Of a stretch of 64,000 bases of DNA, positions 1 to 64,000 are shown in pieces. The stretch spans positions 248,001-312,000 of the forward strand of contig JACQAM010000003.1 of the NCBI GenBank assembly GCA_016194975.1, read 5' to 3'. The position numbers were made by a program, and so were the translations under genes. A model generated the notes under the pieces. It was not told where the DNA came from. It was given only the letters and a program-made list of their open reading frames with translations, and did not search any database. Within the stretch, counting starts at the first letter, position 1, and each line of letters begins with the position of its first letter. Origin of the DNA: Bacteroidota bacterium (lineage in GTDB: Bacteria; Bacteroidota; Bacteroidia; Palsa-965).

Positions 1-801
1 CTCGCGGTACCAATCGATGAACAACCACGTCATTCCCGCAACGGCTGCAGCACAATGTGTGTTCAGGAATGCGAGGCCTGTAACTGAATCAACATTCAAT
101 TCGCTTCCTGCGTTGAAACCAAACCAACCGAACCAGAGTAAACCTGTGCCGATCGCGATAAGAGGAATACTGTTTGCAACGGTTGTTGTATTTCTTCTTT
201 TGCCAACGTAAAAAACAGCAGCGAGTGCGCCGAATCCCGCTGTTGCATGCACTACAATTCCGCCGGCGAAATCAAGAACGCCATGCTGCGCAAGAATTCC
301 GTTGCCCCAGATCATGTGCGCAAAGGGATAGTAAACGAACAACTGCCACAACACAAGAAAAATTAAATATGCTTTGAACGTAACACGTTTTTTAAATGCG
401 CCGGTGATAAGCGCAGGTGTGATGATCGCAAACATCAACTGGTATGCGATGAAAACAAATTCAGGAATATCTTTATTTCCGGGGAAAGGAGTTCCGGGCC
501 CGACGTTGTTCAGAAAACATTTATTCAGATTACCAATGAAACCTCCGAGCAGATCGGTAGGAATAAATTTTGTATCGCCAAGATCATTCGGATTAAAATG
601 CGCTCCGCTGAAACAAAGTGAATACCCGCAGATGTACCACATGATGGTGGTGACGCCAAGAGCGACAAAACTCTGGAACATTACGCCGACCAGGTTTTTC
701 TTACCGGAAAGTCCTCCGTAGAAAAATGCTAATCCTGGTGTCATGAGCATTACAAGCGCTGTAGCAACGATCATGAATGCTGTTGTACCGGTGTTGAACA
801 T
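1..801 (-). CDS. amt: Ammonium transporter (Amt family), 3' end outside window
   Basis: Inner-membrane channel for ammonium/ammonia. The leftward frame opens at ATG 801 and stays open for 267 codons to the window edge, so the C-terminus is missing. The protein is strongly hydrophobic with successive membrane helices. It starts MFNTGTTAFMIVATALVM and carries the family stretches TPGLAFFYGG and VVHATAGFGALAAV (about residue 185, matching the first pore histidine of E. coli AmtB), then FLNTHCAAAVAG near the cut end. The second pore histidine would lie beyond the edge. It follows the porin gene at 847-1980 by 45 bases on the same strand, so the two are probably co-transcribed. Family assignment is firm; regulation by a PII protein is known for the family but no glnB is visible here. 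Confidence 0.95.
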   Translation of the reverse strand, partial: MFNTGTTAFMIVATALVMLMTPGLAFFYGGLSGKKNLVGVMFQSFVALGVTTIMWYICGYSLCFSGAHFNPNDLGDTKFIPTDLLGGFIGNLNKCFLNNVGPGTPFPGNKDIPEFVFIAYQLMFAIITPALITGAFKKRVTFKAYLIFLVLWQLFVYYPFAHMIWGNGILAQHGVLDFAGGIVVHATAGFGALAAVFYVGKRRNTTTVANSIPLIAIGTGLLWFGWFGFNAGSELNVDSVTGLAFLNTHCAAAVAGMTWLFIDWYRE

Positions 802-846
802 GTTTTTAGATTTAAGTGAATACTATTTTTTATTGTGATTGGAATT

Positions 847-1980
847 TTAAAATGAAATTCCCATGTTAATTAATAGTTCTGTGCGCGTGGAAACATCTTT
901 CCCGTTCGTGTAGAATATTTTCTGCCATTGATCCATAGAGATCTCTCTTACTTCGGCGCGGAGGTAAGAATTCTCCGTGGGTTTGTATTCGACGCCCACT
1001 GTAGTTCCCCATAATTTATATCCTGTAACATTCCCTTCCCAGTCAATAAAACGTGTTGACATGAAGCCACTCGGATCCTGGAAAATTTCTCCGCGTGTAT
1101 AAACAGAACTTGATTTGCAGCATTGGTATTTAAAACTCATAACACCGCTTCCCATCATACCCGGTTTTTTTGAAATATAAGAGAATGAATTTTTCTGGTA
1201 ACAGAAATCTCCGCCAACCTGAATTTTCATTTTTTTGTATTGATAATTGAAAAATAAATTCTGGTGAATGCGCAAATGAGAGATCGTATCGCCCGTTGGA
1301 GAATCGTCGCCGATGTAGTTACTGTAACCGAAACTTCCTTTATCATCCGCCATAGTGTAATTCGCGAGCATGCCAAAAGATTTTTTATGGTTATTGTCTT
1401 CATACATGTTGTAACCATTCAACGCATAAAAATAAAGTGCAAGTTTTTCGCAGGGATTATAATTCAAACGAACACCGCTTTCATAATACGGTTCATAAAA
1501 AGTATTCACAGAAACAGAGCTGCAGATATTTTCTTTCGGCAATAAACCTTCTGTTCCGAAATGCGTTCTGAAAAATCCGGCATCGATCCAGAGTTTGCTG
1601 CAGAGGCGTATCCCGGCGTGCGCCTCCATAATGGGATTGAAAACAGGTGACCAGGCACTGCGGGCAATATCTCCGAAATGGAGAGAAACAATTCCTCTTG
1701 TTTTTTCTCCGTCGTATTGCGCGGTTATCATAGCTGTGTTCAATCCGAATGTTTTGCTGCGCGGAGAAATGGAAGGAAATTGCTGATCCTTATTATCACC
1801 CACCGAATCGGTGTAATACGCATAGTAGGCATCCACGTATCCGCTCACTTTGATGGCAGGTTCTGTTTTAGCAACGGTATCTGTTACCGAAAGCTGCGCG
1901 GATAAATTGAAACTGAATAATAGTAAAGAAATAAAAAGCAGGATGAAGTAATTTTTCCTGAAATGCAGATGTACAATCAT
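847..1980 (-). CDS. Outer-membrane porin, OmpL/bbp2-like
   Basis: A 377-residue predicted outer-membrane beta-barrel. It opens with a short basic stretch and a hydrophobic signal peptide ending near NLSAQ, then alternating-residue strands rich in Tyr and Gly (for example VSGYVDAYYAYYTD) and ends in a strand with terminal Phe (MGISF), typical for barrels. The first in-frame start lies 61 codons further upstream, but ATG 1980 directly precedes the signal peptide and sits about 25 bases after a good promoter, so I chose it. The family looks like the putative beta-barrel porin-2 group. It lies just upstream of the ammonium transporter on the same strand, suggesting a role in outer-membrane passage of nitrogen compounds; that role is inferred. 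Confidence 0.8.
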   Translation of the reverse strand: MIVHLHFRKNYFILLFISLLLFSFNLSAQLSVTDTVAKTEPAIKVSGYVDAYYAYYTDSVGDNKDQQFPSISPRSKTFGLNTAMITAQYDGEKTRGIVSLHFGDIARSAWSPVFNPIMEAHAGIRLCSKLWIDAGFFRTHFGTEGLLPKENICSSVSVNTFYEPYYESGVRLNYNPCEKLALYFYALNGYNMYEDNNHKKSFGMLANYTMADDKGSFGYSNYIGDDSPTGDTISHLRIHQNLFFNYQYKKMKIQVGGDFCYQKNSFSYISKKPGMMGSGVMSFKYQCCKSSSVYTRGEIFQDPSGFMSTRFIDWEGNVTGYKLWGTTVGVEYKPTENSYLRAEVREISMDQWQKIFYTNGKDVSTRTELLINMGISF

Positions 1981-2004
1981 TGGGAGCGGTGAATGATTAT
2001 TTGT

Positions 2005-2035
2005 CAAATATAGAACTTCGCTTTTACTGAGCAAA
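2005..2035 (-). promoter_or_regulatory. Bacteroidota-type promoter of porin-amt operon
   Basis: On the minus strand TTTG (2035-2032), a 19-base spacer and TATATTTG (2012-2005) match the Bacteroidota consensus TTTG-N19-21-TAnnTTTG. The box ends 24 bases before the porin ATG at 1980, leaving a leader of about 20 bases. Confidence 0.7.
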
Positions 2036-2251
2036 AATCGGTGATCGGAGCTATTAACCGTCAATTGTTGGAAAGTAGGAATGGAAAAAAAAACTATTCC
2101 GTCGTCCGGATGATTCGGGATCCGCAAATTCTGTCTTTCACTTTCTTTCTTCCGGTTACGCATTATATCAAGACTACCGCTGCTGCTTACCCTCTGCTCA
2201 CGATTGCAATCGATTCGGCGGGCAGGCTTTCTGCTTGCTACTTACTCTTTG

Positions 2252-2259
2252 TATATTTG
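2252..2259 (+). promoter_or_regulatory. -7 box of rpe, nearly leaderless
   Basis: TATATTTG matches the TAnnTTTG -7 box. It ends only 5 bases before the rpe start codon at 2265, so transcription would begin at or near the ATG. No convincing -33 element is seen at the expected spacing. Confidence 0.5.
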
Positions 2260-2264
2260 CATTC

Positions 2265-2912
2265 ATGTCTCTCCTCGTAGCTCCCTCCATTCTCTCTGCC
2301 GATTTCGGACATCTTGCTGATGATATTAATTTCATCAATGAAAGTAAAGCCGACTGGTTTCATGTGGATGTGATGGATGGCGTTTTTGTGCCGAATATTT
2401 CTTTTGGTTTCCCGGTGATGAAAACGCTGCAGAAAAATGCGAAGAAACCGCTCGACGTTCACCTGATGATCGTGAACCCGGATAATTACATTGACGAATT
2501 TGCAAAATGCGGAACGTTCAATCTTACGGTTCACTTCGAAGCATGCACGCACATTCACCGCACTATCCAGAAAATAAAATCGCTCGGCATGAAAGCGGGC
2601 GTTGCCGTTAATCCGCATACGAGTGTAATGCTGCTCGATGATATTCTTCCCGAACTTGATCTTGTTTTGGTGATGAGTGTGAATCCGGGATTCGGCGGAC
2701 AGAAATTTATTCCGCAAACTATTGAGAAAGTAAAAAAACTCCGCAACATGATCGATTCAAAAAAACTTTCTGCGACGATCGAAGTGGATGGTGGCGTGGA
2801 TCCTTCGAATGCGCGCGCGCTGGAGAACGCGGGGGCGAACGTGGTAGTGGCGGGCAATGCGGTGTTCGGCATGAAAGACAGGAATGAAGCGATCAAATTG
2901 ATCAAGGGATAA
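2265..2912 (+). CDS. rpe: Ribulose-phosphate 3-epimerase
   Basis: Cytosolic (beta/alpha)8 enzyme interconverting D-ribulose 5-phosphate and D-xylulose 5-phosphate in the pentose phosphate pathway. The 215-residue length is normal. Family motifs appear in order: SLLVAPSILSADF at the start, HVDVMDGVFVPN (metal and catalytic His/Asp), DVHLMI (metal His), MSVNPGFGGQ (phosphate loop) and EVDGGV (second catalytic Asp). The frame extends upstream to 2235, but ATG 2265 gives the canonical N-terminus and follows a promoter box directly. The gene appears to stand alone: the porin diverges upstream and a repeat-like spacer follows. Confidence 0.97.
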   Translation: MSLLVAPSILSADFGHLADDINFINESKADWFHVDVMDGVFVPNISFGFPVMKTLQKNAKKPLDVHLMIVNPDNYIDEFAKCGTFNLTVHFEACTHIHRTIQKIKSLGMKAGVAVNPHTSVMLLDDILPELDLVLVMSVNPGFGGQKFIPQTIEKVKKLRNMIDSKKLSATIEVDGGVDPSNARALENAGANVVVAGNAVFGMKDRNEAIKLIKG

Positions 2913-2930
2913 GTTTTCAATTCAAATTTT

Positions 2931-3027
2931 TGCTGCAAAGGCGCAATGACGCAAAAGGTACGCAAGGCATCATATCAACAATTTTTTCTTCGTGAAACTT
3001 TGTGCCTTCGTGACCTTGTGGCCACGT
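2931..3027. repeat. Degenerate inverted repeat of the 'CGCAAAGGCGC' type
   Basis: The spacer between rpe and the next gene holds GCAAAGGCGCAATGACGCAA on the left and, inverted, a related CTTTGTGCCTTCGTGACCTTG on the right. The same word family occurs inside the element at 44613-44740 (GACGCTAAGGCGCTAAG). It can fold into an imperfect hairpin. No target duplication is evident, so this may be a decayed copy of a dispersed element. Confidence 0.4.
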
Positions 3028-3052
3028 TTTCATTCGAACTTCTACTTTTGTC

Positions 3053-4915
3053 ATGAAAATATATTTCGGAAAAAAACTTCCCCTTCTTTTACTTCGACAT
3101 TTCATTTTCTGGATGTTTCTCTTCGAATTGATGCGGATGATCTTCCTGCTGTGGAATAAAGAAGAGCTCGCCGGAATTCCTTTTTCAAAATTCATCACTG
3201 TTTTCTATCACGGATTTTATGTGGACACGGCGATGGCTTCCTATTTTATTATTCCTGCTTTTCTTTTTCTCAGCACATCGATGTTCCTGCAAAAAGAATG
3301 GCCACTGAAAGTGAATCAATATTTTTCAATTGCCATCATTGTCATTTGTTTTATCATTTCATTTTCCGAATTGCCGATCTACGATGAGTGGCACACGAAG
3401 CTCAATTATAAAGCGATCTGGTTCATGCGCGATCCGAAAGAAGTTTTTCATACGGCTTCATGGACGCAATTATTGCTTGGAATTTTTACGATCACACTTT
3501 TCACATGGCTGCTCTGGAGAATGTTCAAACGTGTAACGCATCACAAAACAATTCCTGACCGATCTCCCTGGTGGAGTGCGCCTGTTTATTTTCTTGTTTC
3601 TGCATTTCTCATTTTCTACGGCATTCGCGGCGGATTCCAGCAGATACCGGTGCAGGTGAGTGATGCGTATTTTACCAATAATAATTTTCTGAATCTTACT
3701 TCGGTGAATTCTGCTTTCAATCTTTTCAGCAGCTGCATCGAGAATGCACACGCGGGTGAACCTTATAAATTCATGAATGATGCGGAGATGAAAAAGAATT
3801 TTTCTGAAATGAATGCGGTAGAAAAAGATACAACGATTCATGTGCTCACGATGGAACGTCCGAATGTGGTAATGGTGGTGCTCGAAGGATGGTCGGCTGA
3901 TGCGATCAAAGATTGCGGAGGTTATGACAGTATTACTCCTTATTTCCATGAAATGGAAAACGATGGAATTCTTTTTACAAATCTTTATGCAAGCGGAAGT
4001 TTATCGGACCAGGGAATGGCTGCAATTTTTTCTGCGTTTCCTTCACAACCGAAAACTTCCATCATCACGCAGCCCACGAAGTACAATCATCTTCCGTGCA
4101 TCAACAAGGAATTCGAAAAAGCAGGTTATCATACTTCATATATGTTCGGCGGGCAATTGAGTTACGGGAACATACGTGCGTATATGTACTTCAATGATTT
4201 CGAAAATATTCTTGAAGACAAAGATTTCGATCCTTCTCTTCCACGCTGCCGGCTGGGTGTAGCCGATCAATATCTTTTTTCGCGGCAGATACAGGAATTA
4301 CAGAATGAACCGCAACCTTTCTTCGCAGGCATGTTCACGCTGAGCACACATGCGCCTTTCGATTTTCCGGGTGATGAAAAATTACATTGGGGCGGAAAAG
4401 AAAAAGGATACATCAATTCCATTCTTTATTCCGATGACTGTATAAAAAATTTCATTGCCACTGCGAAAAAATATCCGTGGTACAAAAACACACTTTTCAT
4501 TTTTGTTTCCGATCATTCGCACAATTCACCGAAAAACTGGGCATTCAATCAACCGGAGTACCGGCACATGCCACTCTTGTTTTTCGGCGATGTGATCAAA
4601 CCGGAATTCCGCGGAATGAAATACGACAGTGTTGCATCACAAACCGATCTTGCTTCTACGTTGTTGCATCAACTGAATATGAATGCAGATGCATTTCATT
4701 ACAGCAAAAATCTTTTCAATCCCTACACACCTCATTATGCCTACTATGCTTTTGATGAAGGATTCGGTTTGGTAAAACAGAATGAATTCCTGGTGTGGGA
4801 TGTGAATGGCAGAACAGAGTACGAACATTACCTTTCTGCTGCCGATCATGATGTGATGCTGAAGCAGGGAAAAACTTTTTTGCAATTCTTAACAGAAGAG
4901 TATTTCAACTTCTGA
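3053..4915 (+). CDS. LTA-synthase-like sulfatase-fold membrane protein
   Basis: A 620-residue inner-membrane protein of the alkaline phosphatase/sulfatase superfamily, lipoteichoic-acid-synthase/phosphoglycerol-transferase branch. The first ~200 residues contain about five hydrophobic helices; the rest is an extracytoplasmic catalytic domain. Visible motifs are VMVVLEGWSADA (metal ligand Glu about residue 278), SGSLSDQGMAAIFSAFPSQP (Ser 318 sits where LtaS has its nucleophilic Thr) and FVSDHSHN (metal ligands Asp 487 and His 488). In a Gram-negative cell the likely job is phosphoglycerol or phosphoethanolamine transfer to an envelope glycan or lipid, but the substrate is unknown. It stands alone. 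Confidence 0.8.
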   Translation: MKIYFGKKLPLLLLRHFIFWMFLFELMRMIFLLWNKEELAGIPFSKFITVFYHGFYVDTAMASYFIIPAFLFLSTSMFLQKEWPLKVNQYFSIAIIVICFIISFSELPIYDEWHTKLNYKAIWFMRDPKEVFHTASWTQLLLGIFTITLFTWLLWRMFKRVTHHKTIPDRSPWWSAPVYFLVSAFLIFYGIRGGFQQIPVQVSDAYFTNNNFLNLTSVNSAFNLFSSCIENAHAGEPYKFMNDAEMKKNFSEMNAVEKDTTIHVLTMERPNVVMVVLEGWSADAIKDCGGYDSITPYFHEMENDGILFTNLYASGSLSDQGMAAIFSAFPSQPKTSIITQPTKYNHLPCINKEFEKAGYHTSYMFGGQLSYGNIRAYMYFNDFENILEDKDFDPSLPRCRLGVADQYLFSRQIQELQNEPQPFFAGMFTLSTHAPFDFPGDEKLHWGGKEKGYINSILYSDDCIKNFIATAKKYPWYKNTLFIFVSDHSHNSPKNWAFNQPEYRHMPLLFFGDVIKPEFRGMKYDSVASQTDLASTLLHQLNMNADAFHYSKNLFNPYTPHYAYYAFDEGFGLVKQNEFLVWDVNGRTEYEHYLSAADHDVMLKQGKTFLQFLTEEYFNF

Positions 4916-5082
4916 TCCTGATTTTCATTTCCACAATCAGAGTTTTCTCCACCACTTAACGTATTTCAACAACACGATGCTGATCGCGGCACCGTTCGTG
5001 TATAATAAAAGAAAGAGAACCGCGTTAGAAATAAAAGAAGCAACGATGACATACGATTACATCAAACTAAAACCGGCTGCGT

Positions 5083-6408
5083 ATGAAAACCGTCCTTCTT
5101 GTGCTTGGTGCACTCCTCCCCTTCTTCGTTTTCGCTGATGCGAACGATTCTGCTGCTATCGATCAGACTTTCATTCATGCTTCGGGCAAAACAAATCTCT
5201 ACGTGCTTCAACTGAAAAACGATGCACGTTATGATTATTGCCGTTACACGAATAAGAAAACCTACCACGACTGGGGCATTTACAGTATTGTTCACGGAAA
5301 AATTTCTTTCGAATCGAAGAACCGCCGCAATGGTTTTAATTCTGTCGGTGGAAAAACTTATTTTTTTTCGAAGAAAGGAATGTATAAGACGCGCATGGAC
5401 CGCATGATGAAGAAAAAATCGGTTCTCGAATTTTCCGACGACCCGGATTACAAACGCGATTGGGCATTCAACCCCATCGCCGGAAGATCGCTGGAAGAAG
5501 ATAAAACGAAAACAAAACCCGAAGCGCTCACCGCAGAAAAACGAAAAGCGGTCTGCGCGGCTTATGCGAAAAAATATTTTCTCGGCATCACTGCCGATTA
5601 TGCATCGCCTTACCGCGGAATGCTCGATCAGAATTATTGCGGGCCTGATTGCTATAGCGAAACGATCGGGAATACTTATCTCGACTGGAATCTCGATACC
5701 AGTGCAACAAAATTATTTTCCGATTTTGAAACAGTCATTCACGAGTCGACGCATCATGTCAATTCGGATTATGATGGCGGAATGCACTACCTGGTAGAAC
5801 CCGGAATAATAATTAAAGTTCCGGTAACTGATGATTTTCATTCTTCTGAATTTAAAAATATTGTTCCGAAGGGCGCAGCAGAAAAAATATTCCGTTACAA
5901 CACTTATGTTTCCGACAGCAGCATTGTGAGTGCGAATGTGAGCGGCATTTACGGATTGCTTGACGAATATTCTGCATACAACGCGGGTGTGCGCGCCTCC
6001 ACGCTCGCGGCGCAATCTGCACTACAGAAAGGCGACACTGCGCTTGCATCACAATTCATCAGTCAGGCGAGTGGAACTTATTTTGCCTATTACGAATTCA
6101 ATCTTTTCACAGCGTGGTACCTGCACGAAGCAAAAATTTATCATCCGGAAACCTACACTCAGCTTATGGCGAATACCGATCTGCGTGTGGTGTACACTTT
6201 GCTCGATTCTGAATTCTCGGCAACAGTAGATAATTTCAAAAGAACTTCGGCCATCATTGAGAAATCAACGGCAACAGATTATTATTCTTATAATGAAACT
6301 ACTTATGCCGCATATCCGAAACAGTTGCTCGTTAAAGAAAAACCGTATCTCGATAATTTCAGGGTGAAAGGTGTTACGACTACGAATTATTTTACGTTTC
6401 TTAAATAG
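5083..6408 (+). CDS. Secreted protein with HExxH motif, putative metallopeptidase
   Basis: A 441-residue protein I cannot place in a named family. It starts with a clear signal peptide (MKTVLLVLGALLPFFVFA), so it is exported. A zinc-binding type motif HESTHH lies at residues 220-225, with GLLDEYSAYNAG (Glu 295) about 70 residues downstream as a possible third ligand, the layout of a gluzincin. There is no recognisable T9SS C-terminal domain or lipobox, so a periplasmic location is likely. The 167-base spacer before it holds nothing I can name. Peptidase activity is inferred only from the motif and the export signal. Confidence 0.7.
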   Translation: MKTVLLVLGALLPFFVFADANDSAAIDQTFIHASGKTNLYVLQLKNDARYDYCRYTNKKTYHDWGIYSIVHGKISFESKNRRNGFNSVGGKTYFFSKKGMYKTRMDRMMKKKSVLEFSDDPDYKRDWAFNPIAGRSLEEDKTKTKPEALTAEKRKAVCAAYAKKYFLGITADYASPYRGMLDQNYCGPDCYSETIGNTYLDWNLDTSATKLFSDFETVIHESTHHVNSDYDGGMHYLVEPGIIIKVPVTDDFHSSEFKNIVPKGAAEKIFRYNTYVSDSSIVSANVSGIYGLLDEYSAYNAGVRASTLAAQSALQKGDTALASQFISQASGTYFAYYEFNLFTAWYLHEAKIYHPETYTQLMANTDLRVVYTLLDSEFSATVDNFKRTSAIIEKSTATDYYSYNETTYAAYPKQLLVKEKPYLDNFRVKGVTTTNYFTFLK

Positions 6409-6456
6409 CCCTCATTAGCTGAGAGCGTTTGCGGTTCCTATTTTTGTGGTACTAAG

Positions 6457-6539
6457 TAATGAATAATGCATAATGGATAATGGGAATTGAGACTACCGTT
6501 AGCCCAGGTTCCTCATCATACATTATTCATTATGCATTA
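6457..6539. repeat. AT-rich inverted repeat overlapping a gene end
   Basis: TAATGAATAATGCATAATG (6457-6475) and the inverse-oriented CATTATTCATTATGCATTA (6521-6539) form imperfect arms around a 45-base centre. The right arm overlaps the 3' end of the dehydrogenase-like gene and supplies its TAA stop and last two codons. No gene lies in this spacer. Confidence 0.55.
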
Positions 6540-7732
6540 CCGGCGTAGTCCGCCAAATACTCAAACCGCTGCATGAGTTTTCCATCTTTGCAGATACTTC
6601 CTCTCTCGATCAAACCATCAGGATCATTTCCAAGTAATGCAGGAATAACTTTTTCAATAAGTTCTTTTCCGAAATTATCAGACGCATCGCGCGGCAATTC
6701 GCAGGGAAGATTATCAACTGCCATCACTGTGATCACATCGTTGCTGAAAGAATTCTCTGTTGCTTCACCTGTGTTGGGATTGTAACCGTAAAATGGTTCG
6801 GCTATGGAAGAAGGTTTTGTTGTGGAAGGAATGGAACCATCAATATCGCAAGTGACATCAGCAATTACACTGATGCGGAATTCCGGCGCTTTCATATCTG
6901 CCTTCTCAAAAAGTTTTGGTGCGCGCGGATCCCAGAAAGAACAATGAAGGAGCACATCGCAATGCGGAGTAAATTTTGCAAACGTGCTGCGGAATTCTTC
7001 GGGGTGAGAATAAAATCGTTCGCGATCCCATTACATTCCTCTCTTCGATTCATTGTAATCGTAAGAATGTAATTGTGAATATACGGCTTCGCGAAAAACA
7101 TAATGCGTGAGTTCGTACGGAGTAACACGGCGGATGTGCAGCATGCCGAGCAATTCAATAGCGCCGTTCGCCACTCTTCCATTTCCCGTGATCACGATCT
7201 TCATATTCGGCAGGCGCACTTTTTTTAATTCATCTTTCAGTTCCTGCAGATCGTGACATTGCCACGCCGGTTTGAGATCAAAAAATCCGAAACGCAATCC
7301 GTAACCGCGGATACCATTGTACGCTCCCACAATTCCTGCAAAATGTCCGAAGCCGATGATGCGGTTGAAATGCGGATCGGTGAGACATTCGTAATCGATC
7401 ATCTGGATTTTTTTCTGAAGAAGATTGACGAGAAGATTTTTGTTGTGCGGTTGTTTTTTTATTGTGTGTGAAAAGAAAAAATATTTTTTTCCGGGAATAA
7501 GATCGGCGGCCGGAACTTCTTTGATCCCGAGCAAGGCATCGCAGGAAGAAATATTTTCATTCAACTGAACACCTGCCGCTTTATATTCTTCATCGGAAAA
7601 ACATCTCCACGCGGCCGGCTGCACATGCACTTCCACACCAAACTCACGCTGCAGAAGTATGCATTGCGCGGGCGTGAACGGCACGCGCTTGTCGCGCGGC
7701 ATTTTTCCTTCTCTTACAATTCCTATTTTCAT
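6530..7732 (-). pseudogene. Saccharopine/alanine-dehydrogenase-like gene with in-frame TAA
   Basis: The reading frame from ATG 7732 to the stop at 6530 would encode about 400 residues of the alanine dehydrogenase/transhydrogenase N-terminal family, closest in my judgement to NAD-dependent saccharopine dehydrogenase (lysine-forming). The N-terminal part starts MKIGIVREGKMPRDKRVPFT; IIGFGHFAGIVGAYNGIRGY and VITGNGRVANGA (dinucleotide-binding glycine loop) follow. A single TAA at 7031-7033 interrupts it after GluSerLysArgGlyMet. The same frame continues without any shift into WDRERFYSHPEEF, VIADVTCDIDGSIPST and AVDNLPCELPRDAS, all well conserved. Hence a point nonsense change, a base-calling error or readthrough; the downstream half shows no other damage. 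Confidence 0.75.
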
Positions 7733-7736
7733 CTGA

Positions 7737-7744
7737 CAAAGATA
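7737..7744 (-). promoter_or_regulatory. -7 box of the dehydrogenase-like gene
   Basis: Minus-strand TATCTTTG (7744-7737) matches TAnnTTTG and ends four bases before ATG 7732, again implying an almost leaderless mRNA. It supports 7732 rather than the upstream in-frame start at 7753. Confidence 0.5.
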
Positions 7745-7836
7745 ACTTTTCAAAAGGGAACGAATTGTGGATCAACCCGGATATGCAAATGAGAATGATA
7801 ATCAGGCACGGCGATTGAATCTTTGAAATTTTCTCA

Positions 7837-7868
7837 TTGACAAAAACTCTCAATTAGCGCTATCTTTG
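7837..7868 (+). promoter_or_regulatory. Promoter of ssrA (tmRNA)
   Basis: TTGACA (7837-7842), an 18-base spacer and TATCTTTG (7861-7868) precede the mature tmRNA 5' end at 7881 by 12 bases. The same TATCTTTG box drives the tRNA-Ser at 62844. Confidence 0.7.
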
Positions 7869-7880
7869 CAATAGCATTCC

Positions 7881-8244
7881 GGGCCCGACCGGTTTTGACA
7901 GCGGGTATGTGAGTGTGTAAGCATGTCGTGCGTTGGGAATATGGCACGTAAATCTCAACTCTCAAACTATCTAAACGGCGAGTCTAACTACGCCCTTGCT
8001 GCTTAATACCAAGTATCATTCAGCAATGTTCCCCGGGAAGTTTTTCCTTCTGACGTCCCGACCAGGAGCATAGAAAATAAAAGGAGTGTTCGGCAGGGTT
8101 GTGATGCCGATGCACTATCAGCAACTACGTTTGAATTCGGCGTGCAGATCGGCCTGGTTCTTACCGACAATCAACGATCAGCTACACATGTAGAAAGCAT
8201 ATTCATGACTTGTTTGGACGAGAGTTCGATTCTCTCCGGGTCCA
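7881..8244 (+). ncRNA. ssrA: Transfer-messenger RNA (tmRNA)
   Basis: Rescues stalled ribosomes by trans-translation with SmpB. The tRNA-like ends pair: 5' GGGCCCG (7881-7887) with 3' CGGGTCC (8237-8243, one G-U), followed by discriminator A at 8244. The T arm GAGAGTTCGATTCTCTC lies just before the 3' acceptor strand. CCA is not encoded. The tag frame begins at GGC 7977 and reads Gly-Glu-Ser-Asn-Tyr-Ala-Leu-Ala-Ala, ending at TAA 8004-8006; the ALAA end is the usual protease-recognition tail. The region between tag and 3' end holds the pseudoknot-like stretches expected. The length of 364 bases is normal. Confidence 0.96.
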
Positions 8245-8282
8245 CTGTAGTTGTATTTTAATACAACCATTTTTAAAAACTA

Positions 8283-8313
8283 AAACGCCACTCCTTTGAA
8301 GCGGCGTTTCGTT
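8283..8313. terminator. Hairpin between ssrA and the convergent secreted-protein gene
   Basis: AAACGCC (8283-8289) pairs with GGCGTTT (8303-8309), followed by a short T-rich stretch. It lies between two convergent transcripts and could serve both strands. Confidence 0.6.
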
Positions 8314-8331
8314 TTACTGAAAAAGAATGAT

Positions 8332-10842
8332 CTACCGTTGTACGGAGATCTGCTCTACATGCTGCTCATTCGCTGTATTCAGCTTCACCAGGTAAAGTCC
8401 GGATGAAACATTACCGAGATCAATCTGTTTGGTGAATCCGGCCGTTACATTGCTCTCTAATGAAGAATAAATAATTCTTCCCTGCACATCGGTGATCGTG
8501 ATCTGCACGTCGCCCACATTTGCATTCACAGAAAGTGTGAACACACCTGAATTCGGATTCGGAAAAACAGAAATTCCATTGGCAAAATTCTGCTCCGCTA
8601 TTCCGGTGCACGCATTCACACTTATGGTAAACACCTGTGAATTCGAACAACCAATCGAATCGGTATAACTGTAAGTTAGAATCTGCGGACCAACTCCGGC
8701 TGTTGTGGGATTAAAATTATTTCCTGATACGCCCGGGCCCGTCCACGTTCCGCCCGCAGGAAGCCCGGTGAGAGAAACAAGTCCGTCATTCACACAGGGT
8801 GTCATGTTGGAAGCCGAGAGTGTGAGATTCGGTATCGGGTTGATCGTAACATTCACCGCATCATTTCCGGAGCAACCGTTTGCATCAGTTACGACAACAG
8901 AATAAGTTCCTGATGTATTGACAGTGATAGTTTGTGTAGTTGCAGAAGTTCCCCACAAATAAGTACTTCCCGGATTCTGCGCATCGAGCAAAATATTTCC
9001 ACCGCATTGGGTTGTATCATTACCAAGATTTACAGTTGGCGGATTATTCACAGTGATGAGTTGTGTTGCAGTACTACTGCATGATCCATTGGTCCCGGTA
9101 ACCGTGAAAGTTGTAGTTGCTCCGGGGGTAACGGTGACCGATGATCCGGATAAATTTCCAGGCATCCACAGGTATGCACTAGCTCCCCCTGCGATCAACG
9201 TGGTTGAACTTCCGGAACAGATTGTGGGATTAATGGCCGAAACAGTGACTGTTGGTGTGGCGTTGACTGTGATGAGTTGTGTTGCAGCACTACTACAACC
9301 GAGATCGGTTCCTGTGACCGTGTACGAGGTTGTTGAAGAAGGAGTGACCACAACAGTTGCTCCTGACAGATTTCCGGGCATCCAGTTGTAAGCAGTTGCC
9401 CCGCTCGCGGTAATGGAAGTTGAATCGCCGGAACAGATAGCAGAATTAGTTGTTGTGGTGGTTACAGTCGGCGTCGGATTAACAGTGATAAGTTGTGTTG
9501 CAGTACTACTGCACCCGGATGATGTTCCTGTAACGGTATAGGTTGTTGTTGACGAAGGAGAAACTGTGATCGTTGTTCCGGATAAACTTCCCGGCATCCA
9601 CGAGTAGGTTGTTGCACCGCTTGCTGTAATGCTTGTTGGATTTCCGGTACAGATGGTTGCACCGGTAGTAGTTGTAGTAACTGTAGGTGACGGATTGACC
9701 GTAACTGCCAATGAAGATGGAGTACCTGATCCGCAGGAGTTGCCCGGGGTCACCGTAATATTTCCAGAAGTTGAACCGAACGTAATTGAAATGGAAACCG
9801 TTCCCTGTCCTGAATTAATTGTTGTTCCTGACGGAACGGTCCACGTGTAAGAAGTTGCGCCGCTCACTGAAGAAATAAAATAAGTTCCGCCTGATCCTGC
9901 ACAAACAGAAGAAGAACCTGTGATACTTCCGGCCGGAGAAGGAACTCCCGGAGAATAAGTGATGATCACTTCCCCATTTCCAGATTGAAAACCTGCAGTA
10001 TTAGTTTGACTTGTTCCGGAATTAAAAGAACCACCACCACCACCGCCATCAAAAGAAGAATTGTATCCACCACCGCCGCCACCGGAATATCCGCCGCCGC
10101 CGCCGCCATTTAAATTTCCCCAGATCGTTGCTCCACCACCACCGTAACCACCATCAGCACCCATGCCAGCGCATCCTGATGCTGCCCATGTTCCACCAGC
10201 ACCACCATTGAGAAAACTCCTTCCCTTTGTTCCGTTGCAAACACTACCACTTCCATCGGCTCCATTCATACAACCACTTCCTCCTGCTCCACCCGTGCTG
10301 TATGTGAGTGCGCAATTTCCACCATCGCCACAATATCCTCCACCACCGGCGCCACCATATCCGCTTGCACCACCACCGCCGCCACCACCGCTGCCACCTG
10401 CTCCACTACTTGATCCTCCAACTCCATTTGTTCCTGAAGTTCCGGATTGACCCGGAAGTCCATTGGTAGAATTTCCACCACCACCACCGCCACCGGAAGC
10501 AATCAATAAAGTTGATGTGGTTTGATCATAAACAAATGATCCGCCGCCGCCGCCACCGGAATTACCAGTAGAAAGTCCGCGTTGTCCAACTAAAATTGTG
10601 ATGACATCACCGGGAGTTACATTGCAGGTTCCAACTATTCTTGCTCCTAATCCACCGGGATTAGCAGCGACGCCTGCGCCGCCTTGTGCGCCTTTTGAAT
10701 CGATAGTAATTGCATTCACGCACGAAGGAACGGTGAACGTTTGTGATGCTCCTGTGTAGCTGAACGTAACGGAAGTCTGTGAAAATAAATCTGCGCCTGA
10801 AAAAAATACAAGTGCAGAAAAAAGGAACAGTGATTTTTTCAT
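8332..10842 (-). CDS. Gly-rich, Ig-like T9SS type A secreted protein
   Basis: An 836-residue exported protein. After a signal peptide (MKKSLFLFSALVFFSGADLFSQ) comes a glycine-rich region of about 250 residues with many GGGGG runs, then an Ig-like segment with PAGSITGSSSVC. Three near-identical 72-residue Ig-like repeats follow, each with ICxG, WMPG.LSG and SxATQLITVN, then two more divergent Ig-like units. The C-terminal ~85 residues are a type A T9SS sorting domain (ISVFPNPNSGVFTLS, ITDVQGR, GLYLVKL), which directs export across the outer membrane and surface attachment. It is the last gene of a leftward cluster, 49 bases behind the PorP gene. A structural or adhesive role is inferred; no catalytic motif is seen. 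Confidence 0.88.
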   Translation of the reverse strand: MKKSLFLFSALVFFSGADLFSQTSVTFSYTGASQTFTVPSCVNAITIDSKGAQGGAGVAANPGGLGARIVGTCNVTPGDVITILVGQRGLSTGNSGGGGGGSFVYDQTTSTLLIASGGGGGGGNSTNGLPGQSGTSGTNGVGGSSSGAGGSGGGGGGGASGYGGAGGGGYCGDGGNCALTYSTGGAGGSGCMNGADGSGSVCNGTKGRSFLNGGAGGTWAASGCAGMGADGGYGGGGATIWGNLNGGGGGGYSGGGGGGYNSSFDGGGGGGSFNSGTSQTNTAGFQSGNGEVIITYSPGVPSPAGSITGSSSVCAGSGGTYFISSVSGATSYTWTVPSGTTINSGQGTVSISITFGSTSGNITVTPGNSCGSGTPSSLAVTVNPSPTVTTTTTGATICTGNPTSITASGATTYSWMPGSLSGTTITVSPSSTTTYTVTGTSSGCSSTATQLITVNPTPTVTTTTTNSAICSGDSTSITASGATAYNWMPGNLSGATVVVTPSSTTSYTVTGTDLGCSSAATQLITVNATPTVTVSAINPTICSGSSTTLIAGGASAYLWMPGNLSGSSVTVTPGATTTFTVTGTNGSCSSTATQLITVNNPPTVNLGNDTTQCGGNILLDAQNPGSTYLWGTSATTQTITVNTSGTYSVVVTDANGCSGNDAVNVTINPIPNLTLSASNMTPCVNDGLVSLTGLPAGGTWTGPGVSGNNFNPTTAGVGPQILTYSYTDSIGCSNSQVFTISVNACTGIAEQNFANGISVFPNPNSGVFTLSVNANVGDVQITITDVQGRIIYSSLESNVTAGFTKQIDLGNVSSGLYLVKLNTANEQHVEQISVQR

Positions 10843-10891
10843 TGGGGTAAAAATTATGTTGTGAATTGGGGAAGAGAAAAATACTATTCGA

Positions 10892-11935
10892 TCAATTAAA
10901 GAATCCCTTGTTCTTATTATCGCCGGTGTTTGTCATCATATATCTGAGGGATAATTCAAATCCGCCCCTCGATTTACTTGCTACAGTCAGGTTTGATAAG
11001 TTAACATCATAACTGAATCCAATACGAAGTGTATTCAATTCATAAGCAGTTACAATATTCAATGCATCACCGAAACGATAATATCCACCGAGAACAAATG
11101 CAGCAGGATTTTTTCTACCGGTGTAATGAGAGGCTTCCTGCATAATATACTTCACGAGCATTCCGGTATTTATTTCATGGTGCCCGCCTTGTATCATAAT
11201 AATATATCCCGGTTCAAGTATCAGGCTGTAATTTTTCAAACCGATGTCAGCATTTCCGTGCGCGACCATTTTCATTGGCAATCGTTTATCAGTATTCCCA
11301 TAAAAAGAGTAAACGGGCTGATTGATGTGCTGCACTGAAAATCCTGCATTCATGGTTCGCTGATCATTTGAGCTTATTGTTGCGTGGCCTTTGCCGTAAA
11401 ACCATGCGAGTCCTGCGCCCATATCAGCATACGTGCGATTGGAAAAAGTAGTGGGCTCCATCGAAGGCGCATTGAGATCGAGAGCGCCGCCAACGTATTG
11501 ATTGTCCCAATAGAATTTATCATAACTCAAACTACGCTGTCCGAATCCTCCATAAATACCTGCCGACAATAAACTATTATCGCTTATTGCGAGTACACCT
11601 GATAAATGAATCTGTCCTGTTGTTGTTCCCATCGCTCCATCTCCGGCACGGTCAGAGAAAAAATCGAGGCCGACCCCGGCATGGCTTCCATTTGATTTTT
11701 TCATAAATGCGGCATCCGTACTCACATTAAAAGTTTTGAAAGGATTGTTCGTCACACTTCTCCACTGATCTTTGTAATTAATGACCGCCATAAAATCATG
11801 TGCAAGTCCCGCCATCGCCGGATTCAGCAACAATGGTGTTTCCGACAATTGCGAAAAGTGAATGTCCTGTGCGCTGGAAAATAAAGGGAGGATCAACGCA
11901 ACAACAGCAGTGAAAAATATCCGGTTCTTTTTCAT
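10892..11935 (-). CDS. PorP/SprF family type IX secretion membrane protein
   Basis: A 347-residue outer-membrane barrel of the PorP/SprF family, which supports export or surface anchoring of T9SS substrates, particularly type B ones. A signal peptide (MKKNRIFFTAVVALILPLFSSAQ) is followed by the family hallmark DIHFSQLSETPLLLNPAMAG, then NYKDQW and many Tyr/Gly-rich strands. The hallmark also opens the second copy at 54318-55334. The frame extends 12 codons upstream, but ATG 11935 sits at the signal peptide. The upstream neighbour is a type B protein 42 bases away and the downstream neighbour a type A protein 49 bases away, so it is embedded in a substrate operon. Confidence 0.92.
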   Translation of the reverse strand: MKKNRIFFTAVVALILPLFSSAQDIHFSQLSETPLLLNPAMAGLAHDFMAVINYKDQWRSVTNNPFKTFNVSTDAAFMKKSNGSHAGVGLDFFSDRAGDGAMGTTTGQIHLSGVLAISDNSLLSAGIYGGFGQRSLSYDKFYWDNQYVGGALDLNAPSMEPTTFSNRTYADMGAGLAWFYGKGHATISSNDQRTMNAGFSVQHINQPVYSFYGNTDKRLPMKMVAHGNADIGLKNYSLILEPGYIIMIQGGHHEINTGMLVKYIMQEASHYTGRKNPAAFVLGGYYRFGDALNIVTAYELNTLRIGFSYDVNLSNLTVASKSRGGFELSLRYMMTNTGDNKNKGFFN

Positions 11936-11977
11936 ATTATTTTTTTGTCTTTTCTCATCATTGTTCGCCAATGAAAA

Positions 11978-14900
11978 TTATTTTACCAGGGAGACATTTC
12001 CTTTTTTGTCAATTTGTGTCCCGTCTAACAATGATCCCCTGATCACGTAGGTGAATACAGCATTCTCACACGGAACTCCACGCCACACTCCATCCCATCC
12101 GTAAGCCGGATCTGTACTGTGGAAAACACGTTCACCCCAGCGATTGTAGATCGAGAAATCCATTGTCTTAATACAAGCGCCACGCACATACAGAATATCG
12201 TTCTGTCCGTCGCCATTCGGTGAGAATGCATTCGGAATAAATACTTCACCGCAGAGTATGTCAACAAAAACCGTAACCGTGTCTGTGGCTGTGCAACCAA
12301 GTGAATCGGTAACGGTCATTGTGTAAGTTGTAGTTACCGTTGGTGATGCAACCGGGTTCGCACAAGTAGTGCAACTCAATCCTCCTGCCGGAGCCCAACT
12401 ATAATTTCCTCCACCGGTTCCGTTCAATTGCGTGGATTGTCCGAGGTTGATCGTTGTAAAAATTCCCGCATCCGGGTTGAGTGTACTCACACTTCCTACA
12501 ATAACCTGCGAGAGCACCGAACAACCTGATGCATCAGTAACGAGACAAGTATAAACTCCGGAAGAGAGACCAGTTGCTGTTTGAGTTGTTTGTCCGTCGC
12601 TCCACAAATAAGTAAAAGGTGCATCTCCGTTGGTTGGGTACACCGTTGCAGTTCCATCATTGACAATGCAACTTGACACGGAAGTAGAAGTACTATCATT
12701 GATCGTATTCACAAAAACTGTGACCGTATCATAACTGGTACAACCACCAACAACAATGACCTCTACTACATAAGTAGTAGTGACAGTTGGAGTAACAGTA
12801 ATGTTGTGAGCCGAACCGATAATAGTTGCGCCGCTTGTCCACGAGTAGCTGTACCCTACTCCTGTCGGTGTACTGAGTGTGACCGGGCCACTACTGCACA
12901 ACACGGTATCGTTTCCTGCATTTGCAGTTGGATATGGGTTAACTGTAATAGCAAACGTAGATGATGCAATTGCACACTGATTTATTGCTGTTATAGTTAT
13001 ATTGTAAGAACCCGTATTCGGATACGTCATATCGATCACATTGTTTGCTGTGTCGACAACAACTCCGCCATTGGTGGTCCAGCTGTAATAAGTATTGTTG
13101 TTAAACAACGTGGTATACGTATTTGTATCGCCCTGGCAAACAAAATGCGGACCTATGATCGCTGTACTCGGGTTTCCGATCACCACTATTGTATGAATAG
13201 GAGACCACGGTCCCGCACATCCGAAACTTGTTTCCTGAACCTGGAAGGTAAGAATGCCTGGACCACCGAGACTCACATAGAGCGAATTTGAGTTGGCGCC
13301 GGATGGCGATACAAATGGCACTCCACCATTTATTCCATTACAAGACCACATGTAAGTGGAATTATCAGAATAATTATATGGGGAGAAAAACAGCGCAACA
13401 ATATCTCCCACGCAGAATGTATCACGCGGAGTGAAGGTCGTGAAATCATACGATGTGATCGTCTCACCATTTGAATGAGGCGCACCTATGGTTACCCTGA
13501 TCAAACTTCCCAATGAATTATCGGGAACAGTAGAACTGGTAGCAACAACACGCATGTAATTCATTCCAACTGGAATTCCGACGATCGGTAAACTATCCTT
13601 ACACGGAACATGAACATCAAGTGTTGTATCACCAGTAGCTGCAACTGATCCTAAAATTCCATTGGCACCGATCTGCGCGAAAGTCATGCTACTTAATAAT
13701 TGCGTTTCGAAAATATTTCCGGGATTGTAAACGGCCGTTGTGTTATAGGTATGCACCGTCACATCAATAATTGAATCCGCACCAGCAGGATCTATTGCGC
13801 AATCTGTAACGCAGAAATGAAGATCCTGATGATTATTCGTAGTGATATCACAATGCCCGATACAGAAAGGCCCCCAGGGTGCACCAATGACTGCAGGATT
13901 GGAAGAAACAACACGGATATAATAGCCGCAACCCGCAGGAACATTCGGCACTAATCCGCTTACAGAACCAGGGGGAGAACCCAGCATTGGATCATAGGTA
14001 GCCGAATTAGCAAATGTTCCGACAATAGGAGGAGCTGCAGCAAAAACTCCGTTGGAATCCGAGAGTTGTGCAGTATAAATATTAGCAGCATTATAAATTC
14101 CTGTTGAATAGAAAGGAACATCAATTGCACTTCCTACGCACACCGCATTCGTGTCAAACGTGACCACAGGTTGTAAAGTGGTGATCACATTCGGACAACT
14201 GACAATGGAAAAACACGCCGATGCTATTCCCGTAAAAATCGGCGTTGGCGACGTTCGTCTTATTCGGATCTTATAACAATTTCCCGGCCCTGACGAACTG
14301 GGAAGTATGATTGCAAAAACGCCGCTTGTTTGCGGATAAAAAATACTGGTCACCCACGCATTGGTGGTATTAAAAATTCCAGTGGGGCCCGAAAGATCGA
14401 TGGAATAAGTTCCATCGCACAACGTGTCTGAAAGATGCCAATAGATAAAAAGTATTCCTCCCTGGCAAACGGGATTCGGAGAAACACTATCGACCGTAAG
14501 TGTTACGTTGTTATTGTAAGTAGCCGCAATATTAATATCATCGATCGCAAATGAAACAGAATCGGCAGATGGCCCCATTGTATTTACCCAGCGGAAACCA
14601 AAACGAAGATTACCAACATCTGCGAAGGCAGGATTAGTGATATCTTCATATTGCCATTTGTATCTGTTACCGTACTGGCTCAATCCTATCTGTGTCCACG
14701 GCCCGTTATTTACACTGTAATAAACTTCACCGTAAGCAGTAGCGGAACCTTCACACAAATAGAAAAAACTGAAATGAACAGAATCCATTCCCATCGTACA
14801 CATGCCATTCGTCATGTAAGCAAAGCGATCGGAATTACTGATCGGATCATAATTGCAATTGGTAATTCCGGAAGGAGCATCATGGATGTGAAGATTCTGG

Positions 14901-15157
14901 CTGTAAGGAGCAAATGAAATTGTTCCGCTGTAAGTGCTGTCCTCGCTCATCGTATTGTGATACGTGGGCGCGCCGGAATACTGGTTGTTAACGATCCATT
15001 GATTGTTGCCGAAATTCGATCCCGGGCCATTTCCATTCAAAGTAAAATTGCCGCCGCCGGATTGAAAATCTTCTGACAATAGCAGAACGTTTTGCGCTTG
15101 CAAAACAAAACTGCTCATCAAACAAAAACTGAAAATGAAAAGTAATTTTTTCATCAT
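11978..15157 (-). CDS. Large T9SS type B (CHU_C) secreted protein
   Basis: An exported protein of about 1,059 residues. The long frame opens at 15241, but the paired ATGs at 15157/15154 begin the signal peptide MMKKLLFIFSFCLMSSFVLQAQ, so I start there. The N-terminal third resembles a jelly-roll carbohydrate-binding-like fold (DDINIAATYNNN). The middle is a chain of Ig-like units with regular Cys pairs, Thr/Ser/Gly-rich composition and motifs such as VTPTVTTTYVVEV. The end is a gliding-motility-associated C-terminal domain: FIPNAFSPNGDGQNDILY, IYNRWGERVFHS and GWDGVWRG. This is the type B T9SS signal. It is probably a surface adhesin or matrix protein, positioned directly before a PorP/SprF gene. 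Confidence 0.88.
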   Translation of the reverse strand: MMKKLLFIFSFCLMSSFVLQAQNVLLLSEDFQSGGGNFTLNGNGPGSNFGNNQWIVNNQYSGAPTYHNTMSEDSTYSGTISFAPYSQNLHIHDAPSGITNCNYDPISNSDRFAYMTNGMCTMGMDSVHFSFFYLCEGSATAYGEVYYSVNNGPWTQIGLSQYGNRYKWQYEDITNPAFADVGNLRFGFRWVNTMGPSADSVSFAIDDINIAATYNNNVTLTVDSVSPNPVCQGGILFIYWHLSDTLCDGTYSIDLSGPTGIFNTTNAWVTSIFYPQTSGVFAIILPSSSGPGNCYKIRIRRTSPTPIFTGIASACFSIVSCPNVITTLQPVVTFDTNAVCVGSAIDVPFYSTGIYNAANIYTAQLSDSNGVFAAAPPIVGTFANSATYDPMLGSPPGSVSGLVPNVPAGCGYYIRVVSSNPAVIGAPWGPFCIGHCDITTNNHQDLHFCVTDCAIDPAGADSIIDVTVHTYNTTAVYNPGNIFETQLLSSMTFAQIGANGILGSVAATGDTTLDVHVPCKDSLPIVGIPVGMNYMRVVATSSTVPDNSLGSLIRVTIGAPHSNGETITSYDFTTFTPRDTFCVGDIVALFFSPYNYSDNSTYMWSCNGINGGVPFVSPSGANSNSLYVSLGGPGILTFQVQETSFGCAGPWSPIHTIVVIGNPSTAIIGPHFVCQGDTNTYTTLFNNNTYYSWTTNGGVVVDTANNVIDMTYPNTGSYNITITAINQCAIASSTFAITVNPYPTANAGNDTVLCSSGPVTLSTPTGVGYSYSWTSGATIIGSAHNITVTPTVTTTYVVEVIVVGGCTSYDTVTVFVNTINDSTSTSVSSCIVNDGTATVYPTNGDAPFTYLWSDGQTTQTATGLSSGVYTCLVTDASGCSVLSQVIVGSVSTLNPDAGIFTTINLGQSTQLNGTGGGNYSWAPAGGLSCTTCANPVASPTVTTTYTMTVTDSLGCTATDTVTVFVDILCGEVFIPNAFSPNGDGQNDILYVRGACIKTMDFSIYNRWGERVFHSTDPAYGWDGVWRGVPCENAVFTYVIRGSLLDGTQIDKKGNVSLVK

Positions 15158-15409
15158 GCTTTTTTTATGTTGAGTTGAACGGAAATGATCATTCCCGAAA
15201 AGATGGTTTTTTAAAAAGGGGTGCTTCGGTGTTTGAATCAAAGAGGTAACAATGCCTTTGTTCTGACTTGTGAATATAGAACATTGTTGCTTACGAATAC
15301 AAAACCAGCCCCTGAATTTTGAGCATTTTTCAATAGTGAAACTAAAATCTCTAATGAGAATGATCCGGGAAATACAGATTACTAATAAAAATGAAGGGAA
15401 AATCCGACA
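15158..15409. other. Spacer between two type B adhesin genes
   Basis: About 250 bases, AT-rich, without a credible gene, hairpin terminator or clear TAnnTTTG box on the minus strand. The two flanking genes could still be co-transcribed. Confidence 0.4.
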
Positions 15410-18400
15410 TCACTTGATCAGGTTCACCGAACCGATGAGCGAATGAGTTGCTCCATTCATATCGGTTGTCACCAGCTTCCACACATAAGTATCTTCCTGG
15501 CTGATGTCACTATGACCTTGTACTTTTCCGTCCCAACCTTTTGCGTAATCTGTGGTCGAGTAGATCATGTTTCCCCAGCGATCGAAGATCCACATCTGGA
15601 ATTTTGCGGGATCAATGCCGGTACAAACAGGATAGAAAATTTCATTGTTTCCGTCGCCGTTCGGTGTGAATGCATTCGGAACATAAATGGTCACATCCGA
15701 ATCGATACAAACCGGATGTGAGATCGTGTCCGTACATCCCTGCTGGTTCTGGACGGTGAGCAGCACTGTGAAACAATCCGGTGATCCGTATTCGAAAGAT
15801 GGATTCTCCAGTGAAGAAGCGGATTGATTCACATCACCGAAACTCCAGTTCCATGAATTTGCACCGGTCGAAAGATCGGTGAAATAAATCTGCGGATTCA
15901 GGATCGTCGTGGGTTGTGGAGAAGAACTGAAGTCAGCAACCGGTATAGGAGAAACAGAAATATAATTTGTTATTGTTACTGTATTCTGGCACCCATCCAC
16001 AGATTTCACAGTGAAAATGATCGTGTAATTTCCTGAGGTTGTATAACAATGTAATGGGCTTTGTGAAGTAGAAGTGTTGCTGTCACCAAAATCCCATGTC
16101 CATGCAGAGATTACTCCCGGATTCGCTATAGTTGACTGATCGGAAAAATTCACACAAACAGGAACACATCCTGCAACAACATCCGAAGTGAAATTCGCAA
16201 CAGGAACAGGATTCACTGTTATTGTCACTGAGTTGGAGGCGGTGCATCCATTCGCATCGGTCACTACTGCAGTATAAGTTGTTGTTGTTGCCGGGGTAAT
16301 ATTCTGCGAAGATCCGCTGAGATTCCCCGGTGACCAATTCACAGTGTAAGCAGGAACTCCACCTCCGGAATTCGCCGTGAGTACAGCGTTTTGTCCGCTG
16401 CAAATTGCCGTCGGCGCAACAGTAGTTTGTACAGTGAGAACCGGTGGTTCAGTGATCACGATCGTAACCGTGGATGAACATCCGTTCGCGTCTGTGACCA
16501 TTACCTGGTAAGATCCTGCAGCAATATTGGATGCGCTGTTAGAAGCAGAAACGTTTGGAGTCCAGGTGTAACTGTAAGGCCCTACTCCGCCGGCCTGGTT
16601 TACATTGATCACTCCTGTCGATTGTCCGTTGCAGAAAACATTGGTCAAGGCACCGGAAGAAGCAACTACAGTGGCCGGCGCAGTAATGGTGAAGGTTTGT
16701 GTTATAATACAACCATTCGCATCCGTGATGGTACACGTGTACGATTGCGCAGTGAGATTAGGAGCAGTTGCCGCATTTCCACCGGAAGGAGACCAGGAAT
16801 AAATGTAACCGGGAACACCACCGGAAGGATTAACAGTTGCCGATCCGGTATTTCCACCGCTGCACAACTCATCGATCTGCGATGCAGTTGTTGTCAATGC
16901 AGTTGGCTCAGTGATGGTGACTGATGAAGTGGTGCTGCATCCATTCGCATCCGTGAGCGTGCACGTGTAAGACTGCGCGCTGAGATTATTTGCACTCGCT
17001 GCATTTCCTCCCGAAGGTGACCACGAATAAATATAGGCGGGATTTCCTCCGGCTGCAGTAACGGTTGCACTTCCTGAATTTCCCCCATTGCATAAAATAT
17101 CTACCGAAGTGAGTGATGCAGTAAGTAAGGGCGGTTCGGTGAGCGTAACCGAATCTGTTGACGTGCATCCATTCGCATCAGTGAGCGTGCAGGTATAACT
17201 TCCTGCCGAAAGATTATTTGCAGTTGCATTGGTTCCGCCGGAAGGAGACCACGAATAAGTATAGGGCCCGTTTCCACCTGAAGGTGTAACTGTTGCAGAA
17301 CCGGTGCTGTTTCCATTACAAAGAATATTCGCAGATGCGGTGACTGTTACAGTTGGCGTACTCGCACCGACCACATTCACCGTTGCTGTTGATATACATC
17401 CGTTCGCATCCGTTACGGTCACAACATAAGAGCCTCCGTTCAAACCGGAAGCAGTTGCTCCATTTCCTCCCGTCGGACTCCAGGAATAAGTATAGCCGCC
17501 GGCTCCCCCCGCGGCATTAACGGTTGCAGTTCCGTTCGGACTTCCGCAAACAGAAGGCGTAGCGGAAGTGGTGAGCGTCATGGCCGATGGAGAGGTGATG
17601 GTGAAGGTTTGTGTTATAGCACAACCACTGGCATCCGTGATCGTGCAGGTATAGTTTTGTGCAGAAAGGTTCGACGCCGTTGCGGAATTTCCACCTGCAG
17701 GACTCCAGGAATAAGTATAGCCGCCGGCTCCTCCCGAAGGATTTACAGTTGCGGAACCATTGTTCACACTATTGCACTGCAAGTCCACATGTGAAGCCGT
17801 TGTTGTAATAGGCGTGGGTTGCGTGATAGTGATGGTTTGTGTTGTAGTACAACCTCCGCTGTTGGAAGCGGTCACGGTGTAGGTTCCTGCCGGAAGCGAA
17901 GAGGCGGTTTGCGCGACAGAAACGTTAGGACTCCACACATACGTGTACGCGCCTGCAGGATTAGGCGTTATGGTGGCACTTCCGTTATTTCCGCCGTTAC
18001 ACGAAACATTCGTTGACGTTTGAGTGGAAGTAGGCGAAGGTGCAAGCGTTACAGCGATACAGGTTTGCGGACCGGGGCCGCAAGCGCTCGATGGAGTGCA
18101 GCAAATATTTCCGGGTGTGCTTCCGGCAACAATGGTGATAGTCGCTGTTCCCTGTCCAGAAGTGATGGTGGTACCGGCGGGAACTGTCCATGCAAAAGAA
18201 GTCCAGCCGTTTCCATTATAAGTATACGATGCTGTTGCACCTGCGCAAAGTGTTAGGGGTCCCGTAATGGTTCCGCCGGAAGCGGCAGAATTCAGCGTGT
18301 AATAGATCGTTCCGTTGAAACGTCGCGGAGTAAAACTTGCTGCGAACGGATAATCTTTTCCTGTTCCGTCTTTCACCTGGAGATCGGCATTCGAAGCGAA

Positions 18401-18937
18401 CACAAATCCAACTGCAGTTCCATTGGTATAATTGACGATTGGCCCACCGGCAGTAGTTCGTGTAATATAAAATGCGACTGTGCACCCAGCGGTGACAGCC
18501 ACATTCACACTGACCGGAACGTAAGTAGCGAGGTTTGTTCCGAGTCCGGCAACGCTTGCGCTTCCGATGAGTGTCCATGCGCCGGGAGTAGTTGTGAATC
18601 CAACATGTGTTCCCACTTTATAATAGATCTCGACGTTCGTTGTGCCGGTGGCCATATTCACATCGAAACAATTGATGGTAATGTTAGAGAGTGCAGTAAT
18701 ATCGAACATGATCCCGCGCTGGCCATTATTCGTGTTGTAAGGAAGAATAAGATTGTTTGTTGACGCGCAGGCGAGCGGTTGATTCGGATTATTATTATTG
18801 GCTGCTGGCGTTGGATTATTCGATACGGTCATCGTATCGCCGGTATCCATGATGTAAGTGGAATATGCACTTTGATGTTGCGCAAAAGCAACAGCTGAAA
18901 ATGCAAATAAGAATGCGAATAGAAATCTATTCTTCAT
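15410..18937 (-). CDS. SprB-repeat T9SS type B giant adhesin
   Basis: A 1,175-residue surface protein related in architecture to the gliding adhesin SprB. ATG 18937 starts the signal peptide MKNRFLFAFLFAFSAVAFAQ. The N-terminal ~200 residues resemble a beta-sandwich with NGTIYYTL at its end, followed by one Ig-like unit. Seven SprB repeats of about 74 residues follow; each opens with a Cys-Asn-Gly-like turn and NGSATV, has GGxxxYTYSWSPxGG and ends DANGC. One Ig-like unit, two PKD domains (WTWDFGDSNTS, WNWSFGDVNQS) and the gliding C-terminal domain (VPNAFTPNGDGNNEIFY, FDRWGNMIYST) complete it. It is the first gene of the leftward cluster reaching to 8332. It is shorter than classical SprB, so it is a paralogue rather than the orthologue. 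Confidence 0.9.
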   Translation of the reverse strand: MKNRFLFAFLFAFSAVAFAQHQSAYSTYIMDTGDTMTVSNNPTPAANNNNPNQPLACASTNNLILPYNTNNGQRGIMFDITALSNITINCFDVNMATGTTNVEIYYKVGTHVGFTTTPGAWTLIGSASVAGLGTNLATYVPVSVNVAVTAGCTVAFYITRTTAGGPIVNYTNGTAVGFVFASNADLQVKDGTGKDYPFAASFTPRRFNGTIYYTLNSAASGGTITGPLTLCAGATASYTYNGNGWTSFAWTVPAGTTITSGQGTATITIVAGSTPGNICCTPSSACGPGPQTCIAVTLAPSPTSTQTSTNVSCNGGNNGSATITPNPAGAYTYVWSPNVSVAQTASSLPAGTYTVTASNSGGCTTTQTITITQPTPITTTASHVDLQCNSVNNGSATVNPSGGAGGYTYSWSPAGGNSATASNLSAQNYTCTITDASGCAITQTFTITSPSAMTLTTSATPSVCGSPNGTATVNAAGGAGGYTYSWSPTGGNGATASGLNGGSYVVTVTDANGCISTATVNVVGASTPTVTVTASANILCNGNSTGSATVTPSGGNGPYTYSWSPSGGTNATANNLSAGSYTCTLTDANGCTSTDSVTLTEPPLLTASLTSVDILCNGGNSGSATVTAAGGNPAYIYSWSPSGGNAASANNLSAQSYTCTLTDANGCSTTSSVTITEPTALTTTASQIDELCSGGNTGSATVNPSGGVPGYIYSWSPSGGNAATAPNLTAQSYTCTITDANGCIITQTFTITAPATVVASSGALTNVFCNGQSTGVINVNQAGGVGPYSYTWTPNVSASNSASNIAAGSYQVMVTDANGCSSTVTIVITEPPVLTVQTTVAPTAICSGQNAVLTANSGGGVPAYTVNWSPGNLSGSSQNITPATTTTYTAVVTDANGCTASNSVTITVNPVPVANFTSDVVAGCVPVCVNFSDQSTIANPGVISAWTWDFGDSNTSTSQSPLHCYTTSGNYTIIFTVKSVDGCQNTVTITNYISVSPIPVADFSSSPQPTTILNPQIYFTDLSTGANSWNWSFGDVNQSASSLENPSFEYGSPDCFTVLLTVQNQQGCTDTISHPVCIDSDVTIYVPNAFTPNGDGNNEIFYPVCTGIDPAKFQMWIFDRWGNMIYSTTDYAKGWDGKVQGHSDISQEDTYVWKLVTTDMNGATHSLIGSVNLIK

Positions 18938-18992
18938 GTGCCCGGAGTGTGTTTCAATTATGCGCTCTCCATGCCACTGGATTAAGCACATT

Positions 18993-19023
18993 GAAATTTA
19001 CGCCGTTCTTCTGAAATTTCAAA
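18993..19023 (-). promoter_or_regulatory. Candidate promoter of the SprB-like cluster
   Basis: Minus-strand TTTG (19023-19020), a 19-base spacer and TAAATTTC (19000-18993) match the Bacteroidota promoter with one deviation in the last base. It lies about 55 bases before ATG 18937. Confidence 0.45.
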
Positions 19024-19190
19024 TTATTAGCAATGGAAATGATGAACAGTCTCATGGAAAAATCAATACGACCCTGCATTTTTATCGATGAAGTAATGAA
19101 TTTTTCCTGTGCAGTTGCTTATTCTGTCGACGGATTAATTGTGAGAATTTGATGAACCGGACGGAAATTCACAACCCCGATGGAAGCACT

Positions 19191-19210
19191 TTCCCGAACG
19201 CGTTCGGGAA
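19191..19210. repeat. Perfect 20-base palindrome in intergenic DNA
   Basis: TTCCCGAACGCGTTCGGGAA reads identically on both strands. It lies in the ~430-base gene-free stretch between the SprB-like gene and the lipoprotein gene, in which I see no other structure apart from the promoter and the terminator listed. A related palindrome with the same TCCCGA...TCGGGA arms is at 29613-29630. Confidence 0.8.
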
Positions 19211-19310
19211 TAGCGACAGCGGGACCGGAGGTGATTTAATGCCGGTAAGCCGCCGTTCCGAAAAATCATGAAAGAAAACAGGTTGTATTAAAACACAACT
19301 ATTCCCGGTT

Positions 19311-19343
19311 AAAAAAAATCCCGCAATCACGATGAATGCGGGA
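19311..19343 (-). terminator. Rho-independent terminator of the lipoprotein gene
   Basis: On the minus strand TCCCGCA and TGCGGGA form a perfect 7-bp stem around an 11-base loop, followed immediately by eight T residues. It lies 23 bases past the stop at 19366. Confidence 0.85.
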
Positions 19344-19365
19344 ACTTTGATCTCAAAATAAAACG

Positions 19366-20004
19366 TTACATAGAAGCGAGTTTTGCCAAATCCATCGACT
19401 TCGCAATATTTTTTATGTTATCTGTTCCATCCTGGTTACTGGCCTCGATCTGAAGATAGAAACGATAGCCGATGCCGAGCGTGACTGTCGCATCTTTTGT
19501 TTTTTTCCTGTACTCTTCCCATCCTGCAATGTCATTATCCATTTTAACACCTTTCGCAATTTCATCGGGAGAATCAATACTCATTCCCATTGCCCACATT
19601 GCGGTGAGCCCGGTGTAATAGGAATAAGCTGCATTATAATCGACGATTGAAATGTGGATCCTGTTTCCATTATCATTGGTAAAAGTGACCTCTGCATTCG
19701 AAGTGCTCATGCCGGTCATGTTCATAGTTTTGCCCGTCGGTTCCTCACTTTTATATCCATCGATGGCAGTCGGAAGATATTTAATAAGATCTGCGTACGG
19801 CATTGCGAGGGTGTCACCTTTTGCGCGACGGTCTTTGAGTTTCTGATCGGCTGCATTGGTAGAAGTCTTGATGTTGTTGTCAAGATTCTTGACATCATTG
19901 GCCAATTTCTCAAATGGGTTATTGGTTTTGTCTGCATCTTTTTTTCCACCGCAGGACGCGAAGAGAAATGCAAGAGCGGCAATTGTGATGATGGATTTTT
20001 TCAT
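19366..20004 (-). CDS. Hypothetical lipoprotein
   Basis: A 212-residue lipoprotein of no family I recognise. The signal peptide MKKSIITIAALAFLFASC ends in a lipobox (FASC), so Cys 18 should be lipidated. A charged segment with helical, coiled-coil-like character (EKLANDVKNLDNNIKTS) follows, then a mixed domain with SNAEVTFTNDNGNRIHISI and GWEEYRKKTKDATVTLGIGY, suggesting an alpha+beta fold. A TACATTTG promoter box lies about 20 bases upstream and a strong terminator just downstream, so it is a single-gene unit behind the M2 peptidase gene. Confidence 0.75.
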   Translation of the reverse strand: MKKSIITIAALAFLFASCGGKKDADKTNNPFEKLANDVKNLDNNIKTSTNAADQKLKDRRAKGDTLAMPYADLIKYLPTAIDGYKSEEPTGKTMNMTGMSTSNAEVTFTNDNGNRIHISIVDYNAAYSYYTGLTAMWAMGMSIDSPDEIAKGVKMDNDIAGWEEYRKKTKDATVTLGIGYRFYLQIEASNQDGTDNIKNIAKSMDLAKLASM

Positions 20005-20024
20005 GGGTGTGTTTTTTAGAATGT

Positions 20025-20032
20025 CAAATGTA
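20025..20032 (-). promoter_or_regulatory. -7 box of the lipoprotein gene
   Basis: Minus-strand TACATTTG (20032-20025) fits TAnnTTTG and ends 20 bases before ATG 20004. No -33 element is obvious at the usual spacing. Confidence 0.45.
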
Positions 20033-20062
20033 ATTCGCTTTTTTATTCCGGGAAATATTATT

Positions 20063-21898
20063 TCAATGCTTTCGTTTTTCAGGCAATGTATATTTTCTGC
20101 CTTTATTCGCTTTTTTCAGGTAAGCCATTAAAGGTGCAAAATAATCGAGCATGGGTTTTGCGGTAAGGTCACTCCCTGTTTTCTCACGCAGTAATGTTCT
20201 CCAGTCGCCGATCCCTCCAACGCTCATCATTCCGCCAATGAAATTCCCGATCTCTTTATTTCCATAATAATTTGTGAAAGCAGGATTCTGATGCAGAATA
20301 TTTTTCGCGATGTAGCAATGGAATTGAAACTGAAGTACAGTCGACAAAGCATAATCATAATACTGGCCGGGATCATCAATAATGTGCGTTTTCGTTGCAG
20401 CATCGCAATACGTTTCATCTCTCGTGTACGGCGGAACAATTCCCTGTTCTCGCTTCACAATTTCCCACCAGCGCTTGTTGAACTGATCGGCCGGCATATT
20501 TTTCGCATACAATTCATATTCGAATTCACTCATTGTTCCCGCCTGCCAGTTAAGCGCCACAATGTAACGCAGCGCTTCTTTCATGAGTGACTGTATCGTA
20601 TCTACTTTCGCTTTCGGATCAGAAAGTCCGAGTCCGGCGAGAAAAGGTTGCTGCATGGCCGCCATTCCGAACATAGTTCCGAGCGCTTCGTGAAATGCAC
20701 GATTTGCACCTTCGCGCAAAATGTAAGGAACACCGGGACGCGAATAAGAAAGATAATAATAGATGTGTCCGAATTCATGGTGCGTAGTTTCGTACCAGTG
20801 CGCATTCGGCTCTACGCTCATGAGCGAGCGCACATCCTGATCATAATCCATGTGCCATGCTGATGCATGATTATTTTTTTTGTAGCCGGCATCCGGCGGA
20901 ACTGGGTACAAACTCGATTTCTCCCAGAAAGTTTTCGGCAGTGAAGGAAATCCCATGCTCACATAATAACGTTCCGCTTCCTGCACCACCCATTCGGCAT
21001 CATACTTCCGTGCGTGAATAATGCTGTCGAGATCGGTTCCTTTCACAGTGACGAGATCACTCCAGTCCTGTCCCCAGCGATTGGGCAACCATTGTGCAGG
21101 CAGAAAATCAGGAACAGTTTTCGAATGATATTTTTTTGCGAGCTCGTAGCGCGCCCACGTGTGAAGCTCGCGATACAGCGGATAAATTTCATCATTGATC
21201 CCGCGGAGCAAAGTCATCATGGTATCGGCGCTCATTCCGTAATCGGCAACCTGGTAAGAAAAGAAATCGGGATAGTTGAGCCCCTGCACCGTTTTATTGC
21301 GCAACTCACGAAGATTTTCGAGAGGAGCGTGAAGAATTTTACCGACCTCTTTACTCGACTCCCATGCTTTCAGTCTTTTATTCGTGTCAAGTTCTGTAAT
21401 GAGAATTCCGTCAATATCATTGGTGGTGACAGATTTTCCGTCGATGGTATAATTGAAACCGTATAATTTTTCAGAAGCTTCTGTTTCCGCTTTTATTTTT
21501 TCCTTCACCACATCGGCAACCGTTTGCGGACTTCCGCCGGCGAAATAAAGAATGTGCTGCAACTGCTCTACCTGCAAAGGTTGAAGTTTGTCTTTCTGCC
21601 CGAGAAATTGCTGCGTGAGTTTGATGACCGAAGCTGAGCCCTGGAAAGCAGCGAGATCATTTGCCGAACGTTGCGCTTCATTGGAAGTAGCCGTATCTCC
21701 TTCCACAATATGTGTCAATAATTTCCATTGCGCTTCATTCGAAACAATATTGAGCTGACGGTATTCATTGTTATAAGCCGTGAGAAAAGAATCGACCCGC
21801 AGCGAAAGTTCTTTATTATCGAATGCGATCGCATTTCCGTGCTGCATGAATAATCCGAGGGCAACCAGCACAACGAGTGAGAATAATATTTTTTTCAT
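20063..21898 (-). CDS. M2 family zinc dipeptidyl carboxypeptidase
   Basis: A 611-residue homologue of angiotensin-converting enzyme (peptidase family M2), which removes C-terminal dipeptides. A signal peptide (MKKILFSLVVLVALGLFMQHGNA) places it in the periplasm or outside. Zinc ligands are in HEFGH (His 374, His 378; catalytic Glu 375), with the third ligand in FHEALG (Glu 404), matching the HEMGH...FHEAIG layout of the family. Other family-like stretches include REGANRAFHEALG and MVSVGGIGDWRTLL-like C-terminal sequence. Length and motifs are complete, so it is probably active and scavenges peptides. It is divergent from the receptor gene at 22083. Confidence 0.93.
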   Translation of the reverse strand: MKKILFSLVVLVALGLFMQHGNAIAFDNKELSLRVDSFLTAYNNEYRQLNIVSNEAQWKLLTHIVEGDTATSNEAQRSANDLAAFQGSASVIKLTQQFLGQKDKLQPLQVEQLQHILYFAGGSPQTVADVVKEKIKAETEASEKLYGFNYTIDGKSVTTNDIDGILITELDTNKRLKAWESSKEVGKILHAPLENLRELRNKTVQGLNYPDFFSYQVADYGMSADTMMTLLRGINDEIYPLYRELHTWARYELAKKYHSKTVPDFLPAQWLPNRWGQDWSDLVTVKGTDLDSIIHARKYDAEWVVQEAERYYVSMGFPSLPKTFWEKSSLYPVPPDAGYKKNNHASAWHMDYDQDVRSLMSVEPNAHWYETTHHEFGHIYYYLSYSRPGVPYILREGANRAFHEALGTMFGMAAMQQPFLAGLGLSDPKAKVDTIQSLMKEALRYIVALNWQAGTMSEFEYELYAKNMPADQFNKRWWEIVKREQGIVPPYTRDETYCDAATKTHIIDDPGQYYDYALSTVLQFQFHCYIAKNILHQNPAFTNYYGNKEIGNFIGGMMSVGGIGDWRTLLREKTGSDLTAKPMLDYFAPLMAYLKKANKGRKYTLPEKRKH

Positions 21899-22082
21899 GT
21901 GGAATTAATTGGAGCGCTAATTTACGAAAGTGAACGGGACACGTGCGAAACAAAAGATCGTGGGTAGTGAGTCCTTTTCTTTTCATCTGTATCTTTATGG
22001 ATCATTCTGCATTAAGAGGGAAACCGGCACACGATCTCCTGCGGCGAAAAGGATAAGTGGCCGATCACCTCAAACGCTCGTT

Positions 22083-24515
22083 ATGAAAAACCTCCTCTTT
22101 ATCCTCTCCTGCTTTTTTCATCTCTCCAATTCTTATGCAATCGGTTTCAATGGCTCCGGCATCAGCGGGCGCGTGCTCGACCAGGAAAAGAAACCACTGC
22201 AATTCGCGATCGTTACTTTGTTGAATTCCGGCGATTCTTCACTGGCAAAAGGAGCCACCACGGATGAGAACGGGAATTTTTCATTGGGAGAAATAGTTCC
22301 CGGAAATTATTTTCTTACGGTGAACCTGGCAGGTTTTGAAAAATTCACGCGCGATTCGATCCTGTTCAGCGAAACGAATCAAACCGTTCTACCCGACATC
22401 ATTCTTGTTCCGCAGAAAGAAATGAAAGAAGTGACGATCAGCGCCGCGCAACCTTTATTCGAGCAGAAACCAGACATGCTGATCATGAACGTGGAAAATT
22501 CACCGGTGAAAATTTCCGGCACAGCGTGGGATCTTATTGCGAAAATTCCGGGCGTGATGATCGATGCGAACAACAACATTACACTTCGTGGAAAACCGGG
22601 AGTGGCCGTTTATTTCGATAACAAGAATACTTACCTGGGAGGAGATGCGCTGGTGAATTATCTCCAGAATATTTCTGCAGCAGATGTGATTTCGGTACAG
22701 ATCATTTCTAATCCTTCTGCAAAATACGATGCACAGGGAACGGGTGGCATTCTCAATATCGTTACAAAAAAAGGATCGCAACTCGGATTCAATGGCAATG
22801 CCCGGGCCGGGATCGCTGAAGCATTTTATCCGAAATACGAAGGAGGGTTCGGTTTTAATTATGCAAAAGAAAAATTCAACGTCTATGGAAAATACGATAT
22901 AGGCCGGCGCGATAACATTGAACGATTTTACATCAACAGGAATATTCCCTACAATAATATCACGACGAACTATAACCAGTTCAGTTCGAAAAAAAATCAA
23001 CCGCTCGGACAAACAGTACGCCTGGGCGCGGATATGTACGCGAAGCACGGCATTACGTGGGGCGTGCGCACGGAAGGATCGCTATCGAACGAAAAAAACT
23101 TTGCAACCAATACCACTATGCTTTCAACAGTTGGTTCCGATACTACAATGGGGCTTTACCAGGGCAATACGGAAAATAATATTTTCCAGAACCTGAATGG
23201 AAATATTTATTTCGACCAGAAACTGGATACACTGGGAACAGAATTATCTGCAAGCGCCGATGCGCTTTATTACAACATCGATAACACTTCTGATTTCACG
23301 CTGAACACTTACGACAATTCCGGAAACGAAATTTCCCCGACGGCTTATTCGAGAATGAATACGCATTCCAAAATGAATATTTATGTGGAACAAATGGATT
23401 ACACAAAACCGTACGGAAAAAAATACAAACTGGAATCGGGAGTGAAGAGCAGCTACGTAGCAACAGACAATACAATGAAATTCGAGAACGAAGTAAATAG
23501 TACCTGGGAAAATGATACCACGAAATCGAACCAGTTCATTTACAAAGAAACTATTCTCGCTGCTTATGCAAATGGTTATGCCACTTACGGCAACTGGCAA
23601 TTCGAAGCCGGCCTTCGCGGAGAACAAACCATCTCCGACGGAAATTCGCCGACGGTGAACACGCATCTCACGAAAACTTATTTCCAGCTTTTCCCCAGTG
23701 TTTTCATCCTGCAGAAATTCGGGAAACACAGTGCAATGAATTATACATATTCACGCCGGGTGAATCGCCCCGACTACATGGATCTGAATCCTTTCGTTTC
23801 TTACCTCGACAGGTACACTTACGAAAAAGGAAATCCTTATTTGCAACCGGAGATCGTGAATAATGCGGAGATCACTTATTCATTCATGGATGCACTCACT
23901 GTTACTGCCGGCGGAAGTCTCGTGAGCAATGCGATGACTGATGTTACTCAGCAGGAAGATGCAACCGGAATTGGTTATAAAACAACAGTGAACCTGAAAA
24001 CAGTTCAGCATGGTTATCTCGGATTTTCTTGTCCCGTTCCTATTGGTAACTGGCTGATGATGGAAAATGATTTCAATTATATGTATGATCGTTATTCCTC
24101 GGTGCTGTACGGAACAACCATTGACAACAGGAATAATACATGGACCGCGTCAAGCAATCTCACCGTTTCTCTTCCAGGTAACTTAAAATTCCAGGCATGG
24201 GGATGGTACAATGCTCCTGCTACGTACGGAATTTTTCACATGAAAGAAAGATGGGGAACCGGTGCAGGAATTTCCGGAACGTTCTGCAATAAACAGCTGA
24301 ATGTTTTGTTGAATGTTTCTGATATTTTCCGCTCGAACGGAATGCGCGCTACCATAAATTTCCAGAACCAGGATATGTCGCTTCGTTTTGTTCCGGAATC
24401 TCCGCGGGTGTACCTGCGCGTGCGTTACTCATTCGGAAATTCAAAAGCAACAAGAAAAGCAGAAACGAAAACAGGCGCCGATGAATTGAAAGACAGAACA
24501 GGTGGAAATAAATAG
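22083..24515 (+). CDS. Outer-membrane beta-barrel protein (TonB-receptor-like)
   Basis: An 810-residue outer-membrane protein. The frame opens at 21930, but ATG 22083 starts the signal peptide (MKNLLFILSCFFHLSNSYA). Residues ~25-110 form a carboxypeptidase-regulatory-like domain (ISGRVLDQEKKPLQFAIVTL, TDENGNFSL). A plug-like region follows (AWDLIAKIPGVMID, NPSAKYDAQGTGGILNIVTKKG), then a long C-terminal barrel with YTYSRRVNRPDYMDLNPF and a final strand VYLRVRYSFG before a short hydrophilic tail. This is the 'outer membrane beta-barrel family' branch near TonB-dependent receptors. The substrate is unknown; the adjacent gene offers no clue. Confidence 0.88.
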   Translation: MKNLLFILSCFFHLSNSYAIGFNGSGISGRVLDQEKKPLQFAIVTLLNSGDSSLAKGATTDENGNFSLGEIVPGNYFLTVNLAGFEKFTRDSILFSETNQTVLPDIILVPQKEMKEVTISAAQPLFEQKPDMLIMNVENSPVKISGTAWDLIAKIPGVMIDANNNITLRGKPGVAVYFDNKNTYLGGDALVNYLQNISAADVISVQIISNPSAKYDAQGTGGILNIVTKKGSQLGFNGNARAGIAEAFYPKYEGGFGFNYAKEKFNVYGKYDIGRRDNIERFYINRNIPYNNITTNYNQFSSKKNQPLGQTVRLGADMYAKHGITWGVRTEGSLSNEKNFATNTTMLSTVGSDTTMGLYQGNTENNIFQNLNGNIYFDQKLDTLGTELSASADALYYNIDNTSDFTLNTYDNSGNEISPTAYSRMNTHSKMNIYVEQMDYTKPYGKKYKLESGVKSSYVATDNTMKFENEVNSTWENDTTKSNQFIYKETILAAYANGYATYGNWQFEAGLRGEQTISDGNSPTVNTHLTKTYFQLFPSVFILQKFGKHSAMNYTYSRRVNRPDYMDLNPFVSYLDRYTYEKGNPYLQPEIVNNAEITYSFMDALTVTAGGSLVSNAMTDVTQQEDATGIGYKTTVNLKTVQHGYLGFSCPVPIGNWLMMENDFNYMYDRYSSVLYGTTIDNRNNTWTASSNLTVSLPGNLKFQAWGWYNAPATYGIFHMKERWGTGAGISGTFCNKQLNVLLNVSDIFRSNGMRATINFQNQDMSLRFVPESPRVYLRVRYSFGNSKATRKAETKTGADELKDRTGGNK

Positions 24516-24539
24516 CGACAGTTGTCAGCAGCAGTAAGC

Positions 24540-24557
24540 AGCCTGCCCGGCGAATCG
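24540..24557. repeat. Short dispersed repeat, inverse of 2211-2228
   Basis: AGCCTGCCCGGCGAATCG is the reverse complement of CGATTCGGCGGGCAGGCT at 2211-2228 with one mismatch. Both lie in intergenic DNA next to CTGCTTAC-like sequence, suggesting fragments of a larger dispersed element. Confidence 0.45.
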
Positions 24558-24637
24558 AAGTGCAGGCGGCCACTTTCGTACCAATGAATATGCACCGAAA
24601 GAATTTTCTTTCTTAACTTTTCGGAAATTAACCCCCG

Positions 24638-26251
24638 ATGAAAAAATATTTTTCACTCTTCATTTTATTTTTTCTTCCTCTTTTTTCTTTTGCAACGCAC
24701 GTGGTTGGCGGAACTATCATGTACCGTTCTCTCGGGGGAAGTTCGTACGAAGTAACCCTTCGTTTGTACCGCAATTGCTCCTCAGGAAATCCGACATTGC
24801 CGAATACAGTAACGATACAGGTGCGTGATGTGAATGGAAATTTATTCTCGCCCGACAAAAGTATCACCACTTCGCTCGACTCAACAGTTCCTGTTCCTTC
24901 TTATTTACCTGCATGTATTTCTAATCCTGGATTGTGTTACGAAGAAGGATGCTACACGCAGATCGTAAATAATTTTCCAGCACAGCCCGGCGGCTATCAT
25001 CTCTATTTTCAATATTGCTGCCGGCCCACGAATACGATCAATATCATAAATCCGCTTTCGACAGGAATGTCACTCTACACTTTTATTCCGGATGCAACTG
25101 TCATCACTCCTGATAATAGTCCGCGCTGGAATCTTGCTCCTCCTCTATTCGAATGCCAGGGCACGCCGATGAATTATAATTATGCTGCAACAGATGCTGA
25201 TGGAGATTCTCTTGTGTTTTCTTATTACACTCCGTACAGTGATCCTGCTCCCACGTTTCCTTCCGGTGTTGCAACGTTCACTCCCATTACATGGGTTGCA
25301 GGATTTGGCGCAAATAATTCCTGCGGCGGGCCTAATCTCACTATGAATTCTCAAACAGGATTTGTTTCCGGCACTCCGCAGAATGTGGGCGATTACCAGC
25401 ACGGAGTTTTGTGCGAAGAATTCCGCAACGGAATAAAGATCTCCGAGATCAGAAGAGATTATCCTTTTGTGGTGGTGAATTGTCCGCCGGCTCCACTCGC
25501 TTCATTTTTCGCTCCTGCAGTTTCCTGCTATGGGAATACTGTTCAGTTTACGAACAACAGCATGAATGCAACAAATTATTTCTGGGACTTCGGAGATCCT
25601 TCTACTACGAGTGATACTTCTACTGCAGCAAATCCTTCGTGGGGGTATGCAAATCCGGGAACGTACACGATCACGCTCATTGCAGATCCGAATACAGGTT
25701 GTGCCGATACCACAACAATGGCTATTACCATTGAAGAAGTTTATGCAGCATTCATTGTCAATGATACACTCTATTCCGGTTTTACTTCGCAGTTCACAGA
25801 TAGTTCGTGGAGCAGTGACGGATCGCCGATGGTTTCCTGGACGTGGGATTTCGGTGACGCAAGTGCAAATTCCAATTTGCAGAATCCGACACACGTTTAT
25901 TCTGCGATCGGAAATTACACAGTGACATTAACAGTGTTGAGTGCCAATGGATGCCTTTCTACGGTCACGCAAATAATTTATGTTGACCTTCCGAATGCAA
26001 TTCATTCCAATGAGGAAATTTCTTTCAGCATCATTCCGAATCCTTCTGATGGAAATTTCAAAATCACAAACCTTAATGTGAATGAAAATTATCAGATGCA
26101 AATCTCTGATGTTGCCGGAAGAATTATTCTCAACAGAAATTCACTCGGCGAAAAAACCCTGAATTTGAATATGAATGTTGCTCCTGGAATTTACTTCTTC
26201 AGGTGCATTGCTAATGGAAAAGAGTCAGAGGAAAAGATTATCGTGCAATAA
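24638..26251 (+). CDS. PKD-domain T9SS type A protein with shared N-terminal domain
   Basis: A 537-residue exported protein. A signal peptide (MKKYFSLFILFFLPLFSFA) leads into a ~280-residue domain opening THVVGG and containing YRNC, QVRDVNGNLFSPDK, QPGGYHLYFQYCCR, DADGDSLVFSYYTPYSDP and LCEEFRNGIKISEIRRDY. The same domain opens the 1,052-residue protein at 55357-58515. Two PKD domains follow (FWDFGDPSTTS, WTWDFGDASAN). The last ~80 residues are a type A T9SS signal (FSIIPNPSDGNFKI, ISDVAGRIIL, PGIYFFR). It is likely surface-exposed; no catalytic motif is seen. It follows the receptor gene by 122 bases that contain a repeat fragment. Confidence 0.87.
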   Translation: MKKYFSLFILFFLPLFSFATHVVGGTIMYRSLGGSSYEVTLRLYRNCSSGNPTLPNTVTIQVRDVNGNLFSPDKSITTSLDSTVPVPSYLPACISNPGLCYEEGCYTQIVNNFPAQPGGYHLYFQYCCRPTNTINIINPLSTGMSLYTFIPDATVITPDNSPRWNLAPPLFECQGTPMNYNYAATDADGDSLVFSYYTPYSDPAPTFPSGVATFTPITWVAGFGANNSCGGPNLTMNSQTGFVSGTPQNVGDYQHGVLCEEFRNGIKISEIRRDYPFVVVNCPPAPLASFFAPAVSCYGNTVQFTNNSMNATNYFWDFGDPSTTSDTSTAANPSWGYANPGTYTITLIADPNTGCADTTTMAITIEEVYAAFIVNDTLYSGFTSQFTDSSWSSDGSPMVSWTWDFGDASANSNLQNPTHVYSAIGNYTVTLTVLSANGCLSTVTQIIYVDLPNAIHSNEEISFSIIPNPSDGNFKITNLNVNENYQMQISDVAGRIILNRNSLGEKTLNLNMNVAPGIYFFRCIANGKESEEKIIVQ

Positions 26252-26303
26252 GTCTTGCCGGCTTTAGATATCCAATCCAAAATCAACATTCAACGATCAA
26301 AAA

Positions 26304-28298
26304 TCATTTCCCACCCATCTTCGTGTACTGGTCAAAATAATATTGCGCATCAGCCGTATCGTGCTGCTTCAGGTAATTTGTTTCGATCATCCGGTAAGGA
26401 GAAGGATCCTGCGGACGCAGTTTTATCAATTCGAGAAATGCTGCTGTAGAGCGATCATAATTTCCTGCCATTCCATTTACATTCGCAAGTTTATCCCAGG
26501 CACGATCCGATTTCGGATTCAGCTTCACCGAATTTTCAAACTGCGCGATCGCTTTCAAAGTATCGCGCATGTTCAAATACGCTTCGCCGAGATTCGTACT
26601 GAGATAATCATTCTTCGGATTTGCTTTCAGTCCGCCTGCGCACGCCCACGCAGCGCTGTCGTAACGCTGGTACATCATGTACGCGTCGCAAAGATTCGAA
26701 TACACGGTGAGATCATTCGGTTCATATTTTCTGACATGAAAAAAATCGATGTTGTTTTTCGACCACGCTGCCGATTCTTTATAATGGCCGCGATTGTATT
26801 CCACCTGGCCGAGGCACAAGAGAGAACGGAAATCGGAGGTGTCGATCTTCGCCGCTGTGGTAAGTTCAACGTACGAACGATCGAGCATATCTTTTCGCTG
26901 CGGATCATTTTTATCTTTTATTGCAAATGCAGCATTCATCAGCACGATACCATAATTCTGGCGCACGCGCCCACTCCCGGGCGAAACTTCTGCATCTGCA
27001 GTGAAAAGTTTCGCTTCTGTTTCCCAATCCTGGCTTCGTGAAAAAGTTCTCCAGCTGTAAATAATACATACCGGGAGAAGAAAATAAATGATCTTGCTGC
27101 TTAATAAAATATTTTTATCTGCTTTCATGAATTTCATCAATAGATAAACGAGCGCTATACTTGAACCGATAGAAGGAACAAAAAGAAAACGATCGGCCAT
27201 TGTTGCGCCAACAAGAATGAGCACATTGGAAGTGAGCGCGAATGTGATGAAGTAAAAAATAATCCCGAATGAAATGACCGGTTCGCTTTTGAATTTTTTA
27301 AAAGCAAAATAAACAAGGGCGATACAAACGACGATTGCAATGAGTGTAACCGGGTCGCCGATCCCCACAATGGGTTCCTGATTGTAGGAGTAATCATAAG
27401 CGAGCGGGTAACCGAGAAAAAGTTTCTGAAAATATTTTCCCTGCATGCTCATTGCCGTTGCAAAACGATGCAGGAGCTCGTGCGCTGCCGTCAGTGAATT
27501 ATCGCCGCGATCATAGCTGATCATTTTCACAGGCGCATTCGCGATCACGAGCGCATGCCACACGTACCACACCAGCGTGACCGCCGCAAAAACAGTTAAA
27601 GGTTTCACCAGTTGCTTCCATTCTTTTTCACGGAACATCCAGATCGCGAAGAATGCCATTGGAATGAAAAGCACAGCGCCTTCTTTCGACAGCAGCGAGA
27701 GGAAAAGAAAAAATGCCGACCACAAAAGCGATTTTATTTTTTTTTCGTCCCACCATTTCAGGAAACGATCCATCATGAGCAGGAAAAAAATGAGCGAAAG
27801 AATTTCATCGCCGCTTTTAATATTCGCCACCACTTCGGTGTGCACCGGCAGAACGATCCACAGTAGTGTTACGCCAATGGAAAACCAAACGGAGAGGTCG
27901 CGGAATAATTTCCGGAGTGTACGGAAAAGTAAAAACGAGCAAACCGCATAGAGCAACACATTCGTAAAATGAAAAACGTGCGGGCTATCCGGAGCAAAAG
28001 CCCATTCAACAGCGAAGAGAATAAGTGAAACAGGGCGGAACAATCCTGCATTGGTATCCCAGAATCCGGCCCAGTAAAATGTGTGAAGAATTTGCCCTAT
28101 TCCTCCGAAACCGAGATGCACAAATTTATTCTGGCGGATGACCGCAATATCGTCGAGCGCATAATCATAATTGATGGTCTGCACATAGAGAATAAACGCG
28201 AATGCGCCGAGCAGCAAGGCCGTATGATTTTCCTTCCACACAAATCCTGACGCAGTTTTTACCGCTGCCTGTTTTTGTTTTGCTTTCAGTTTTGCCAC
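26304..28298 (-). CDS. TMTC-like GT-C glycosyltransferase with TPR repeats
   Basis: A 664-residue inner-membrane protein. Residues ~25-400 hold about ten to twelve hydrophobic helices with an early acidic pair (NYDYALDD) in the first periplasmic loop, the position of the catalytic Asp in GT-C transferases. FRPVSLILFAVEW and GDEILSLIFFLLMM are typical of the TMTC/O-mannosyltransferase-like group. The C-terminal ~230 residues are tetratricopeptide repeats (LNPKSDRAWDKLANVNGMAG and similar). The start is GTG at 28298: no in-frame ATG occurs before the membrane helices. The acceptor is unknown; glycosylation of secreted proteins is plausible given the number of surface proteins around. Confidence 0.78.
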   Translation of the reverse strand: MAKLKAKQKQAAVKTASGFVWKENHTALLLGAFAFILYVQTINYDYALDDIAVIRQNKFVHLGFGGIGQILHTFYWAGFWDTNAGLFRPVSLILFAVEWAFAPDSPHVFHFTNVLLYAVCSFLLFRTLRKLFRDLSVWFSIGVTLLWIVLPVHTEVVANIKSGDEILSLIFFLLMMDRFLKWWDEKKIKSLLWSAFFLFLSLLSKEGAVLFIPMAFFAIWMFREKEWKQLVKPLTVFAAVTLVWYVWHALVIANAPVKMISYDRGDNSLTAAHELLHRFATAMSMQGKYFQKLFLGYPLAYDYSYNQEPIVGIGDPVTLIAIVVCIALVYFAFKKFKSEPVISFGIIFYFITFALTSNVLILVGATMADRFLFVPSIGSSIALVYLLMKFMKADKNILLSSKIIYFLLPVCIIYSWRTFSRSQDWETEAKLFTADAEVSPGSGRVRQNYGIVLMNAAFAIKDKNDPQRKDMLDRSYVELTTAAKIDTSDFRSLLCLGQVEYNRGHYKESAAWSKNNIDFFHVRKYEPNDLTVYSNLCDAYMMYQRYDSAAWACAGGLKANPKNDYLSTNLGEAYLNMRDTLKAIAQFENSVKLNPKSDRAWDKLANVNGMAGNYDRSTAAFLELIKLRPQDPSPYRMIETNYLKQHDTADAQYYFDQYTKMGGK

Positions 28299-28408
28299 GC
28301 GTTGAAATTACAAAAGTCAATTCATAAAAAACCTTTTCACAGGATAATGAATTTCTCCGTTCCTGAATTATTTCAAATTCAAAGTGAAGAATCCTATAAT
28401 GAACTTTA

Positions 28409-28531
28409 GGGCATCTCTAAAAACACAGAAATGCAAGGCGGGCAAGTCTGAAAAACCGGAGTTTACTATTCGTAAATGAGGATTTTGAGGACGTAGCCCT
28501 ACGCAGCAGTTCGAAGTTATTAGAGATGCCC
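28409..28531. mobile_element. 123-bp MITE-like element, copy 1
   Basis: Non-coding element with terminal inverted repeats GGGCATCTCTAA (28409-28420) and TTAGAGATGCCC (28520-28531), 12 bp perfect and extending to 16 bp with one mismatch. It differs from the copy at 62988-63110 at three positions of 123. The flanks TTTA and TATA are at best a degraded target duplication. An internal TTTAC...GTAAA stem is present. It lies in the 284-base gap between the glycosyltransferase and the Kelch-like gene, ending 51 bases before the latter's ATG. Confidence 0.88.
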
Positions 28532-28582
28532 TATATTAGCTTCTTCCTGAATGACGCATTTCAAATACAAAATATCGTTCCC

Positions 28583-29797
28583 ATGAAAAAAAATTACGTC
28601 CTGATTATTCTGAATTTATTTTTCTGCGCTGCACTTTTTTCGCAAGGCACCTGGACACCGAAATTAAGTTTGCCCGGAAATGGCCGGCAGTACGGAACTG
28701 CTTTTTCCATTGGCACAAAAGGATATATTACCTGCGGCGCCGATTGTTTTTCGGCGGCCTGTTACAAAAATGATCTCTGGGAATGGGACCAGGTTACAAA
28801 CGCGTGGACGCAAATGGCAAATTTTCCCGGAACAGCACGGATAGGTGCGGTAAGTTTTTCCATCGGAACTAAAGGATATGCAGGAACAGGAAACGATGGC
28901 GCTTACAAAAAAGATTTTTATGAATGGGATCAAACGAATAATACATGGACACCGAAAGCAAATTTTCCGGGAACCGCGAGACAAGATGCTGTAGGATTTT
29001 CCGTTGACAGTTTGGGTTACATCGGCACAGGAAAAGGGCCGGGGCCAAAAATTGATATGTATGAATATCATCCTTCTTCCGATACGTGGATCGTGAAATC
29101 GAATTTTCCAGGCACAGGAAAATATGCGGCCGTTGCATTTTCCATTGGCAATAAAGGATATCACTGCACCGGTTTCCAGGGAGGAACTCCGCCTTACACT
29201 TCTGAATTGTGGGAATGGGATCAGTCCACAGATGCGTGGACGCAAATGGCAAGTTTGTCCGGAGCTGCGCGGATTTATGGAGTTGGATTTTCCATTGGTG
29301 CAAAAGGATATGTGGGAACCGGATACAATGTCGACAGTATTCCCGCTGAGTTCCGCGATTTCTGGGAATGGGACCAGGGAACGAACACGTGGACGCAACA
29401 GGCGAATTATGGTTATGGAAATGTTGCGTACGGAATGGGATTCTCCATTGGAATTTATGGATACATCATGGGCGGAGGAACTTCTTCCACGTTCAGCAAT
29501 AATCTCTGGCAATGGGGGCCAACGGTTACCTCTGTGAATGAAAATAATATTGCTGAAGAAATTTCTGTTTATCCTAATCCTTCCAATGGAAAATTCAGAA
29601 TTATGGGAATGATCCCGATAGCTATCGGGACGAAAACTGAAATTGAAATTTATGATCTCGCCGGAGAAAAAATTTATCAATCAGAAATTTCAGAGGCGAA
29701 TGCGGAGATCGATCTATCCGGAAATGCAAAAGGCGTTTATGCGGTGAAGATAAATAACGGAGGAAAGAATTATTTTCAGCGCGTTGTTGTTGAATGA
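28583..29797 (+). CDS. Kelch-like repeat T9SS type A protein
   Basis: A 404-residue exported protein. The frame opens at 28526 inside the mobile element, but ATG 28583 starts the signal peptide (MKKNYVLIILNLFFCAALFSQ). Six to seven Kelch-type repeats of about 50-60 residues follow, each with FSIGxKGYxGTG, a WEWDQ strand and W(T/I)xxAxFPG, forming a predicted beta-propeller. The C-terminus is a type A T9SS domain (ISVYPNPSNGKFRI, IYDLAGEKIY, KGVYAVKI). Between the first two sorting motifs a perfect 18-base palindrome (29613-29630) adds about seven residues (IPIAIGT) not expected in this domain. Surface location is likely; the ligand is unknown. Confidence 0.86.
   Translation: MKKNYVLIILNLFFCAALFSQGTWTPKLSLPGNGRQYGTAFSIGTKGYITCGADCFSAACYKNDLWEWDQVTNAWTQMANFPGTARIGAVSFSIGTKGYAGTGNDGAYKKDFYEWDQTNNTWTPKANFPGTARQDAVGFSVDSLGYIGTGKGPGPKIDMYEYHPSSDTWIVKSNFPGTGKYAAVAFSIGNKGYHCTGFQGGTPPYTSELWEWDQSTDAWTQMASLSGAARIYGVGFSIGAKGYVGTGYNVDSIPAEFRDFWEWDQGTNTWTQQANYGYGNVAYGMGFSIGIYGYIMGGGTSSTFSNNLWQWGPTVTSVNENNIAEEISVYPNPSNGKFRIMGMIPIAIGTKTEIEIYDLAGEKIYQSEISEANAEIDLSGNAKGVYAVKINNGGKNYFQRVVVE
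29613..29630. repeat. Perfect 18-base palindrome inside a coding sequence
   Basis: TCCCGATAGCTATCGGGA reads the same on both strands and lies in the T9SS sorting domain of the Kelch-like gene, in frame, encoding Ile-Pro-Ile-Ala-Ile-Gly. Its arms resemble those of the intergenic palindrome at 19191-19210. Confidence 0.8.
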
Positions 29798-29883
29798 AAA
29801 TTTGAAGAATAAAAAAAATCCGTCTTCCGACAATGTTTACTTTTTGAATCTTTGAATCTCGAATTTTTGAATTCTGAATTTTA

Positions 29884-29899
29884 AATCCGCCAAAGGCGG
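29884..29899 (-). terminator. Small hairpin after the DHS-like gene
   Basis: CCGCCTTTGGCGG on the minus strand directly follows the stop codon at 29900. It is followed by an A/T-rich but not T-pure tract, so termination is possible rather than certain. The rest of the 100-base convergent spacer consists of short AT-rich word repeats. Confidence 0.4.
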
Positions 29900-30874
29900 T
29901 TACCATCCCAATATCCACGCAAAAATAAGAGGAGCACAGATCGTCGCATCACTTTCCACAATGAATTTCGGCGTGTTGATGTCTAATTTTCCCCATGTAA
30001 TTTTTTCATTCGGCACGGCACCTGAATAAGAACCGTAAGAAGTAGTTGAATCAGAGATCTGGCAGAAATAACTCCAGAACGGAACATCATGCCACTCAAG
30101 ATCCTGGTACATCATCGGCACAACACAAATCGGAAAATCTCCTGCAATTCCTCCACCGATCTGGAAAAATCCAACTCCTTTTCCGGAAGAATTTTTCCTG
30201 TACCAGTCGGCGAGCCACACCATATATTCAATTCCGCTTTTCATGGTCGTGGCCGTCAATTCTTTTTTGATCACATAACTCGCGAAAATATTTCCCATCG
30301 TGGAATCTTCCCAACCGGGAACTACGATCGGAATATTTTTTTCCGCCGCCGCAAGCATCCAGGAATTTTTCGGATCGATCTCATAGTATTGTTTCAGAAC
30401 TCCGCTGTTGATCATTTTATACATGAACTCATGCGGAAAATAACGTTCGCCTTTTTTATCAGCGTCTTTCCACAATTCAACAATATGTTTCTGCAAACGG
30501 CGGAATGCTTCTTCTTCCGGAATGCAGGTATCTGTTACGCGGTTCAAACCTTTTTCAAGCAAAGCCCATTCCTCTTTAGGAGTAAGATCACGATAATTCG
30601 GAACACGTTTGTAATGTGAATGCGCAACAAGATTCATCAGATCCTCTTCGAGATTCGCGCCGGTGCAAGAGATGATCGCAATTTTATCCTGGCGTATCAT
30701 TTCTGCAAGAGAAATTCCGAGTTCGGCAGTACTCATCGCGCCCGCAAGAGAAACAAGCATCTTTCCTCCTTCGAGTAAATGTGTTTCATATCCTATAGCA
30801 GCATCTTTTAAAGCAGCAGCATTGAAATGTCTGTAATGATGATCGACGAATTGAGAGATGGGACCTTTATTCAT
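29900..30874 (-). CDS. Deoxyhypusine synthase-like protein
   Basis: A 324-residue cytosolic Rossmann-like protein of the deoxyhypusine synthase family. In eukaryotes and archaea the enzyme transfers the aminobutyl group of spermidine to eIF5A; bacterial members act, where tested, in polyamine metabolism. Visible family stretches are LVSLAGAMSTAELG, SCTGANLEEDLMNLVAHSHY, PIVVPGWEDSTMGNIF (NAD-binding part), FFQIGGGIAGDFPI and ITWGKLDI, whose lysine (about residue 296) aligns with the catalytic Lys of the human enzyme. No other polyamine gene is nearby. A TACTTTTG box lies 24 bases upstream of ATG 30874. The exact substrate is open. Confidence 0.88.
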   Translation of the reverse strand: MNKGPISQFVDHHYRHFNAAALKDAAIGYETHLLEGGKMLVSLAGAMSTAELGISLAEMIRQDKIAIISCTGANLEEDLMNLVAHSHYKRVPNYRDLTPKEEWALLEKGLNRVTDTCIPEEEAFRRLQKHIVELWKDADKKGERYFPHEFMYKMINSGVLKQYYEIDPKNSWMLAAAEKNIPIVVPGWEDSTMGNIFASYVIKKELTATTMKSGIEYMVWLADWYRKNSSGKGVGFFQIGGGIAGDFPICVVPMMYQDLEWHDVPFWSYFCQISDSTTSYGSYSGAVPNEKITWGKLDINTPKFIVESDATICAPLIFAWILGW

Positions 30875-30897
30875 TTTGTTTTTTTTATTGAGTGTGG

Positions 30898-30905
30898 CAA
30901 AAGTA
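30898..30905 (-). promoter_or_regulatory. -7 box of the DHS-like gene
   Basis: Minus-strand TACTTTTG (30905-30898) fits TAnnTTTG and ends 23 bases before ATG 30874. A matching box in the opposite direction is at 31145-31152. Confidence 0.5.
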
Positions 30906-30923
30906 ATTGTTGGTCGTTGAATT

Positions 30924-31061
30924 GTTGGTCATTGGTGGTATTTTTTGCTGTCGTGTAAAGTTTCTACTAATTGAACATTAAAAAATTCTACTGAAATAGT
31001 CAGATTTTCTCCGTGTTGAAGCAAAACATTTCTCCTAAAATCTTGACCACCAATGACCAAC
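30924..31061. repeat. Inverted repeat flanking a gene-free spacer
   Basis: GTTGGTCATTGGTGGT (30924-30939) and its exact reverse complement ACCACCAATGACCAAC (31046-31061) bracket 106 bases. Related words (TTGGTCGTTGAATTGTTGG; GAACAATTCAACAAC) lie outside the arms. The 366-base gap between the divergent genes holds this element and the two promoter boxes but no gene. Confidence 0.6.
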
Positions 31062-31144
31062 GGCTTAATGAACAACGCGAATGAACAATTCAACAACTTC
31101 TCCACATCCTGTTCATATTACTTGACTTGAGTTGTATTGCACAT

Positions 31145-31152
31145 TACTTTTG
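31145..31152 (+). promoter_or_regulatory. -7 box of the lamin-tail protein gene
   Basis: TACTTTTG fits TAnnTTTG and lies 88 bases before ATG 31241, giving a leader of about 80 bases. TTGAGTTG about 12-20 bases upstream may hold a weak -33 element. Confidence 0.45.
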
Positions 31153-31240
31153 CCGCCAAGATCAATACTGATATCCTACAGGCGGGTCGACGCCGAAACC
31201 AGTAAAGATCCCCCGACAACTCCTCCATCTTCTCATCACA

Positions 31241-32155
31241 ATGAAAAAAATTTTACTCGCGATCTTTTCGCTTGGCATGGCTTCGTCTGCATTTTCGCAA
31301 GCCGCATGCTCCGAATTATTCTTCTCCGAAATCGTAGAAGGAACCGGCAATAATAAAGCCATTGAAATTTATAATCCGACTGCTAATCCTGTTGCACTTT
31401 CCAATTACAGGATCGTGCGCTGCTCGAATGGTTCTTCCATTGGCACCGATAGTCTCCAACTCACCGGAACTGTTGCCGCGCATGATGTGTGGATCGTTGC
31501 GAACGGCCAAACAACTTCTTCAGCAAATTCTCCTGCGTGCGATACGGCGCTGCAGAATATGGCCGATCAACTCGGCGGCGCTTATCCTGATCCTTTATAT
31601 GAGAATGGAAATGATGCAATTCTTCTTGTAAAAATTTCTCCTTATTCAGTCATCGATATTTTCGGAAAGATCGGCGAGAATCCGGGCCAAAGCTGGAGCG
31701 ATGTGTTTCCTTATACAGATGCACAGGGAACGTGGTGGACAAAAGATCATACGCTAATCCGCAAATCAACTGTTACAGGAGGCAACATGGTCAATCCAAC
31801 TGCATTCAACGTTACTACAGAATGGGATTCTCTTCCGGTGAATACGTGGAGCAATCTCGGAGTTCATAATTCTACCTGCAGCGCAAGCGGAATTTTCGAG
31901 AATGGAAATGCATCTGCAAAAATTTCGGTGTATCCTAATCCTGCGGAGAATTTCATCAATGTGAATGCAAACAGCATGATCACAGAGATCCGTCTTTATA
32001 ATATGTTCGGTGAGCTGGTGAGCGATCGCTCGTATGGCAAAGGTGAAATGGATCCTTTTCACACCTTCGATCTCAACGGAATTTCTTCCGGACTTTATCT
32101 CCTCGAAGTAAGATCACTCAACGGAATAACCTCGGCGAAGATCAGCGTGCGTTGA
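31241..32155 (+). CDS. Lamin-tail-domain T9SS type A protein
   Basis: A 304-residue exported protein. A signal peptide (MKKILLAIFSLGMASSAFSQ) is followed by a lamin-tail (LTD) domain: LFFSEIVEGTGNNKAIEIYN, NPVALSNYRIVRCSNGS, TLIRKSTVTGG. The C-terminal ~80 residues form a type A T9SS signal (ISVYPNPAENFINVN, LYNMFGELV, GLYLLEV). LTD domains in bacteria usually accompany secreted nucleases or calcium-binding surface proteins; an endonuclease I gene lies two genes downstream at 35167. The product is most likely surface-attached; a nuclease-associated role is inferred. Confidence 0.88.
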   Translation: MKKILLAIFSLGMASSAFSQAACSELFFSEIVEGTGNNKAIEIYNPTANPVALSNYRIVRCSNGSSIGTDSLQLTGTVAAHDVWIVANGQTTSSANSPACDTALQNMADQLGGAYPDPLYENGNDAILLVKISPYSVIDIFGKIGENPGQSWSDVFPYTDAQGTWWTKDHTLIRKSTVTGGNMVNPTAFNVTTEWDSLPVNTWSNLGVHNSTCSASGIFENGNASAKISVYPNPAENFINVNANSMITEIRLYNMFGELVSDRSYGKGEMDPFHTFDLNGISSGLYLLEVRSLNGITSAKISVR

Positions 32156-32169
32156 TCTTTTCAAAAAAG

Positions 32170-32206
32170 AAAAGCCATACTGCTTTGGCGAAGAATGGCT
32201 TTTCAA
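32170..32206 (+). terminator. Hairpin after the lamin-tail gene
   Basis: AAAAGCCAT (32170-32178) pairs perfectly with ATGGCTTTT (32195-32203) around a 16-base loop, between the stop at 32155 and the next ATG at 32218. It probably attenuates readthrough into the receptor gene. Confidence 0.65.
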
Positions 32207-32217
32207 TTTCCATTGAG

Positions 32218-35112
32218 ATGAAAACTTTTTTATTCATTTTCTTCTTCCTGTTTGCGAACGTGAAATTTTTTGCACAGCAAACTGTAACCGGAACCGTTAC
32301 CGATGGCGGAACCGGCGAAGCGCTCATTGGTGCGGTAGTCATTTCAGATAATGGAAAAGTTGCCGCCGCATGCGATGTGAATGGAAACTATAAAATGAAT
32401 CTTGCCAATGGCGATCATGTTCTGCAAGTGAAATTTGTAGGATACAGCTGTGACTCTGTTGTTGTTCACGTACAGGGAAAACCGGTGATACAGAATTTTT
32501 CATGCTCCAATTCATCCATGAAAGAAGTGATCATTGTTTCTGATGTTGCTATTGACAGAAAAACCCCTGTTGCATTTTCGAATGTGGGCGAATTGAAAAT
32601 TCAGGAAGAAGGCGGTTCGCGCGATATGACGATGCTTCTGAATTCAACACCGGGCGCGTATGCATCCGAGCAAGGCGGTGGCGCGGGCGATTCGAGAATA
32701 AATATCCGCGGTGTCGATCAGAGAAATATCGGCGTGATGGTGGATGGAGTTCCGATGAATGATATGGAGAACGGACAGGTGTATTGGGCAAACTGGGACG
32801 GGCTCATGGATGCAACGCGCACGATACAGGTGCAGCGCGGACTCGGCGCATCTCGTCTTGCGATCTCTTCTGTTGGAGGAACAATTAATATTCTCACGAA
32901 AGGAATAGATCAGCAACAGAGTTTTACTGTTCGCACGGATTTCGGAAGCAACAATATGCAGAAAATGTATTTCGGTTTTAACTCGGGCGAATTTCATAAC
33001 GGCTGGGGTGTAACTCTTGCAGGTTCGCGAAGAACAGGAAATGGTTATGCCGATCAGACGTGGGATGATGAGTACGCGTATTTTTTTAAAGTGCAGAAAA
33101 GAATGGGCGCTCATCTTTTTACATGGAGTGTGAACGGCGCTCCGCAAATGCACGCACAGCGATACGATAAATTATCGGCTGCGGTGTATGATAAAAAATA
33201 TGCTCAGTCACTCGGCATCAATGTCGATTCTGTTTATGCAAGCAATGCGTACACCACTTCCACGCAACAGGACCGCGGGCTTCGTTACAATCCGAATTGG
33301 GGAAATTTCACTTACAGGGACGGACAACATGGAATATTATCGCAGGATATAAATTTTTATCACAAACCGCTTTTCAATTTTTCTTATTTCTGGACTCCGA
33401 ATGAAAAATTCACTTTGTCGGCGGTGTCTTATGTTTCGATAGGCAATGGAGGCGGAACAAATTTCAATCAAACTCCAACGAGAGATACGCTCACCGGCCA
33501 ATTGAATCTCACATCAGTTTACAACACGAACAGTTCTACCATCGATGCACTTTACAGTTCTACCGAACATAAATCGACACGCTATCTGCAGGCCGGCATG
33601 AATAATCATAAATGGGCCGGCACTCTTGTTACTGCAACGTGGGCTCCCACTTCAGATCTCACAGTTCTGCTGGGTGTCGATGCACGATATTACAATGGAA
33701 TTCATTATGGGAAAGTGTATGACCTTGTGGGCGGAGATTATTATGGTGAAGCAAATCCAACGGATGCCAATCAGCCAAGAGGAACTTTTCTCGGTGATCC
33801 GAATTTCCAGTATTACAAAAAACAGGTCGGATCGAAAGTGGGTTATTACAATGAAAGTTTTGTGAACTGGCTCGGGGGATTCACACAGGCGGAGTATTCC
33901 AAAAAAAACTGGAGTGCATTTCTTACATGTTCTGCATCGCAAACACACTACCAGCGTCTCGATCATTTCAAGAAACAGGATATTGTTCTTGATGACGGAA
34001 CTGTAGTGCCGATGATCGTTGGTTACAATGAAGTTTATTACACCAACGGAACACAGAGCGGAGTTGCACAGAATGGAGCAACGGTTACCACGAGCGGTGA
34101 TACTACTTTCATCAATAATCCCGGCAACAATGATTACACGATCGTGAATGCAAAATCTTATTCCTGGAATGGCGATCACGCGCGCACGGCACGCACGGAG
34201 AAAAAAACGTATCCGGGATTCACGATCAAAGGCGGCGCTAATTATAACCTGGATGAGCATTACAATATTTTTTTCAATACCGGTTACATGCAGCTTGCTC
34301 CTCGTTTCAATACGGTGTTTGATAACAACAATCGTCTTTACCCGAACATCAAGAACCAGGAGATCACTGCTTTTGAAATGGGATTCGGTGCGCGTTTCGG
34401 AAAATTTGCAGCCAACCTGAATGGTTATTACACCTACTGGAAAAATAAAGCGCCGCAGAATTCGCCTACACTTACAACGCCTGATGGAAAATTCACTTAT
34501 GATCTCAACGGATTAAATACTTTGCTTAAAGGAGTAGAACTTGATTTCAATTACCAGCCGATCGAACATTTGCAACTCGAAGGATTACTTTCTATTGGTG
34601 ACTGGAAATATTTTTCACGCGGAACAGTTTATCTCTACGATGCAAATTATGTGCTCGTGGATACGATCAATTACAGCGCGATGAATATTCACATGGGCGA
34701 TGCAGCGCAAACTCAGGTGGGAGCCGCGCTGCGATGGGAACCTTTAAAAGGATTTTACATTAAACCGCGTTTCACTTATTTCAGCCGTTACTATTCGAAT
34801 TTTGATCCTATTCTCCTGAGTGAAGTGAAAGATTTTGCGGGAACTGTAGTAAGTGATTATCGTGATCGCGAATCGTGGAAAATGCCGGCGTACGGATTGT
34901 TCGACATTAATGCAGGATACGAGATAAAGGAAAATGTGGATAAAGAAAAAAACAGGTATGTGAAAGTCGGATTCAATATTGGCGTAACCAATCTTCTTGA
35001 TTCAAAATACATCAGCGATTCTATGAACGGAAGCGGATTCAACGCCGACACTGCTCTCGTATATTTCGGCCCGGGCCGGAGATGGAATGCAGGAATGCGA
35101 TTCGTTTTCTGA
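32218..35112 (+). CDS. TonB-dependent receptor
   Basis: A 964-residue outer-membrane receptor. The frame opens at 32152 inside the preceding stop and hairpin region; ATG 32218 begins the signal peptide (MKTFLFIFFFLFANVKFFAQ). A carboxypeptidase-regulatory-like domain comes first (VTGTVTDGGTGEALIGAVV, CDVNGNYKMNL), then the plug (SRINIRGVDQRNIGVMVDGV, YWANWDGLMDATRTIQVQRG, ISSVGGTINILTK), then a ~700-residue barrel ending in GPGRRWNAGMRFVF with terminal Phe. No SusD-like partner is present, so it is not a classical SusC pair. Energised uptake of an unknown ligand is expected. Confidence 0.93.
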   Translation: MKTFLFIFFFLFANVKFFAQQTVTGTVTDGGTGEALIGAVVISDNGKVAAACDVNGNYKMNLANGDHVLQVKFVGYSCDSVVVHVQGKPVIQNFSCSNSSMKEVIIVSDVAIDRKTPVAFSNVGELKIQEEGGSRDMTMLLNSTPGAYASEQGGGAGDSRINIRGVDQRNIGVMVDGVPMNDMENGQVYWANWDGLMDATRTIQVQRGLGASRLAISSVGGTINILTKGIDQQQSFTVRTDFGSNNMQKMYFGFNSGEFHNGWGVTLAGSRRTGNGYADQTWDDEYAYFFKVQKRMGAHLFTWSVNGAPQMHAQRYDKLSAAVYDKKYAQSLGINVDSVYASNAYTTSTQQDRGLRYNPNWGNFTYRDGQHGILSQDINFYHKPLFNFSYFWTPNEKFTLSAVSYVSIGNGGGTNFNQTPTRDTLTGQLNLTSVYNTNSSTIDALYSSTEHKSTRYLQAGMNNHKWAGTLVTATWAPTSDLTVLLGVDARYYNGIHYGKVYDLVGGDYYGEANPTDANQPRGTFLGDPNFQYYKKQVGSKVGYYNESFVNWLGGFTQAEYSKKNWSAFLTCSASQTHYQRLDHFKKQDIVLDDGTVVPMIVGYNEVYYTNGTQSGVAQNGATVTTSGDTTFINNPGNNDYTIVNAKSYSWNGDHARTARTEKKTYPGFTIKGGANYNLDEHYNIFFNTGYMQLAPRFNTVFDNNNRLYPNIKNQEITAFEMGFGARFGKFAANLNGYYTYWKNKAPQNSPTLTTPDGKFTYDLNGLNTLLKGVELDFNYQPIEHLQLEGLLSIGDWKYFSRGTVYLYDANYVLVDTINYSAMNIHMGDAAQTQVGAALRWEPLKGFYIKPRFTYFSRYYSNFDPILLSEVKDFAGTVVSDYRDRESWKMPAYGLFDINAGYEIKENVDKEKNRYVKVGFNIGVTNLLDSKYISDSMNGSGFNADTALVYFGPGRRWNAGMRFVF

Positions 35113-35166
35113 AAAAATATTACCATTCAAACTTTCAATAAAAAAAGTCTAAACAAAAAAAATAAA

Positions 35167-37362
35167 ATGAAAAAGATCATTACCGCACTTTTTTCCATCG
35201 CAGTAATTTCTGCGATCGCGCAAACAACACTGCCCACCGCATGGAGTTTTACTACCACTTCTTTTCCCAATGGATGGTCCGCTTCTGGAAATACGTATTA
35301 CACCGGTTCGGGCAACACGCCTCCCGCGTGCAAATTCGATAACACCGCCGACTGGGTGCAGATTTATTTTTCCGGAACTCCCGGGCAACTTTCTTATTAC
35401 ATCGCCGGAAATTCATTTGCGAGCGGAACTTTCGATATTGAAGAATCGGTGAATGGATCTTCGTGGACGAATCTCCATTCGTTCAACGATGTTACACTTC
35501 CGGTTTCTACTTACACTTTGTTCACCGACAATGTGAATGCGACGAGTCATTACGTTCGTTTTATTTACACAAACAAAGTCACCGGAAATGTAGGGCTTGA
35601 TGATGTAAATCTTGATCCTGCACCTGCCGGCCCGCAACAGGAAATAAATGTGAAATACAATTCGAGCACTGTTCTCACCGGCGGTTCAACCTGGTTCTCT
35701 TCTCCTGTTTCGACGATGACACCGGAAAATTTCACAATTGAAAACCTGGGAACTGCAAATACACTGAATATTTCTTCAGCAATTATTTCCGGCCCCGATG
35801 CAGCAGATTTTTCGGTTGCTTCATTTCCTCCGGCTGTTGCCGCATTAACCAATGGAACACTCACTGTGAATTTTACTCCTTCAGCAAGTGGCACACGCAC
35901 GGCAGTGCTTACGATCAATAATGACGATGCCGATGAAAGCGCTTACATCATCAACCTTAACGGTGTTGGCGGAAATTTTGCAACGGAACCCACTTCATCG
36001 CCAACCAACCTGAATTTTACCAATGTAAAATCGTATCGCATTAAAGTAAATTACAATGCTGCATCCTCTTCTCCCGATGGATATATTGTGCTGCGCAGGG
36101 ACGGCGCTGCGGTTATGGATATTCCGGTTGATGGAACAATTTATTCTGTGGGTGATGCTATCGGCGCAAGTAAAGTGGCTTACGTGGGAACAGGAATATC
36201 ATTCTGGGCAAATTATATTGGCGCGTCCATGAATTATGATTTTGCTGTTTTCTCTTATAATGGCCCGGGCGTTTACAGGAATTATCTCACTTCATCTTCC
36301 CTGTCCGGAAATGTGAATTCATCCGCGTCTATGCAACCTGCAAATTATTACAGCACCATCGATCCTGCCGCTCCCACATTTGTAAGTGACCTTACCACGC
36401 TTATTAATCCGCACACCGATAATTATTACAGCAACTACGGATCGAGAATGGTTTCTTCATTCTGGGCGCGCGATACTTCGAATGGCGATAAAGCAGTTAC
36501 CTGCGTTTACTCGGGAGAAAATTATGTTTACACCGAACCATTCGTGTGGACCACTTTCTCCCGCGAGCATACGTACTGTCACAGCTGGATGCCCACGTAC
36601 CCGAGTACGACAGGAATTGAGTACAGCGATTATTTCAATTTATTTCCCGTCGATCAGAATAACTGCAATGCAGTTCGCAGCAATTATCCATTGGGAGTTG
36701 TGGCGAATGTCACTTCCACTTTCATGGGTGCGAAATACGGAACGAATGCGAGCGGGCAAATGGTGTATGAGCCGCGTGATGCGCAGAAAGGCGATGCAGC
36801 GCGTGCGTTGTTTTACATGGCGACGTGTTATAACACAACCACGCAGAACTGGGGATTTCCGAATCCTATAAGTGCAAGCATCATGTACGGGGAAGATCAG
36901 AATCTTTTAAAGAACTGGAATTACCTGGATCCGCCCGATGCGCGTGAGATCGCGAAGAATGATTACGTTGATTCGCTGCAGGGAAACAGGAATCCTTTTA
37001 TCGACAGCGTGAACTATGCGTGTTACATTGATTTCAACAACATGACGAAGATCAACGGGCCGGTGATCCCGTGCAACAACACGAGCATAGGTGTACATGA
37101 ATTGAATCCGAATGCAGTTCAACTCGGCCTCTGGCCGAATCCAACAAGCGGATCTTTCACTTTGTATTATCAGTGCGATGCGAATGATGCGATTACAATA
37201 CGCATCATCGATCTTTCCGGAAGAATAATTTTCGAGCAGCAGAATACTGTTGTCGCAGGAGCGAATGCGTTTGCGCTTGATCTTTCTGATGTGGCGAAGG
37301 GCGCATACACTTTGCAGGCCACCGGAAGATCGGTAATGAATAAAAAACTGGTGTTACAGTAA
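35167..37362 (+). CDS. Surface endonuclease I, T9SS type A
   Basis: A 731-residue multidomain protein. After the signal peptide (MKKIITALFSIAVISAIA) comes a beta-sandwich of about 140 residues, then a choice-of-anchor-D-like domain (FTIENLGTANTLNIS, LTVNFTPSASGTRTAVLTIN), a linker domain, and an endonuclease I (NucM/EndA-type) domain. The nuclease motifs are FSREHTYCHSWMP (His about residue 468) and DYFNLFPVDQNNCNAVRSN. The C-terminus is a type A T9SS signal (LGLWPNPTSGSFTL, IIDLSGRIIFEQ, KGAYTLQA). It should degrade extracellular DNA at the cell surface for nutrients or biofilm remodelling. Two hairpins follow its stop. Confidence 0.9.
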   Translation: MKKIITALFSIAVISAIAQTTLPTAWSFTTTSFPNGWSASGNTYYTGSGNTPPACKFDNTADWVQIYFSGTPGQLSYYIAGNSFASGTFDIEESVNGSSWTNLHSFNDVTLPVSTYTLFTDNVNATSHYVRFIYTNKVTGNVGLDDVNLDPAPAGPQQEINVKYNSSTVLTGGSTWFSSPVSTMTPENFTIENLGTANTLNISSAIISGPDAADFSVASFPPAVAALTNGTLTVNFTPSASGTRTAVLTINNDDADESAYIINLNGVGGNFATEPTSSPTNLNFTNVKSYRIKVNYNAASSSPDGYIVLRRDGAAVMDIPVDGTIYSVGDAIGASKVAYVGTGISFWANYIGASMNYDFAVFSYNGPGVYRNYLTSSSLSGNVNSSASMQPANYYSTIDPAAPTFVSDLTTLINPHTDNYYSNYGSRMVSSFWARDTSNGDKAVTCVYSGENYVYTEPFVWTTFSREHTYCHSWMPTYPSTTGIEYSDYFNLFPVDQNNCNAVRSNYPLGVVANVTSTFMGAKYGTNASGQMVYEPRDAQKGDAARALFYMATCYNTTTQNWGFPNPISASIMYGEDQNLLKNWNYLDPPDAREIAKNDYVDSLQGNRNPFIDSVNYACYIDFNNMTKINGPVIPCNNTSIGVHELNPNAVQLGLWPNPTSGSFTLYYQCDANDAITIRIIDLSGRIIFEQQNTVVAGANAFALDLSDVAKGAYTLQATGRSVMNKKLVLQ

Positions 37363-37374
37363 AAAGAAAAAAAC

Positions 37375-37492
37375 AAAATCCAAATCCCGGATTCGTTTTG
37401 AAATTTGGATTTTTAAATTTGTTTTTTCATCAGAAACCTGTCGGTTATAAACCGGTTGAACAGATTGAAAACCTGTTACAGCCGGTTTTTTT
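37375..37492 (+). terminator. Two tandem hairpins after the endonuclease gene
   Basis: First: AAAATCCAAAT (37375-37385) pairs with ATTTGGATTTT (37403-37413), followed by a T-rich run. Second: AACCGG...ACAG pairs with CTGT...CCGGTT (about 37450-37487), followed by seven T. Both fit intrinsic terminators for the rightward transcript. Confidence 0.7.
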
Positions 37493-37659
37493 ACTCTTTA
37501 TGCGCGATGAAAGATCTCTTTTCTGCCTGGGTAGTATCATAACACAACCCATTATCTTCATTGCTGTTTGCACCTGAATTCCGGAGAATTTCATTCTTGA
37601 TTTTAAAAAAATTGACGCTTCTCATTCTTTAACATTCCTTATTCAGCATTCATGAATCT

Positions 37660-37690
37660 GCTAAAACCCGCAACCAGTAAGGGTTTTAGC
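37660..37690. repeat. Perfect 10-bp hairpin in a 457-base gene-free stretch
   Basis: GCTAAAACCC (37660-37669) and GGGTTTTAGC (37681-37690) form a perfect stem with an 11-base loop. No T run follows, so it may be a repeat or a leader structure of the downstream peptidase gene. The remaining bases from 37493 to 37819 show nothing I can name. Confidence 0.55.
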
Positions 37691-37819
37691 CGTATAACAG
37701 AACAAGCACCTATTTATCAAAAGGCAATTGTGAATACCTCGCGGTTGCGTAATTCATAATAATGGCTATTTTAGCGCGTCTTTTACAAGGCACCATGAAC
37801 CCTCATAGTAGAATTAGTT

Positions 37820-39094
37820 TTGAAATTCTTAAAACATATAACCGTTTTAGCTGCTGCATTTTTAATTTGCACGCTGAATTGCCGCGCTGAAAATATTTCA
37901 GTCGCAAATTCTTTCACTGTAACCCTTGCCGATACCGCCGGCGTTTCCTCGATCTCTTCTGATACCGCACAACCTACAGCTACCGATTTGGCATCTGTGG
38001 ACACCAATGTAGTGGATCCTCCTGCAGCGAATACTGTTACGGCAGTAAATACCGGGGAAGGAATTGATGAAACTCCTGCTTCTGATCTATATGATGATTT
38101 TGATACGACGATCGTTCACGCGGAAAAATTCGATGCGCTCACTTTCGACGATACGGTTTTCATTCCGCTGAAGGATCCTTCACATTGCGATTTCGTGATG
38201 CCGGTGAATGGGCCAATGACTTCCACATTTGCATTCCGCAGTTATCGTTATCATCTCGGTGTTGATCTGGATCTGGAAATCGGCGATTCAGTAAAATGCG
38301 CATTCGATGGAAAAGTGCGCATTGCTCAGAAAAGTAAAACTTATGGTTACGTTGTTGTAGTGCGTCATGCAAACGGACTTGAAACTTATTATGCGCATCT
38401 TTCAAAATTGCTCGTGCATCCCAACCAGGAATTAGAAGCAGGAGATGTGCTTGGCCTCGGAGGAAACACGGGACATTCATTCGGAAGTCATCTTCATTTT
38501 GAAATCCGTTTCCGCGGACAGCCCATCGATCCGAATTATCTTATTGATTTCAAAAACGGCGTTCTGCGTACCGATACTTATTGCCTCTGCAAATCAGATT
38601 TCAAATACCTGTCGAAAGTTTATAAAGTGCGCCATTATTCGAAAAAGAAAAAGAAAACATGGTACACTTATTACAATGCCGGCGGCCCTTATTATGCAAC
38701 ACCAGAAGCGAAACGTGTCATGGATGCAGTTCCCGACCCGAGGATGCCCGGAGGCGATAATGCGAATGAAAATAAAAGCAATGTAAATTCTTCTGCGCCG
38801 AAAAAAGATGATGTTCCGCAAAAAGCACCGGAACCCGCTCAGAAAAAAACAACGACCGCTGCAAAAACTTCTACTGCGTCCAACACGCAGAAAACTACTT
38901 CAACAAAAACTTCCACGCAGCAGAAACAGGTTCGTCAACCGATTGGTGATCCCGTTTATTATACGATCAAAAGTGGTGATACACTTTACGGGCTTGCGTT
39001 GAAAAATAAAACGACGGTTGCAAATATCTGCAAGCTCAATGGTATTTCTTCGAATGCAACGCTGCACGTGGGACAGAAGATCCGTTTGAAATAA
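37820..39094 (+). CDS. M23 peptidase with C-terminal LysM, TTG start
   Basis: A 424-residue cell-wall peptidase. The only credible start is TTG 37820: an in-frame TGA lies at 37796 and no ATG or GTG intervenes, while the encoded MKFLKHITVLAAAFLICTLNCRA is a good signal peptide. A Thr/Asp/Ala-rich linker leads to the M23 domain: RYHLGVDLD (zinc ligands His 145, Asp 149), ETYYAHLSKL and SHLHFEIRFRG (HxH at 224-226). After a Lys/Thr-rich low-complexity linker the end is a LysM peptidoglycan-binding domain (YTIKSGDTLYGLALKNK). All catalytic positions are present. A paralogue of the same layout is at 43538-44542. Confidence 0.9.
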   Translation: MKFLKHITVLAAAFLICTLNCRAENISVANSFTVTLADTAGVSSISSDTAQPTATDLASVDTNVVDPPAANTVTAVNTGEGIDETPASDLYDDFDTTIVHAEKFDALTFDDTVFIPLKDPSHCDFVMPVNGPMTSTFAFRSYRYHLGVDLDLEIGDSVKCAFDGKVRIAQKSKTYGYVVVVRHANGLETYYAHLSKLLVHPNQELEAGDVLGLGGNTGHSFGSHLHFEIRFRGQPIDPNYLIDFKNGVLRTDTYCLCKSDFKYLSKVYKVRHYSKKKKKTWYTYYNAGGPYYATPEAKRVMDAVPDPRMPGGDNANENKSNVNSSAPKKDDVPQKAPEPAQKKTTTAAKTSTASNTQKTTSTKTSTQQKQVRQPIGDPVYYTIKSGDTLYGLALKNKTTVANICKLNGISSNATLHVGQKIRLK

Positions 39095-39103
39095 GTGGGG
39101 TAG

Positions 39104-39213
39104 TACGAAAAGTTTACTGAAAGTTGCGAAATGCGAAAGCGTGCCAAAAATGAATTCTGGAAATTGAATTTCGTACTCATCTGCATTTAGTAACTTTCAG
39201 TAAACTTTTCGTA
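39104..39213. mobile_element. 110-bp hairpin element with long terminal inverted repeats
   Basis: The left arm starting TACGAAAAGTTTACTGAAAG (39104) and the inverse right arm ending at 39213 match over 31 bases with two mismatches; the outer 22 are identical. The ~48-base centre is unrelated. No clear target duplication is seen. It fills the 131-base gap between the M23 peptidase and the next gene and could also act as a terminator hairpin in RNA. Confidence 0.65.
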
Positions 39214-39225
39214 TTTCGTACTCCA

Positions 39226-39501
39226 ATGAATACACAACCTCAGAATTTTCCTCCACAGAATCCTGCTCCCAAGCCGCAAACAAGATCTGGCGCTATCACC
39301 GGAATTCTTTTTATTGTTGCGCTCATTATTACTGCTGTTCTTATGTTCGGAGATTACTGGCCGGTGACCTGGCTGGAAGATCTGCAGCAAAGTTGGTTCG
39401 GCGGATATTATGTGAAACTTACTTTCCTGCTCTCTACTTTTCTTATCTGGTTGCCAATGTTCGGAATACAGAAACTGGTCCAGTTGCTGATGAAGAAATA
39501 A
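39226..39501 (+). CDS. Small two-helix membrane protein, unknown
   Basis: A 91-residue protein of unknown function. The N-terminal 24 residues are rich in Pro, Gln and Asn (NTQPQNFPPQNPAPKPQ), followed by helix 1 (GILFIVALIITAVLMFG), a loop with WPVTWLEDLQQSWFGGYY and helix 2 (LTFLLSTFLIWLPMFGI), ending LLMKK. The Lys/Arg distribution suggests an inner-membrane hairpin. It starts 12 bases after the hairpin element and converges with the WG-repeat gene. Codon use resembles the neighbours. Confidence 0.65.
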   Translation: MNTQPQNFPPQNPAPKPQTRSGAITGILFIVALIITAVLMFGDYWPVTWLEDLQQSWFGGYYVKLTFLLSTFLIWLPMFGIQKLVQLLMKK

Positions 39502-39525
39502 TTCTTTGCTGATTCTCAGAAAATT

Positions 39526-41637
39526 TTATTGCACGCCGGATTCTTTCCAGGTAAAACTGCAACTGATGATGTTATAGTAACCGGACTGATCATTCATTTC
39601 CACTCGCACGAGCGATGACGATTGAAATTCGATGGAAGAATAAATACAGGGAAGAATCATATTGCCATTTTTGTCGAGCAACCCTTTGCCGGTTTCCTTT
39701 TCTACAAAAAGAAATTCTCCTTCAGGATCAATTTCATCGTATTGTGGCGGAATAATCCATTTCCCTTTCGTGTCAATGATTCCAGTTCCATCTTCGGTTT
39801 TCACGATCGCAGTTCCGTTTGAAAAAATTCCGGCCAATTCAAACTGGTAAGGGATAACGAGCCGTATTTTATTATCAATATATCCCCACTGATCTTTTTT
39901 CTTTACCGGCGCAAGTCCATTACCAAACGGAAGAATGTCATCGAACTGAATTGGCACCACCACTTTTCCCGTAGAATCGATCATCCCGCATTTCCCGTTC
40001 TTCTTCACACGCACCATTCCCTTACTGAATTCACTTTCCCCGGCAAGATTTTTATCCACCTGGTAAATGCACGGTATTGCCAGAGTTCCGTCCTTGCGGA
40101 TAAAACCACAGTTGTCTTCCAACACAACCATTGCAAAACCTTCGCTGAATTTCCCGATCGAAGAATATTCACACGGAAGTATTATTTTTCCGTCGGAAGA
40201 AAGAAGTCCGTATTTCCCGTCGCGCTCCACGCGGATCACACCGTCCGTTTCATTGAACCAGTCGAACTTCCCGAGAAATTTTTTATTCCCGTTGTGATCG
40301 ATCTCATAATAACCTGAAGTATCTGCAACAAAAGAATATCCATTGTAAAAATCACCGGCTTTATCATAACGACACGGGATCACTTCCGTTCCGAACATAT
40401 CGATGTAGCCGTATTTCCCATCGCGCAGCACCAGCGCACGCGCATCAGAAAAATCGCCGATCTCATCATACATCACCGGCACAACAAGATGTCCGGCGCG
40501 ATCAGTGAGGCCTTCTTTCTCCTTCACTTTCACCAGTGCAAGTCCTTTCGAAAAAGATTCCACTTCATCGTACCGGAAAGGAATAAGTGTTTTACCATTC
40601 TTGCCAATGAATCCGCTTTTATCGTCGAGGCCGGCTGCTGCTGCTCCGTCGGAAAAATTTTCCACCCAATCATACACGCATGGAATTGCGATCGTACCGG
40701 TGCTGTCCATGAAACCCCATTTCCCATTTTCTTTCACCGGAAAAAATTTTGTCATAGAAAGGCGCAGATCCTCGCTGATCGTTTCTTTAAAAGGAAAATC
40801 GGGATAGTCGATCCAGAATTGAGCGATGGTCGTGGATTTTCCATCGGAAGTGTAAAGCGCATAAATTCTTTTCCATGCATCATCCACATTCCTGTTCGCT
40901 GGATAATCGTGAATGAAAGCGCGGTATTCAGCAATGTTGTGATCGGGAACTGATAAAGTGTAAATGCTATCCTGCGCGAGTGAAACATACGGACTTGCCG
41001 GATATTTTTCAATGAATGCGGAGAAGGAAGAAATTTTTCCGGAAGAGGTCATGTCGGCAAAAAGCAATTTCTCATAGAGCGCCATTGCTTCGGGATATTG
41101 CGCGGATGCGGGATATGTTTGAGCAAACTCAAAATAATTTTTCCAGGTTCCGCCGGCAACTGCATTTGCAAATGCGAGTTGATCACGGATAACAGTCGCT
41201 TCATTCGTAAGTACGGATCCGCAATATTCTTCGAGGTAAATATTCATCGCTTCTTCGGTTCCCTTTTTTTTCGCGAGCAGAAATCCTAAGGTATCGATCT
41301 TCATTTTCAGAACGGCAATCGCCGAATCATTCACACCCGATCGTTCCATGCGTGCTTTTTCTTTTGCAGATGAATTCTTCCATTGCCATTGGCTAAGGGT
41401 AATGGAACTGTGCGCAAGCGAAACATCATGGAAAGGATTATCAGTTCTTGAATAAATAAGTGCGAGGCCGTAACCAGCGGCTGCAGGATGATGCGCCTCT
41501 GCTGAACGGAATATTTTTCTTGCTTCGAAATAATTGTAACGCCCGAGTTCTTCGAAAGCTTTTTCGATCTTACCCGCATGAAGAAGCCTGGCCGAGAATA
41601 AAATGTAAAGGACAATGAAAAATATTTTCCGGAACAT
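39526..41637 (-). CDS. WG-repeat protein
   Basis: A 703-residue exported protein. ATG 41637 begins the signal peptide (MFRKIFFIVLYILFSARLLHA); the frame itself opens 21 codons earlier. Residues ~25-310 are alpha-helical and TPR-like (RYNYFEARKIFRSAEAHHPA). From ~residue 300 onwards there are about ten WG repeats, each of the pattern GKWGFMDSTGTIAIPCVYDW...FSDG, including GKYGYID, GKYGLLSSDGKIILP and DQWGYIDNKIRLVIP. WG repeats form a propeller-like interaction surface of unknown ligand. No T9SS signal or lipobox is visible, so a periplasmic location is likely. Confidence 0.85.
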   Translation of the reverse strand: MFRKIFFIVLYILFSARLLHAGKIEKAFEELGRYNYFEARKIFRSAEAHHPAAAGYGLALIYSRTDNPFHDVSLAHSSITLSQWQWKNSSAKEKARMERSGVNDSAIAVLKMKIDTLGFLLAKKKGTEEAMNIYLEEYCGSVLTNEATVIRDQLAFANAVAGGTWKNYFEFAQTYPASAQYPEAMALYEKLLFADMTSSGKISSFSAFIEKYPASPYVSLAQDSIYTLSVPDHNIAEYRAFIHDYPANRNVDDAWKRIYALYTSDGKSTTIAQFWIDYPDFPFKETISEDLRLSMTKFFPVKENGKWGFMDSTGTIAIPCVYDWVENFSDGAAAAGLDDKSGFIGKNGKTLIPFRYDEVESFSKGLALVKVKEKEGLTDRAGHLVVPVMYDEIGDFSDARALVLRDGKYGYIDMFGTEVIPCRYDKAGDFYNGYSFVADTSGYYEIDHNGNKKFLGKFDWFNETDGVIRVERDGKYGLLSSDGKIILPCEYSSIGKFSEGFAMVVLEDNCGFIRKDGTLAIPCIYQVDKNLAGESEFSKGMVRVKKNGKCGMIDSTGKVVVPIQFDDILPFGNGLAPVKKKDQWGYIDNKIRLVIPYQFELAGIFSNGTAIVKTEDGTGIIDTKGKWIIPPQYDEIDPEGEFLFVEKETGKGLLDKNGNMILPCIYSSIEFQSSSLVRVEMNDQSGYYNIISCSFTWKESGVQ

Positions 41638-41725
41638 CACTGTCAAATTTAGGATAAGAATTCTGTCTTTGATTTTGAGAGCGGCGATATTATTCAACAA
41701 CAGTCACACGGATTACATTCTGAAT

Positions 41726-41733
41726 TAAATTTG
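41726..41733 (+). promoter_or_regulatory. -7 box of a small membrane protein gene, nearly leaderless
   Basis: TAAATTTG ends three bases before ATG 41737, so the transcript would begin at or immediately next to the start codon. No -33 element stands out. Confidence 0.45.
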
Positions 41734-41736
41734 CAG

Positions 41737-41931
41737 ATGCATTTCTCGCAAGGACAGATCGCCTTCGTTATTTTTTTCATTTCGGTTTTCACTATTGCTC
41801 TTATCTGGTCCTACCGCAAAGACAAAACGACGAACCGCAGGAATTATTCCGGGGTCTGGAAAGTGCTTATTACGATCATTATTGTTATTGCCGCTATCTC
41901 TTACATTCTGAAAAATCTCAGAGTACATTGA
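41737..41931 (+). CDS. Small two-helix membrane protein, unknown
   Basis: A 64-residue protein with two hydrophobic helices (IAFVIFFISVFTIALIWSY and VLITIIIVIAAISYIL) separated by a basic loop (RKDKTTNRRNYSG) and ending in a basic tail. A TTG six bases upstream is in frame, but ATG 41737 is preferred. The gene diverges from the WG-repeat gene. I do not recognise the family; topology suggests both ends outside the cytosol by the positive-inside rule, with the basic loop inside. Confidence 0.6.
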   Translation: MHFSQGQIAFVIFFISVFTIALIWSYRKDKTTNRRNYSGVWKVLITIIIVIAAISYILKNLRVH

Positions 41932-42072
41932 TGTTCAGTATATTGAGAAATCTCCATCGACCAATAAATTATTTGATACGATAAAAGCGGATTTTCGACG
42001 CCCGATATTGACTTGTGCGGGGCGATTTGGTAAATTCGCATTCAGTTTAAAGGCCTTTAAATCAACTGCACA

Positions 42073-42864
42073 ATGAAATTCATTCTTTCTTTTATCATGA
42101 TATCTTTTTCCGCGCACCTGCTCGCCGGTAACGGAACACTTATTGTGGAAGGAAAATATCAGAATAAAAATGTGTACGTGCAGAATTCTTTCAATGAGAA
42201 TGGCATCGGATTTTGTGCTTATGAAGTTTATGTGAATGGAATCCGCTCTACTGATGAAGTGAATTCTTCGGCTTTCGAGATTGACCTGCGAAATTACAAT
42301 CTGAACACAGGCGATAAAGTAGAGATCCAGATCTTTCATAAAGAAGGTTGCGAACCGCGCGTGTTGAATCCCGATGCGCTCAAGCCGCGTCCTACTTTCG
42401 CAACAAAGTCAATCAGCATTTCTCAGAATGGATTACTGACATGGACCACTACCGGGGAAATTGGTTCTCTTCCATTTGTGATTGAACAATATCGTTGGAG
42501 CAAATGGATTTACATTGGTGAAGTGCAGGGTGTGGGTACAGCCACAGAAAATAATTATTCTTTTCAGGTTACACCTCATTCCGGAGAAAATAAATTCCGT
42601 GTAAAACAGGTTGGTTTCGGCAAAGAAGTGAAATACACACCGGAAGTCACTTACACTCCAACTGACAAACCTGTCCTGACATTTAAACAATCAGACGATT
42701 CGAAAACGATCACGCTTTCCGGCGAATCGCTTTATGAATTATATGATGGTTATGGAAATGTGATATTGAAGGGATACGGCAGCAAGATCGATCTTTCGGT
42801 TTTTGATAAGGGGCCTTACTACCTTTGCTTCGATGATACCGTGGTGCAGGTTGTGCGCAAATAA
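42073..42864 (+). CDS. Secreted protein of unknown function
   Basis: A 263-residue exported protein with signal peptide MKFILSFIMISFSAHLLAG. The body looks all-beta: an N-terminal unit (GTLIVEGKYQNKNVYVQN, FCAYEVYVNGIRST), then a fibronectin/Ig-like unit (ISISQNGLLTWTTTGEIGSL, NKFRVKQVGFGKEVKYTPEV) and a short end domain (LYDGYGNVILKGYGSK) reminiscent of the last strands of a T9SS domain but without the PNP motif. A TTGACT and TAAATT pair 17 bases apart (about 42009-42037) could be its promoter. Function cannot be assigned. Confidence 0.7.
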   Translation: MKFILSFIMISFSAHLLAGNGTLIVEGKYQNKNVYVQNSFNENGIGFCAYEVYVNGIRSTDEVNSSAFEIDLRNYNLNTGDKVEIQIFHKEGCEPRVLNPDALKPRPTFATKSISISQNGLLTWTTTGEIGSLPFVIEQYRWSKWIYIGEVQGVGTATENNYSFQVTPHSGENKFRVKQVGFGKEVKYTPEVTYTPTDKPVLTFKQSDDSKTITLSGESLYELYDGYGNVILKGYGSKIDLSVFDKGPYYLCFDDTVVQVVRK

Positions 42865-42889
42865 ATTCCAATTTTTTTTTCTGAAATTT

Positions 42890-43531
42890 TTACGAGAGCA
42901 TAACTTCCAGTTCGGAGTAGATCATTGCCGTTGCGCCCCAGAGGATCTGTCCGTTGATCAGGTAACACGGCGCATCAATGAACATATTTTTTCCGATCAC
43001 AATTTTTTTTCTTGATTTCAAGGTCTCATCAAAGATCTGCGCAAGGCGGAATTCAATGATGTCGTCCACTTCTGCGGGATTCTGTTTCCATTGTGGTTTT
43101 TCCTTCGCATAAACAATGTAGGGCTGCACGAGAAAATTACTTACCGGTATATACAAAGGCGTAAGTGCGCCGAGAATATTTTTTTTTGCAAAACGAACAC
43201 CCACTTCTTCTTCCGTTTCCCGCAGTGCAGTTTGCAAAAGTGTTTCATCGCGCTTATCCATTTTTCCTCCGGGCAATGCCAGTTGACCACTGTGTGTTCC
43301 ATCGTAACTCGGCCGGCGAATGAGCATCGAAAATATTTCTCCTTTCTCAGGATAGAGGCAAAGCGATACCGCACTTTTTAAATGAGAGGGATTCTGTTTC
43401 AGGTAATCATCGGTTGGAATTCGCAGTCGCGACGTCATCCTGTTCTGCGCACCTTCGCCCGGCAATGGAGATTTGAATCGTTGCTGAAGTTTTTCGAAAA
43501 ATATTTCCGGTTGCTGCAAAGAATTTTTCAT
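42890..43531 (-). CDS. Nudix hydrolase, CoA pyrophosphatase type
   Basis: A 213-residue cytosolic hydrolase. The signature MLIRRPSYDGTHSGQLALPG followed by GKMDKRDETLLQTALRETEE matches the NUDT7/CoA-diphosphatase subgroup, where the sequence before the Nudix box contacts CoA and RETEEE carries the metal ligands. It probably cleaves CoA or acyl-CoA to 3',5'-ADP and phosphopantetheine. It starts six bases after the stop of the M23 peptidase gene on the same strand, implying co-transcription, though no functional link is obvious. Confidence 0.88.
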   Translation of the reverse strand: MKNSLQQPEIFFEKLQQRFKSPLPGEGAQNRMTSRLRIPTDDYLKQNPSHLKSAVSLCLYPEKGEIFSMLIRRPSYDGTHSGQLALPGGKMDKRDETLLQTALRETEEEVGVRFAKKNILGALTPLYIPVSNFLVQPYIVYAKEKPQWKQNPAEVDDIIEFRLAQIFDETLKSRKKIVIGKNMFIDAPCYLINGQILWGATAMIYSELEVMLS

Positions 43532-43537
43532 TTCCGG

Positions 43538-44542
43538 TCAATAAGTTCCCATTGGATTTTCAGCCGGCTGTACCCGTACTTTCATTCCTGCTTTCAATCG
43601 CACATATCCTTCCCATCCATTGTACTCACGCAATTCAGCGATTGTAATTCCGTAATGCTGCGCAATTTTCACCAGGTTGTCTCCCCGCACAACCATGTGA
43701 TATTCGAGTCCTGCCGGACGAACTGCGAATCCTTGTTTAGTGCGAACGAGAAAAAATTTTTCCGTGATAAGTTGGTGCGTTTTCAGATCGATGACATAAG
43801 CAGGATCAAATGCGACGCCGCGAAAACGCAATTCAAAATGCAAATGTGTTCCGGTGGAATGTCCGGTTGATCCACCAAGGCCGATGAGCTGTCCTGATGT
43901 AACAATGTCTCCCGGTTTTACTTTCAATCGCGCAAGATGGCCGTAAACAGTTTCAAGACCGTTGTAATGACGGATGATAATTACATTTCCATAGCCGCCA
44001 TTATTTCCTGCAAAACGAACCATTCCGCTGAATGCCGCACGCACCGTGTCTTTATAATTCAGATCAATATCTATTCCGCGATGATAAGCAGTATCGCGCC
44101 AACCGAATTCAGAAGTGATCGGGCCATTGTAAGGAAAATAAAATTCGCCGGAAACACCGGAAGAAATATCAAGCGCAGTGATCGTATCTGATTTGTAAAG
44201 ACTGTCACTGTATGGAAATAAATGTTTCGTATCCCAGCTTCCGTAAAAACGATTGGCAGGATAAAACGCAAATTCGGCCGGGTCATTTTTTACGAACGAA
44301 CTTTCAATATCGCGGATGCGTGACTGAATTACGCCGATCAGTTCTTTTTCATGCGAGTCGGCGTCCATGAGTGAATCCATCAGCAGGATAAGTTCGGGTT
44401 CACTCATCTCTTCCACTTCATGCGTAATGCGTGATGCGTTAGTGCTCGTGCAAAGCGTATCCCCGCCTGCGCGCAGTGTGTGCACGCCGAAAGTGAAGAA
44501 TATCACTGCCGCAAAAAGAATGTGCCTGAAAGGAGAAAACAA
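43538..44542 (-). CDS. M23 peptidase with C-terminal LysM
   Basis: A 334-residue exported murein peptidase. The N-terminus is hydrophobic (ILFAAVIFFTFGVHTLRA), followed by a helical segment with EEMSEPELILLMDSL. The M23 domain has AYHRGIDIDLN (zinc His and Asp), ETVYGHLARL and THLHFELRFRG (HxH). The LysM-like end reads YHMVVRGDNLVKIAQHYG. Layout and key motifs match the paralogue at 37820-39094, but it lacks the long Lys/Thr linker. All zinc ligands are present, so it should cleave peptidoglycan cross-links or stem peptides. The Nudix gene follows immediately. Confidence 0.9.
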   Translation of the reverse strand: MFSPFRHILFAAVIFFTFGVHTLRAGGDTLCTSTNASRITHEVEEMSEPELILLMDSLMDADSHEKELIGVIQSRIRDIESSFVKNDPAEFAFYPANRFYGSWDTKHLFPYSDSLYKSDTITALDISSGVSGEFYFPYNGPITSEFGWRDTAYHRGIDIDLNYKDTVRAAFSGMVRFAGNNGGYGNVIIIRHYNGLETVYGHLARLKVKPGDIVTSGQLIGLGGSTGHSTGTHLHFELRFRGVAFDPAYVIDLKTHQLITEKFFLVRTKQGFAVRPAGLEYHMVVRGDNLVKIAQHYGITIAELREYNGWEGYVRLKAGMKVRVQPAENPMGTY

Positions 44543-44612
44543 AATAAGTGTGAGATGTGTGTATTACTAAGGTAAGAAAAAGAAAGAAGGGAAATAGCAT
44601 AACAGAAATACC

Positions 44613-44740
44613 GGTAGTGGCTCAGTTTGCTCTTTTCCGATTCAACTTCGCGCCTTGGCGCCTTCGCGGTTCCTAAACCATTCTTTTATTAAACCGCAAA
44701 GACGCTAAGGCGCTAAGAATTTTCAAACTGACCCACTACC
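44613..44740. mobile_element. 128-bp MITE-like element with 8-bp target duplication
   Basis: Terminal inverted repeats GGTAGTGGCTCAGTTTG (44613-44629) and CAAACTGACCCACTACC (44724-44740) match over 17 bp with one mismatch. The element is bracketed by perfect direct repeats GAAATACC at 44605-44612 and 44741-44748. Inside, CGCGCCTTGGCGCCTTCGCGGTT and an inverse AACCGCAAAGACGCTAAGG pair imperfectly, so the whole element can fold. It has no coding capacity. It lies 46 bases past the 3' end of tRNA-Gly. Confidence 0.88.
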
Positions 44741-44786
44741 GAAATACCAAATTCTCAAAAGCCAAATTTCCTTGTAAGAAAACCGG

Positions 44787-44859
44787 AGCGGAAAACGGGG
44801 ATCGAACCCGCGACCTTCAGCTTGGGAAGCTGACGCTCTACCATCTGAGCTATTTCCGC
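44787..44859 (-). tRNA. tRNA-Gly (anticodon CCC)
   Basis: Cloverleaf on the minus strand. The acceptor arm is GCGGAAA (44859-44853) with TTTCCGC (44794-44788) and discriminator T. The D arm is GCTC...GAGC, the anticodon arm TCAGC-TTCCCAA-GCTGA with CCC at positions 34-36, and the T arm has GGTTCGATCCC. CCA is not encoded. Confidence 0.96.
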
Positions 44860-45249
44860 TTTTTTTCTTCAAACAATCCGCAAAGAATATTAGCAACGTA
44901 GTAAATATTCCCCGGAGCATAAAATAAAAATAGAAGACAATATTTTCTATGAGCCATCGCAAAATGAAAATGCCCATAAGCGGAATAAGTGCGGGCAAAC
45001 TGTATTCAATTCAAAGCCAATTGCGAAATACATAACGGAATGCCGGAATATTCCAGCGCGAGGGAATGGTCAATAATAATAATAATGAAAGCTGAGATGT
45101 CAATGTAAATTTGGGCTATATTCTTAAAACACTGATTATTAGCTAAATGTGAATGGCCTGGTGTTTGCTCATGGTTGAGAAGAGCAATAGTTATCGCTTG
45201 GAAAATAAACTGATTTGGCTTAGTTTTACCTAACAAAAAGCAAACGCAA
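44860..45249. other. Gene-free stretch before a small periplasmic protein gene
   Basis: About 390 bases without a credible gene. TAAATTTG at 45106-45113 matches the -7 box and would give a leader of roughly 135 bases for the gene at 45250; no clear -33 element or riboswitch-like structure is visible. Confidence 0.35.
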
Positions 45250-45612
45250 ATGAAACATATCGTTATTCTATTCAGTCTCGTATTCTCGTTTGGCCTCGCA
45301 AACGCACAAACGGCAGATCGCGCATCCGACCAGGACCGCGCGCATACGCAGGCGCTCCGCATGAAAAAAAATCTCACCCTGAGTGATGATCAGACCACGA
45401 AAGTGGAAGCTGTTCTTCTCGCACGGCTCCAGGCGATCGACGCGATCAAAAAAGAAACCGACAAATCTGCTTCGCAACAAGAGTCAGAGATCGATGCGGT
45501 GAAAACTGAAAAAGACAATGAGCTCGCAACGATCCTCACTGCCGATCAGTATGCACAGTACAAACACATGCAGCAAATGAGAAAAGACCGCGCTGCTCAA
45601 TCGGGAGAATAA
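45250..45612 (+). CDS. Small periplasmic helical protein, Spy/DUF4890-like
   Basis: A 120-residue protein with signal peptide MKHIVILFSLVFSFGLANAQ. The mature part is entirely helical and highly charged: RMKKNLTLSDDQTTKVEAVL, a Lys/Glu-rich centre and ATILTADQYAQYKHMQQMRK. Paired 'LTxxQ'-like turns (LTLSDDQ, LTADQY) recall the Spy/CpxP chaperone group and the DUF4890-type proteins common in Bacteroidota. The role may be envelope stress or metal binding; this is inference from the motif. A strong terminator follows. Confidence 0.7.
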   Translation: MKHIVILFSLVFSFGLANAQTADRASDQDRAHTQALRMKKNLTLSDDQTTKVEAVLLARLQAIDAIKKETDKSASQQESEIDAVKTEKDNELATILTADQYAQYKHMQQMRKDRAAQSGE

Positions 45613-45633
45613 TATTCCTGGAATTTTTTCTGG

Positions 45634-45665
45634 AAAACCTCTGCGTAAATCGCGGAGGTTTTTTT
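45634..45665 (+). terminator. Rho-independent terminator
   Basis: AACCTCTGCG (45636-45645) pairs with CGCGGAGGTT (45651-45660, one G-T) around a 5-base loop and is followed by six or more T. It terminates the gene at 45250 and overlaps the end of the convergent gene at 45664. Confidence 0.88.
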
Positions 45666-46377
45666 ATTGCGCCGCGATCACCACGTGAAAGGTAAGATCA
45701 TCTTTTGTCACCTCCGCATCTTTGCGGTTCAGCCCCCATTTCATTCCATCAATGCTGAAATCAAATGAAAGCGAGGATGGATAAGTTTTACCCGGTACAT
45801 ATTCATCTGCTTTTACATTTTTCATTTCCACATTCGCAGAAGTATCTTTCAGAATAAGTTTTGCATTGAATGCATAGTTGGTTTTGCTTCCTGCACTCGT
45901 ATCAGCGATCGCCTGGAAATCTGAAAGCTCAAGCAGGGCCACCGGAAATTTATCCGTTTGCAGGTAATCCGGATTTCCCATTTCCAATTGCTGATCTTTT
46001 CCCACTTGCACTGCTGAAACACTTTTCATATCGAGAATGATACGTGCGCCATCATTGTCCATTTTTTGTGCGTACCAATAACCATCTTTTATTTTAATAT
46101 CGGTGGTTGCAGAGAATGAAGCATTGTTCATTTGAATATTCATACTGCTTCCGAAAAGTTTCACCTGCTTATTCAGGTTCTTCACCGTTTTAGAACGCGC
46201 GCAGGTAAAACTGCTTTTCAGAAGATCGATCTGAGTAGAATCGCGCGCGGGCGGTTTCACTGCAACATTTTTTCCGCTGTCATTGTTAACTGAATCATTT
46301 TTGTTTTTTTTATTGGCATCGCTGCTGCATGCAATAAGAAAAACGAGAGTAAGAAAAAGAAGAATAGTTTTTTTCAT
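45664..46377 (-). CDS. YceI-like lipoprotein
   Basis: A 237-residue lipoprotein. The signal peptide MKKTILLFLTLVFLIAC ends in a lipobox (LIAC), then a Ser/Asn/Lys-rich linker. The rest resembles the YceI lipocalin-like fold: a strand with FTCARSKTVKN, MNNASFSATTDIKIK, the acidic turn LEMGNPDYLQTDKFPVALLE, and KLILKDTSANVEMKNV. In canonical YceI the two strands bind isoprenoid-type lipids. It is 17 bases downstream of the acyltransferase gene on the same strand, so the pair may be one unit. Confidence 0.8.
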   Translation of the reverse strand: MKKTILLFLTLVFLIACSSDANKKNKNDSVNNDSGKNVAVKPPARDSTQIDLLKSSFTCARSKTVKNLNKQVKLFGSSMNIQMNNASFSATTDIKIKDGYWYAQKMDNDGARIILDMKSVSAVQVGKDQQLEMGNPDYLQTDKFPVALLELSDFQAIADTSAGSKTNYAFNAKLILKDTSANVEMKNVKADEYVPGKTYPSSLSFDFSIDGMKWGLNRKDAEVTKDDLTFHVVIAAQ

Positions 46378-46394
46378 AAGAAACAGTTTCTAAA

Positions 46395-47153
46395 TCAGAA
46401 GATCGGCTCTATTTCTTTTTTTGGCCAATGAAATTTTTCACTCTGCTCGATTGCCTCCATTATTTTTTCGAGCATAGCATCACCATCTTCTTCGGGGTTG
46501 AGATGAAGCGGCGGTTTGAAACGCACTGTTAATTTTACGCCCTGCTTTTTCAATCGTATTCCTTTTTTATCGAATGCGCGGCGGAATCCATCAATGACAA
46601 CAGGAACAACAACCGGGTTATATTTTTTCACAAGCACCGTCACTCCTCTTCTTCCCTTTGCGTGAACTCTCGTTGTTCCCTGCGGAAAATTGATCACCCA
46701 TCCGTCGCTGAGTGCAATGCCGATGTTCGTGAGATCTTCCATTCTTACTTTCCGGTTCACATCTTCATCCCCTTTTCTCCAGGTGCGCTGAATGGAAACA
46801 GATCCTACGTAAGCGAAAATTCTCGGAAGCCATCCCTTTTTCATGGTCTCTTCTGCCGCAACAAAATAATTATTCGTTCGTGGTTTTCGAAGGTAACCCT
46901 GCACATTAATTGTGTTTCGATGTCCGTTCTTCACCGCACAAAAAATATGGATCATCGCTATCACATCTGCAAAATAAGTCTGGTGATTGGAAACGAAAAG
47001 CACATTCTCCTGCGGAAGCGATTCGAGATATTCTGTTCCGGAAATTTCAAGTTTATTCCGTCCGTTGAATCTGCTTCTCGTGAAGCGGCCAATGTTCCTG
47101 ATGAGAATCCTTTTCACAAACAGGAGATGGCCGAACGGATCTCTCTTGAACAT
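46395..47153 (-). CDS. PlsC-like 1-acylglycerol-3-phosphate acyltransferase
   Basis: A 252-residue acyltransferase of the PlsC superfamily, expected to make phosphatidic acid or a related acyl lipid at the inner membrane. The catalytic motif is VSNHQTYFADV, with five residues between His and Asp instead of the canonical four. The second conserved block reads INFPQGTTRVHAKGRRG, with Gln where PlsC has Glu in FPEGTR. The rest (VPVVIDGFRRAF) fits the family. Both variations sit in a Bacteroidota subgroup as far as I recall, so it is probably functional. It diverges from the operon starting at 47212. Confidence 0.85.
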   Translation of the reverse strand: MFKRDPFGHLLFVKRILIRNIGRFTRSRFNGRNKLEISGTEYLESLPQENVLFVSNHQTYFADVIAMIHIFCAVKNGHRNTINVQGYLRKPRTNNYFVAAEETMKKGWLPRIFAYVGSVSIQRTWRKGDEDVNRKVRMEDLTNIGIALSDGWVINFPQGTTRVHAKGRRGVTVLVKKYNPVVVPVVIDGFRRAFDKKGIRLKKQGVKLTVRFKPPLHLNPEEDGDAMLEKIMEAIEQSEKFHWPKKEIEPIF

Positions 47154-47211
47154 GAAGCAAGATACAGAATAGTACCATATCAGGAGGAATGTTTAACTTC
47201 ATCTTTCCCAA

Positions 47212-47889
47212 ATGAAAACATTCAAATTCCTCCGGACATTTTTTTTCTTTTTGCCGGTACTCTTCCTGCAGAGTTGTTTCGAGATCGTGGAAGATGTGAC
47301 GATTCATAATGACGGAACCGGAACTTTTCTTTACACCTTGAATCTCAGCCAGAGCAAAGAACGTCTCGATGGATTAATGAAACTCGATAGTTCCGAAGGT
47401 TATCGCATTCCCCGCCGCGAAGAAATAGATGCTGATATTTCAAAAGGAAAAGCATCGCTCGAAAAATCGCTGGGCATCTCGAACGTGATCTCCACTGCAG
47501 ACTGGATCAATTATATTTTCACTGTAAAATTCGATTTCAATTCGGTGAACAATCTCAATCTCGCTCTTGAACTCGTTTCGCAGGAAGTAACGAGCGATCA
47601 CAAACGCATTCCGGAAGCGTCGGATAATTTTGCATTCACCGGAAAAATTTTCGACCGGAAAAGCAGTTATGATGCGAAGAAACAAAATGCGCAAATGACT
47701 CCGAAAGACAGGGAGATACTGAAAGACGCCACGTACACCTGCATTTACCGGTTCGATGACCCGGTAGCGAAAACAAGTAACGCCGACGCAAAAATATCCA
47801 AGAGTGGAAAAGCCGTTATGCTGAAATTGAATTTGCTCGCACTCGCCACCGGCCAAAAAAGTATCATCAATAAAATAGTGTTACAGTAA
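47212..47889 (+). CDS. Hypothetical lipoprotein, first gene of a three-gene operon
   Basis: A 225-residue lipoprotein of unknown function. The signal peptide MKTFKFLRTFFFFLPVLFLQSC ends in a lipobox (LQSC). The mature part starts FEIVEDVTIHNDGTGTFLYT, then a helical part (RREEIDADISKGKASLEKSL) and a beta part (WINYIFTVKFDFNSVNNLNL), ending in GQKSIINKIVLQ. The next gene begins four bases after its stop, so translation is probably coupled. The pattern 'IHNDGSG' followed by a helix occurs in several Bacteroidota lipoproteins; I cannot name a family. Confidence 0.7.
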   Translation: MKTFKFLRTFFFFLPVLFLQSCFEIVEDVTIHNDGTGTFLYTLNLSQSKERLDGLMKLDSSEGYRIPRREEIDADISKGKASLEKSLGISNVISTADWINYIFTVKFDFNSVNNLNLALELVSQEVTSDHKRIPEASDNFAFTGKIFDRKSSYDAKKQNAQMTPKDREILKDATYTCIYRFDDPVAKTSNADAKISKSGKAVMLKLNLLALATGQKSIINKIVLQ

Positions 47890-47893
47890 CCCC

Positions 47894-49939
47894 ATGAAAA
47901 ATATTTTCTTCGCTTTCCCGATCCTGTTCTCTACCGTTCTTACTGCCCAGGAAATTTCCACGCACATTCCTGCCAAAGCAACTTTCATCGTGATGATCGA
48001 TCCCGCAGCGCATGTGAAGAACGGCGATGTTTCCATCATCAAAAATCTCGACATGTTCACGCGCACGAATGAATATGGTTCGGGCGGAGTTAAATATGTT
48101 TTTGGCGATGACGATCTTGACGTGAAGCAGCAGGAATCGCTTCGGAATTTTTTCTCCGATATTTTTTCTCCATCGGGCAACACCGGCGTTGATACGGCAA
48201 GAAAAATTTTCATCTTCACTGAGAATGCCGATTCGGTTCATTACTTCGCTTATCTTTTTCCGCTGAAGGATCAGAATAGTTTTTCTTCTTACGTCACTGC
48301 AAAATTATTTTCAACTTCTCCTTCCATCGATAAAGGATCCGGATTTTCTGCGATCAACCAGGATCGCATTTCGCTTGGGTGGACCGGAACTTATGCCATT
48401 CTTCTTCTTGCCGATTACGACTACCTGCCGAATACAAATTCACAATATGATTACTGGAGAAATTTAATGCTGATGGACAGTGTACAGGCGGCACAACGTG
48501 CAATAGCAGATATGCAGGAGCAACAGGTCAGCGCCGATACCCTCATCACCGATAGTTTGCGCACAGCAAGAACAGATTCGCTGATGAATGAAAGTGCTGC
48601 ACTCATTGAAGAACTTTCAAAAGATTCCATTCCGGAAGAAGATGTGAATGTAAATTCCATGACAAATTTTCCGGAAATAAACGGGGAACCAGATGCGCAT
48701 AAAAATGATACGATCATTTCCGCTTATGTTTTTACAGAACTGAAACGCCTGATCAATCTCTCCTATGAAATTTCTGCAGAGTCCATTCCGAATTTCCGTT
48801 CAGTAATGGCAGAAAATTCTGATGCGGTCTATTGGTACAATTATGGCGAGATTATGCAACAGCGCTACCAAGCCACGATGCAGGAACGCCGTTCTCTTTT
48901 TATGATGCAGAATCTTACGCAGGATACGGCTGTGATCGCGAATATGTGGGAAGGATCGTACGTGGCGAGTCTTATTCATTTCAATGGTAACGATGCAACC
49001 ATGGAACAGCGGATGTATTTCACACCCATGCTGCAGGCGCACACGAACGGATTGTACAGCGGGCGCGTAAATAAAAAAATGTTCCGCTATGTGAAAGCCG
49101 ACAACCTGATGGGATTCATGGCCATGTCAGTCGACATGGAAAAATTTATGAAATTCTACGGCTCGGTTTATCGCGAAGGAATTCAGAATACGATGTACGG
49201 AATGTACAATGATTATTATCTCGCCATGTGGGACATCATCCGTGTTTTTCTCGATGAATCTACGCTATACAATATTCTCGACGGAAAATTCCTCGTCGCG
49301 GCGACAGATCTCAAACCTTACACCGCTTCCTATGTTTCTTATGAGTACGATGAGAATTTCAATATGACGGAAGTACGCAAGGAAAAAACAGAAGTGCGTC
49401 CCGAATTTATTTTCATTGCCGGGATAGGTGAAAAGAAAAAAGTGAACCAGATCCTTTCTGTTCTCGAACGCATTAATGCGGTGAAAAAACAGAATGCAGA
49501 ATATTATCTGATCAATACACCGGGAGAATATGACGTTCGCGTTTTTCTCGCTGTGAAAAACGGAATGCTCATCATCACGAACAATGAAGATCTCATGGTG
49601 AATCATCTCAATGGTTATCGCGGAAAATCTTCGATGAAGAAAAGTCTTGTGCATCTCGGAAGAAAAAGCCCGCTCGTTGGTTACTGGGACGGACAGAAGT
49701 CGATCGAACTGGTGAAGAAAAATGAAACGGAGGATCTGAGTGCGGAGGATAAAGAATCGCTCGATCTGCTGGCAGAAGAGGTGAACAACGGAACACTCAT
49801 CGGTAAACGATCGAAGAAAGGTGTGCAGCGTATTGTGATGACGATGCAATTCAACGAATCGGATAAAAAAGATAATGAAACAGGATTCGTGCGCTTTTTC
49901 CGTTTGTTGAATTCTCTTTTTCTCATTCGATCGAATTAG
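47894..49939 (+). CDS. DUF4836-like exported protein, second operon gene
   Basis: A 681-residue protein with signal peptide MKNIFFAFPILFSTVLTAQ. The opening IPAKATFIVMIDPAAHV resembles the N-terminus of the next gene's product (YIPRDAVAVLTLDMREL), and both share DYDENFN/EYDENFN followed by charged text, so they are related. A low-complexity Ser/Asp/Glu-rich insert lies around residues 195-275. The C-terminal half has LMGFMAMSVDMEKFMKFYG and PGEYDVRVFLAVKNGMLIIT. Families with this 'bacterial protein with no known enzyme motif' layout (DUF4836/DUF3352-like) are envelope proteins. A periplasmic role is likely; function unknown. Confidence 0.65.
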   Translation: MKNIFFAFPILFSTVLTAQEISTHIPAKATFIVMIDPAAHVKNGDVSIIKNLDMFTRTNEYGSGGVKYVFGDDDLDVKQQESLRNFFSDIFSPSGNTGVDTARKIFIFTENADSVHYFAYLFPLKDQNSFSSYVTAKLFSTSPSIDKGSGFSAINQDRISLGWTGTYAILLLADYDYLPNTNSQYDYWRNLMLMDSVQAAQRAIADMQEQQVSADTLITDSLRTARTDSLMNESAALIEELSKDSIPEEDVNVNSMTNFPEINGEPDAHKNDTIISAYVFTELKRLINLSYEISAESIPNFRSVMAENSDAVYWYNYGEIMQQRYQATMQERRSLFMMQNLTQDTAVIANMWEGSYVASLIHFNGNDATMEQRMYFTPMLQAHTNGLYSGRVNKKMFRYVKADNLMGFMAMSVDMEKFMKFYGSVYREGIQNTMYGMYNDYYLAMWDIIRVFLDESTLYNILDGKFLVAATDLKPYTASYVSYEYDENFNMTEVRKEKTEVRPEFIFIAGIGEKKKVNQILSVLERINAVKKQNAEYYLINTPGEYDVRVFLAVKNGMLIITNNEDLMVNHLNGYRGKSSMKKSLVHLGRKSPLVGYWDGQKSIELVKKNETEDLSAEDKESLDLLAEEVNNGTLIGKRSKKGVQRIVMTMQFNESDKKDNETGFVRFFRLLNSLFLIRSN

Positions 49940-49947
49940 CACGCGGC

Positions 49948-51492
49948 ATGAAAAAATTTTTGCGGATAAGTTTTACCGTCATCCTGATCCTTGCTGCCGG
50001 GGCAATGTTCACCTGGTTCCTTTTCATCCGCAGAACGATCCCGGTACAGGCAAAATATATTCCGCGTGATGCAGTCGCAGTACTTACACTCGACATGCGC
50101 GAATTGTCCATCGATCTTTCATCGGGCAAACATCTTTTTCCTGAAATGAAAAATTTTCCTGCCAAAGGGATCTTTGCAGATATCAAACGTGCGGTGGATG
50201 CGAATCATGGTTCGGGTATGGTTGAGAGTGCCGATGTGGTTGCTTTTATTTTCCGTGAAAAAGAAAATGCATTTCTCGCTGTGAGCGCGCGGTTGAATGA
50301 TGAAACTGTTTTTTCTTCGCTCGTCACCAAAGAGATCGCAAAAAAATATCCGGTGAATGAAATTAATTCTCCGGGAATAAAAAAATTCTGCGTAGATACG
50401 GCGCACAATGCTTTGATAAGCTGGAATAAGGAGATCGCACTTTTTCTTGTTCCGCTCAGCAACTCGGATCTTGTAACCTGCGGCGATGCGGCAGAAAAAA
50501 TTCTCACGATGAAAGAAGAAGTGTCGTTGATGGAAGATGAGAATTTCTGTTCGCACGAGCGGTCTTCTTTCGATGCCGGCATCTGGATTCACGCCGGGCC
50601 TCTTCTTGAATTTTCGAAAGGTGGCACATTCTTCCGGGATCTTTTTGATAATGTGGATTATCTCTCATTCAATATTATTTTTTCGGATGGAAATATTTCC
50701 GCCAGAAAATTAGTGACGAAAAAAAAATCTGCGGCACCGGATGAGATTGTTCCCTGTATTCCTGCTCCCGTGAAGGATATTCGCGGATTTTTCAATTTCT
50801 GTCTTCACCTGGAAAATGATGAAGCAACGAACAACACGGCACGTATTGCACCGCTGGATGAACTTCCATTGGAAACAAATGAAACAGTTGCTCTTTGTAA
50901 ATTTCTTAACGGGCAATGTACCGTATTGCTTCATGACACTTTCAGTTCTGTGCAGCACTTCATCACTTTTGATTACGATGAAAATTTCAATCCGGTGGAA
51001 AGAACAGCTACACGAAGTATCTCTGCGCTCGGAAAAACTATCTGCTTCGGATTGAAAAAAAATTTGAACGCTGCTTCATTCATTGATTCCATTATGAAAA
51101 AAGACAGCGTAGAAAAAAAGAATGGTGCGTACCTGGTTGATGATAATGGAACCTTGTTCCGGTTAATGCTCTCCGGCAATGAACTGATCTGGACAAATTG
51201 GAAAGGAACCGATGGCGCATCGTACGAACTGCCGGATGAATGGTCGGGAAAATCATTGTATCTCGATCCGCGATCGTGGTTCAATTCGGAGAACAGCGAA
51301 GTCTTCAGTTTCATTCTGCCCGATCCTGATAATGGAAAAAAAATTATTCAACAGCAGATCGCACATCTTTCGCTGGATGAAACCGCGGATACAGGAAAAA
51401 CAGGATCATCGGAATTCATTATTGAGATGAAAAATAAAAATATAAATGCACTGATCCAGCTCGCAGATATTGCCCGAAAATTAATGGAATGA
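49948..51492 (+). CDS. DUF4836-like membrane-anchored protein, third operon gene
   Basis: A 514-residue protein. A single N-terminal helix (FTVILILAAGAMFTWFLFI) probably anchors it in the inner membrane with the bulk outside. The body opens PVQAKYIPRDAVAVLTLDMR, then SADVVAFIFREKENAFLAVS, and has FITFDYDENFNPVERTATRS, similar to YVSYEYDENFNMTEVRKEKT in the preceding product. It starts eight bases after that gene. Its TGA stop (51490-51492) abuts the TCA of the opposite-strand gene at 51493, so no terminator fits between. Function unknown; the operon may form an envelope complex. Confidence 0.65.
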   Translation: MKKFLRISFTVILILAAGAMFTWFLFIRRTIPVQAKYIPRDAVAVLTLDMRELSIDLSSGKHLFPEMKNFPAKGIFADIKRAVDANHGSGMVESADVVAFIFREKENAFLAVSARLNDETVFSSLVTKEIAKKYPVNEINSPGIKKFCVDTAHNALISWNKEIALFLVPLSNSDLVTCGDAAEKILTMKEEVSLMEDENFCSHERSSFDAGIWIHAGPLLEFSKGGTFFRDLFDNVDYLSFNIIFSDGNISARKLVTKKKSAAPDEIVPCIPAPVKDIRGFFNFCLHLENDEATNNTARIAPLDELPLETNETVALCKFLNGQCTVLLHDTFSSVQHFITFDYDENFNPVERTATRSISALGKTICFGLKKNLNAASFIDSIMKKDSVEKKNGAYLVDDNGTLFRLMLSGNELIWTNWKGTDGASYELPDEWSGKSLYLDPRSWFNSENSEVFSFILPDPDNGKKIIQQQIAHLSLDETADTGKTGSSEFIIEMKNKNINALIQLADIARKLME

Positions 51493-52113
51493 TCACTGAT
51501 TGATAATAGGAAGAGAATCTTTGTTCGACTGGTAACCGATACAGACTCCGGCGCGGAAACCATATTGCTGCACTTTATTATTGGTAAGATAGATCATCGT
51601 TAAGGAAACCTGCGGCGCAATATAGATGGGCCATTTCAGATCCGGTAAAAGTTTTACGCGATAAACGATACTCCCGCTCATGCGCGCACGATCTTCGTAA
51701 GGAAAATAGTGATGCCAGTAATCGACATCGAGAGGATCAATAGAAATGTGCTGCACAATTTTTCCGTGACCGAAATACATTCCAGCGCCATTCGGAACCA
51801 GCACAAGAATAAATCCGAGATAATTCACGTACTGCACACCGAGACTGTGATACATCAGCCACAATCCCGCAATGGCTCCCGCAGAAGTGTGTGCATAAAA
51901 TCCGCCGCCGTCCTGGAAGCCAATCCCCGATTGATAATTCAGTGTGAATTTTCCTCCACCAACAGGATAATGTAAAATTCCGCCGAACTGTTCCTGTCCT
52001 TTATATCCAAGCTGAAAATGTTCGGCGTACAATCCTCCTTCCACTTTTCCCTGTGAAAATAAAGATGAAATAAAAAGCAGGAGACCTGCTCCTGCTGAAA
52101 AAAATATTTTCAT
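51493..52113 (-). CDS. Small outer-membrane beta-barrel-like protein
   Basis: A 206-residue exported protein with signal peptide MKIFFSAGAGLLLFISSLFSQ. The rest alternates hydrophobic and polar residues with frequent Gly/Tyr (GGLYAEHFQLGYKGQEQFGG, HYPVGGGKFTLNYQSGIGFQ, YIAPQVSLTMIYLTNNK), consistent with a small barrel, though the C-terminus (SNKDSLPIINQ) lacks the usual terminal aromatic. It starts nine bases after the PorE-like gene and closes a four-gene leftward operon with a PorP/SprF protein and a type B adhesin, so it may be an accessory of that module. No family recognised. Confidence 0.7.
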   Translation of the reverse strand: MKIFFSAGAGLLLFISSLFSQGKVEGGLYAEHFQLGYKGQEQFGGILHYPVGGGKFTLNYQSGIGFQDGGGFYAHTSAGAIAGLWLMYHSLGVQYVNYLGFILVLVPNGAGMYFGHGKIVQHISIDPLDVDYWHHYFPYEDRARMSGSIVYRVKLLPDLKWPIYIAPQVSLTMIYLTNNKVQQYGFRAGVCIGYQSNKDSLPIINQ

Positions 52114-52122
52114 ATCAGAACA

Positions 52123-54321
52123 TCAGTGAGGATTATTCGGATCAGAAGTGCCGCCGTTTGACGGTGCTTTCAAATGAGAATTCTCTGGAATTTTTCCTTC
52201 CCACTTGTCGCGGATCACTCCTTCTTTGATCGGGCGGAAAGAAGTGCGCCGGTTTTTCTGGTGCGCGGCTTCCTGCTGCTCTTTCGGTAATGCATAAAGT
52301 TCTTTGTCGGCAATGAGCGGTTGTGTTTCACCATAACCTTTCGCCTGCAAACGATCAGCCGCAATGCCTTTCGAAATAAGATAATCGACGCAACTTTTTG
52401 CACGTGCGGCAGAAAGATTCATGTTATACACGTCACTTCCGCGCGTGTCTGTGTGCGAAGCGATCTCCACGCTGATATTGTCATTCAGTTCCAGGAATGC
52501 AACAAGATCGTCCAGCACTTTCTGTGATTCGGGACGAAGTGTTGCACGGTCGAAATCATATTCAATACCGGGAATAACAATTTCTCCAGCGGGAATTGGT
52601 GTGAGATAGAAATCGTGTTCGAAATGTTTGCTGTCGGTAAGTCCAACAGTAGAAATATTTGTAGCATCGCCGAAATATTTATTTTTCTGCGCTTTGATGT
52701 AAAGTTCTTCCCCCAACTGGAGATCGGCATAATAATATCCGGCAGTATCTGTGATCGCGAAAAAAGGATCCACATTTCCACGAATATCTTTGAAAGTAAC
52801 GAGTGCGCCTTCTATTGGTTTTCCTGTTTCTTTATCATACACATGTCCGCTGATGGAAAAAACAAGCGGCTCATTCGAGAAAGAATAAGCGCGATAGCAA
52901 TAACCACTTCCGGGTCCGCAGGAATTACACGGTTCGCGATCCGAAGAAAAATAACCGTGCTGTTGCGTACGGTCGAGAACGAAATAAGCATCGTCGCGCG
53001 ATGAATTGAAAGGAGCTTCAAGATTTTTCGGAACAGTCCAGGTGGAATCGTCGGCATTGAATGCAGTTTTCATTACATCAAATCCGCCGAAACCACCCAT
53101 GCCATTTGAAGAATAGAAAAGTGTACTCGAAAGGAAATGATAAAAAGGTGTGATCTCATCGCCACTGGTATTAATACTCTTGCCCATATTTATGGGAGCA
53201 GTACAATTTCCTTCATCATCCACTTGTGTCATCCAGATGTCGAGTCCGCCTTGTCCGCCCGCACGATCAGAAACAAAATAAAGTGTGGATCCGTCATTGG
53301 AAAGAAAAGGCATCATGTTCCTGCATCCGGGTTGATTCACATTCGCATCGAGTAATTTCGGTGCAAGCCACTGGTCGTTCACATTTTTCGACATGTAAAT
53401 GAGGCATTGTTTTCCATCATCGCTCCATCGCGTAAAGAAAACATTCGCTTTGCCGAATGAAACCATAGCAGCGCCTTCATTCATCGTGGTGTTGATGCTG
53501 GTCACCTGGCTTTGCAACTTCTGCACATTTCCCCAATGTTCACCGCTCAATTCTGCTGTGTAAATATCTGTAGAGTACGCATCGAGGCCGAGCTTGGTCA
53601 GTTCAGGTGTGGAAGTATTTCCAGCTTTTGCAGCAGTGAAAATAAGTGAATTCGGATCGCCGAAATAATTCGCAGAAAAAACTGCAGTGCCTGCATTGAT
53701 AACACTGTCGAGTTTTGTAACGATCACTTCTTTCTTCAGACTGTTTGTGTCCATTGCAAAAACACAACCTGCACTGAAACGAGTTGCCTTTACAAATTCA
53801 GGAGAAGAGGCGTCGAGCGGTTCACTGTAAATATCAAATTGTGTAATGGCATCTGTATATTTTGCATTATTCATCAACGCAACTCCATAACGGAATCGGG
53901 TGTCAGGAAAACGAACGTCGGGCATAAAGATTGCCTGACGGAACCACAGTTCTGCATTATCATAATCGTGAATGTTCTGGTAACATTCTGCAATACGATG
54001 CACCACGTAACGTGTGCGCGCATCATTGCCTTTCACGAGTTCAGGATTTTTCAGCGAAGAATCGGATGACGCAGATTTAAGTGCTGACGAATCCACGATC
54101 TTACTCGCAGGTGTGTAAGGCTTGCATTCGTATGGAGTGACCAGGTCGCGATCCATTCCTTCGGTCATAGTCACCACATGCTGGTAACACGCGAGCGCGA
54201 GTTTGTAATTTTTATCGTCGTATGCTTTGTCGCCGAAGTCAATCCATTCGCGGCGACTCTGTGCATGAACAGAATTGAAGAGCGGAAATAAAAACAGGAA
54301 GAAAAAAATAATACGCCTCAT
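52123..54321 (-). CDS. PorE-like TPR/PD40/OmpA envelope protein
   Basis: A 732-residue protein with the domain order of the T9SS component PorE. A signal peptide (MRRIIFFFLFLFPLFNSVHA) precedes TPR-like helices (YDDKNYKLALACYQHV). WD40/PD40-like beta-propeller repeats follow (MPFLSNDGSTLYFVSDRAGG, TLFYSSNGMGGFGGFDV), then a carboxypeptidase-regulatory-like domain (GHVYDKETGKPIEGALVTFK) and an OmpA C-terminal peptidoglycan-binding domain (IEYDFDRATLRPESQKVLDD, IASHTDTRGSDVYNMNLSAA). No lipobox is seen, unlike P. gingivalis PorE. ATG 54321 overlaps the PorP stop as ATGA, implying translational coupling. It probably ties the PorP/adhesin complex to the cell wall. Confidence 0.88.
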   Translation of the reverse strand: MRRIIFFFLFLFPLFNSVHAQSRREWIDFGDKAYDDKNYKLALACYQHVVTMTEGMDRDLVTPYECKPYTPASKIVDSSALKSASSDSSLKNPELVKGNDARTRYVVHRIAECYQNIHDYDNAELWFRQAIFMPDVRFPDTRFRYGVALMNNAKYTDAITQFDIYSEPLDASSPEFVKATRFSAGCVFAMDTNSLKKEVIVTKLDSVINAGTAVFSANYFGDPNSLIFTAAKAGNTSTPELTKLGLDAYSTDIYTAELSGEHWGNVQKLQSQVTSINTTMNEGAAMVSFGKANVFFTRWSDDGKQCLIYMSKNVNDQWLAPKLLDANVNQPGCRNMMPFLSNDGSTLYFVSDRAGGQGGLDIWMTQVDDEGNCTAPINMGKSINTSGDEITPFYHFLSSTLFYSSNGMGGFGGFDVMKTAFNADDSTWTVPKNLEAPFNSSRDDAYFVLDRTQQHGYFSSDREPCNSCGPGSGYCYRAYSFSNEPLVFSISGHVYDKETGKPIEGALVTFKDIRGNVDPFFAITDTAGYYYADLQLGEELYIKAQKNKYFGDATNISTVGLTDSKHFEHDFYLTPIPAGEIVIPGIEYDFDRATLRPESQKVLDDLVAFLELNDNISVEIASHTDTRGSDVYNMNLSAARAKSCVDYLISKGIAADRLQAKGYGETQPLIADKELYALPKEQQEAAHQKNRRTSFRPIKEGVIRDKWEGKIPENSHLKAPSNGGTSDPNNPH

Positions 54322-55334
54322 AATCTCGGACAATTGGGTGCAACAACAGGAGTTTTTCTTTTCGCAATATAAATGACAGAGAATTCAATTCCACCGCGGC
54401 TGTTGGTAGATGGCTGAAGTGTGGAAACATTCACATCATAACTCATGCGGTAAGTGAAAGGACCATTCTTCAATCCGACTTCAAATATTGCTGCATCAAA
54501 ATCATGAAGATCATGCGGGCCTACATAGCGGAAAGTGGGGCCGAAGATGAGATAGGAATCTGAATTCGGCAGAAATAAATTCGCCATCAAACCAAAAACC
54601 ATTTCATAATCATTCGCCTGGTGCATGTAAAGGAACCTCGGTTGCAATTGGATCTTCTCATTGATACCGATGCGCGTTCCTGCATGAATGATGTAATGGA
54701 TAGGCAATTTATTGGTCACACCATAAAATGATTCATTCGGTTGATTGAGATGAAATGCAGAAAAACCGATGAATGGATTTAAACGCGATCCTTCTTTTGC
54801 ATAATAGTAAAGTGCGCCTGCCGTAACATCAAGCATATATTTTCTTTCCACACCACTGAAATTTTCTCCGCTTGGAATTGAAGTGTCAAAAGTTCCGTCG
54901 TCTGCAAGTGTGTACTGGCTTCCCCAATAGAGACGATTGAAGTCAACACTTTTCTGAATGACACCCGCTTCCATTCCGAATGCAACGTGGTGATAATTAT
55001 TTTTGTCACACTGCAAATCATAAGCGCCCGACAAATTCAACTGAAGCACATTGAAATTTCCGTAGCCCGCGCGATTATTCATGATCTGTGCTCCAACTCC
55101 GAATCGATTAACGGGCATGTCCCATGCAATGGCAGCAGTCTGAAAAGGTTTAGTTGAAACAGCAGACCATTGATTACGATAATTCGCATGAATGCGATAG
55201 TATCCGTCGAACATTCCGGTCATCGCAGGATTCAGGTAAATCTTCGCCGCATCATAATGAGTGAGATGAAGATCCTGCGCAGAAAAACTCAGCGGGAAGG
55301 AAAACACCACAATATGAAAAATAATTTTTCGCAT
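54318..55334 (-). CDS. PorP/SprF family type IX secretion membrane protein
   Basis: A 338-residue outer-membrane barrel. A signal peptide (MRKIIFHIVVFSFPLSFSA) leads into QDLHLTHYDAAKIYLNPAMT, the family hallmark, then NYRNQWSAVSTKPFQT and Gly/Tyr-rich strands. It lies 22 bases after a type B adhesin gene and overlaps the PorE-like gene by four bases (ATGA). SprF, a homologue, is required for surface localisation of the SprB adhesin, so this copy is probably the partner of the 1,052-residue neighbour. Sequence identity to the copy at 10892-11935 is clear but limited, so the two are specialised paralogues. Confidence 0.92.
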   Translation of the reverse strand: MRKIIFHIVVFSFPLSFSAQDLHLTHYDAAKIYLNPAMTGMFDGYYRIHANYRNQWSAVSTKPFQTAAIAWDMPVNRFGVGAQIMNNRAGYGNFNVLQLNLSGAYDLQCDKNNYHHVAFGMEAGVIQKSVDFNRLYWGSQYTLADDGTFDTSIPSGENFSGVERKYMLDVTAGALYYYAKEGSRLNPFIGFSAFHLNQPNESFYGVTNKLPIHYIIHAGTRIGINEKIQLQPRFLYMHQANDYEMVFGLMANLFLPNSDSYLIFGPTFRYVGPHDLHDFDAAIFEVGLKNGPFTYRMSYDVNVSTLQPSTNSRGGIEFSVIYIAKRKTPVVAPNCPRL

Positions 55335-55356
55335 TTTATTTCAACTTGAAATTCAT

Positions 55357-58300
55357 TTAACGCAACAGCGTTACATCGCCACTCAATTCATGTGGAACTC
55401 CATCTGGTGTTACGGCATGAACTGTGTAAACATAAACGCCCATTGGCTGAGGAACACCGTCACGTTTTCCATCCCAACCGATTGATTGATCAGTGGAAAT
55501 AAATATCAGTTCGCCCCAGTTATTATAAATTCTGTAATCGAGCGTTGTGAAGGGTCCACCGAGAACAAAAAGTATTTCATTGTGTCCGTCACCATTAGGC
55601 GAGAAAGCATTCGGGATCTGCGGAGGAGAACTGATGATGTAATCATACAATGTTGTATCTGTGCAACCATTCGCATCTGTGACCACGAGGACGATCGTGT
55701 AAGTTCCTGCCTGCGCCCAGGTGTGCGAAGGATTCTGCAAACTGGAAGTTGCAGAAGAATCTCCGAAATTCCAGAGCCATGAATTTATATTTGCAAAAGA
55801 CTGATCGGTGAACTGAACGAGTTGCAATGTATTCGCTGCTGAAGTCGGAGATTCCGTGAACTGTGCAGTAGGCGATGGAACAATATTCACGGCTTGCGTA
55901 AGCGTATCAGCACATCCGTTACTGGAAGTCACCACCAGTGTTACGTTGTAATTTCCAGGTGAAGGATAATGATGCGATGGAGATTGAGAAGTTGACGTTG
56001 ATGCATCGCCGAAATTCCATGACCAGCTTACAATACTTCCGGGATTCACAGTGGAAAGATCAGTAAATGTTGTTCCATCATTCAAACAAATTCCTGCTGA
56101 TGAAAATGCAGGTGTTGGCTGCGGATAAACAGTGACAGGAATAATGACTGAATCAGGACATCCGTTCTGGGAAGTAACAACCAGTGTCACGTTATAATTT
56201 CCACCTGCTGAATAAGTATGCGAAGGATTTTGCAACGCAGAAGTATTATTCGTTGGAGGATCACCAAAATTCCAACTCCAGGAAGTGATCGCAGTTACAG
56301 AAGTTGATTGATCGCTGAACGGCATACTCACCCACGGACAAACTCCGGTGTATGTGAATTGCGCCGACGGCGCAGGAATGATCGTCACAAATAAAGTATC
56401 ATGTTGCTGACGACATCCGCCATTGTTCGTTGAATTGAAAATGATCTGAACATTTCCGGCAGCAAGATCGCCGGGGCCTGGAAGATAATTTGAAGTGAGC
56501 AGCGAATCTCCCATTGGGAAAGTTCCGTCACCATTTGTTGTCCAGTAACCCTGTCCGGTTGCAGTAGTTGCGATGATCTGGAATGGAATATTACTGCATG
56601 CAGTATCGGTTGATGAAGCACTTACATTGGGCGGAGGTGTAAGCGAAAGAATAAGTGAATCCATTGTAGGATTGCAGGAACCATTTCCTGTAGTTGAAAC
56701 CCAAAGTATAACCGAACCTGAAGCTGTGTCAGCAGCACTTGGAATATAATTCGTGCAAAGATTATTCGGATTGTTGAAAGTTCCTGTTCCCGAAGTTGAC
56801 CACGTTACACCACTTGCAAGTGTGATAGATGCGCAAACAGCGACAAACGGCGTATCGCGGCATACAACTATGTCAGGTCCTACCGATGCAGTTGGACCTG
56901 GAGTGAAATCAATTCTTACTGAATCCTGATCCTGCGAACACAATGTAGCACCCGTAGTATTCAGGACAAGATAAGTGAATCCTGCTGTGATCTCCGCTGG
57001 TGTTGGAATATAAGTGGCATTAAGAACAGTTGAATCCGGTGTAAAAGTTCCGGGACCAGTCCAGTAACCACCGCCTGAAGAATTCAAAACATTTCCACCA
57101 AGTCCGATGTTTGGATTATTTGTGCAAGTGAATGTGTCGTTTCCTGCGAGTGCGATCGGAGCAGCGATGATCTGAACAACCGTGTAATCGGTGTCATCAC
57201 ATCCGAGATCATTTGTTGCTGTATGCGTAACGGTGTATGATCCACTCGCGCCATACGCGTGTGATGGATTCTGCAAAGTAGAACTTGTCATGTCACCAAA
57301 ATCCCAATAATAAGATGTGATGGTTGAATTCGGTGAAGCTGTTGATGCATCAGTGAATGTGATCGGTTGTCCAACACATGCACTATCGTTTGAAGCACCA
57401 GTGGCTACATTCACAAATGATAAATTCACAACAGCAGTTGCCGTATCAGCACAAGCAGTTCCTACATTGATGATCAGTGTAGCATTGTAAGGCCCTAATC
57501 CCGGATAAGTATAACTCGGCTGAAATGCAGACGAAGTATCCGTCGTTGTACTTAAATCACCAAAGTTCCAGAAATAACTTGAAGCCGGATCTGAAGTGTT
57601 GCTGAAGTTCACTGTACTTCCGGAACAAACTCCGGTGATCGGACCAATAGATGCCTGAGCAAGCGGAGGACAATAAACAACGTTCAACTGAAAGTCACGC
57701 AGTATCTCACCGATCTTTACCCCATTCCTGTATTCCTCACATCTTACTCCGCAAACAAATTGTCCAACGCTTGTTGGAGAACCGGAAATAAATCCGGTTT
57801 GAGAATTCATAGTAAGATTTGGGCCGCCGGTAGGATTGTTGGGTCCGTAGCCACCTACCCATGTGATAGGAGTGAATGTTGCAATGCCTCCAGGAAATGT
57901 TGGGGCGGGATCAGAATATGGAGTGTAGTAGGAATAAACAAGTGAATCTCCATCAACATCCGTTGCAGAATGATCGAAGTTCATCGGTTCGTTCTGGCAA
58001 ACAAAAACAGGAGGAGGATTGGTCCAAACCGGACTGCCATCCGTTATCACCAGCGAGTTGTCGGGAATATGAGCATACCATGATTCCCCGGTGGTAAGTG
58101 GACTAACCACATTGCTCAACGATGCATTCCTGCAACAGTATTGGAAATAGATATGATACCCGCCGGGTTGCGGTGGAAGATTATTTACAACTTTAGAATA
58201 GATCGCTTCTTCGAGACAAATTCCGGGATTTGCCGCGCAGGTATCTATGTATGGTTGAACGGCAGTTGCGCCAGGAAAATTGATCGTGATATTTTTATTA

Positions 58301-58515
58301 GGAGAAAAAAGAGTTCCATTCTGATCACGTACCTGTATCAAAATGCTAGCCGGAAAAGCAGCATGACCCGGCGCACAATCACGATACATTTTAAGTGTGA
58401 TGCGATAAGTAGAACCTCCAAGATGTTCATAGGTGAGTGATCCTCCTACTATGTGCGTGGCGTTTGCGAACAATGCGAAAAGCAAAGCTGCGCACAACAG
58501 GGTAAAGCGTTTCAT
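55357..58515 (-). CDS. Large T9SS type B (CHU_C) protein with PKD domains
   Basis: A 1,052-residue exported protein. After the signal peptide (MKRFTLLCAALLFALFANA) comes the ~280-residue domain shared with the protein at 24638: THIVGG, YRDC, QVRDQNGTLFSPNK, PPQPGGYHIYFQYCCR, DVDGDSLVYSYYTPYSDP, RCEEYRNGVKIGEILRDF. Then two PKD domains, three Ig-like units with paired Cys, three more PKD domains (NFGDxxxxxxLQNPSHT pattern) and the gliding C-terminal domain (IPNAFSPNGDGHNEILF, IYNNWGELIFIS, GWDGKRDGVP). It heads a leftward four-gene operon with PorP/SprF and PorE-like genes. A surface adhesin role is likely. Confidence 0.9.
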   Translation of the reverse strand: MKRFTLLCAALLFALFANATHIVGGSLTYEHLGGSTYRITLKMYRDCAPGHAAFPASILIQVRDQNGTLFSPNKNITINFPGATAVQPYIDTCAANPGICLEEAIYSKVVNNLPPQPGGYHIYFQYCCRNASLSNVVSPLTTGESWYAHIPDNSLVITDGSPVWTNPPPVFVCQNEPMNFDHSATDVDGDSLVYSYYTPYSDPAPTFPGGIATFTPITWVGGYGPNNPTGGPNLTMNSQTGFISGSPTSVGQFVCGVRCEEYRNGVKIGEILRDFQLNVVYCPPLAQASIGPITGVCSGSTVNFSNTSDPASSYFWNFGDLSTTTDTSSAFQPSYTYPGLGPYNATLIINVGTACADTATAVVNLSFVNVATGASNDSACVGQPITFTDASTASPNSTITSYYWDFGDMTSSTLQNPSHAYGASGSYTVTHTATNDLGCDDTDYTVVQIIAAPIALAGNDTFTCTNNPNIGLGGNVLNSSGGGYWTGPGTFTPDSTVLNATYIPTPAEITAGFTYLVLNTTGATLCSQDQDSVRIDFTPGPTASVGPDIVVCRDTPFVAVCASITLASGVTWSTSGTGTFNNPNNLCTNYIPSAADTASGSVILWVSTTGNGSCNPTMDSLILSLTPPPNVSASSTDTACSNIPFQIIATTATGQGYWTTNGDGTFPMGDSLLTSNYLPGPGDLAAGNVQIIFNSTNNGGCRQQHDTLFVTIIPAPSAQFTYTGVCPWVSMPFSDQSTSVTAITSWSWNFGDPPTNNTSALQNPSHTYSAGGNYNVTLVVTSQNGCPDSVIIPVTVYPQPTPAFSSAGICLNDGTTFTDLSTVNPGSIVSWSWNFGDASTSTSQSPSHHYPSPGNYNVTLVVTSSNGCADTLTQAVNIVPSPTAQFTESPTSAANTLQLVQFTDQSFANINSWLWNFGDSSATSSLQNPSHTWAQAGTYTIVLVVTDANGCTDTTLYDYIISSPPQIPNAFSPNGDGHNEILFVLGGPFTTLDYRIYNNWGELIFISTDQSIGWDGKRDGVPQPMGVYVYTVHAVTPDGVPHELSGDVTLLR

Positions 58516-58551
58516 CAGAAGTACAATGTATTTAATTGGTGTTTGCTGTAG

Positions 58552-58581
58552 CTAAGATACGATAAATGAGAGTATTTCAAA
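58552..58581 (-). promoter_or_regulatory. Promoter of the adhesin-PorP-PorE operon
   Basis: Minus-strand TTTG (58581-58578), an 18-base spacer and TATCTTAG (58559-58552) match the Bacteroidota promoter with one deviation. ATG 58515 lies 36 bases further on. Confidence 0.5.
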
Positions 58582-58599
58582 CACATGAAAATCAAAATT

Positions 58600-59052
58600 T
58601 TATTTATTCGAATCCAGCAATTCAAGTTCAAGAAATCCCCCGAAATTACAAGCGGTGGCGTGCACGTAATATTTCCCGCTTTTGTAATTGGATAAATTGA
58701 TCACTTTCCTGTTCATTAGGGCCGAAAGACCTTCATCCACGGATTGAATAACAGGTTCTCCTTTATGATCGCCGAAAAGTAGACGATTATAATTTTTCTG
58801 ATCATAAAGAAATACCTGCGAATGATTTTCACTGCCGGGAAATAAAACAAGAATACTGTCGTCAGGAAATTTTCTTACGATGAGTATCGGTTGCAAAGCA
58901 AACCGCGATGAATCCGTCAGTTCAAGATACGATCCCGGGATTTCAATTTTCTGAAATTCTCTTTCCTTCGAAAAAAATACCCATAACACGACTGCCCCGG
59001 CAGTAACGAGAACGATCACAGCAATTACAATTGGGAAAAAAGTTCTTTTCAT
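58600..59052 (-). CDS. Hypothetical protein with N-terminal membrane anchor
   Basis: A 150-residue protein of no family I recognise. A single N-terminal helix (FFPIVIAVIVLVTAGAVVLW) followed by FSKEREFQK anchors it in the membrane, or serves as an uncleaved signal. The soluble part is compact and mostly beta: SYLELTDSSRFALQPILIVR, DDSILVLFPGSENHSQVFLY, then KYYVHATACNFGGFLELELL. It precedes the adhesin operon on the same strand by 84 bases that contain the operon's promoter, so it is probably transcribed separately. Confidence 0.65.
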   Translation of the reverse strand: MKRTFFPIVIAVIVLVTAGAVVLWVFFSKEREFQKIEIPGSYLELTDSSRFALQPILIVRKFPDDSILVLFPGSENHSQVFLYDQKNYNRLLFGDHKGEPVIQSVDEGLSALMNRKVINLSNYKSGKYYVHATACNFGGFLELELLDSNK

Positions 59053-59099
59053 TTACCGCGAATCCGTAAGAAACCGGACACAATTACCAAAGGTAATTT

Positions 59100-59129
59100 T
59101 TTGTCATTTGGTGAATCATCCTATCTTTG
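59100..59129 (+). promoter_or_regulatory. Promoter of the SBBP-repeat gene
   Basis: TTTG (59100-59103), an 18-base spacer and TATCTTTG (59122-59129) match the Bacteroidota promoter. ATG 59158 follows after 28 bases. Confidence 0.65.
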
Positions 59130-59157
59130 AATAAATACCAACGGCAAACCTTAAACT

Positions 59158-61671
59158 ATGACCCCCCAATTGAAACTTGCATATTTTGTGGGACTTTTTT
59201 TGTCTGCGAACTTGTCTGCTCAGATCGATGTGCAATGGGTTGGACGCTATTCTTCCGCAGGAAATAATGTTGACCGCGCAAAAAAAATGGTGGTCGATGC
59301 GGCCGGCAACAGTTTTGTTGTAGGCACCAGCTGGAACGGCGCAAATTATGATATTGTAACTGAAAAATTCAATACGAACGGAGTTCCCACCTGGACCGCA
59401 ACGTACAACGGAACCGGCAATGCTTATGATGAAGCAAGAGCGATCGCTTTGGATCCTTCGGGAAATGTTTATGTAACCGGGTACAGCGCAGGCCCTGCTT
59501 CTAATTATGATATTGTAACTATAAAATATAATGCTGCAGGTGCGCAGCAATGGGCTTCGCGATACAATGGAAGTGCGAACGGTTTCGATGAAGGTTATGA
59601 TGTAATGGCTGATGCTGCCGGAAATGTTTATGTGACCGGTGGTGCCGAAGTGACTTCAAACAGCACCGATTTCATGACCATCAAATACAATGCGGCCGGT
59701 GCACAGCAATGGGCAAGCAATTATAATTTTTCCGGTGCGAATATCGACGAAGCCTACGCAATGACGATGGATGCTTCAGGAAATATTTTTGTCACCGGTT
59801 ACAGTTATACAAGTGCAGCAAATGATTTTGACATTGCAACAATAAAATACAATAACAGTGGTGCGCAACAATGGGTTTCGCGTTACAATGGCCCCGGAAC
59901 TAATTTCGATGCCTCCACCGATATAGCACTCGATGCATCAGGAAATATTTTTGTCTGCGGTTACGCAAGAGGAACTTTATCTGTAACTGATTATGACGCG
60001 GTGACCATCAAGATCAATGCTGCCGGCGCTCAGCAATGGGCAAAAACTTATAATGGCCCCGGCAATGATTATGATCGCGCAAATGCAATTACTATTCTGC
60101 CCGATGGAAATGTAGCGATAACCGGCCGCTCCGTTGGAACAATTTCTACTGCGGAAGATATGATCACTATCCTCTACAACGGAATTTCCGGAAACGAAAT
60201 TTGGAATCGCCGTTATGATGGAGGAGTGGTGAATTACGATGAAGGACAAGCGATCGTTCCTGATTCTTCGAACCGGCTTTTTGTTACAGGATACAGTTAT
60301 GCGACCGGGGCAAATAATAATTATCTCACTATAAAATATGAAGCGAACGGAGATACTTCGTGGATCGTGAAATATAATGGAACAGGTAACAATGCTGACC
60401 AGGCCTACAGCATTGCTATGGGGATGACCGGAGAATTTTATGTAGGCGGAATGAGCAAAGGTTTTGGAACGAACGAAGATTACGCGGTTGTGAAATATTG
60501 CCAGCTGAGAGCGATCGGTTCCAATGATACTTCAATTTGTCTCGGAGCAACCACTCAACTTTCTGCAAGTTCATCTTATGGCACTATAGACAGCGTTTGG
60601 TGGACTCCTTCCACTTTTCTCAATCAATCCAATATTGCAAATCCTGTTTCTACTCCGAACACGACCACCACTTATATTCTTCATTTGCGAAATCAATATG
60701 GTTGCATAGATGAAGATACTATTACCATCACCGTTAATCCATTGCCCGGACCTGCGATCACTTCAAGCGGACCTGTAAATTTTTGTGTGGGAGGATTTGT
60801 CACTCTCACTGCGGATGATACAACAAGCACGAATGAAACTTATCTCTGGAATACCAGTGACACTACTGCCAGCATCACGGTTTCTTCAACAGGATTGTAT
60901 TCCTGCACGATCACCAATGGCAGCGGATGTTCCAGTCTGAGTTCGATCAATGTCAATGTAAATCCGCTACCGACAATTTCTGCCGGAAATGATACCGGGT
61001 TGTGCCAGAGTTCGAGCATTGTACTTTGCGCAACAGGCGGATCTACTTATGCGTGGACTCCTCCGTTCGGCGTAAGCGATACTACACTTGCATGTCCGAC
61101 AGTCGGGCCAACTTCAAGCACCACTTACATTGTTTACGGAACTGATGCAAATGGTTGTTCCAGTTCAGACACAGTTCTTGTTTCACTCTATCCTCCTCCC
61201 TCCATTCCGGTAATCACACAGAATTTTTCTGTTTTCACTTCCACTTCCGCTGCAACTTACCAATGGTATTTCAACAGCACGTTGATCCCGGGAGCAACCG
61301 GCCAATCTTACACTGCAACACAAAATGGTTCTTACTACGTGGAAATAACTGATGCCAATGGATGCAGCGCTTTCTCGGCACCGATCTCCATCAACGATGT
61401 TAGTGTTCAGGAAATTGATGTCAATAACCCGATCGCACTTTATCCGAATCCGAATAATGGAAATTTCATTGCTGAATTTGACCAGGACGGAATGAAAGGC
61501 GATATTTCCATCACCGACTTAGCAGGGAAGATCATCTTTATCAGGTCATTTGCGGCAGGTGTAAATTATCATGGAGAATTCTCCCTTGATCTTCCGTCAG
61601 GCGTTTATTTTATTAAAGTGACTTTCGAAGACGGCGCTGTCCACACGCGGAGAATGATCATCAGCGAATGA
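59158..61671 (+). CDS. SBBP beta-propeller T9SS type A protein
   Basis: An 837-residue exported protein with signal peptide MTPQLKLAYFVGLFLSANLSAQ. Residues ~25-440 contain about eight SBBP-type repeats of ~50 residues, each with a DxxGNxxVTG strand, DYDIVTIKYN and GAQQWxxRYNG, forming a propeller. Ig-like units with Cys pairs follow (CLGATTQLSASSSYGT, CVGGFVTLTADD, LCQSSSIVLCATGGSTYAW). The end is a type A T9SS signal (IALYPNPNNGNFIAEF, ITDLAGKIIFI, SGVYFIKV). Surface attachment is expected; the ligand is unknown. It has its own promoter and terminator. Confidence 0.9.
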   Translation: MTPQLKLAYFVGLFLSANLSAQIDVQWVGRYSSAGNNVDRAKKMVVDAAGNSFVVGTSWNGANYDIVTEKFNTNGVPTWTATYNGTGNAYDEARAIALDPSGNVYVTGYSAGPASNYDIVTIKYNAAGAQQWASRYNGSANGFDEGYDVMADAAGNVYVTGGAEVTSNSTDFMTIKYNAAGAQQWASNYNFSGANIDEAYAMTMDASGNIFVTGYSYTSAANDFDIATIKYNNSGAQQWVSRYNGPGTNFDASTDIALDASGNIFVCGYARGTLSVTDYDAVTIKINAAGAQQWAKTYNGPGNDYDRANAITILPDGNVAITGRSVGTISTAEDMITILYNGISGNEIWNRRYDGGVVNYDEGQAIVPDSSNRLFVTGYSYATGANNNYLTIKYEANGDTSWIVKYNGTGNNADQAYSIAMGMTGEFYVGGMSKGFGTNEDYAVVKYCQLRAIGSNDTSICLGATTQLSASSSYGTIDSVWWTPSTFLNQSNIANPVSTPNTTTTYILHLRNQYGCIDEDTITITVNPLPGPAITSSGPVNFCVGGFVTLTADDTTSTNETYLWNTSDTTASITVSSTGLYSCTITNGSGCSSLSSINVNVNPLPTISAGNDTGLCQSSSIVLCATGGSTYAWTPPFGVSDTTLACPTVGPTSSTTYIVYGTDANGCSSSDTVLVSLYPPPSIPVITQNFSVFTSTSAATYQWYFNSTLIPGATGQSYTATQNGSYYVEITDANGCSAFSAPISINDVSVQEIDVNNPIALYPNPNNGNFIAEFDQDGMKGDISITDLAGKIIFIRSFAAGVNYHGEFSLDLPSGVYFIKVTFEDGAVHTRRMIISE

Positions 61672-61687
61672 AAAATTTTTTTCTGAG

Positions 61688-61716
61688 AACGCCGGAAACC
61701 CCGGCGTTTTTTTTTG
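61688..61716 (+). terminator. Rho-independent terminator of the SBBP gene
   Basis: AACGCCGG (61688-61695) pairs with CCGGCGTT (61701-61708) around a five-base loop, followed by eight or more T. Confidence 0.9.
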
Positions 61717-61786
61717 ATCTGAAACCCGCGTATTGATTTTCATTCCCGATATTCCTGTTCTGAAATATTCAACACGTTAAAATTCT

Positions 61787-62020
61787 ATGACACTTCCCGA
61801 CCTCATTAATACAGCCGGCGTTAGCCTTATCCTTCTTGCTTTTCTTTTGCTTACTATTGGCAAGTTACGTTCGACGGATAAAATTTATCACCTCGTGAAT
61901 TTTTGCGGAGCCGCGCTCGCGTGTTACGGATCTGTTCTCATTCATGCAATGCCGTTTGTTTTTCTCGAAGCAGTCTGGTCGATCGTCGCGATCTACGGAT
62001 TGACGAGAAGAACAGTCTGA
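61787..62020 (+). CDS. CBU_0592-like small membrane protein
   Basis: A 77-residue inner-membrane protein with three hydrophobic helices: TAGVSLILLAFLLLTIG, LVNFCGAALACYGSVLIH and PFVFLEAVWSIVAIYGL. The layout matches the CBU_0592-like domain found as a stand-alone small protein in many bacteria; the biochemical role is unknown. It lies 28 bases before kdsB on the same strand and may be co-transcribed. Confidence 0.7.
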   Translation: MTLPDLINTAGVSLILLAFLLLTIGKLRSTDKIYHLVNFCGAALACYGSVLIHAMPFVFLEAVWSIVAIYGLTRRTV

Positions 62021-62048
62021 ATTTTTATCTTCACCTTTGAATTCCGTT

Positions 62049-62792
62049 ATGAAGATCATCGGCATCATACCTGCGCGTTACGCGTCCACGCGATTTCCCG
62101 GAAAACCTCTTGCGGTTATCGATGGGAAAACAATGATCGCACGCGTGGCCACACAGGCGATGAAATCAAAAAAACTTTCGGAAGTGGTCGTGGCAACCGA
62201 TGATGCACGCATTGCAGAAGAAGTTGAAAAAAATAATTTCAGGTTCGTGATGACCTCCGCTTCCCACCGCAGCGGAACAGATCGCTGTGCAGAAGCTGCG
62301 GAGATCATGGGCGGAGTATTTGATGCCGTGATCAATATTCAGGGTGATGAACCTTTCATCCGGCACGAACAGATCGATTTGCTTGCATCTCTTTTCGAAG
62401 ATGAAAAAGTTCAGATCGGCACATTGGTGAAAAAACTTTCTGACGATGCTGATCTCGACGATGCGAACGTGATGAAAGTTGTGCTTGACCATGAAAATAA
62501 CGGAATGTATTTCAGCCGCTCACCGATTCCATTTGTTCGAGGTGAAGAAAAAAAGAACTGGCCGCAGAAACATTTTTTCTACAAACACATCGGCATCTAC
62601 GGATATCGCGCTGACGTTTTACAAAAACTCGCAAAACTTTCTCCCGGAAAACTTGAACTTGCGGAATCACTCGAACAATTGCGCTGGCTGGAAAACGGTT
62701 TTAAAATAAAAACCGCGTTCACCGAAATGGAAACAATTTCCATTGACACACCGGAAGATCTTCAGAAACTTAAAAAAGCGGGATTGGTTTAA
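62049..62792 (+). CDS. kdsB: 3-deoxy-manno-octulosonate cytidylyltransferase
   Basis: A 247-residue cytosolic enzyme that activates Kdo with CTP to CMP-Kdo for the inner core of lipopolysaccharide, consistent with a Gram-negative cell. Motifs: IGIIPARYASTRFPGKPLAV (nucleotide-binding loop), VVVATDDARI, RSGTDRCAEAA and NIQGDEPFI (metal Asp), then YFSRSPIPF and KHIGIYGYRADVL. TTG 62037 is in frame, but ATG 62049 gives the canonical N-terminus. Length is normal and all motifs are intact. Confidence 0.97.
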   Translation: MKIIGIIPARYASTRFPGKPLAVIDGKTMIARVATQAMKSKKLSEVVVATDDARIAEEVEKNNFRFVMTSASHRSGTDRCAEAAEIMGGVFDAVINIQGDEPFIRHEQIDLLASLFEDEKVQIGTLVKKLSDDADLDDANVMKVVLDHENNGMYFSRSPIPFVRGEEKKNWPQKHFFYKHIGIYGYRADVLQKLAKLSPGKLELAESLEQLRWLENGFKIKTAFTEMETISIDTPEDLQKLKKAGLV

Positions 62793-62800
62793 AGAGTGAA

Positions 62801-62830
62801 TTGCATCGATACGTTCAATTTATATCTTTG
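62801..62830 (+). promoter_or_regulatory. Promoter of tRNA-Ser
   Basis: TTG (62801-62803), a 19-base spacer and TATCTTTG (62823-62830) match the Bacteroidota promoter. The mature tRNA starts 14 bases after the box. Confidence 0.75.
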
Positions 62831-62843
62831 CAATCCTTTTCCC

Positions 62844-62930
62844 GGAGACTTGTCCGAGTGGCTGAAGGAGCACGCCTGGAAAGTGTGTATACCAGAAATG
62901 GTATCGAGAGTTCGAATCTCTCAGTCTCCG
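62844..62930 (+). tRNA. tRNA-Ser (anticodon GGA)
   Basis: Class II tRNA with a long variable arm (TACCAGAAATGGTA). The acceptor arm is GGAGACT (62844-62850) with AGTCTCC (62923-62929) and discriminator G at 62930. The anticodon arm is CACGC-CTGGAAA-GTGTG, reading UCC and UCU codons. The T arm is GAGAGTTCGAATCTCTC. CCA is not encoded. Confidence 0.97.
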
Positions 62931-62955
62931 CAAAAAAAAATAAACCGTCTATCGC

Positions 62956-62979
62956 TGGCGGTTTTTTTTTATTTACAGG
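62956..62979 (+). terminator. Possible terminator after tRNA-Ser
   Basis: AACCG (62943-62947) and CGGTT (62959-62963) with a T run of about ten bases form a hairpin that could end the tRNA transcript just before the mobile element. Confidence 0.55.
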
Positions 62980-62987
62980 TTTTCTAA

Positions 62988-63110
62988 GGGCATCTCTAAA
63001 AACACAGAAATGCAAGGCGGGCAAGTCTGAAAAACCGGAATTTACTATTCGTAAATGAGGATTTTGAGGATGTAGCCCAACGCAGCAGTTCGAAGTTATT
63101 AGAGATGCCC
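62988..63110. mobile_element. 123-bp MITE-like element, copy 2, with CTAA duplication
   Basis: Terminal inverted repeats GGGCATCTCTAA and TTAGAGATGCCC bound a non-coding 123-base element differing from copy 1 (28409-28531) at three positions. It is flanked by direct repeats CTAA at 62984-62987 and 63111-63114, the 4-bp target duplication expected from YTAR-type insertion, as in IS5-group elements. The right-hand CTAA contains the TAG stop of the asparaginase gene (minus strand), so insertion happened exactly at the gene end without changing the protein. Confidence 0.92.
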
Positions 63111-64000
63111 CTAAGTCAGTTCACCGCGCAGATCTGTTACGAGTTGCTTTTTTACGCGTGAAATATTTTTTTCATTGGCCAATACCGACATGAGTTTTGT
63201 AAGCGCTGCTTCCGTTGTCATATCTGCTCCACCAATAACTCCTGCTTTAGCAAGGCCCGAACTGGTTTCGTAACGCCCCTGCTCTACTCGTCCTGCATCA
63301 CACTGCGTAATGTTGAGAATGATCAATCCTTTCTTCACCGCTTTTTCAAGCGCCTGCAAAAACCATTTTTCTGTATTCGTATTTCCTGAACCGAAAGTCT
63401 CGAGCACGAGCGCACGAAGATCTTTTATGTGCAGCATAGCTTCCACTGCTTCCCGTGAAATACCAGGAAACATTTTCAAGATAGCAACATGTTCATCCAG
63501 TTTTGTATTCACGCTTAATTTTCCTTTCGGTTTTGAAGCAATGAATGCTTTGTTGTATTTGAGATGAACGCCTGCTTCAGCGAGCGCGGGATAATTGGGC
63601 GATTGAAAAGCACGGAATTGTTCTGCACTGAATTTTCTCGTTCGGTTGCCGCGGTACAATGAGAATTCAAAATAAATGCACACTTCCGGAACAACAGGTT
63701 TATCGTTACGATAATCGGATGCAATTTCTATTGCAGTAATCAGGTTTTCTTTTCCATCGGTGCGGTTCGTTCCTATTGGTAATTGCGAACCGGTAAGAAT
63801 AACCGGCTTGCCGAGATTTTCAAACATGAAACTCAGGGCTGACGCGGTATAGCCCATCGTATCCGTTCCATGCAATATCACAAAGCCATCATAATTTTTA
63901 TATTTTTTTTCGACGATCTCTGCGAGTTCTTTCCACACGCGCGGGTGCATGTCGGAAGAATCGATCGGTTTCCTGAATGAATGCGTATCAATCTTCACAT
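63111..64000 (-). CDS. ansA: Type I L-asparaginase, 5' end outside window
   Basis: Cytosolic asparaginase hydrolysing L-asparagine to aspartate and ammonia. The visible 296 codons lack only the N-terminal ~45 residues (including the first catalytic Thr in the TGGTIGM loop), which lie beyond the window; the ATG at 63998 is an internal methionine, not the start. Motifs match E. coli AnsA closely: PIDSSDMHPRVWKELAEIV, GFVILHGTDTMGYTASALSF (second catalytic Thr region), KPVILTGSQLPIG, RTDGKENLITA, SLYRGNRTRKFSA, LNITQCDAGRV, GVIGGADMTTEAALTKL and the end LRGELT. The TAG stop lies in the target duplication of the adjacent mobile element. Confidence 0.95.
   Translation of the reverse strand, partial: VKIDTHSFRKPIDSSDMHPRVWKELAEIVEKKYKNYDGFVILHGTDTMGYTASALSFMFENLGKPVILTGSQLPIGTNRTDGKENLITAIEIASDYRNDKPVVPEVCIYFEFSLYRGNRTRKFSAEQFRAFQSPNYPALAEAGVHLKYNKAFIASKPKGKLSVNTKLDEHVAILKMFPGISREAVEAMLHIKDLRALVLETFGSGNTNTEKWFLQALEKAVKKGLIILNITQCDAGRVEQGRYETSSGLAKAGVIGGADMTTEAALTKLMSVLANEKNISRVKKQLVTDLRGELT

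Follow-up and report, generated by a model that had tools for sequence, protein, structure and literature searches.

MITEs are non-autonomous transposons: short sequences without coding capacity, bounded by terminal inverted repeats (TIRs) that they have in common with an autonomous element, and present in multiple copies with target-site duplications of constant length. Many of them ordinarily arise as internally deleted transposon derivatives, and an autonomous parent in the same genome is common but not a strict requirement. Classical IS1 elements carry two ORFs joined by a -1 frameshift. To our knowledge, 8-bp duplications are not expected of REP elements, which are moved by HUH tyrosine enzymes.

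Several described systems come close to the element reported here. In PMC6382973, an element with the TIR GGTGGTGTTTCAAAAAG... and 8-bp duplications is placed in the IS1 family because it resembles ISAba3; the ends of our MITE resemble this ISAba3-like TIR. The same text describes MITEAba12 of Acinetobacter (113 bp). Both MITEs are about 100 bp long, lack an ORF and have target duplications and TIRs with one mismatch, and in MITEAba12, as here, only the ends match the parent IS. MITEAba12 differs in its TIR, in its 9-bp duplications, in its AT-rich interior, where ours is an octamer palindrome with GC-rich arms, and in its co-resident parent, whereas a parent was undetected in our genome. PMC3196728 lists ISCaa1 as a one-ORF IS1 element, and PMC3718332 offers, in SM3A, a precedent for a MITE without a functional transposase. 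The REP and TIR repeats of tyrosine transposases (RAYT, TIRYT), as presented in PMC3733652, are short dispersed intergenic palindromes like the interior of our MITE, whereas the unit studied here has DDE-type ends and 8-bp duplications. Literature searches with the MITE end sequences found nothing relevant and a search with the octamer sequences found nothing; those on IS1-family MITEs, single-ORF IS1 elements and palindromes in Acidobacteria found only the precedents cited.

A 128-bp MITE beside tRNA-Gly

The window, the whole 64-kb stretch of DNA that was analysed, belongs to a Bacteroidota genome of 4.1 Mb in 28 contigs (G000). Direct reading of the sequence reveals a gene-less 128-bp element with GAAATACC on each side (Table 1). 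It sits between tRNA-Gly (ccc) and a gene for an M23-type peptidase, named from a reading of the protein and not by family search, which starts near position 44542 on the minus strand. An earlier note on this DNA had proposed an inserted miniature element with an exact 8-bp duplication, an internal imperfect palindrome and one mismatch between the terminal arms, and each of these points was confirmed. The TIRs are 17 bp long (GGTAGTGGCTCAGTTTG / GGTAGTGGGTCAGTTTG) with one mismatch inside the arms, and positions 44612-44629 and 44724-44741 are complementary at 17 of 18 positions. With up to three mismatches allowed, the end pattern has just two sites in the window, both of them the ends of the element, against 0.34 expected. 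Folded as single-stranded RNA, the element reaches -54.7 kcal/mol (z = -9.0), a value equalled by none of 200 dinucleotide shuffles.

Table 1. Positions of the element, its parts and associated features (window coordinates, unless a genome and contig or a locus is given)
Feature	Position	Strand	Basis or remark
Left target-site duplication, 8 bp, GAAATACC	44605..44612		direct reading; matches right copy exactly
Left TIR, GGTAGTGGCTCAGTTTG	44613..44629	+	arm complementarity, end-pattern scan; end common to autonomous transposons
Whole MITE, 128 bp, without coding capacity	44613..44740		reading, BLAST copies, duplications, identical copies
Internal palindrome, left arm, octamer-periodic (minus strand AACCGCGAAGGCGCCAAGGCGCGAAG)	44646..44671	-	reading, fold
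Internal palindrome, right arm, AACCGCAAAGACGCTAAGGCGCTAAG	44692..44717	+	reading, fold; repeat also found elsewhere without these ends
Right TIR (minus strand GGTAGTGGGTCAGTTTG)	44724..44740	-	arm complementarity, end-pattern scan
Right target-site duplication, 8 bp, GAAATACC	44741..44748		direct reading; exact match to left copy
tRNA-Gly (ccc), neighbour only, not within element; 3' end 44 bp from element	44785..44859	-	tRNA search, Rfam
124-bp pair, first copy	28408..28531		
124-bp pair, second copy	62987..63110		
Octamers near GxxExxY genes	G016:C23:37614-38047; G018:C46:8899, C56:145810; L314, L320, L321		

BLAST of a 144-bp query gave 56 matches in G000, counting fragments and both-strand matches of one copy, and the end pattern with at most two mismatches matched 74 times, against 5 for the reversed control. 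We read 53 loci, some being one copy repeated, and catalogued 32 two-ended elements, both ends lying within two mismatches of the pattern; worse ends or chance pairings had been dropped beforehand. An exact 8-bp duplication flanks 22 of the 32, and all 22 differ in sequence. The other ten comprise two copies with one mismatch in the duplication, two with two mismatches, two with a 7-bp duplication and four without any. The copies with 8-bp duplications for which the earlier note had asked are thus present, while the four without any count against the MITE reading. Together, the 56 matches and the 22 exact duplications of constant length imply that the arrangement of the 128-bp element is not due to chance, and the element is a MITE. 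Among the 24 copies of type A that were compared, six are identical along all 128 bp, which indicates a recent spread. Neither plasmids nor phages gave a BLAST match to the element.

Length variants of the MITE lie one octamer apart (120 vs 128 bp, 134 vs 142 bp). Two sister types with the same ends occur in G000. One, of 172-217 bp, has the A/T-richer octamers CACAAAGNCACAAAG in its core; its duplications are exact at L048, L056 and L219, and no exact 8-bp one is present at L218, L221, L222 and L223. The other, of 81 bp, is represented by L224 with an exact duplication. In copies of 134-150 bp (L014-L020, L022, L025, L026, L029), the left palindrome arm has partly given way to a different hairpin, near GCCTGCCCTGAAGAATTGAAGGGCGG; it looks as though palindromes could be exchanged within the element.

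We sought the M23 neighbour in 11 genomes and tRNAs at six of these loci, our own included, without obtaining an empty site that could be aligned: tRNA-Gly was absent beside the M23 gene at all five other loci examined, and congeners were too diverged. In 4 of 28 copies (L001, L005, L015, L020), a mechanical ORF of 119-154 aa spans the site once the element is excised. Some contig ends of G000 break within MITE copies and overlap: C8 opens with the copy that ends C22 (L019), and C14 opens with the copy of C17 (L011). On the chromosome, C22 and C8 are thus probably neighbours, as are C17 and C14.

IS1-type transposons with the same ends

The exact pattern GGTAGTGNNTCAGTTTG was found at no fewer than 119 loci in GTDB genomes. 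Those listed belong to 16 named phyla, led by Acidobacteriota (36), Pseudomonadota (30) and Bacteroidota (11), and 29 of them hold 30 end pairs with 8-bp duplications (at most one mismatch), where slid controls (8 of 12,852) predict about 0.2. We sampled from the loci listed 14 pairs with exact 8-bp duplications, 0.9-4.4 kb apart. A single-ORF transposase of about 280 aa is present in 11 of these large elements and passenger genes in most, while L115, L193 and L204 have no intact transposase ORF. When aligned, the 11 transposases show 54-61% identity to the first, each being one uninterrupted ORF, and all 11 match PF03400 (DDE_Tnp_IS1) with E <= 0.01. Two scanned singly are above the Pfam cut-off for IS1 transposase; in NCBIfam, two transposases score 71.9 and 51.4 bits and do not reach the IS1 equivalog cut-off of 100 bits. 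For some relatives on plasmids the annotation reads 'IS1 family transposase'. Eight of the 14 transposons (L101, L093, L115, L169, L187, L193, L196, L204) also encode a small protein ending like LGRLGGLKGGKARA..KRAEIAKKAAxARW, which gave no Pfam family above cut-off in the two scanned.

Judged by sequence, the enzyme class behind the ends is IS1-type, in line with the earlier suggestion that the 8-bp duplication pointed to another transposase class than that of a second miniature family in the window. The presumed parent shares with IS1 the DDE transposase and has an 8-bp target duplication, within the 8 to 9 bp of that family. It differs in its single ORF, where IS1 has InsA and InsB joined by a frameshift, and in the larger, passenger-carrying form of its elements. 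Because of this uninterrupted ORF we describe it as IS1-type and do not file it as classical IS1.

The ends of the MITE are thus those of autonomous elements. One of these, a 3250-bp copy with perfect ends and the 8-bp duplication TCTTTGCG, lies in a genome of the same class (L207 in G093); L118, L187, L179 and others are found in other phyla. Multiple copies and autonomous relatives exclude the single copy without related ends that the earlier note had raised against its own reading. Among 118 genomes searched with a transposase profile, G093 gave one strong match (3.9e-141) and six genomes gave weak ones (E 1e-7 to 1e-3); neither G000 nor the six other genus members gave any. No autonomous parent was detected alongside the MITE in G000, whose assembly breaks at MITE repeats and may be missing a transposase copy. 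With an autonomous element in the same class and no transposase detectable in G000, it is probable that an IS1-type enzyme moved the MITE in trans and has since been lost or escaped assembly. It is ordinary in kind, a MITE with IS1-type ends, and forms a new family as far as our searches reach.

The octamer palindrome inside and outside the ends

The interior of the MITE is an 8-bp-periodic palindrome built of the octamers CGCAAAGA, CGCTAAGG and CGCTAAGA. G000 has 60 occurrences of the exact pattern CGCWAAGRCGCWAAG; counting G000, 31 of the 99 genomes searched contain it, and controls came out near zero. Twenty octamer stretches of G000, picked for their distance from catalogued elements, consisted of single arms, inverted pairs without GGTAGTG ends, and three (L276, L277 and L289, on C12 and C19) enclosed by a different inverted repeat, TAGAAGCYATCTCAAAATT...AATTTTGAGATRGCTTCTA. 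One repeat is therefore found within at least two unrelated end pairs in G000. BLAST of the element runs through the octamer core in 14 of 395 genomes of class relatives (E <= 1e-4, G000 included). The window alone could not show that this interior is a palindromic repeat in its own right, and a widespread one.

We infer trans mobilisation of the MITE, loss or non-assembly of the transposase in G000, and capture of the repeat. Very probably, this is a MITE that an IS1-type DDE transposase recognises in trans by its ends, with 8-bp staggered insertion and a captured octamer palindrome as interior. The enzyme recognising the 17-bp ends would be of the single-ORF, roughly 280-aa kind known from the larger GGTAGTGNNTCAGTTTG-ended transposons, often with passenger genes; it would excise or copy the element, and insertion at an 8-bp staggered cut would produce the 8-bp duplication. 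The interior would be a captured inverted pair of the unrelated 8-bp-periodic repeat, which is found in many genomes of the class.

The interior might instead be leftover sequence of one IS1-type transposon of which the MITE is an internally deleted derivative. Such is the usual origin of many MITEs, and a few bases beside the ends (GAAAATT) resemble the full transposons; we nevertheless consider it unlikely, since the palindrome that the interior matches is also found where these ends are absent, and recurs within the unrelated inverted repeat at L276, L277 and L289. Less probable still, and in our judgement quite improbable, is a hairpin that is transcribed, acts as terminator, mRNA stabiliser or small RNA and is under selection between tRNA-Gly and the M23 gene, with mobility ancient and incidental. 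The fold is very stable and the copies are intergenic, 26 of 28 examined for context overlapping no ORF of at least 100 aa; against this, the ORFs next to the 28 copies share no orientation, a search around the element for terminator-like or promoter-like sites found none and Rfam gave only the tRNA there, and the existence of identical copies whose duplications are still fresh speaks for transposition in the recent past.

In G093, the autonomous element is inserted in an octamer palindrome and its target duplication is one octamer. The flanks of 14 other large elements offered no case as clear, and this gives only a hint of a target preference of the full transposon for palindromes. In several class relatives, octamer repeats lie about 25-290 bp from GxxExxY (TIGR04256) genes (Table 1), and in G016 they stand on both sides of the gene in inverted orientation. 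Octamers were found at 3 of 30 GxxExxY loci vs 0 of 50 other loci, a weak test that makes this link a lead only.

Other interiors between the same ends

Eleven genomes were taken from loci with short end pairs. In these chosen genomes the ends number 4 to 174 per genome, against 0 to 2 for controls. Of 30 loci read there, some being the two ends of one element, 18 hold short elements with duplications at one mismatch or fewer and 12 do not. The interiors are diverse. In Acidobacteriota, GGCTTTAGCC-type palindromes occupy the same ends in G395 and G396, GTCATCCTGAGCGAAGCGAAGGAT is found at L346 and GACAAACTTTATTAGTTTGTC at L333; in Bacteroidota, GTCATGTCGAACGAAGTGAGACATCT is found at L328 and octamers again at L330 and L341. 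Thirty places with GGGCTTTAGCCC were read in the two Acidobacteriota genomes: it lies between GGTAGTG ends at 2 of 15 in G396 and 9 of 15 in G395, and outside them at 13 and 6 places, respectively. G396 contains 31 ends vs 85 palindromes. Interior folding was assessed on 15 hand-picked MITEs with their 20-bp ends removed and 150 shuffles each. Eleven interiors out-folded nearly all shuffles (0 to 2 of 150 equal); four did not (the 81-bp type L224, L097, L100, L174), and a palindromic interior as a universal rule was rejected.

The least credible alternative, and a highly improbable one, is a REP/REPIN-like element. A RAYT-type tyrosine transposase would then have spread it, the palindrome would be its functional unit and the flanking GGTAGTG arms an ornament. 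The interior palindrome is indeed dispersed without ends in G000, its pattern is present in the 31 genomes, and RAYT-like genes flanked by palindromic TIR families are described in PMC3733652, but REP/REPIN units are GTAG- or CGTC-tagged hairpins with a RAYT and without target duplication, the copies here have strict ends and 8-bp duplications, which largely refute this reading of the 128-bp unit, and the same ends carry unrelated interiors.

The occurrence of octamers in two unrelated ends, together with the many copies that lie outside such ends in G396, where ends are few, favours capture by the transposon over palindromes left by dead MITEs. What is unusual is one 17-bp end pattern in many phyla, repeatedly around palindromes that also live without these ends. 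It is conceivable, and we suggest it tentatively, that the GGTAGTGNNTCAGTTTG ends of one IS1-type lineage are a general vehicle across phyla that repeatedly encloses locally abundant palindromes. Such a vehicle would have enclosed the octamer repeats in Bacteroidota and the GGCTTTAGCC, GTCATCCTGAGCGAAGCGAAGGAT and GACAAACTTTATTAGTTTGTC repeats in Acidobacteriota; capture may have been easier where the transposon had inserted into a palindrome, of which G093 gives one instance. If so, part of the unexplained palindrome load in environmental bacteria would be dispersed by IS1-type transposition, and a comparison of the copies within the ends with those outside them could test where the palindromes originate. 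Our results link palindromic repeats between genes, for whose spread an explanation is lacking, to an ordinary DDE transposase acting on surrounding ends, and the 17-bp signature, searchable in any genome, points to the probable mobiliser of many gene-less repeats, a large class, in bacteria that are uncultured.

The second miniature family in the window, given as a 123-bp pair in the earlier note, is distinct from the MITE, as that note had held. Its two copies measure 124 bp, are 98% identical and have the ends GGGCATCTCTAA. The second copy is flanked by CTAA on both sides and the first by TTTA/TATA; the pair is probably a MITE of another transposase class with a 4-bp duplication. A further piece of its sequence lies at L280, beside an octamer repeat.

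Follow-up and report, generated by a model that had tools for sequence, protein, structure and literature searches.

A complex of PorE, PorP and the type B substrate PG1035 has been described in Porphyromonas gingivalis, and SprF-SprB was covered in the same work (Gorasia 2022, PMC9143113). In this complex PorE is a lipoprotein that bridges the carrier and the peptidoglycan. In F. johnsoniae there are cognate carriers, and five operons include a PorE homologue; Fjoh_3952 forms static foci, and static anchoring has been suggested (Paillat 2025, PMC12618676). The C-tail cysteine of SprF, and likewise that of PorG, bonds to GldK (Liu 2025, PMC12635249).

The window, which is the whole 64,000-nucleotide stretch of Bacteroidota DNA that we analysed, contains four ORFs that read leftward. 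Their coordinates give intergenic gaps of 22, -4 and 9 nt, just as a sequence-only reading of this DNA had described. These genes and one upstream neighbour are as follows.

55357..58515, minus strand: type B T9SS adhesin, 1052 aa (Pfam PKD_4 and CHU_C and NCBIfam TIGR04131, over cut-offs)
54318..55334, minus strand: PorP/SprF-like carrier, 338 aa (above the PF11751 and TIGR03519 cut-offs; 43 public loci hold orthologues)
52123..54321, minus strand: PorE-like protein, 732 aa (domain searches, AlphaFold2 model and Foldseek)
51493..52113, minus strand: secreted protein of 206 aa that may be a small outer-membrane barrel; a neighbour of the triad, not a conserved module member
58600..59052, minus strand: conserved 150-aa protein (orthologues in the same position in genomes G001, G003, G006 and G007)

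The domain content that had been proposed for the first three genes is confirmed by Pfam and NCBIfam matches. The adhesin scores 243 bits for PKD_4, 47 bits for CHU_C (cut-off 27) and 37.1 bits for the type B C-terminal domain TIGR04131 (cut-off 35). It is built from a signal peptide, a conserved N-terminal ‘HIVGG...YRDC’ domain, PKD domains and a CHU_C/type B C-terminal sorting domain. The carrier belongs with the PorP/SprF family, with 121 bits for PorP_SprF (PF11751, cut-off 22.3), 173 bits for TIGR03519 (cut-off 90.6) and a type B gene 22 nt upstream.

The length of the PorE-like protein is counted from an ATG, as the ORF list begins four codons earlier, at a TTG. This protein matches PD40 and OmpA over the cut-offs and, weakly, TPR and CarboxypepD_reg. 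The order of TPR, beta-propeller, CRD and OmpA is the PorE plan, and the best Foldseek match is 6TOP, the PorE C-terminal domain of P. gingivalis. Its score against the NCBIfam PorE model (NF052230) is 326 bits, below the cut-off of 600, and therefore we call it PorE-like and not PorE itself. It has a signal peptide and an OmpA peptidoglycan-binding domain, and its N-terminus (MRRIIFFFLFLFPLFNSVHAQSRREW) contains no lipobox of the kind that would mark an outer-membrane lipoprotein. A lipobox-like N-terminus is found in 1 of the 63 clusters of PorEs that adjoin Cys-tailed carriers.

The locus thus resembles the P. gingivalis complex in its type B substrate, its PorP carrier and its PorE domain plan, and differs from it in that P. 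gingivalis PorE is a lipoprotein. A disulfide has not been reported for that complex. The Fjoh_3952-3950 operon of F. johnsoniae holds the same trio, with PorE directly 3′ of the carrier and a proposed static anchoring, although its adhesin differs from the one in the window. Paillat 2025 (PMC12618676) does not take up matched cysteines in the two proteins.

The arrangement of the first three genes is widely kept. In a survey of the 43 public orthologous carrier loci, counted apart from the window, a type B gene lies directly upstream of the carrier in 40 of the 41 loci with upstream sequence, and porE lies directly downstream in 42/42. In relatives, the gene upstream of the carrier encodes an adhesin orthologue with 50-68% identity. 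That the adhesin, carrier and PorE-like genes make up a conserved triad, with order and tight spacing retained, is well supported by these comparisons. The triad itself is already published biology (Gorasia 2022, Paillat 2025). The sequence-only reading had proposed a module dedicated to surface display that plugs into the core T9SS. As far as the adhesin, carrier and PorE-like genes go, this agrees with both the synteny and the published operons, and we regard the triad reading as very probable.

Two candidate transcription signals flank the triad.

58550..58581, minus strand: promoter candidate TTTG-N18-TATCTTAG, upstream of the adhesin (one mismatch to TTTG/TAnnTTTG, the Bacteroidota -33/-7 consensus)
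52076..52096, minus strand: terminator-like hairpin and T run (consensus match only), 27 nt past the PorE stop

The earlier suggestion of one promoter for all four genes is left with this imperfect candidate and is weak, as exact matches to the consensus occur in the window at chance frequency only. The 150-aa protein, which has one predicted N-terminal membrane segment, is encoded 84 nt upstream of the adhesin, and its gene is possibly the first of the unit.

The fourth gene had been put forward as an accessory of the module, and here gene order across relatives gives a different answer than for the triad. The 206-aa gene is on the same strand as the triad, with a gap of 9 nt in the window and 22 nt in the same-genus genome G001. 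However, the window (G000) and G001 are the only places where it sits beside the triad, that is, in just 1 of the 43 orthologous loci plus the window. In G003, G005 and G006 it is elsewhere, adjoining a gene for an alpha/beta-hydrolase, with a MarR gene and a DUF4836 cluster nearby; in G029 it is also elsewhere in the genome, away from the triad; and in G007 the triad is present and the 206-aa gene is absent. In the window, the terminator-like hairpin lies between PorE and this gene, within its first codons; a similar hairpin was looked for at this position in G001 and not found. The sequence-only reading had named separation of the genes in most relatives as grounds for refuting it, and for the fourth gene such separation is what the relatives show. 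A four-gene module, with the 206-aa barrel serving the adhesin as its own accessory, is therefore very improbable. By synteny, which rules out its membership, the 206-aa gene is a chance neighbour, and our analysis takes it out of the module. The protein does stand as unassigned: it has zero matches in Pfam or NCBIfam, none that is significant in PHROGs, and no relative of solved structure was found. That it forms a barrel, as had been predicted, is not established by an AlphaFold2 model built from two sequences (pLDDT 32.7).

What is new at this locus is a pair of matched cysteine features, one in the carrier and one in its wall anchor.

54330..54332, minus strand: codon of Cys335 in the carrier C-tail (tail ...PVVAPNCPRL), predicted to bond PorE
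52894..52941, minus strand: loop in the last propeller blade of the PorE-like protein with Cys465, Cys468 and Cys475 (DREPCNSCGPGSGYCY), predicted acceptor of the carrier tail Cys

A Cys at position -4 of the carrier is found in 42/42 full-length orthologues adjoining PorE, and also in nearly all other Cys-tailed triads. The carrier thus has the conserved C-tail Cys of the SprF-GldK type, as a single Cys and not as Cys-X-Cys. In the AlphaFold2 model the PorE loop sits between strands 455-460 and 477-482, and in the window its pair is Cys465/475; of all PorE positions, Cys475 tells the groups apart best. The loop pair is present in all 134 triads with a carrier tail Cys (63/63 at 60% redundancy), and is missing in 88 of the 90 PorEs without an adjoining carrier. 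A laboratory strain, Crocinitomix catalasitica ATCC 23190, has such a triad at locus L093, where the carrier tail reads ...IPTCPKI and PorE bears a Cys loop. The two carrier-less PorEs that do bear the pair are L275 and L351. The L275 genome has unlinked carriers with the Cys tails FPCPRI, LPCPRL and YCPRL, and pairing in trans is therefore possible. The tail Cys and the PorE pair are both lost in three lineages (L301, the L311/L327-L329 clade and L353), and other conserved PorE cysteines are retained in L301 and L311.

The tail Cys is not a by-product of the overlap with the PorE start codon, because it is kept where the genes lie 54-81 nt apart. An apparent exception, L266, has a frameshifted carrier ORF, and its tail PCERF is read in another frame.

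The pattern could also arise by co-inheritance, with an intramolecular PorE disulfide stabilising the loop and the tail Cys serving some other role. It is mostly found within two or three PorE clades, and one clade of three triads (L107, L361 and L372) keeps the PorE pair with an Ala in the carrier tail. The independent changes are few: a test of independent pairs gives four concordant, none opposite and one uninformative (p = 0.125, a value limited by the few events on the tree). That said, the cysteines are invariant on both sides even though the loop differs in length and motif (CxxxxC, CC) and most of the tail is variable, and exactly these residues are lost from both sides in three lineages. 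We consider co-inheritance without an inter-protein bond unlikely. The tail Cys might instead bond the gliding-track protein GldK, as that of SprF does, which would make the adhesin mobile and leave PorE without a part in the bond. The tail position follows the logic of SprF and PorG, and a tail with a single Cys is known to be functional in P. gingivalis PorG (PMC12635249). Tail cysteines are also borne by many carriers that lack PorE, and the tail Cys can therefore have other partners. However, bonding to GldK leaves unexplained why the PorE pair is confined to the neighbours of such carriers and disappears along with the tail Cys, and substrates encoded with PorE homologues have been proposed to be static, the moving ones having no linked PorE (PMC12618676). 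This makes a GldK partner distinctly improbable.

A disulfide between the carrier and PorE is the reading that we favour, and from the sequence comparison and the SprF and PorG precedents we lean towards it. The joint retention and loss of matching cysteines in carrier and wall anchor predicts an undescribed covalent tether; a PorP-PorE disulfide was sought in a collection of open-access papers, and none was found. By analogy with the known systems, the adhesin would exit through the core T9SS translocon via its type B C-terminal signal, and the neighbouring PorP/SprF-like barrel would pick it up and, by staying attached, serve as its anchor in the outer membrane. From the periplasm, the PorE-like protein would bind the barrel and, via its OmpA domain, the peptidoglycan, which would result in static attachment; in this organism static anchoring would follow the example of F. 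johnsoniae and P. gingivalis. The carrier Cys at -4 may then join the Cys pair of the last PorE propeller blade in an inter-protein disulfide, covalently linking barrel and wall anchor and keeping PorE at the outer membrane despite the lack of a lipid anchor like that of P. gingivalis PorE. As a whole, a three-gene operon that exports and anchors its adhesin with the help of a carrier-PorE disulfide seems to us reasonably probable.

The predicted bond shares with SprF-GldK and PorG-GldK a PorP-family carrier, a periplasmic C-tail Cys, a disulfide to a periplasmic partner and a vicinal-Cys donor. Those systems have the Cys pair in the carrier and a lone Cys in the moving track. In the window the roles would be swapped, with a lone Cys in the carrier, a pair in the wall anchor and a static assembly. 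We think it more probable than not that across the Bacteroidia PorP-like carriers of static adhesins are joined in this way to a PorE-like anchor, by a C-terminal Cys and an often vicinal blade pair.

Some T9SS adhesins glide while others stay put. If our prediction is true, a cysteine code that can be read from sequence, the tail Cys together with the PorE pair, would be a testable rule for static anchoring. It would account for the outer-membrane retention of PorE-like proteins that have no lipid anchor, and would enlarge the very small set of permanent disulfides between proteins that is known from the periplasm. The disulfide logic known from gliding carriers would then have a second, static use, with the partners reversed.

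The four leftward ORFs of the proposed export operon lie where the sequence-only reading had placed them. Successive genes are 22, -4 and 9 nt apart, the overlap being an ATGA that holds both the carrier stop and the start of PorE at 54321. Domain searches bear out the first three identities, namely a type B PKD adhesin (55357-58515), a PorP/SprF-family barrel that we call the carrier (54318-55334) and a PorE-like TPR-propeller-CRD-OmpA protein (52123-54321), all on the minus strand. The name PorE-like is apt, because the protein scores 326 bits against the 600 demanded by NCBI's PorE family and has a signal peptide without a lipobox. The single promoter proposed for the operon, upstream of the adhesin, is plausible, but matches to its consensus are no commoner in the window than chance would give. 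A gene 84 nt upstream of the adhesin (58600-59052, minus strand), whose 150-aa product has a predicted N-terminal membrane segment and no family match, is kept directly upstream in four relatives and may share one transcript with the triad. The divergent gene at 59158-61671 (plus strand) encodes a protein with SBBP/delta-60 repeats and a type A sorting domain, and its orthologue still adjoins the triad in the relatives G001, G003, G006, G007 and G029 and in public loci.

The idea of a dedicated surface-display module is well borne out for the triad of adhesin, carrier and PorE-like genes. Among 43 orthologous carriers, 39-72% identical to that of the window, a type B gene precedes the carrier in 40 of the 41 loci with upstream sequence, and a PorE-like gene lies 3' of it in all 42 with downstream sequence, usually with an overlap or a gap of a few bases. 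Units of this kind are also known from the literature. A PorE-PorP-PG1035 complex has been shown in P. gingivalis, and F. johnsoniae has six porP-like genes beside porE-like genes (Gorasia et al. 2022, PMC9143113). Cognate carriers are required by type B substrates, and static anchoring has been suggested for an operon with a PorE homologue (Paillat et al. 2025, PMC12618676). Since this type of operon is published, the operon itself belongs to a known kind. By coordinates, 15 of the 21 PorP-family matches in the window genome lie directly 3' of a same-strand type B gene, and four of these, the triad's included, are then followed by a PorE-like gene; type B CTD matches number 55 (52 above the family cut-off). 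Tandem double units, type B-carrier and then type B-carrier-PorE, occur in flavobacterial and Crocinitomicaceae-type genomes (loci L075, L076, L077, L081-L089, L092), the first carrier having a charged Lys/Glu tail without Cys. The window also holds a second T9SS cluster (8332-18991, minus strand), in which there is no PorE gene:

15410-18991, minus strand, type B adhesin with SprB repeats
11978-15241, minus strand, another type B adhesin
10892-11971, minus strand, PorP-like carrier, tail without Cys
8332-10842, minus strand, type A PKD protein

Nothing links the fourth gene, proposed as a candidate accessory of the module, to the other three. Its 206-aa product (51493-52113, minus strand) has no match in domain and family searches, and the suggested barrel fold is unproven. 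Besides the window genome, five of the six genomes of the genus that were compared have the gene, yet of these G001 alone has it beside the triad, as the window does; G001 is also the one record with the gene among the 43 orthologous carrier loci from public genomes. In G003, G005 and G006 an alpha/beta-hydrolase gene is its neighbour or lies close by, with a MarR gene and the DUF4836 cluster also in the vicinity; G002, an incomplete contig, has the same hydrolase side, and in G029 the gene is unlinked to the triad. Its usual neighbourhood is the three-gene cluster at 47212-51492 (plus strand; 225, 681 and 514 aa), which is conserved in the genus and whose 514-aa product is DUF4836-like, just below cut-off; in the window the stops of this convergent DUF4836 gene and the 206-aa gene abut (51492/51493). 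Most simply, a single rearrangement in the line of the window genome and G001 would have brought two neighbourhoods together. In the window, a terminator-like hairpin that follows PorE by 27 nt likewise speaks against membership of the gene in the module, but G001 lacks it.

Carrier and PorE in this class of triad also match in their cysteines. The window carrier ends in ...PVVAPNCPRL, and a Cys lies four residues from the end in all 42 full-length orthologous carriers adjoining PorE. The last propeller blade of the window PorE, as placed by an AlphaFold2 model (mean pLDDT 83.7), has a loop between strands 455-460 and 477-482 with Cys465, Cys468 and Cys475. Other triads of this class carry a vicinal CC in that loop, mostly followed by DIY or a comparable strand; in ordinary PorEs the loop resembles SNRxGGxGxDDIY and is free of cysteine. 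Counting every PorE examined, with the carrier state of L266 corrected, the loop pair is present in 134/134 triads with a tail Cys (with redundancy removed, 119/119 at 98% identity and 63/63 at 60% in the set before the last addition, in which 118 triads have the tail Cys at -4 and 5 have it at -5). It is missing in 15 of 18 triads without one and in 88 of 90 PorEs without an adjacent carrier. No other PorE residue separates the two groups as well as Cys475, and other conserved PorE cysteines do not track the carrier tail. Orphan carriers with no adjoining PorE, largely from Saprospiraceae, mostly have two tail cysteines, at -13 and -4, together with YCPNF-like endings (L097, L099, L100, L102, L103, L111-L117, L119-L122, L125-L127, L130, L132, L133); their partner is possibly GldK.

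Both sides have been lost in three nested lineages. Locus L301 (sister L299, support 97-98) has PANRLF in the carrier tail and NIGDDIF in PorE, against PCNRLF or PCKRLF and NCCDDIF in relatives; the clade of L311, L327, L328 and L329 pairs PG[DN]RLL with KLDDIF, RLDDIF or RIDDIF; and L353, whose sisters have ILCPHL and KTCCNDIY, has IIGPHL and RTTTDDIY. One clade (L107, L361, L372) is the converse and the one exception to the rule among triads, keeping the CC loop with Ala in place of the tail Cys. A Fisher test on triads of the 60% clusters, which ignores descent, gives p = 4e-13; phylogeny limits the statistical strength of the coupling, with four independent pairs concordant, none opposite and one uninformative (two-sided p = 0.125).

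SprF, the gliding adhesin's carrier, is disulfide-bonded via its C-tail to GldK, as is PorG (Liu et al. 2025, PMC12635249). The most economical reading of the observed gene order, cysteine co-occurrence and co-loss is a bond between the carrier tail Cys and the PorE pair, which we infer from sequence and of which we found no report in the open-access texts searched (preprints and most subscription journals were outside the search). In that precedent, from F. johnsoniae, SprF carries the pair and GldK the reacting Cys; here pair and single Cys would be on the opposite partners. A lipobox is found in one of 63 clusters of PorEs beside tail-Cys carriers, which fits a PorE anchor that would be held by the carrier. 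Such a bond would covalently tie the adhesin's outer-membrane anchor to a peptidoglycan-binding protein; static display of the adhesin and the order of events are likewise inferred.
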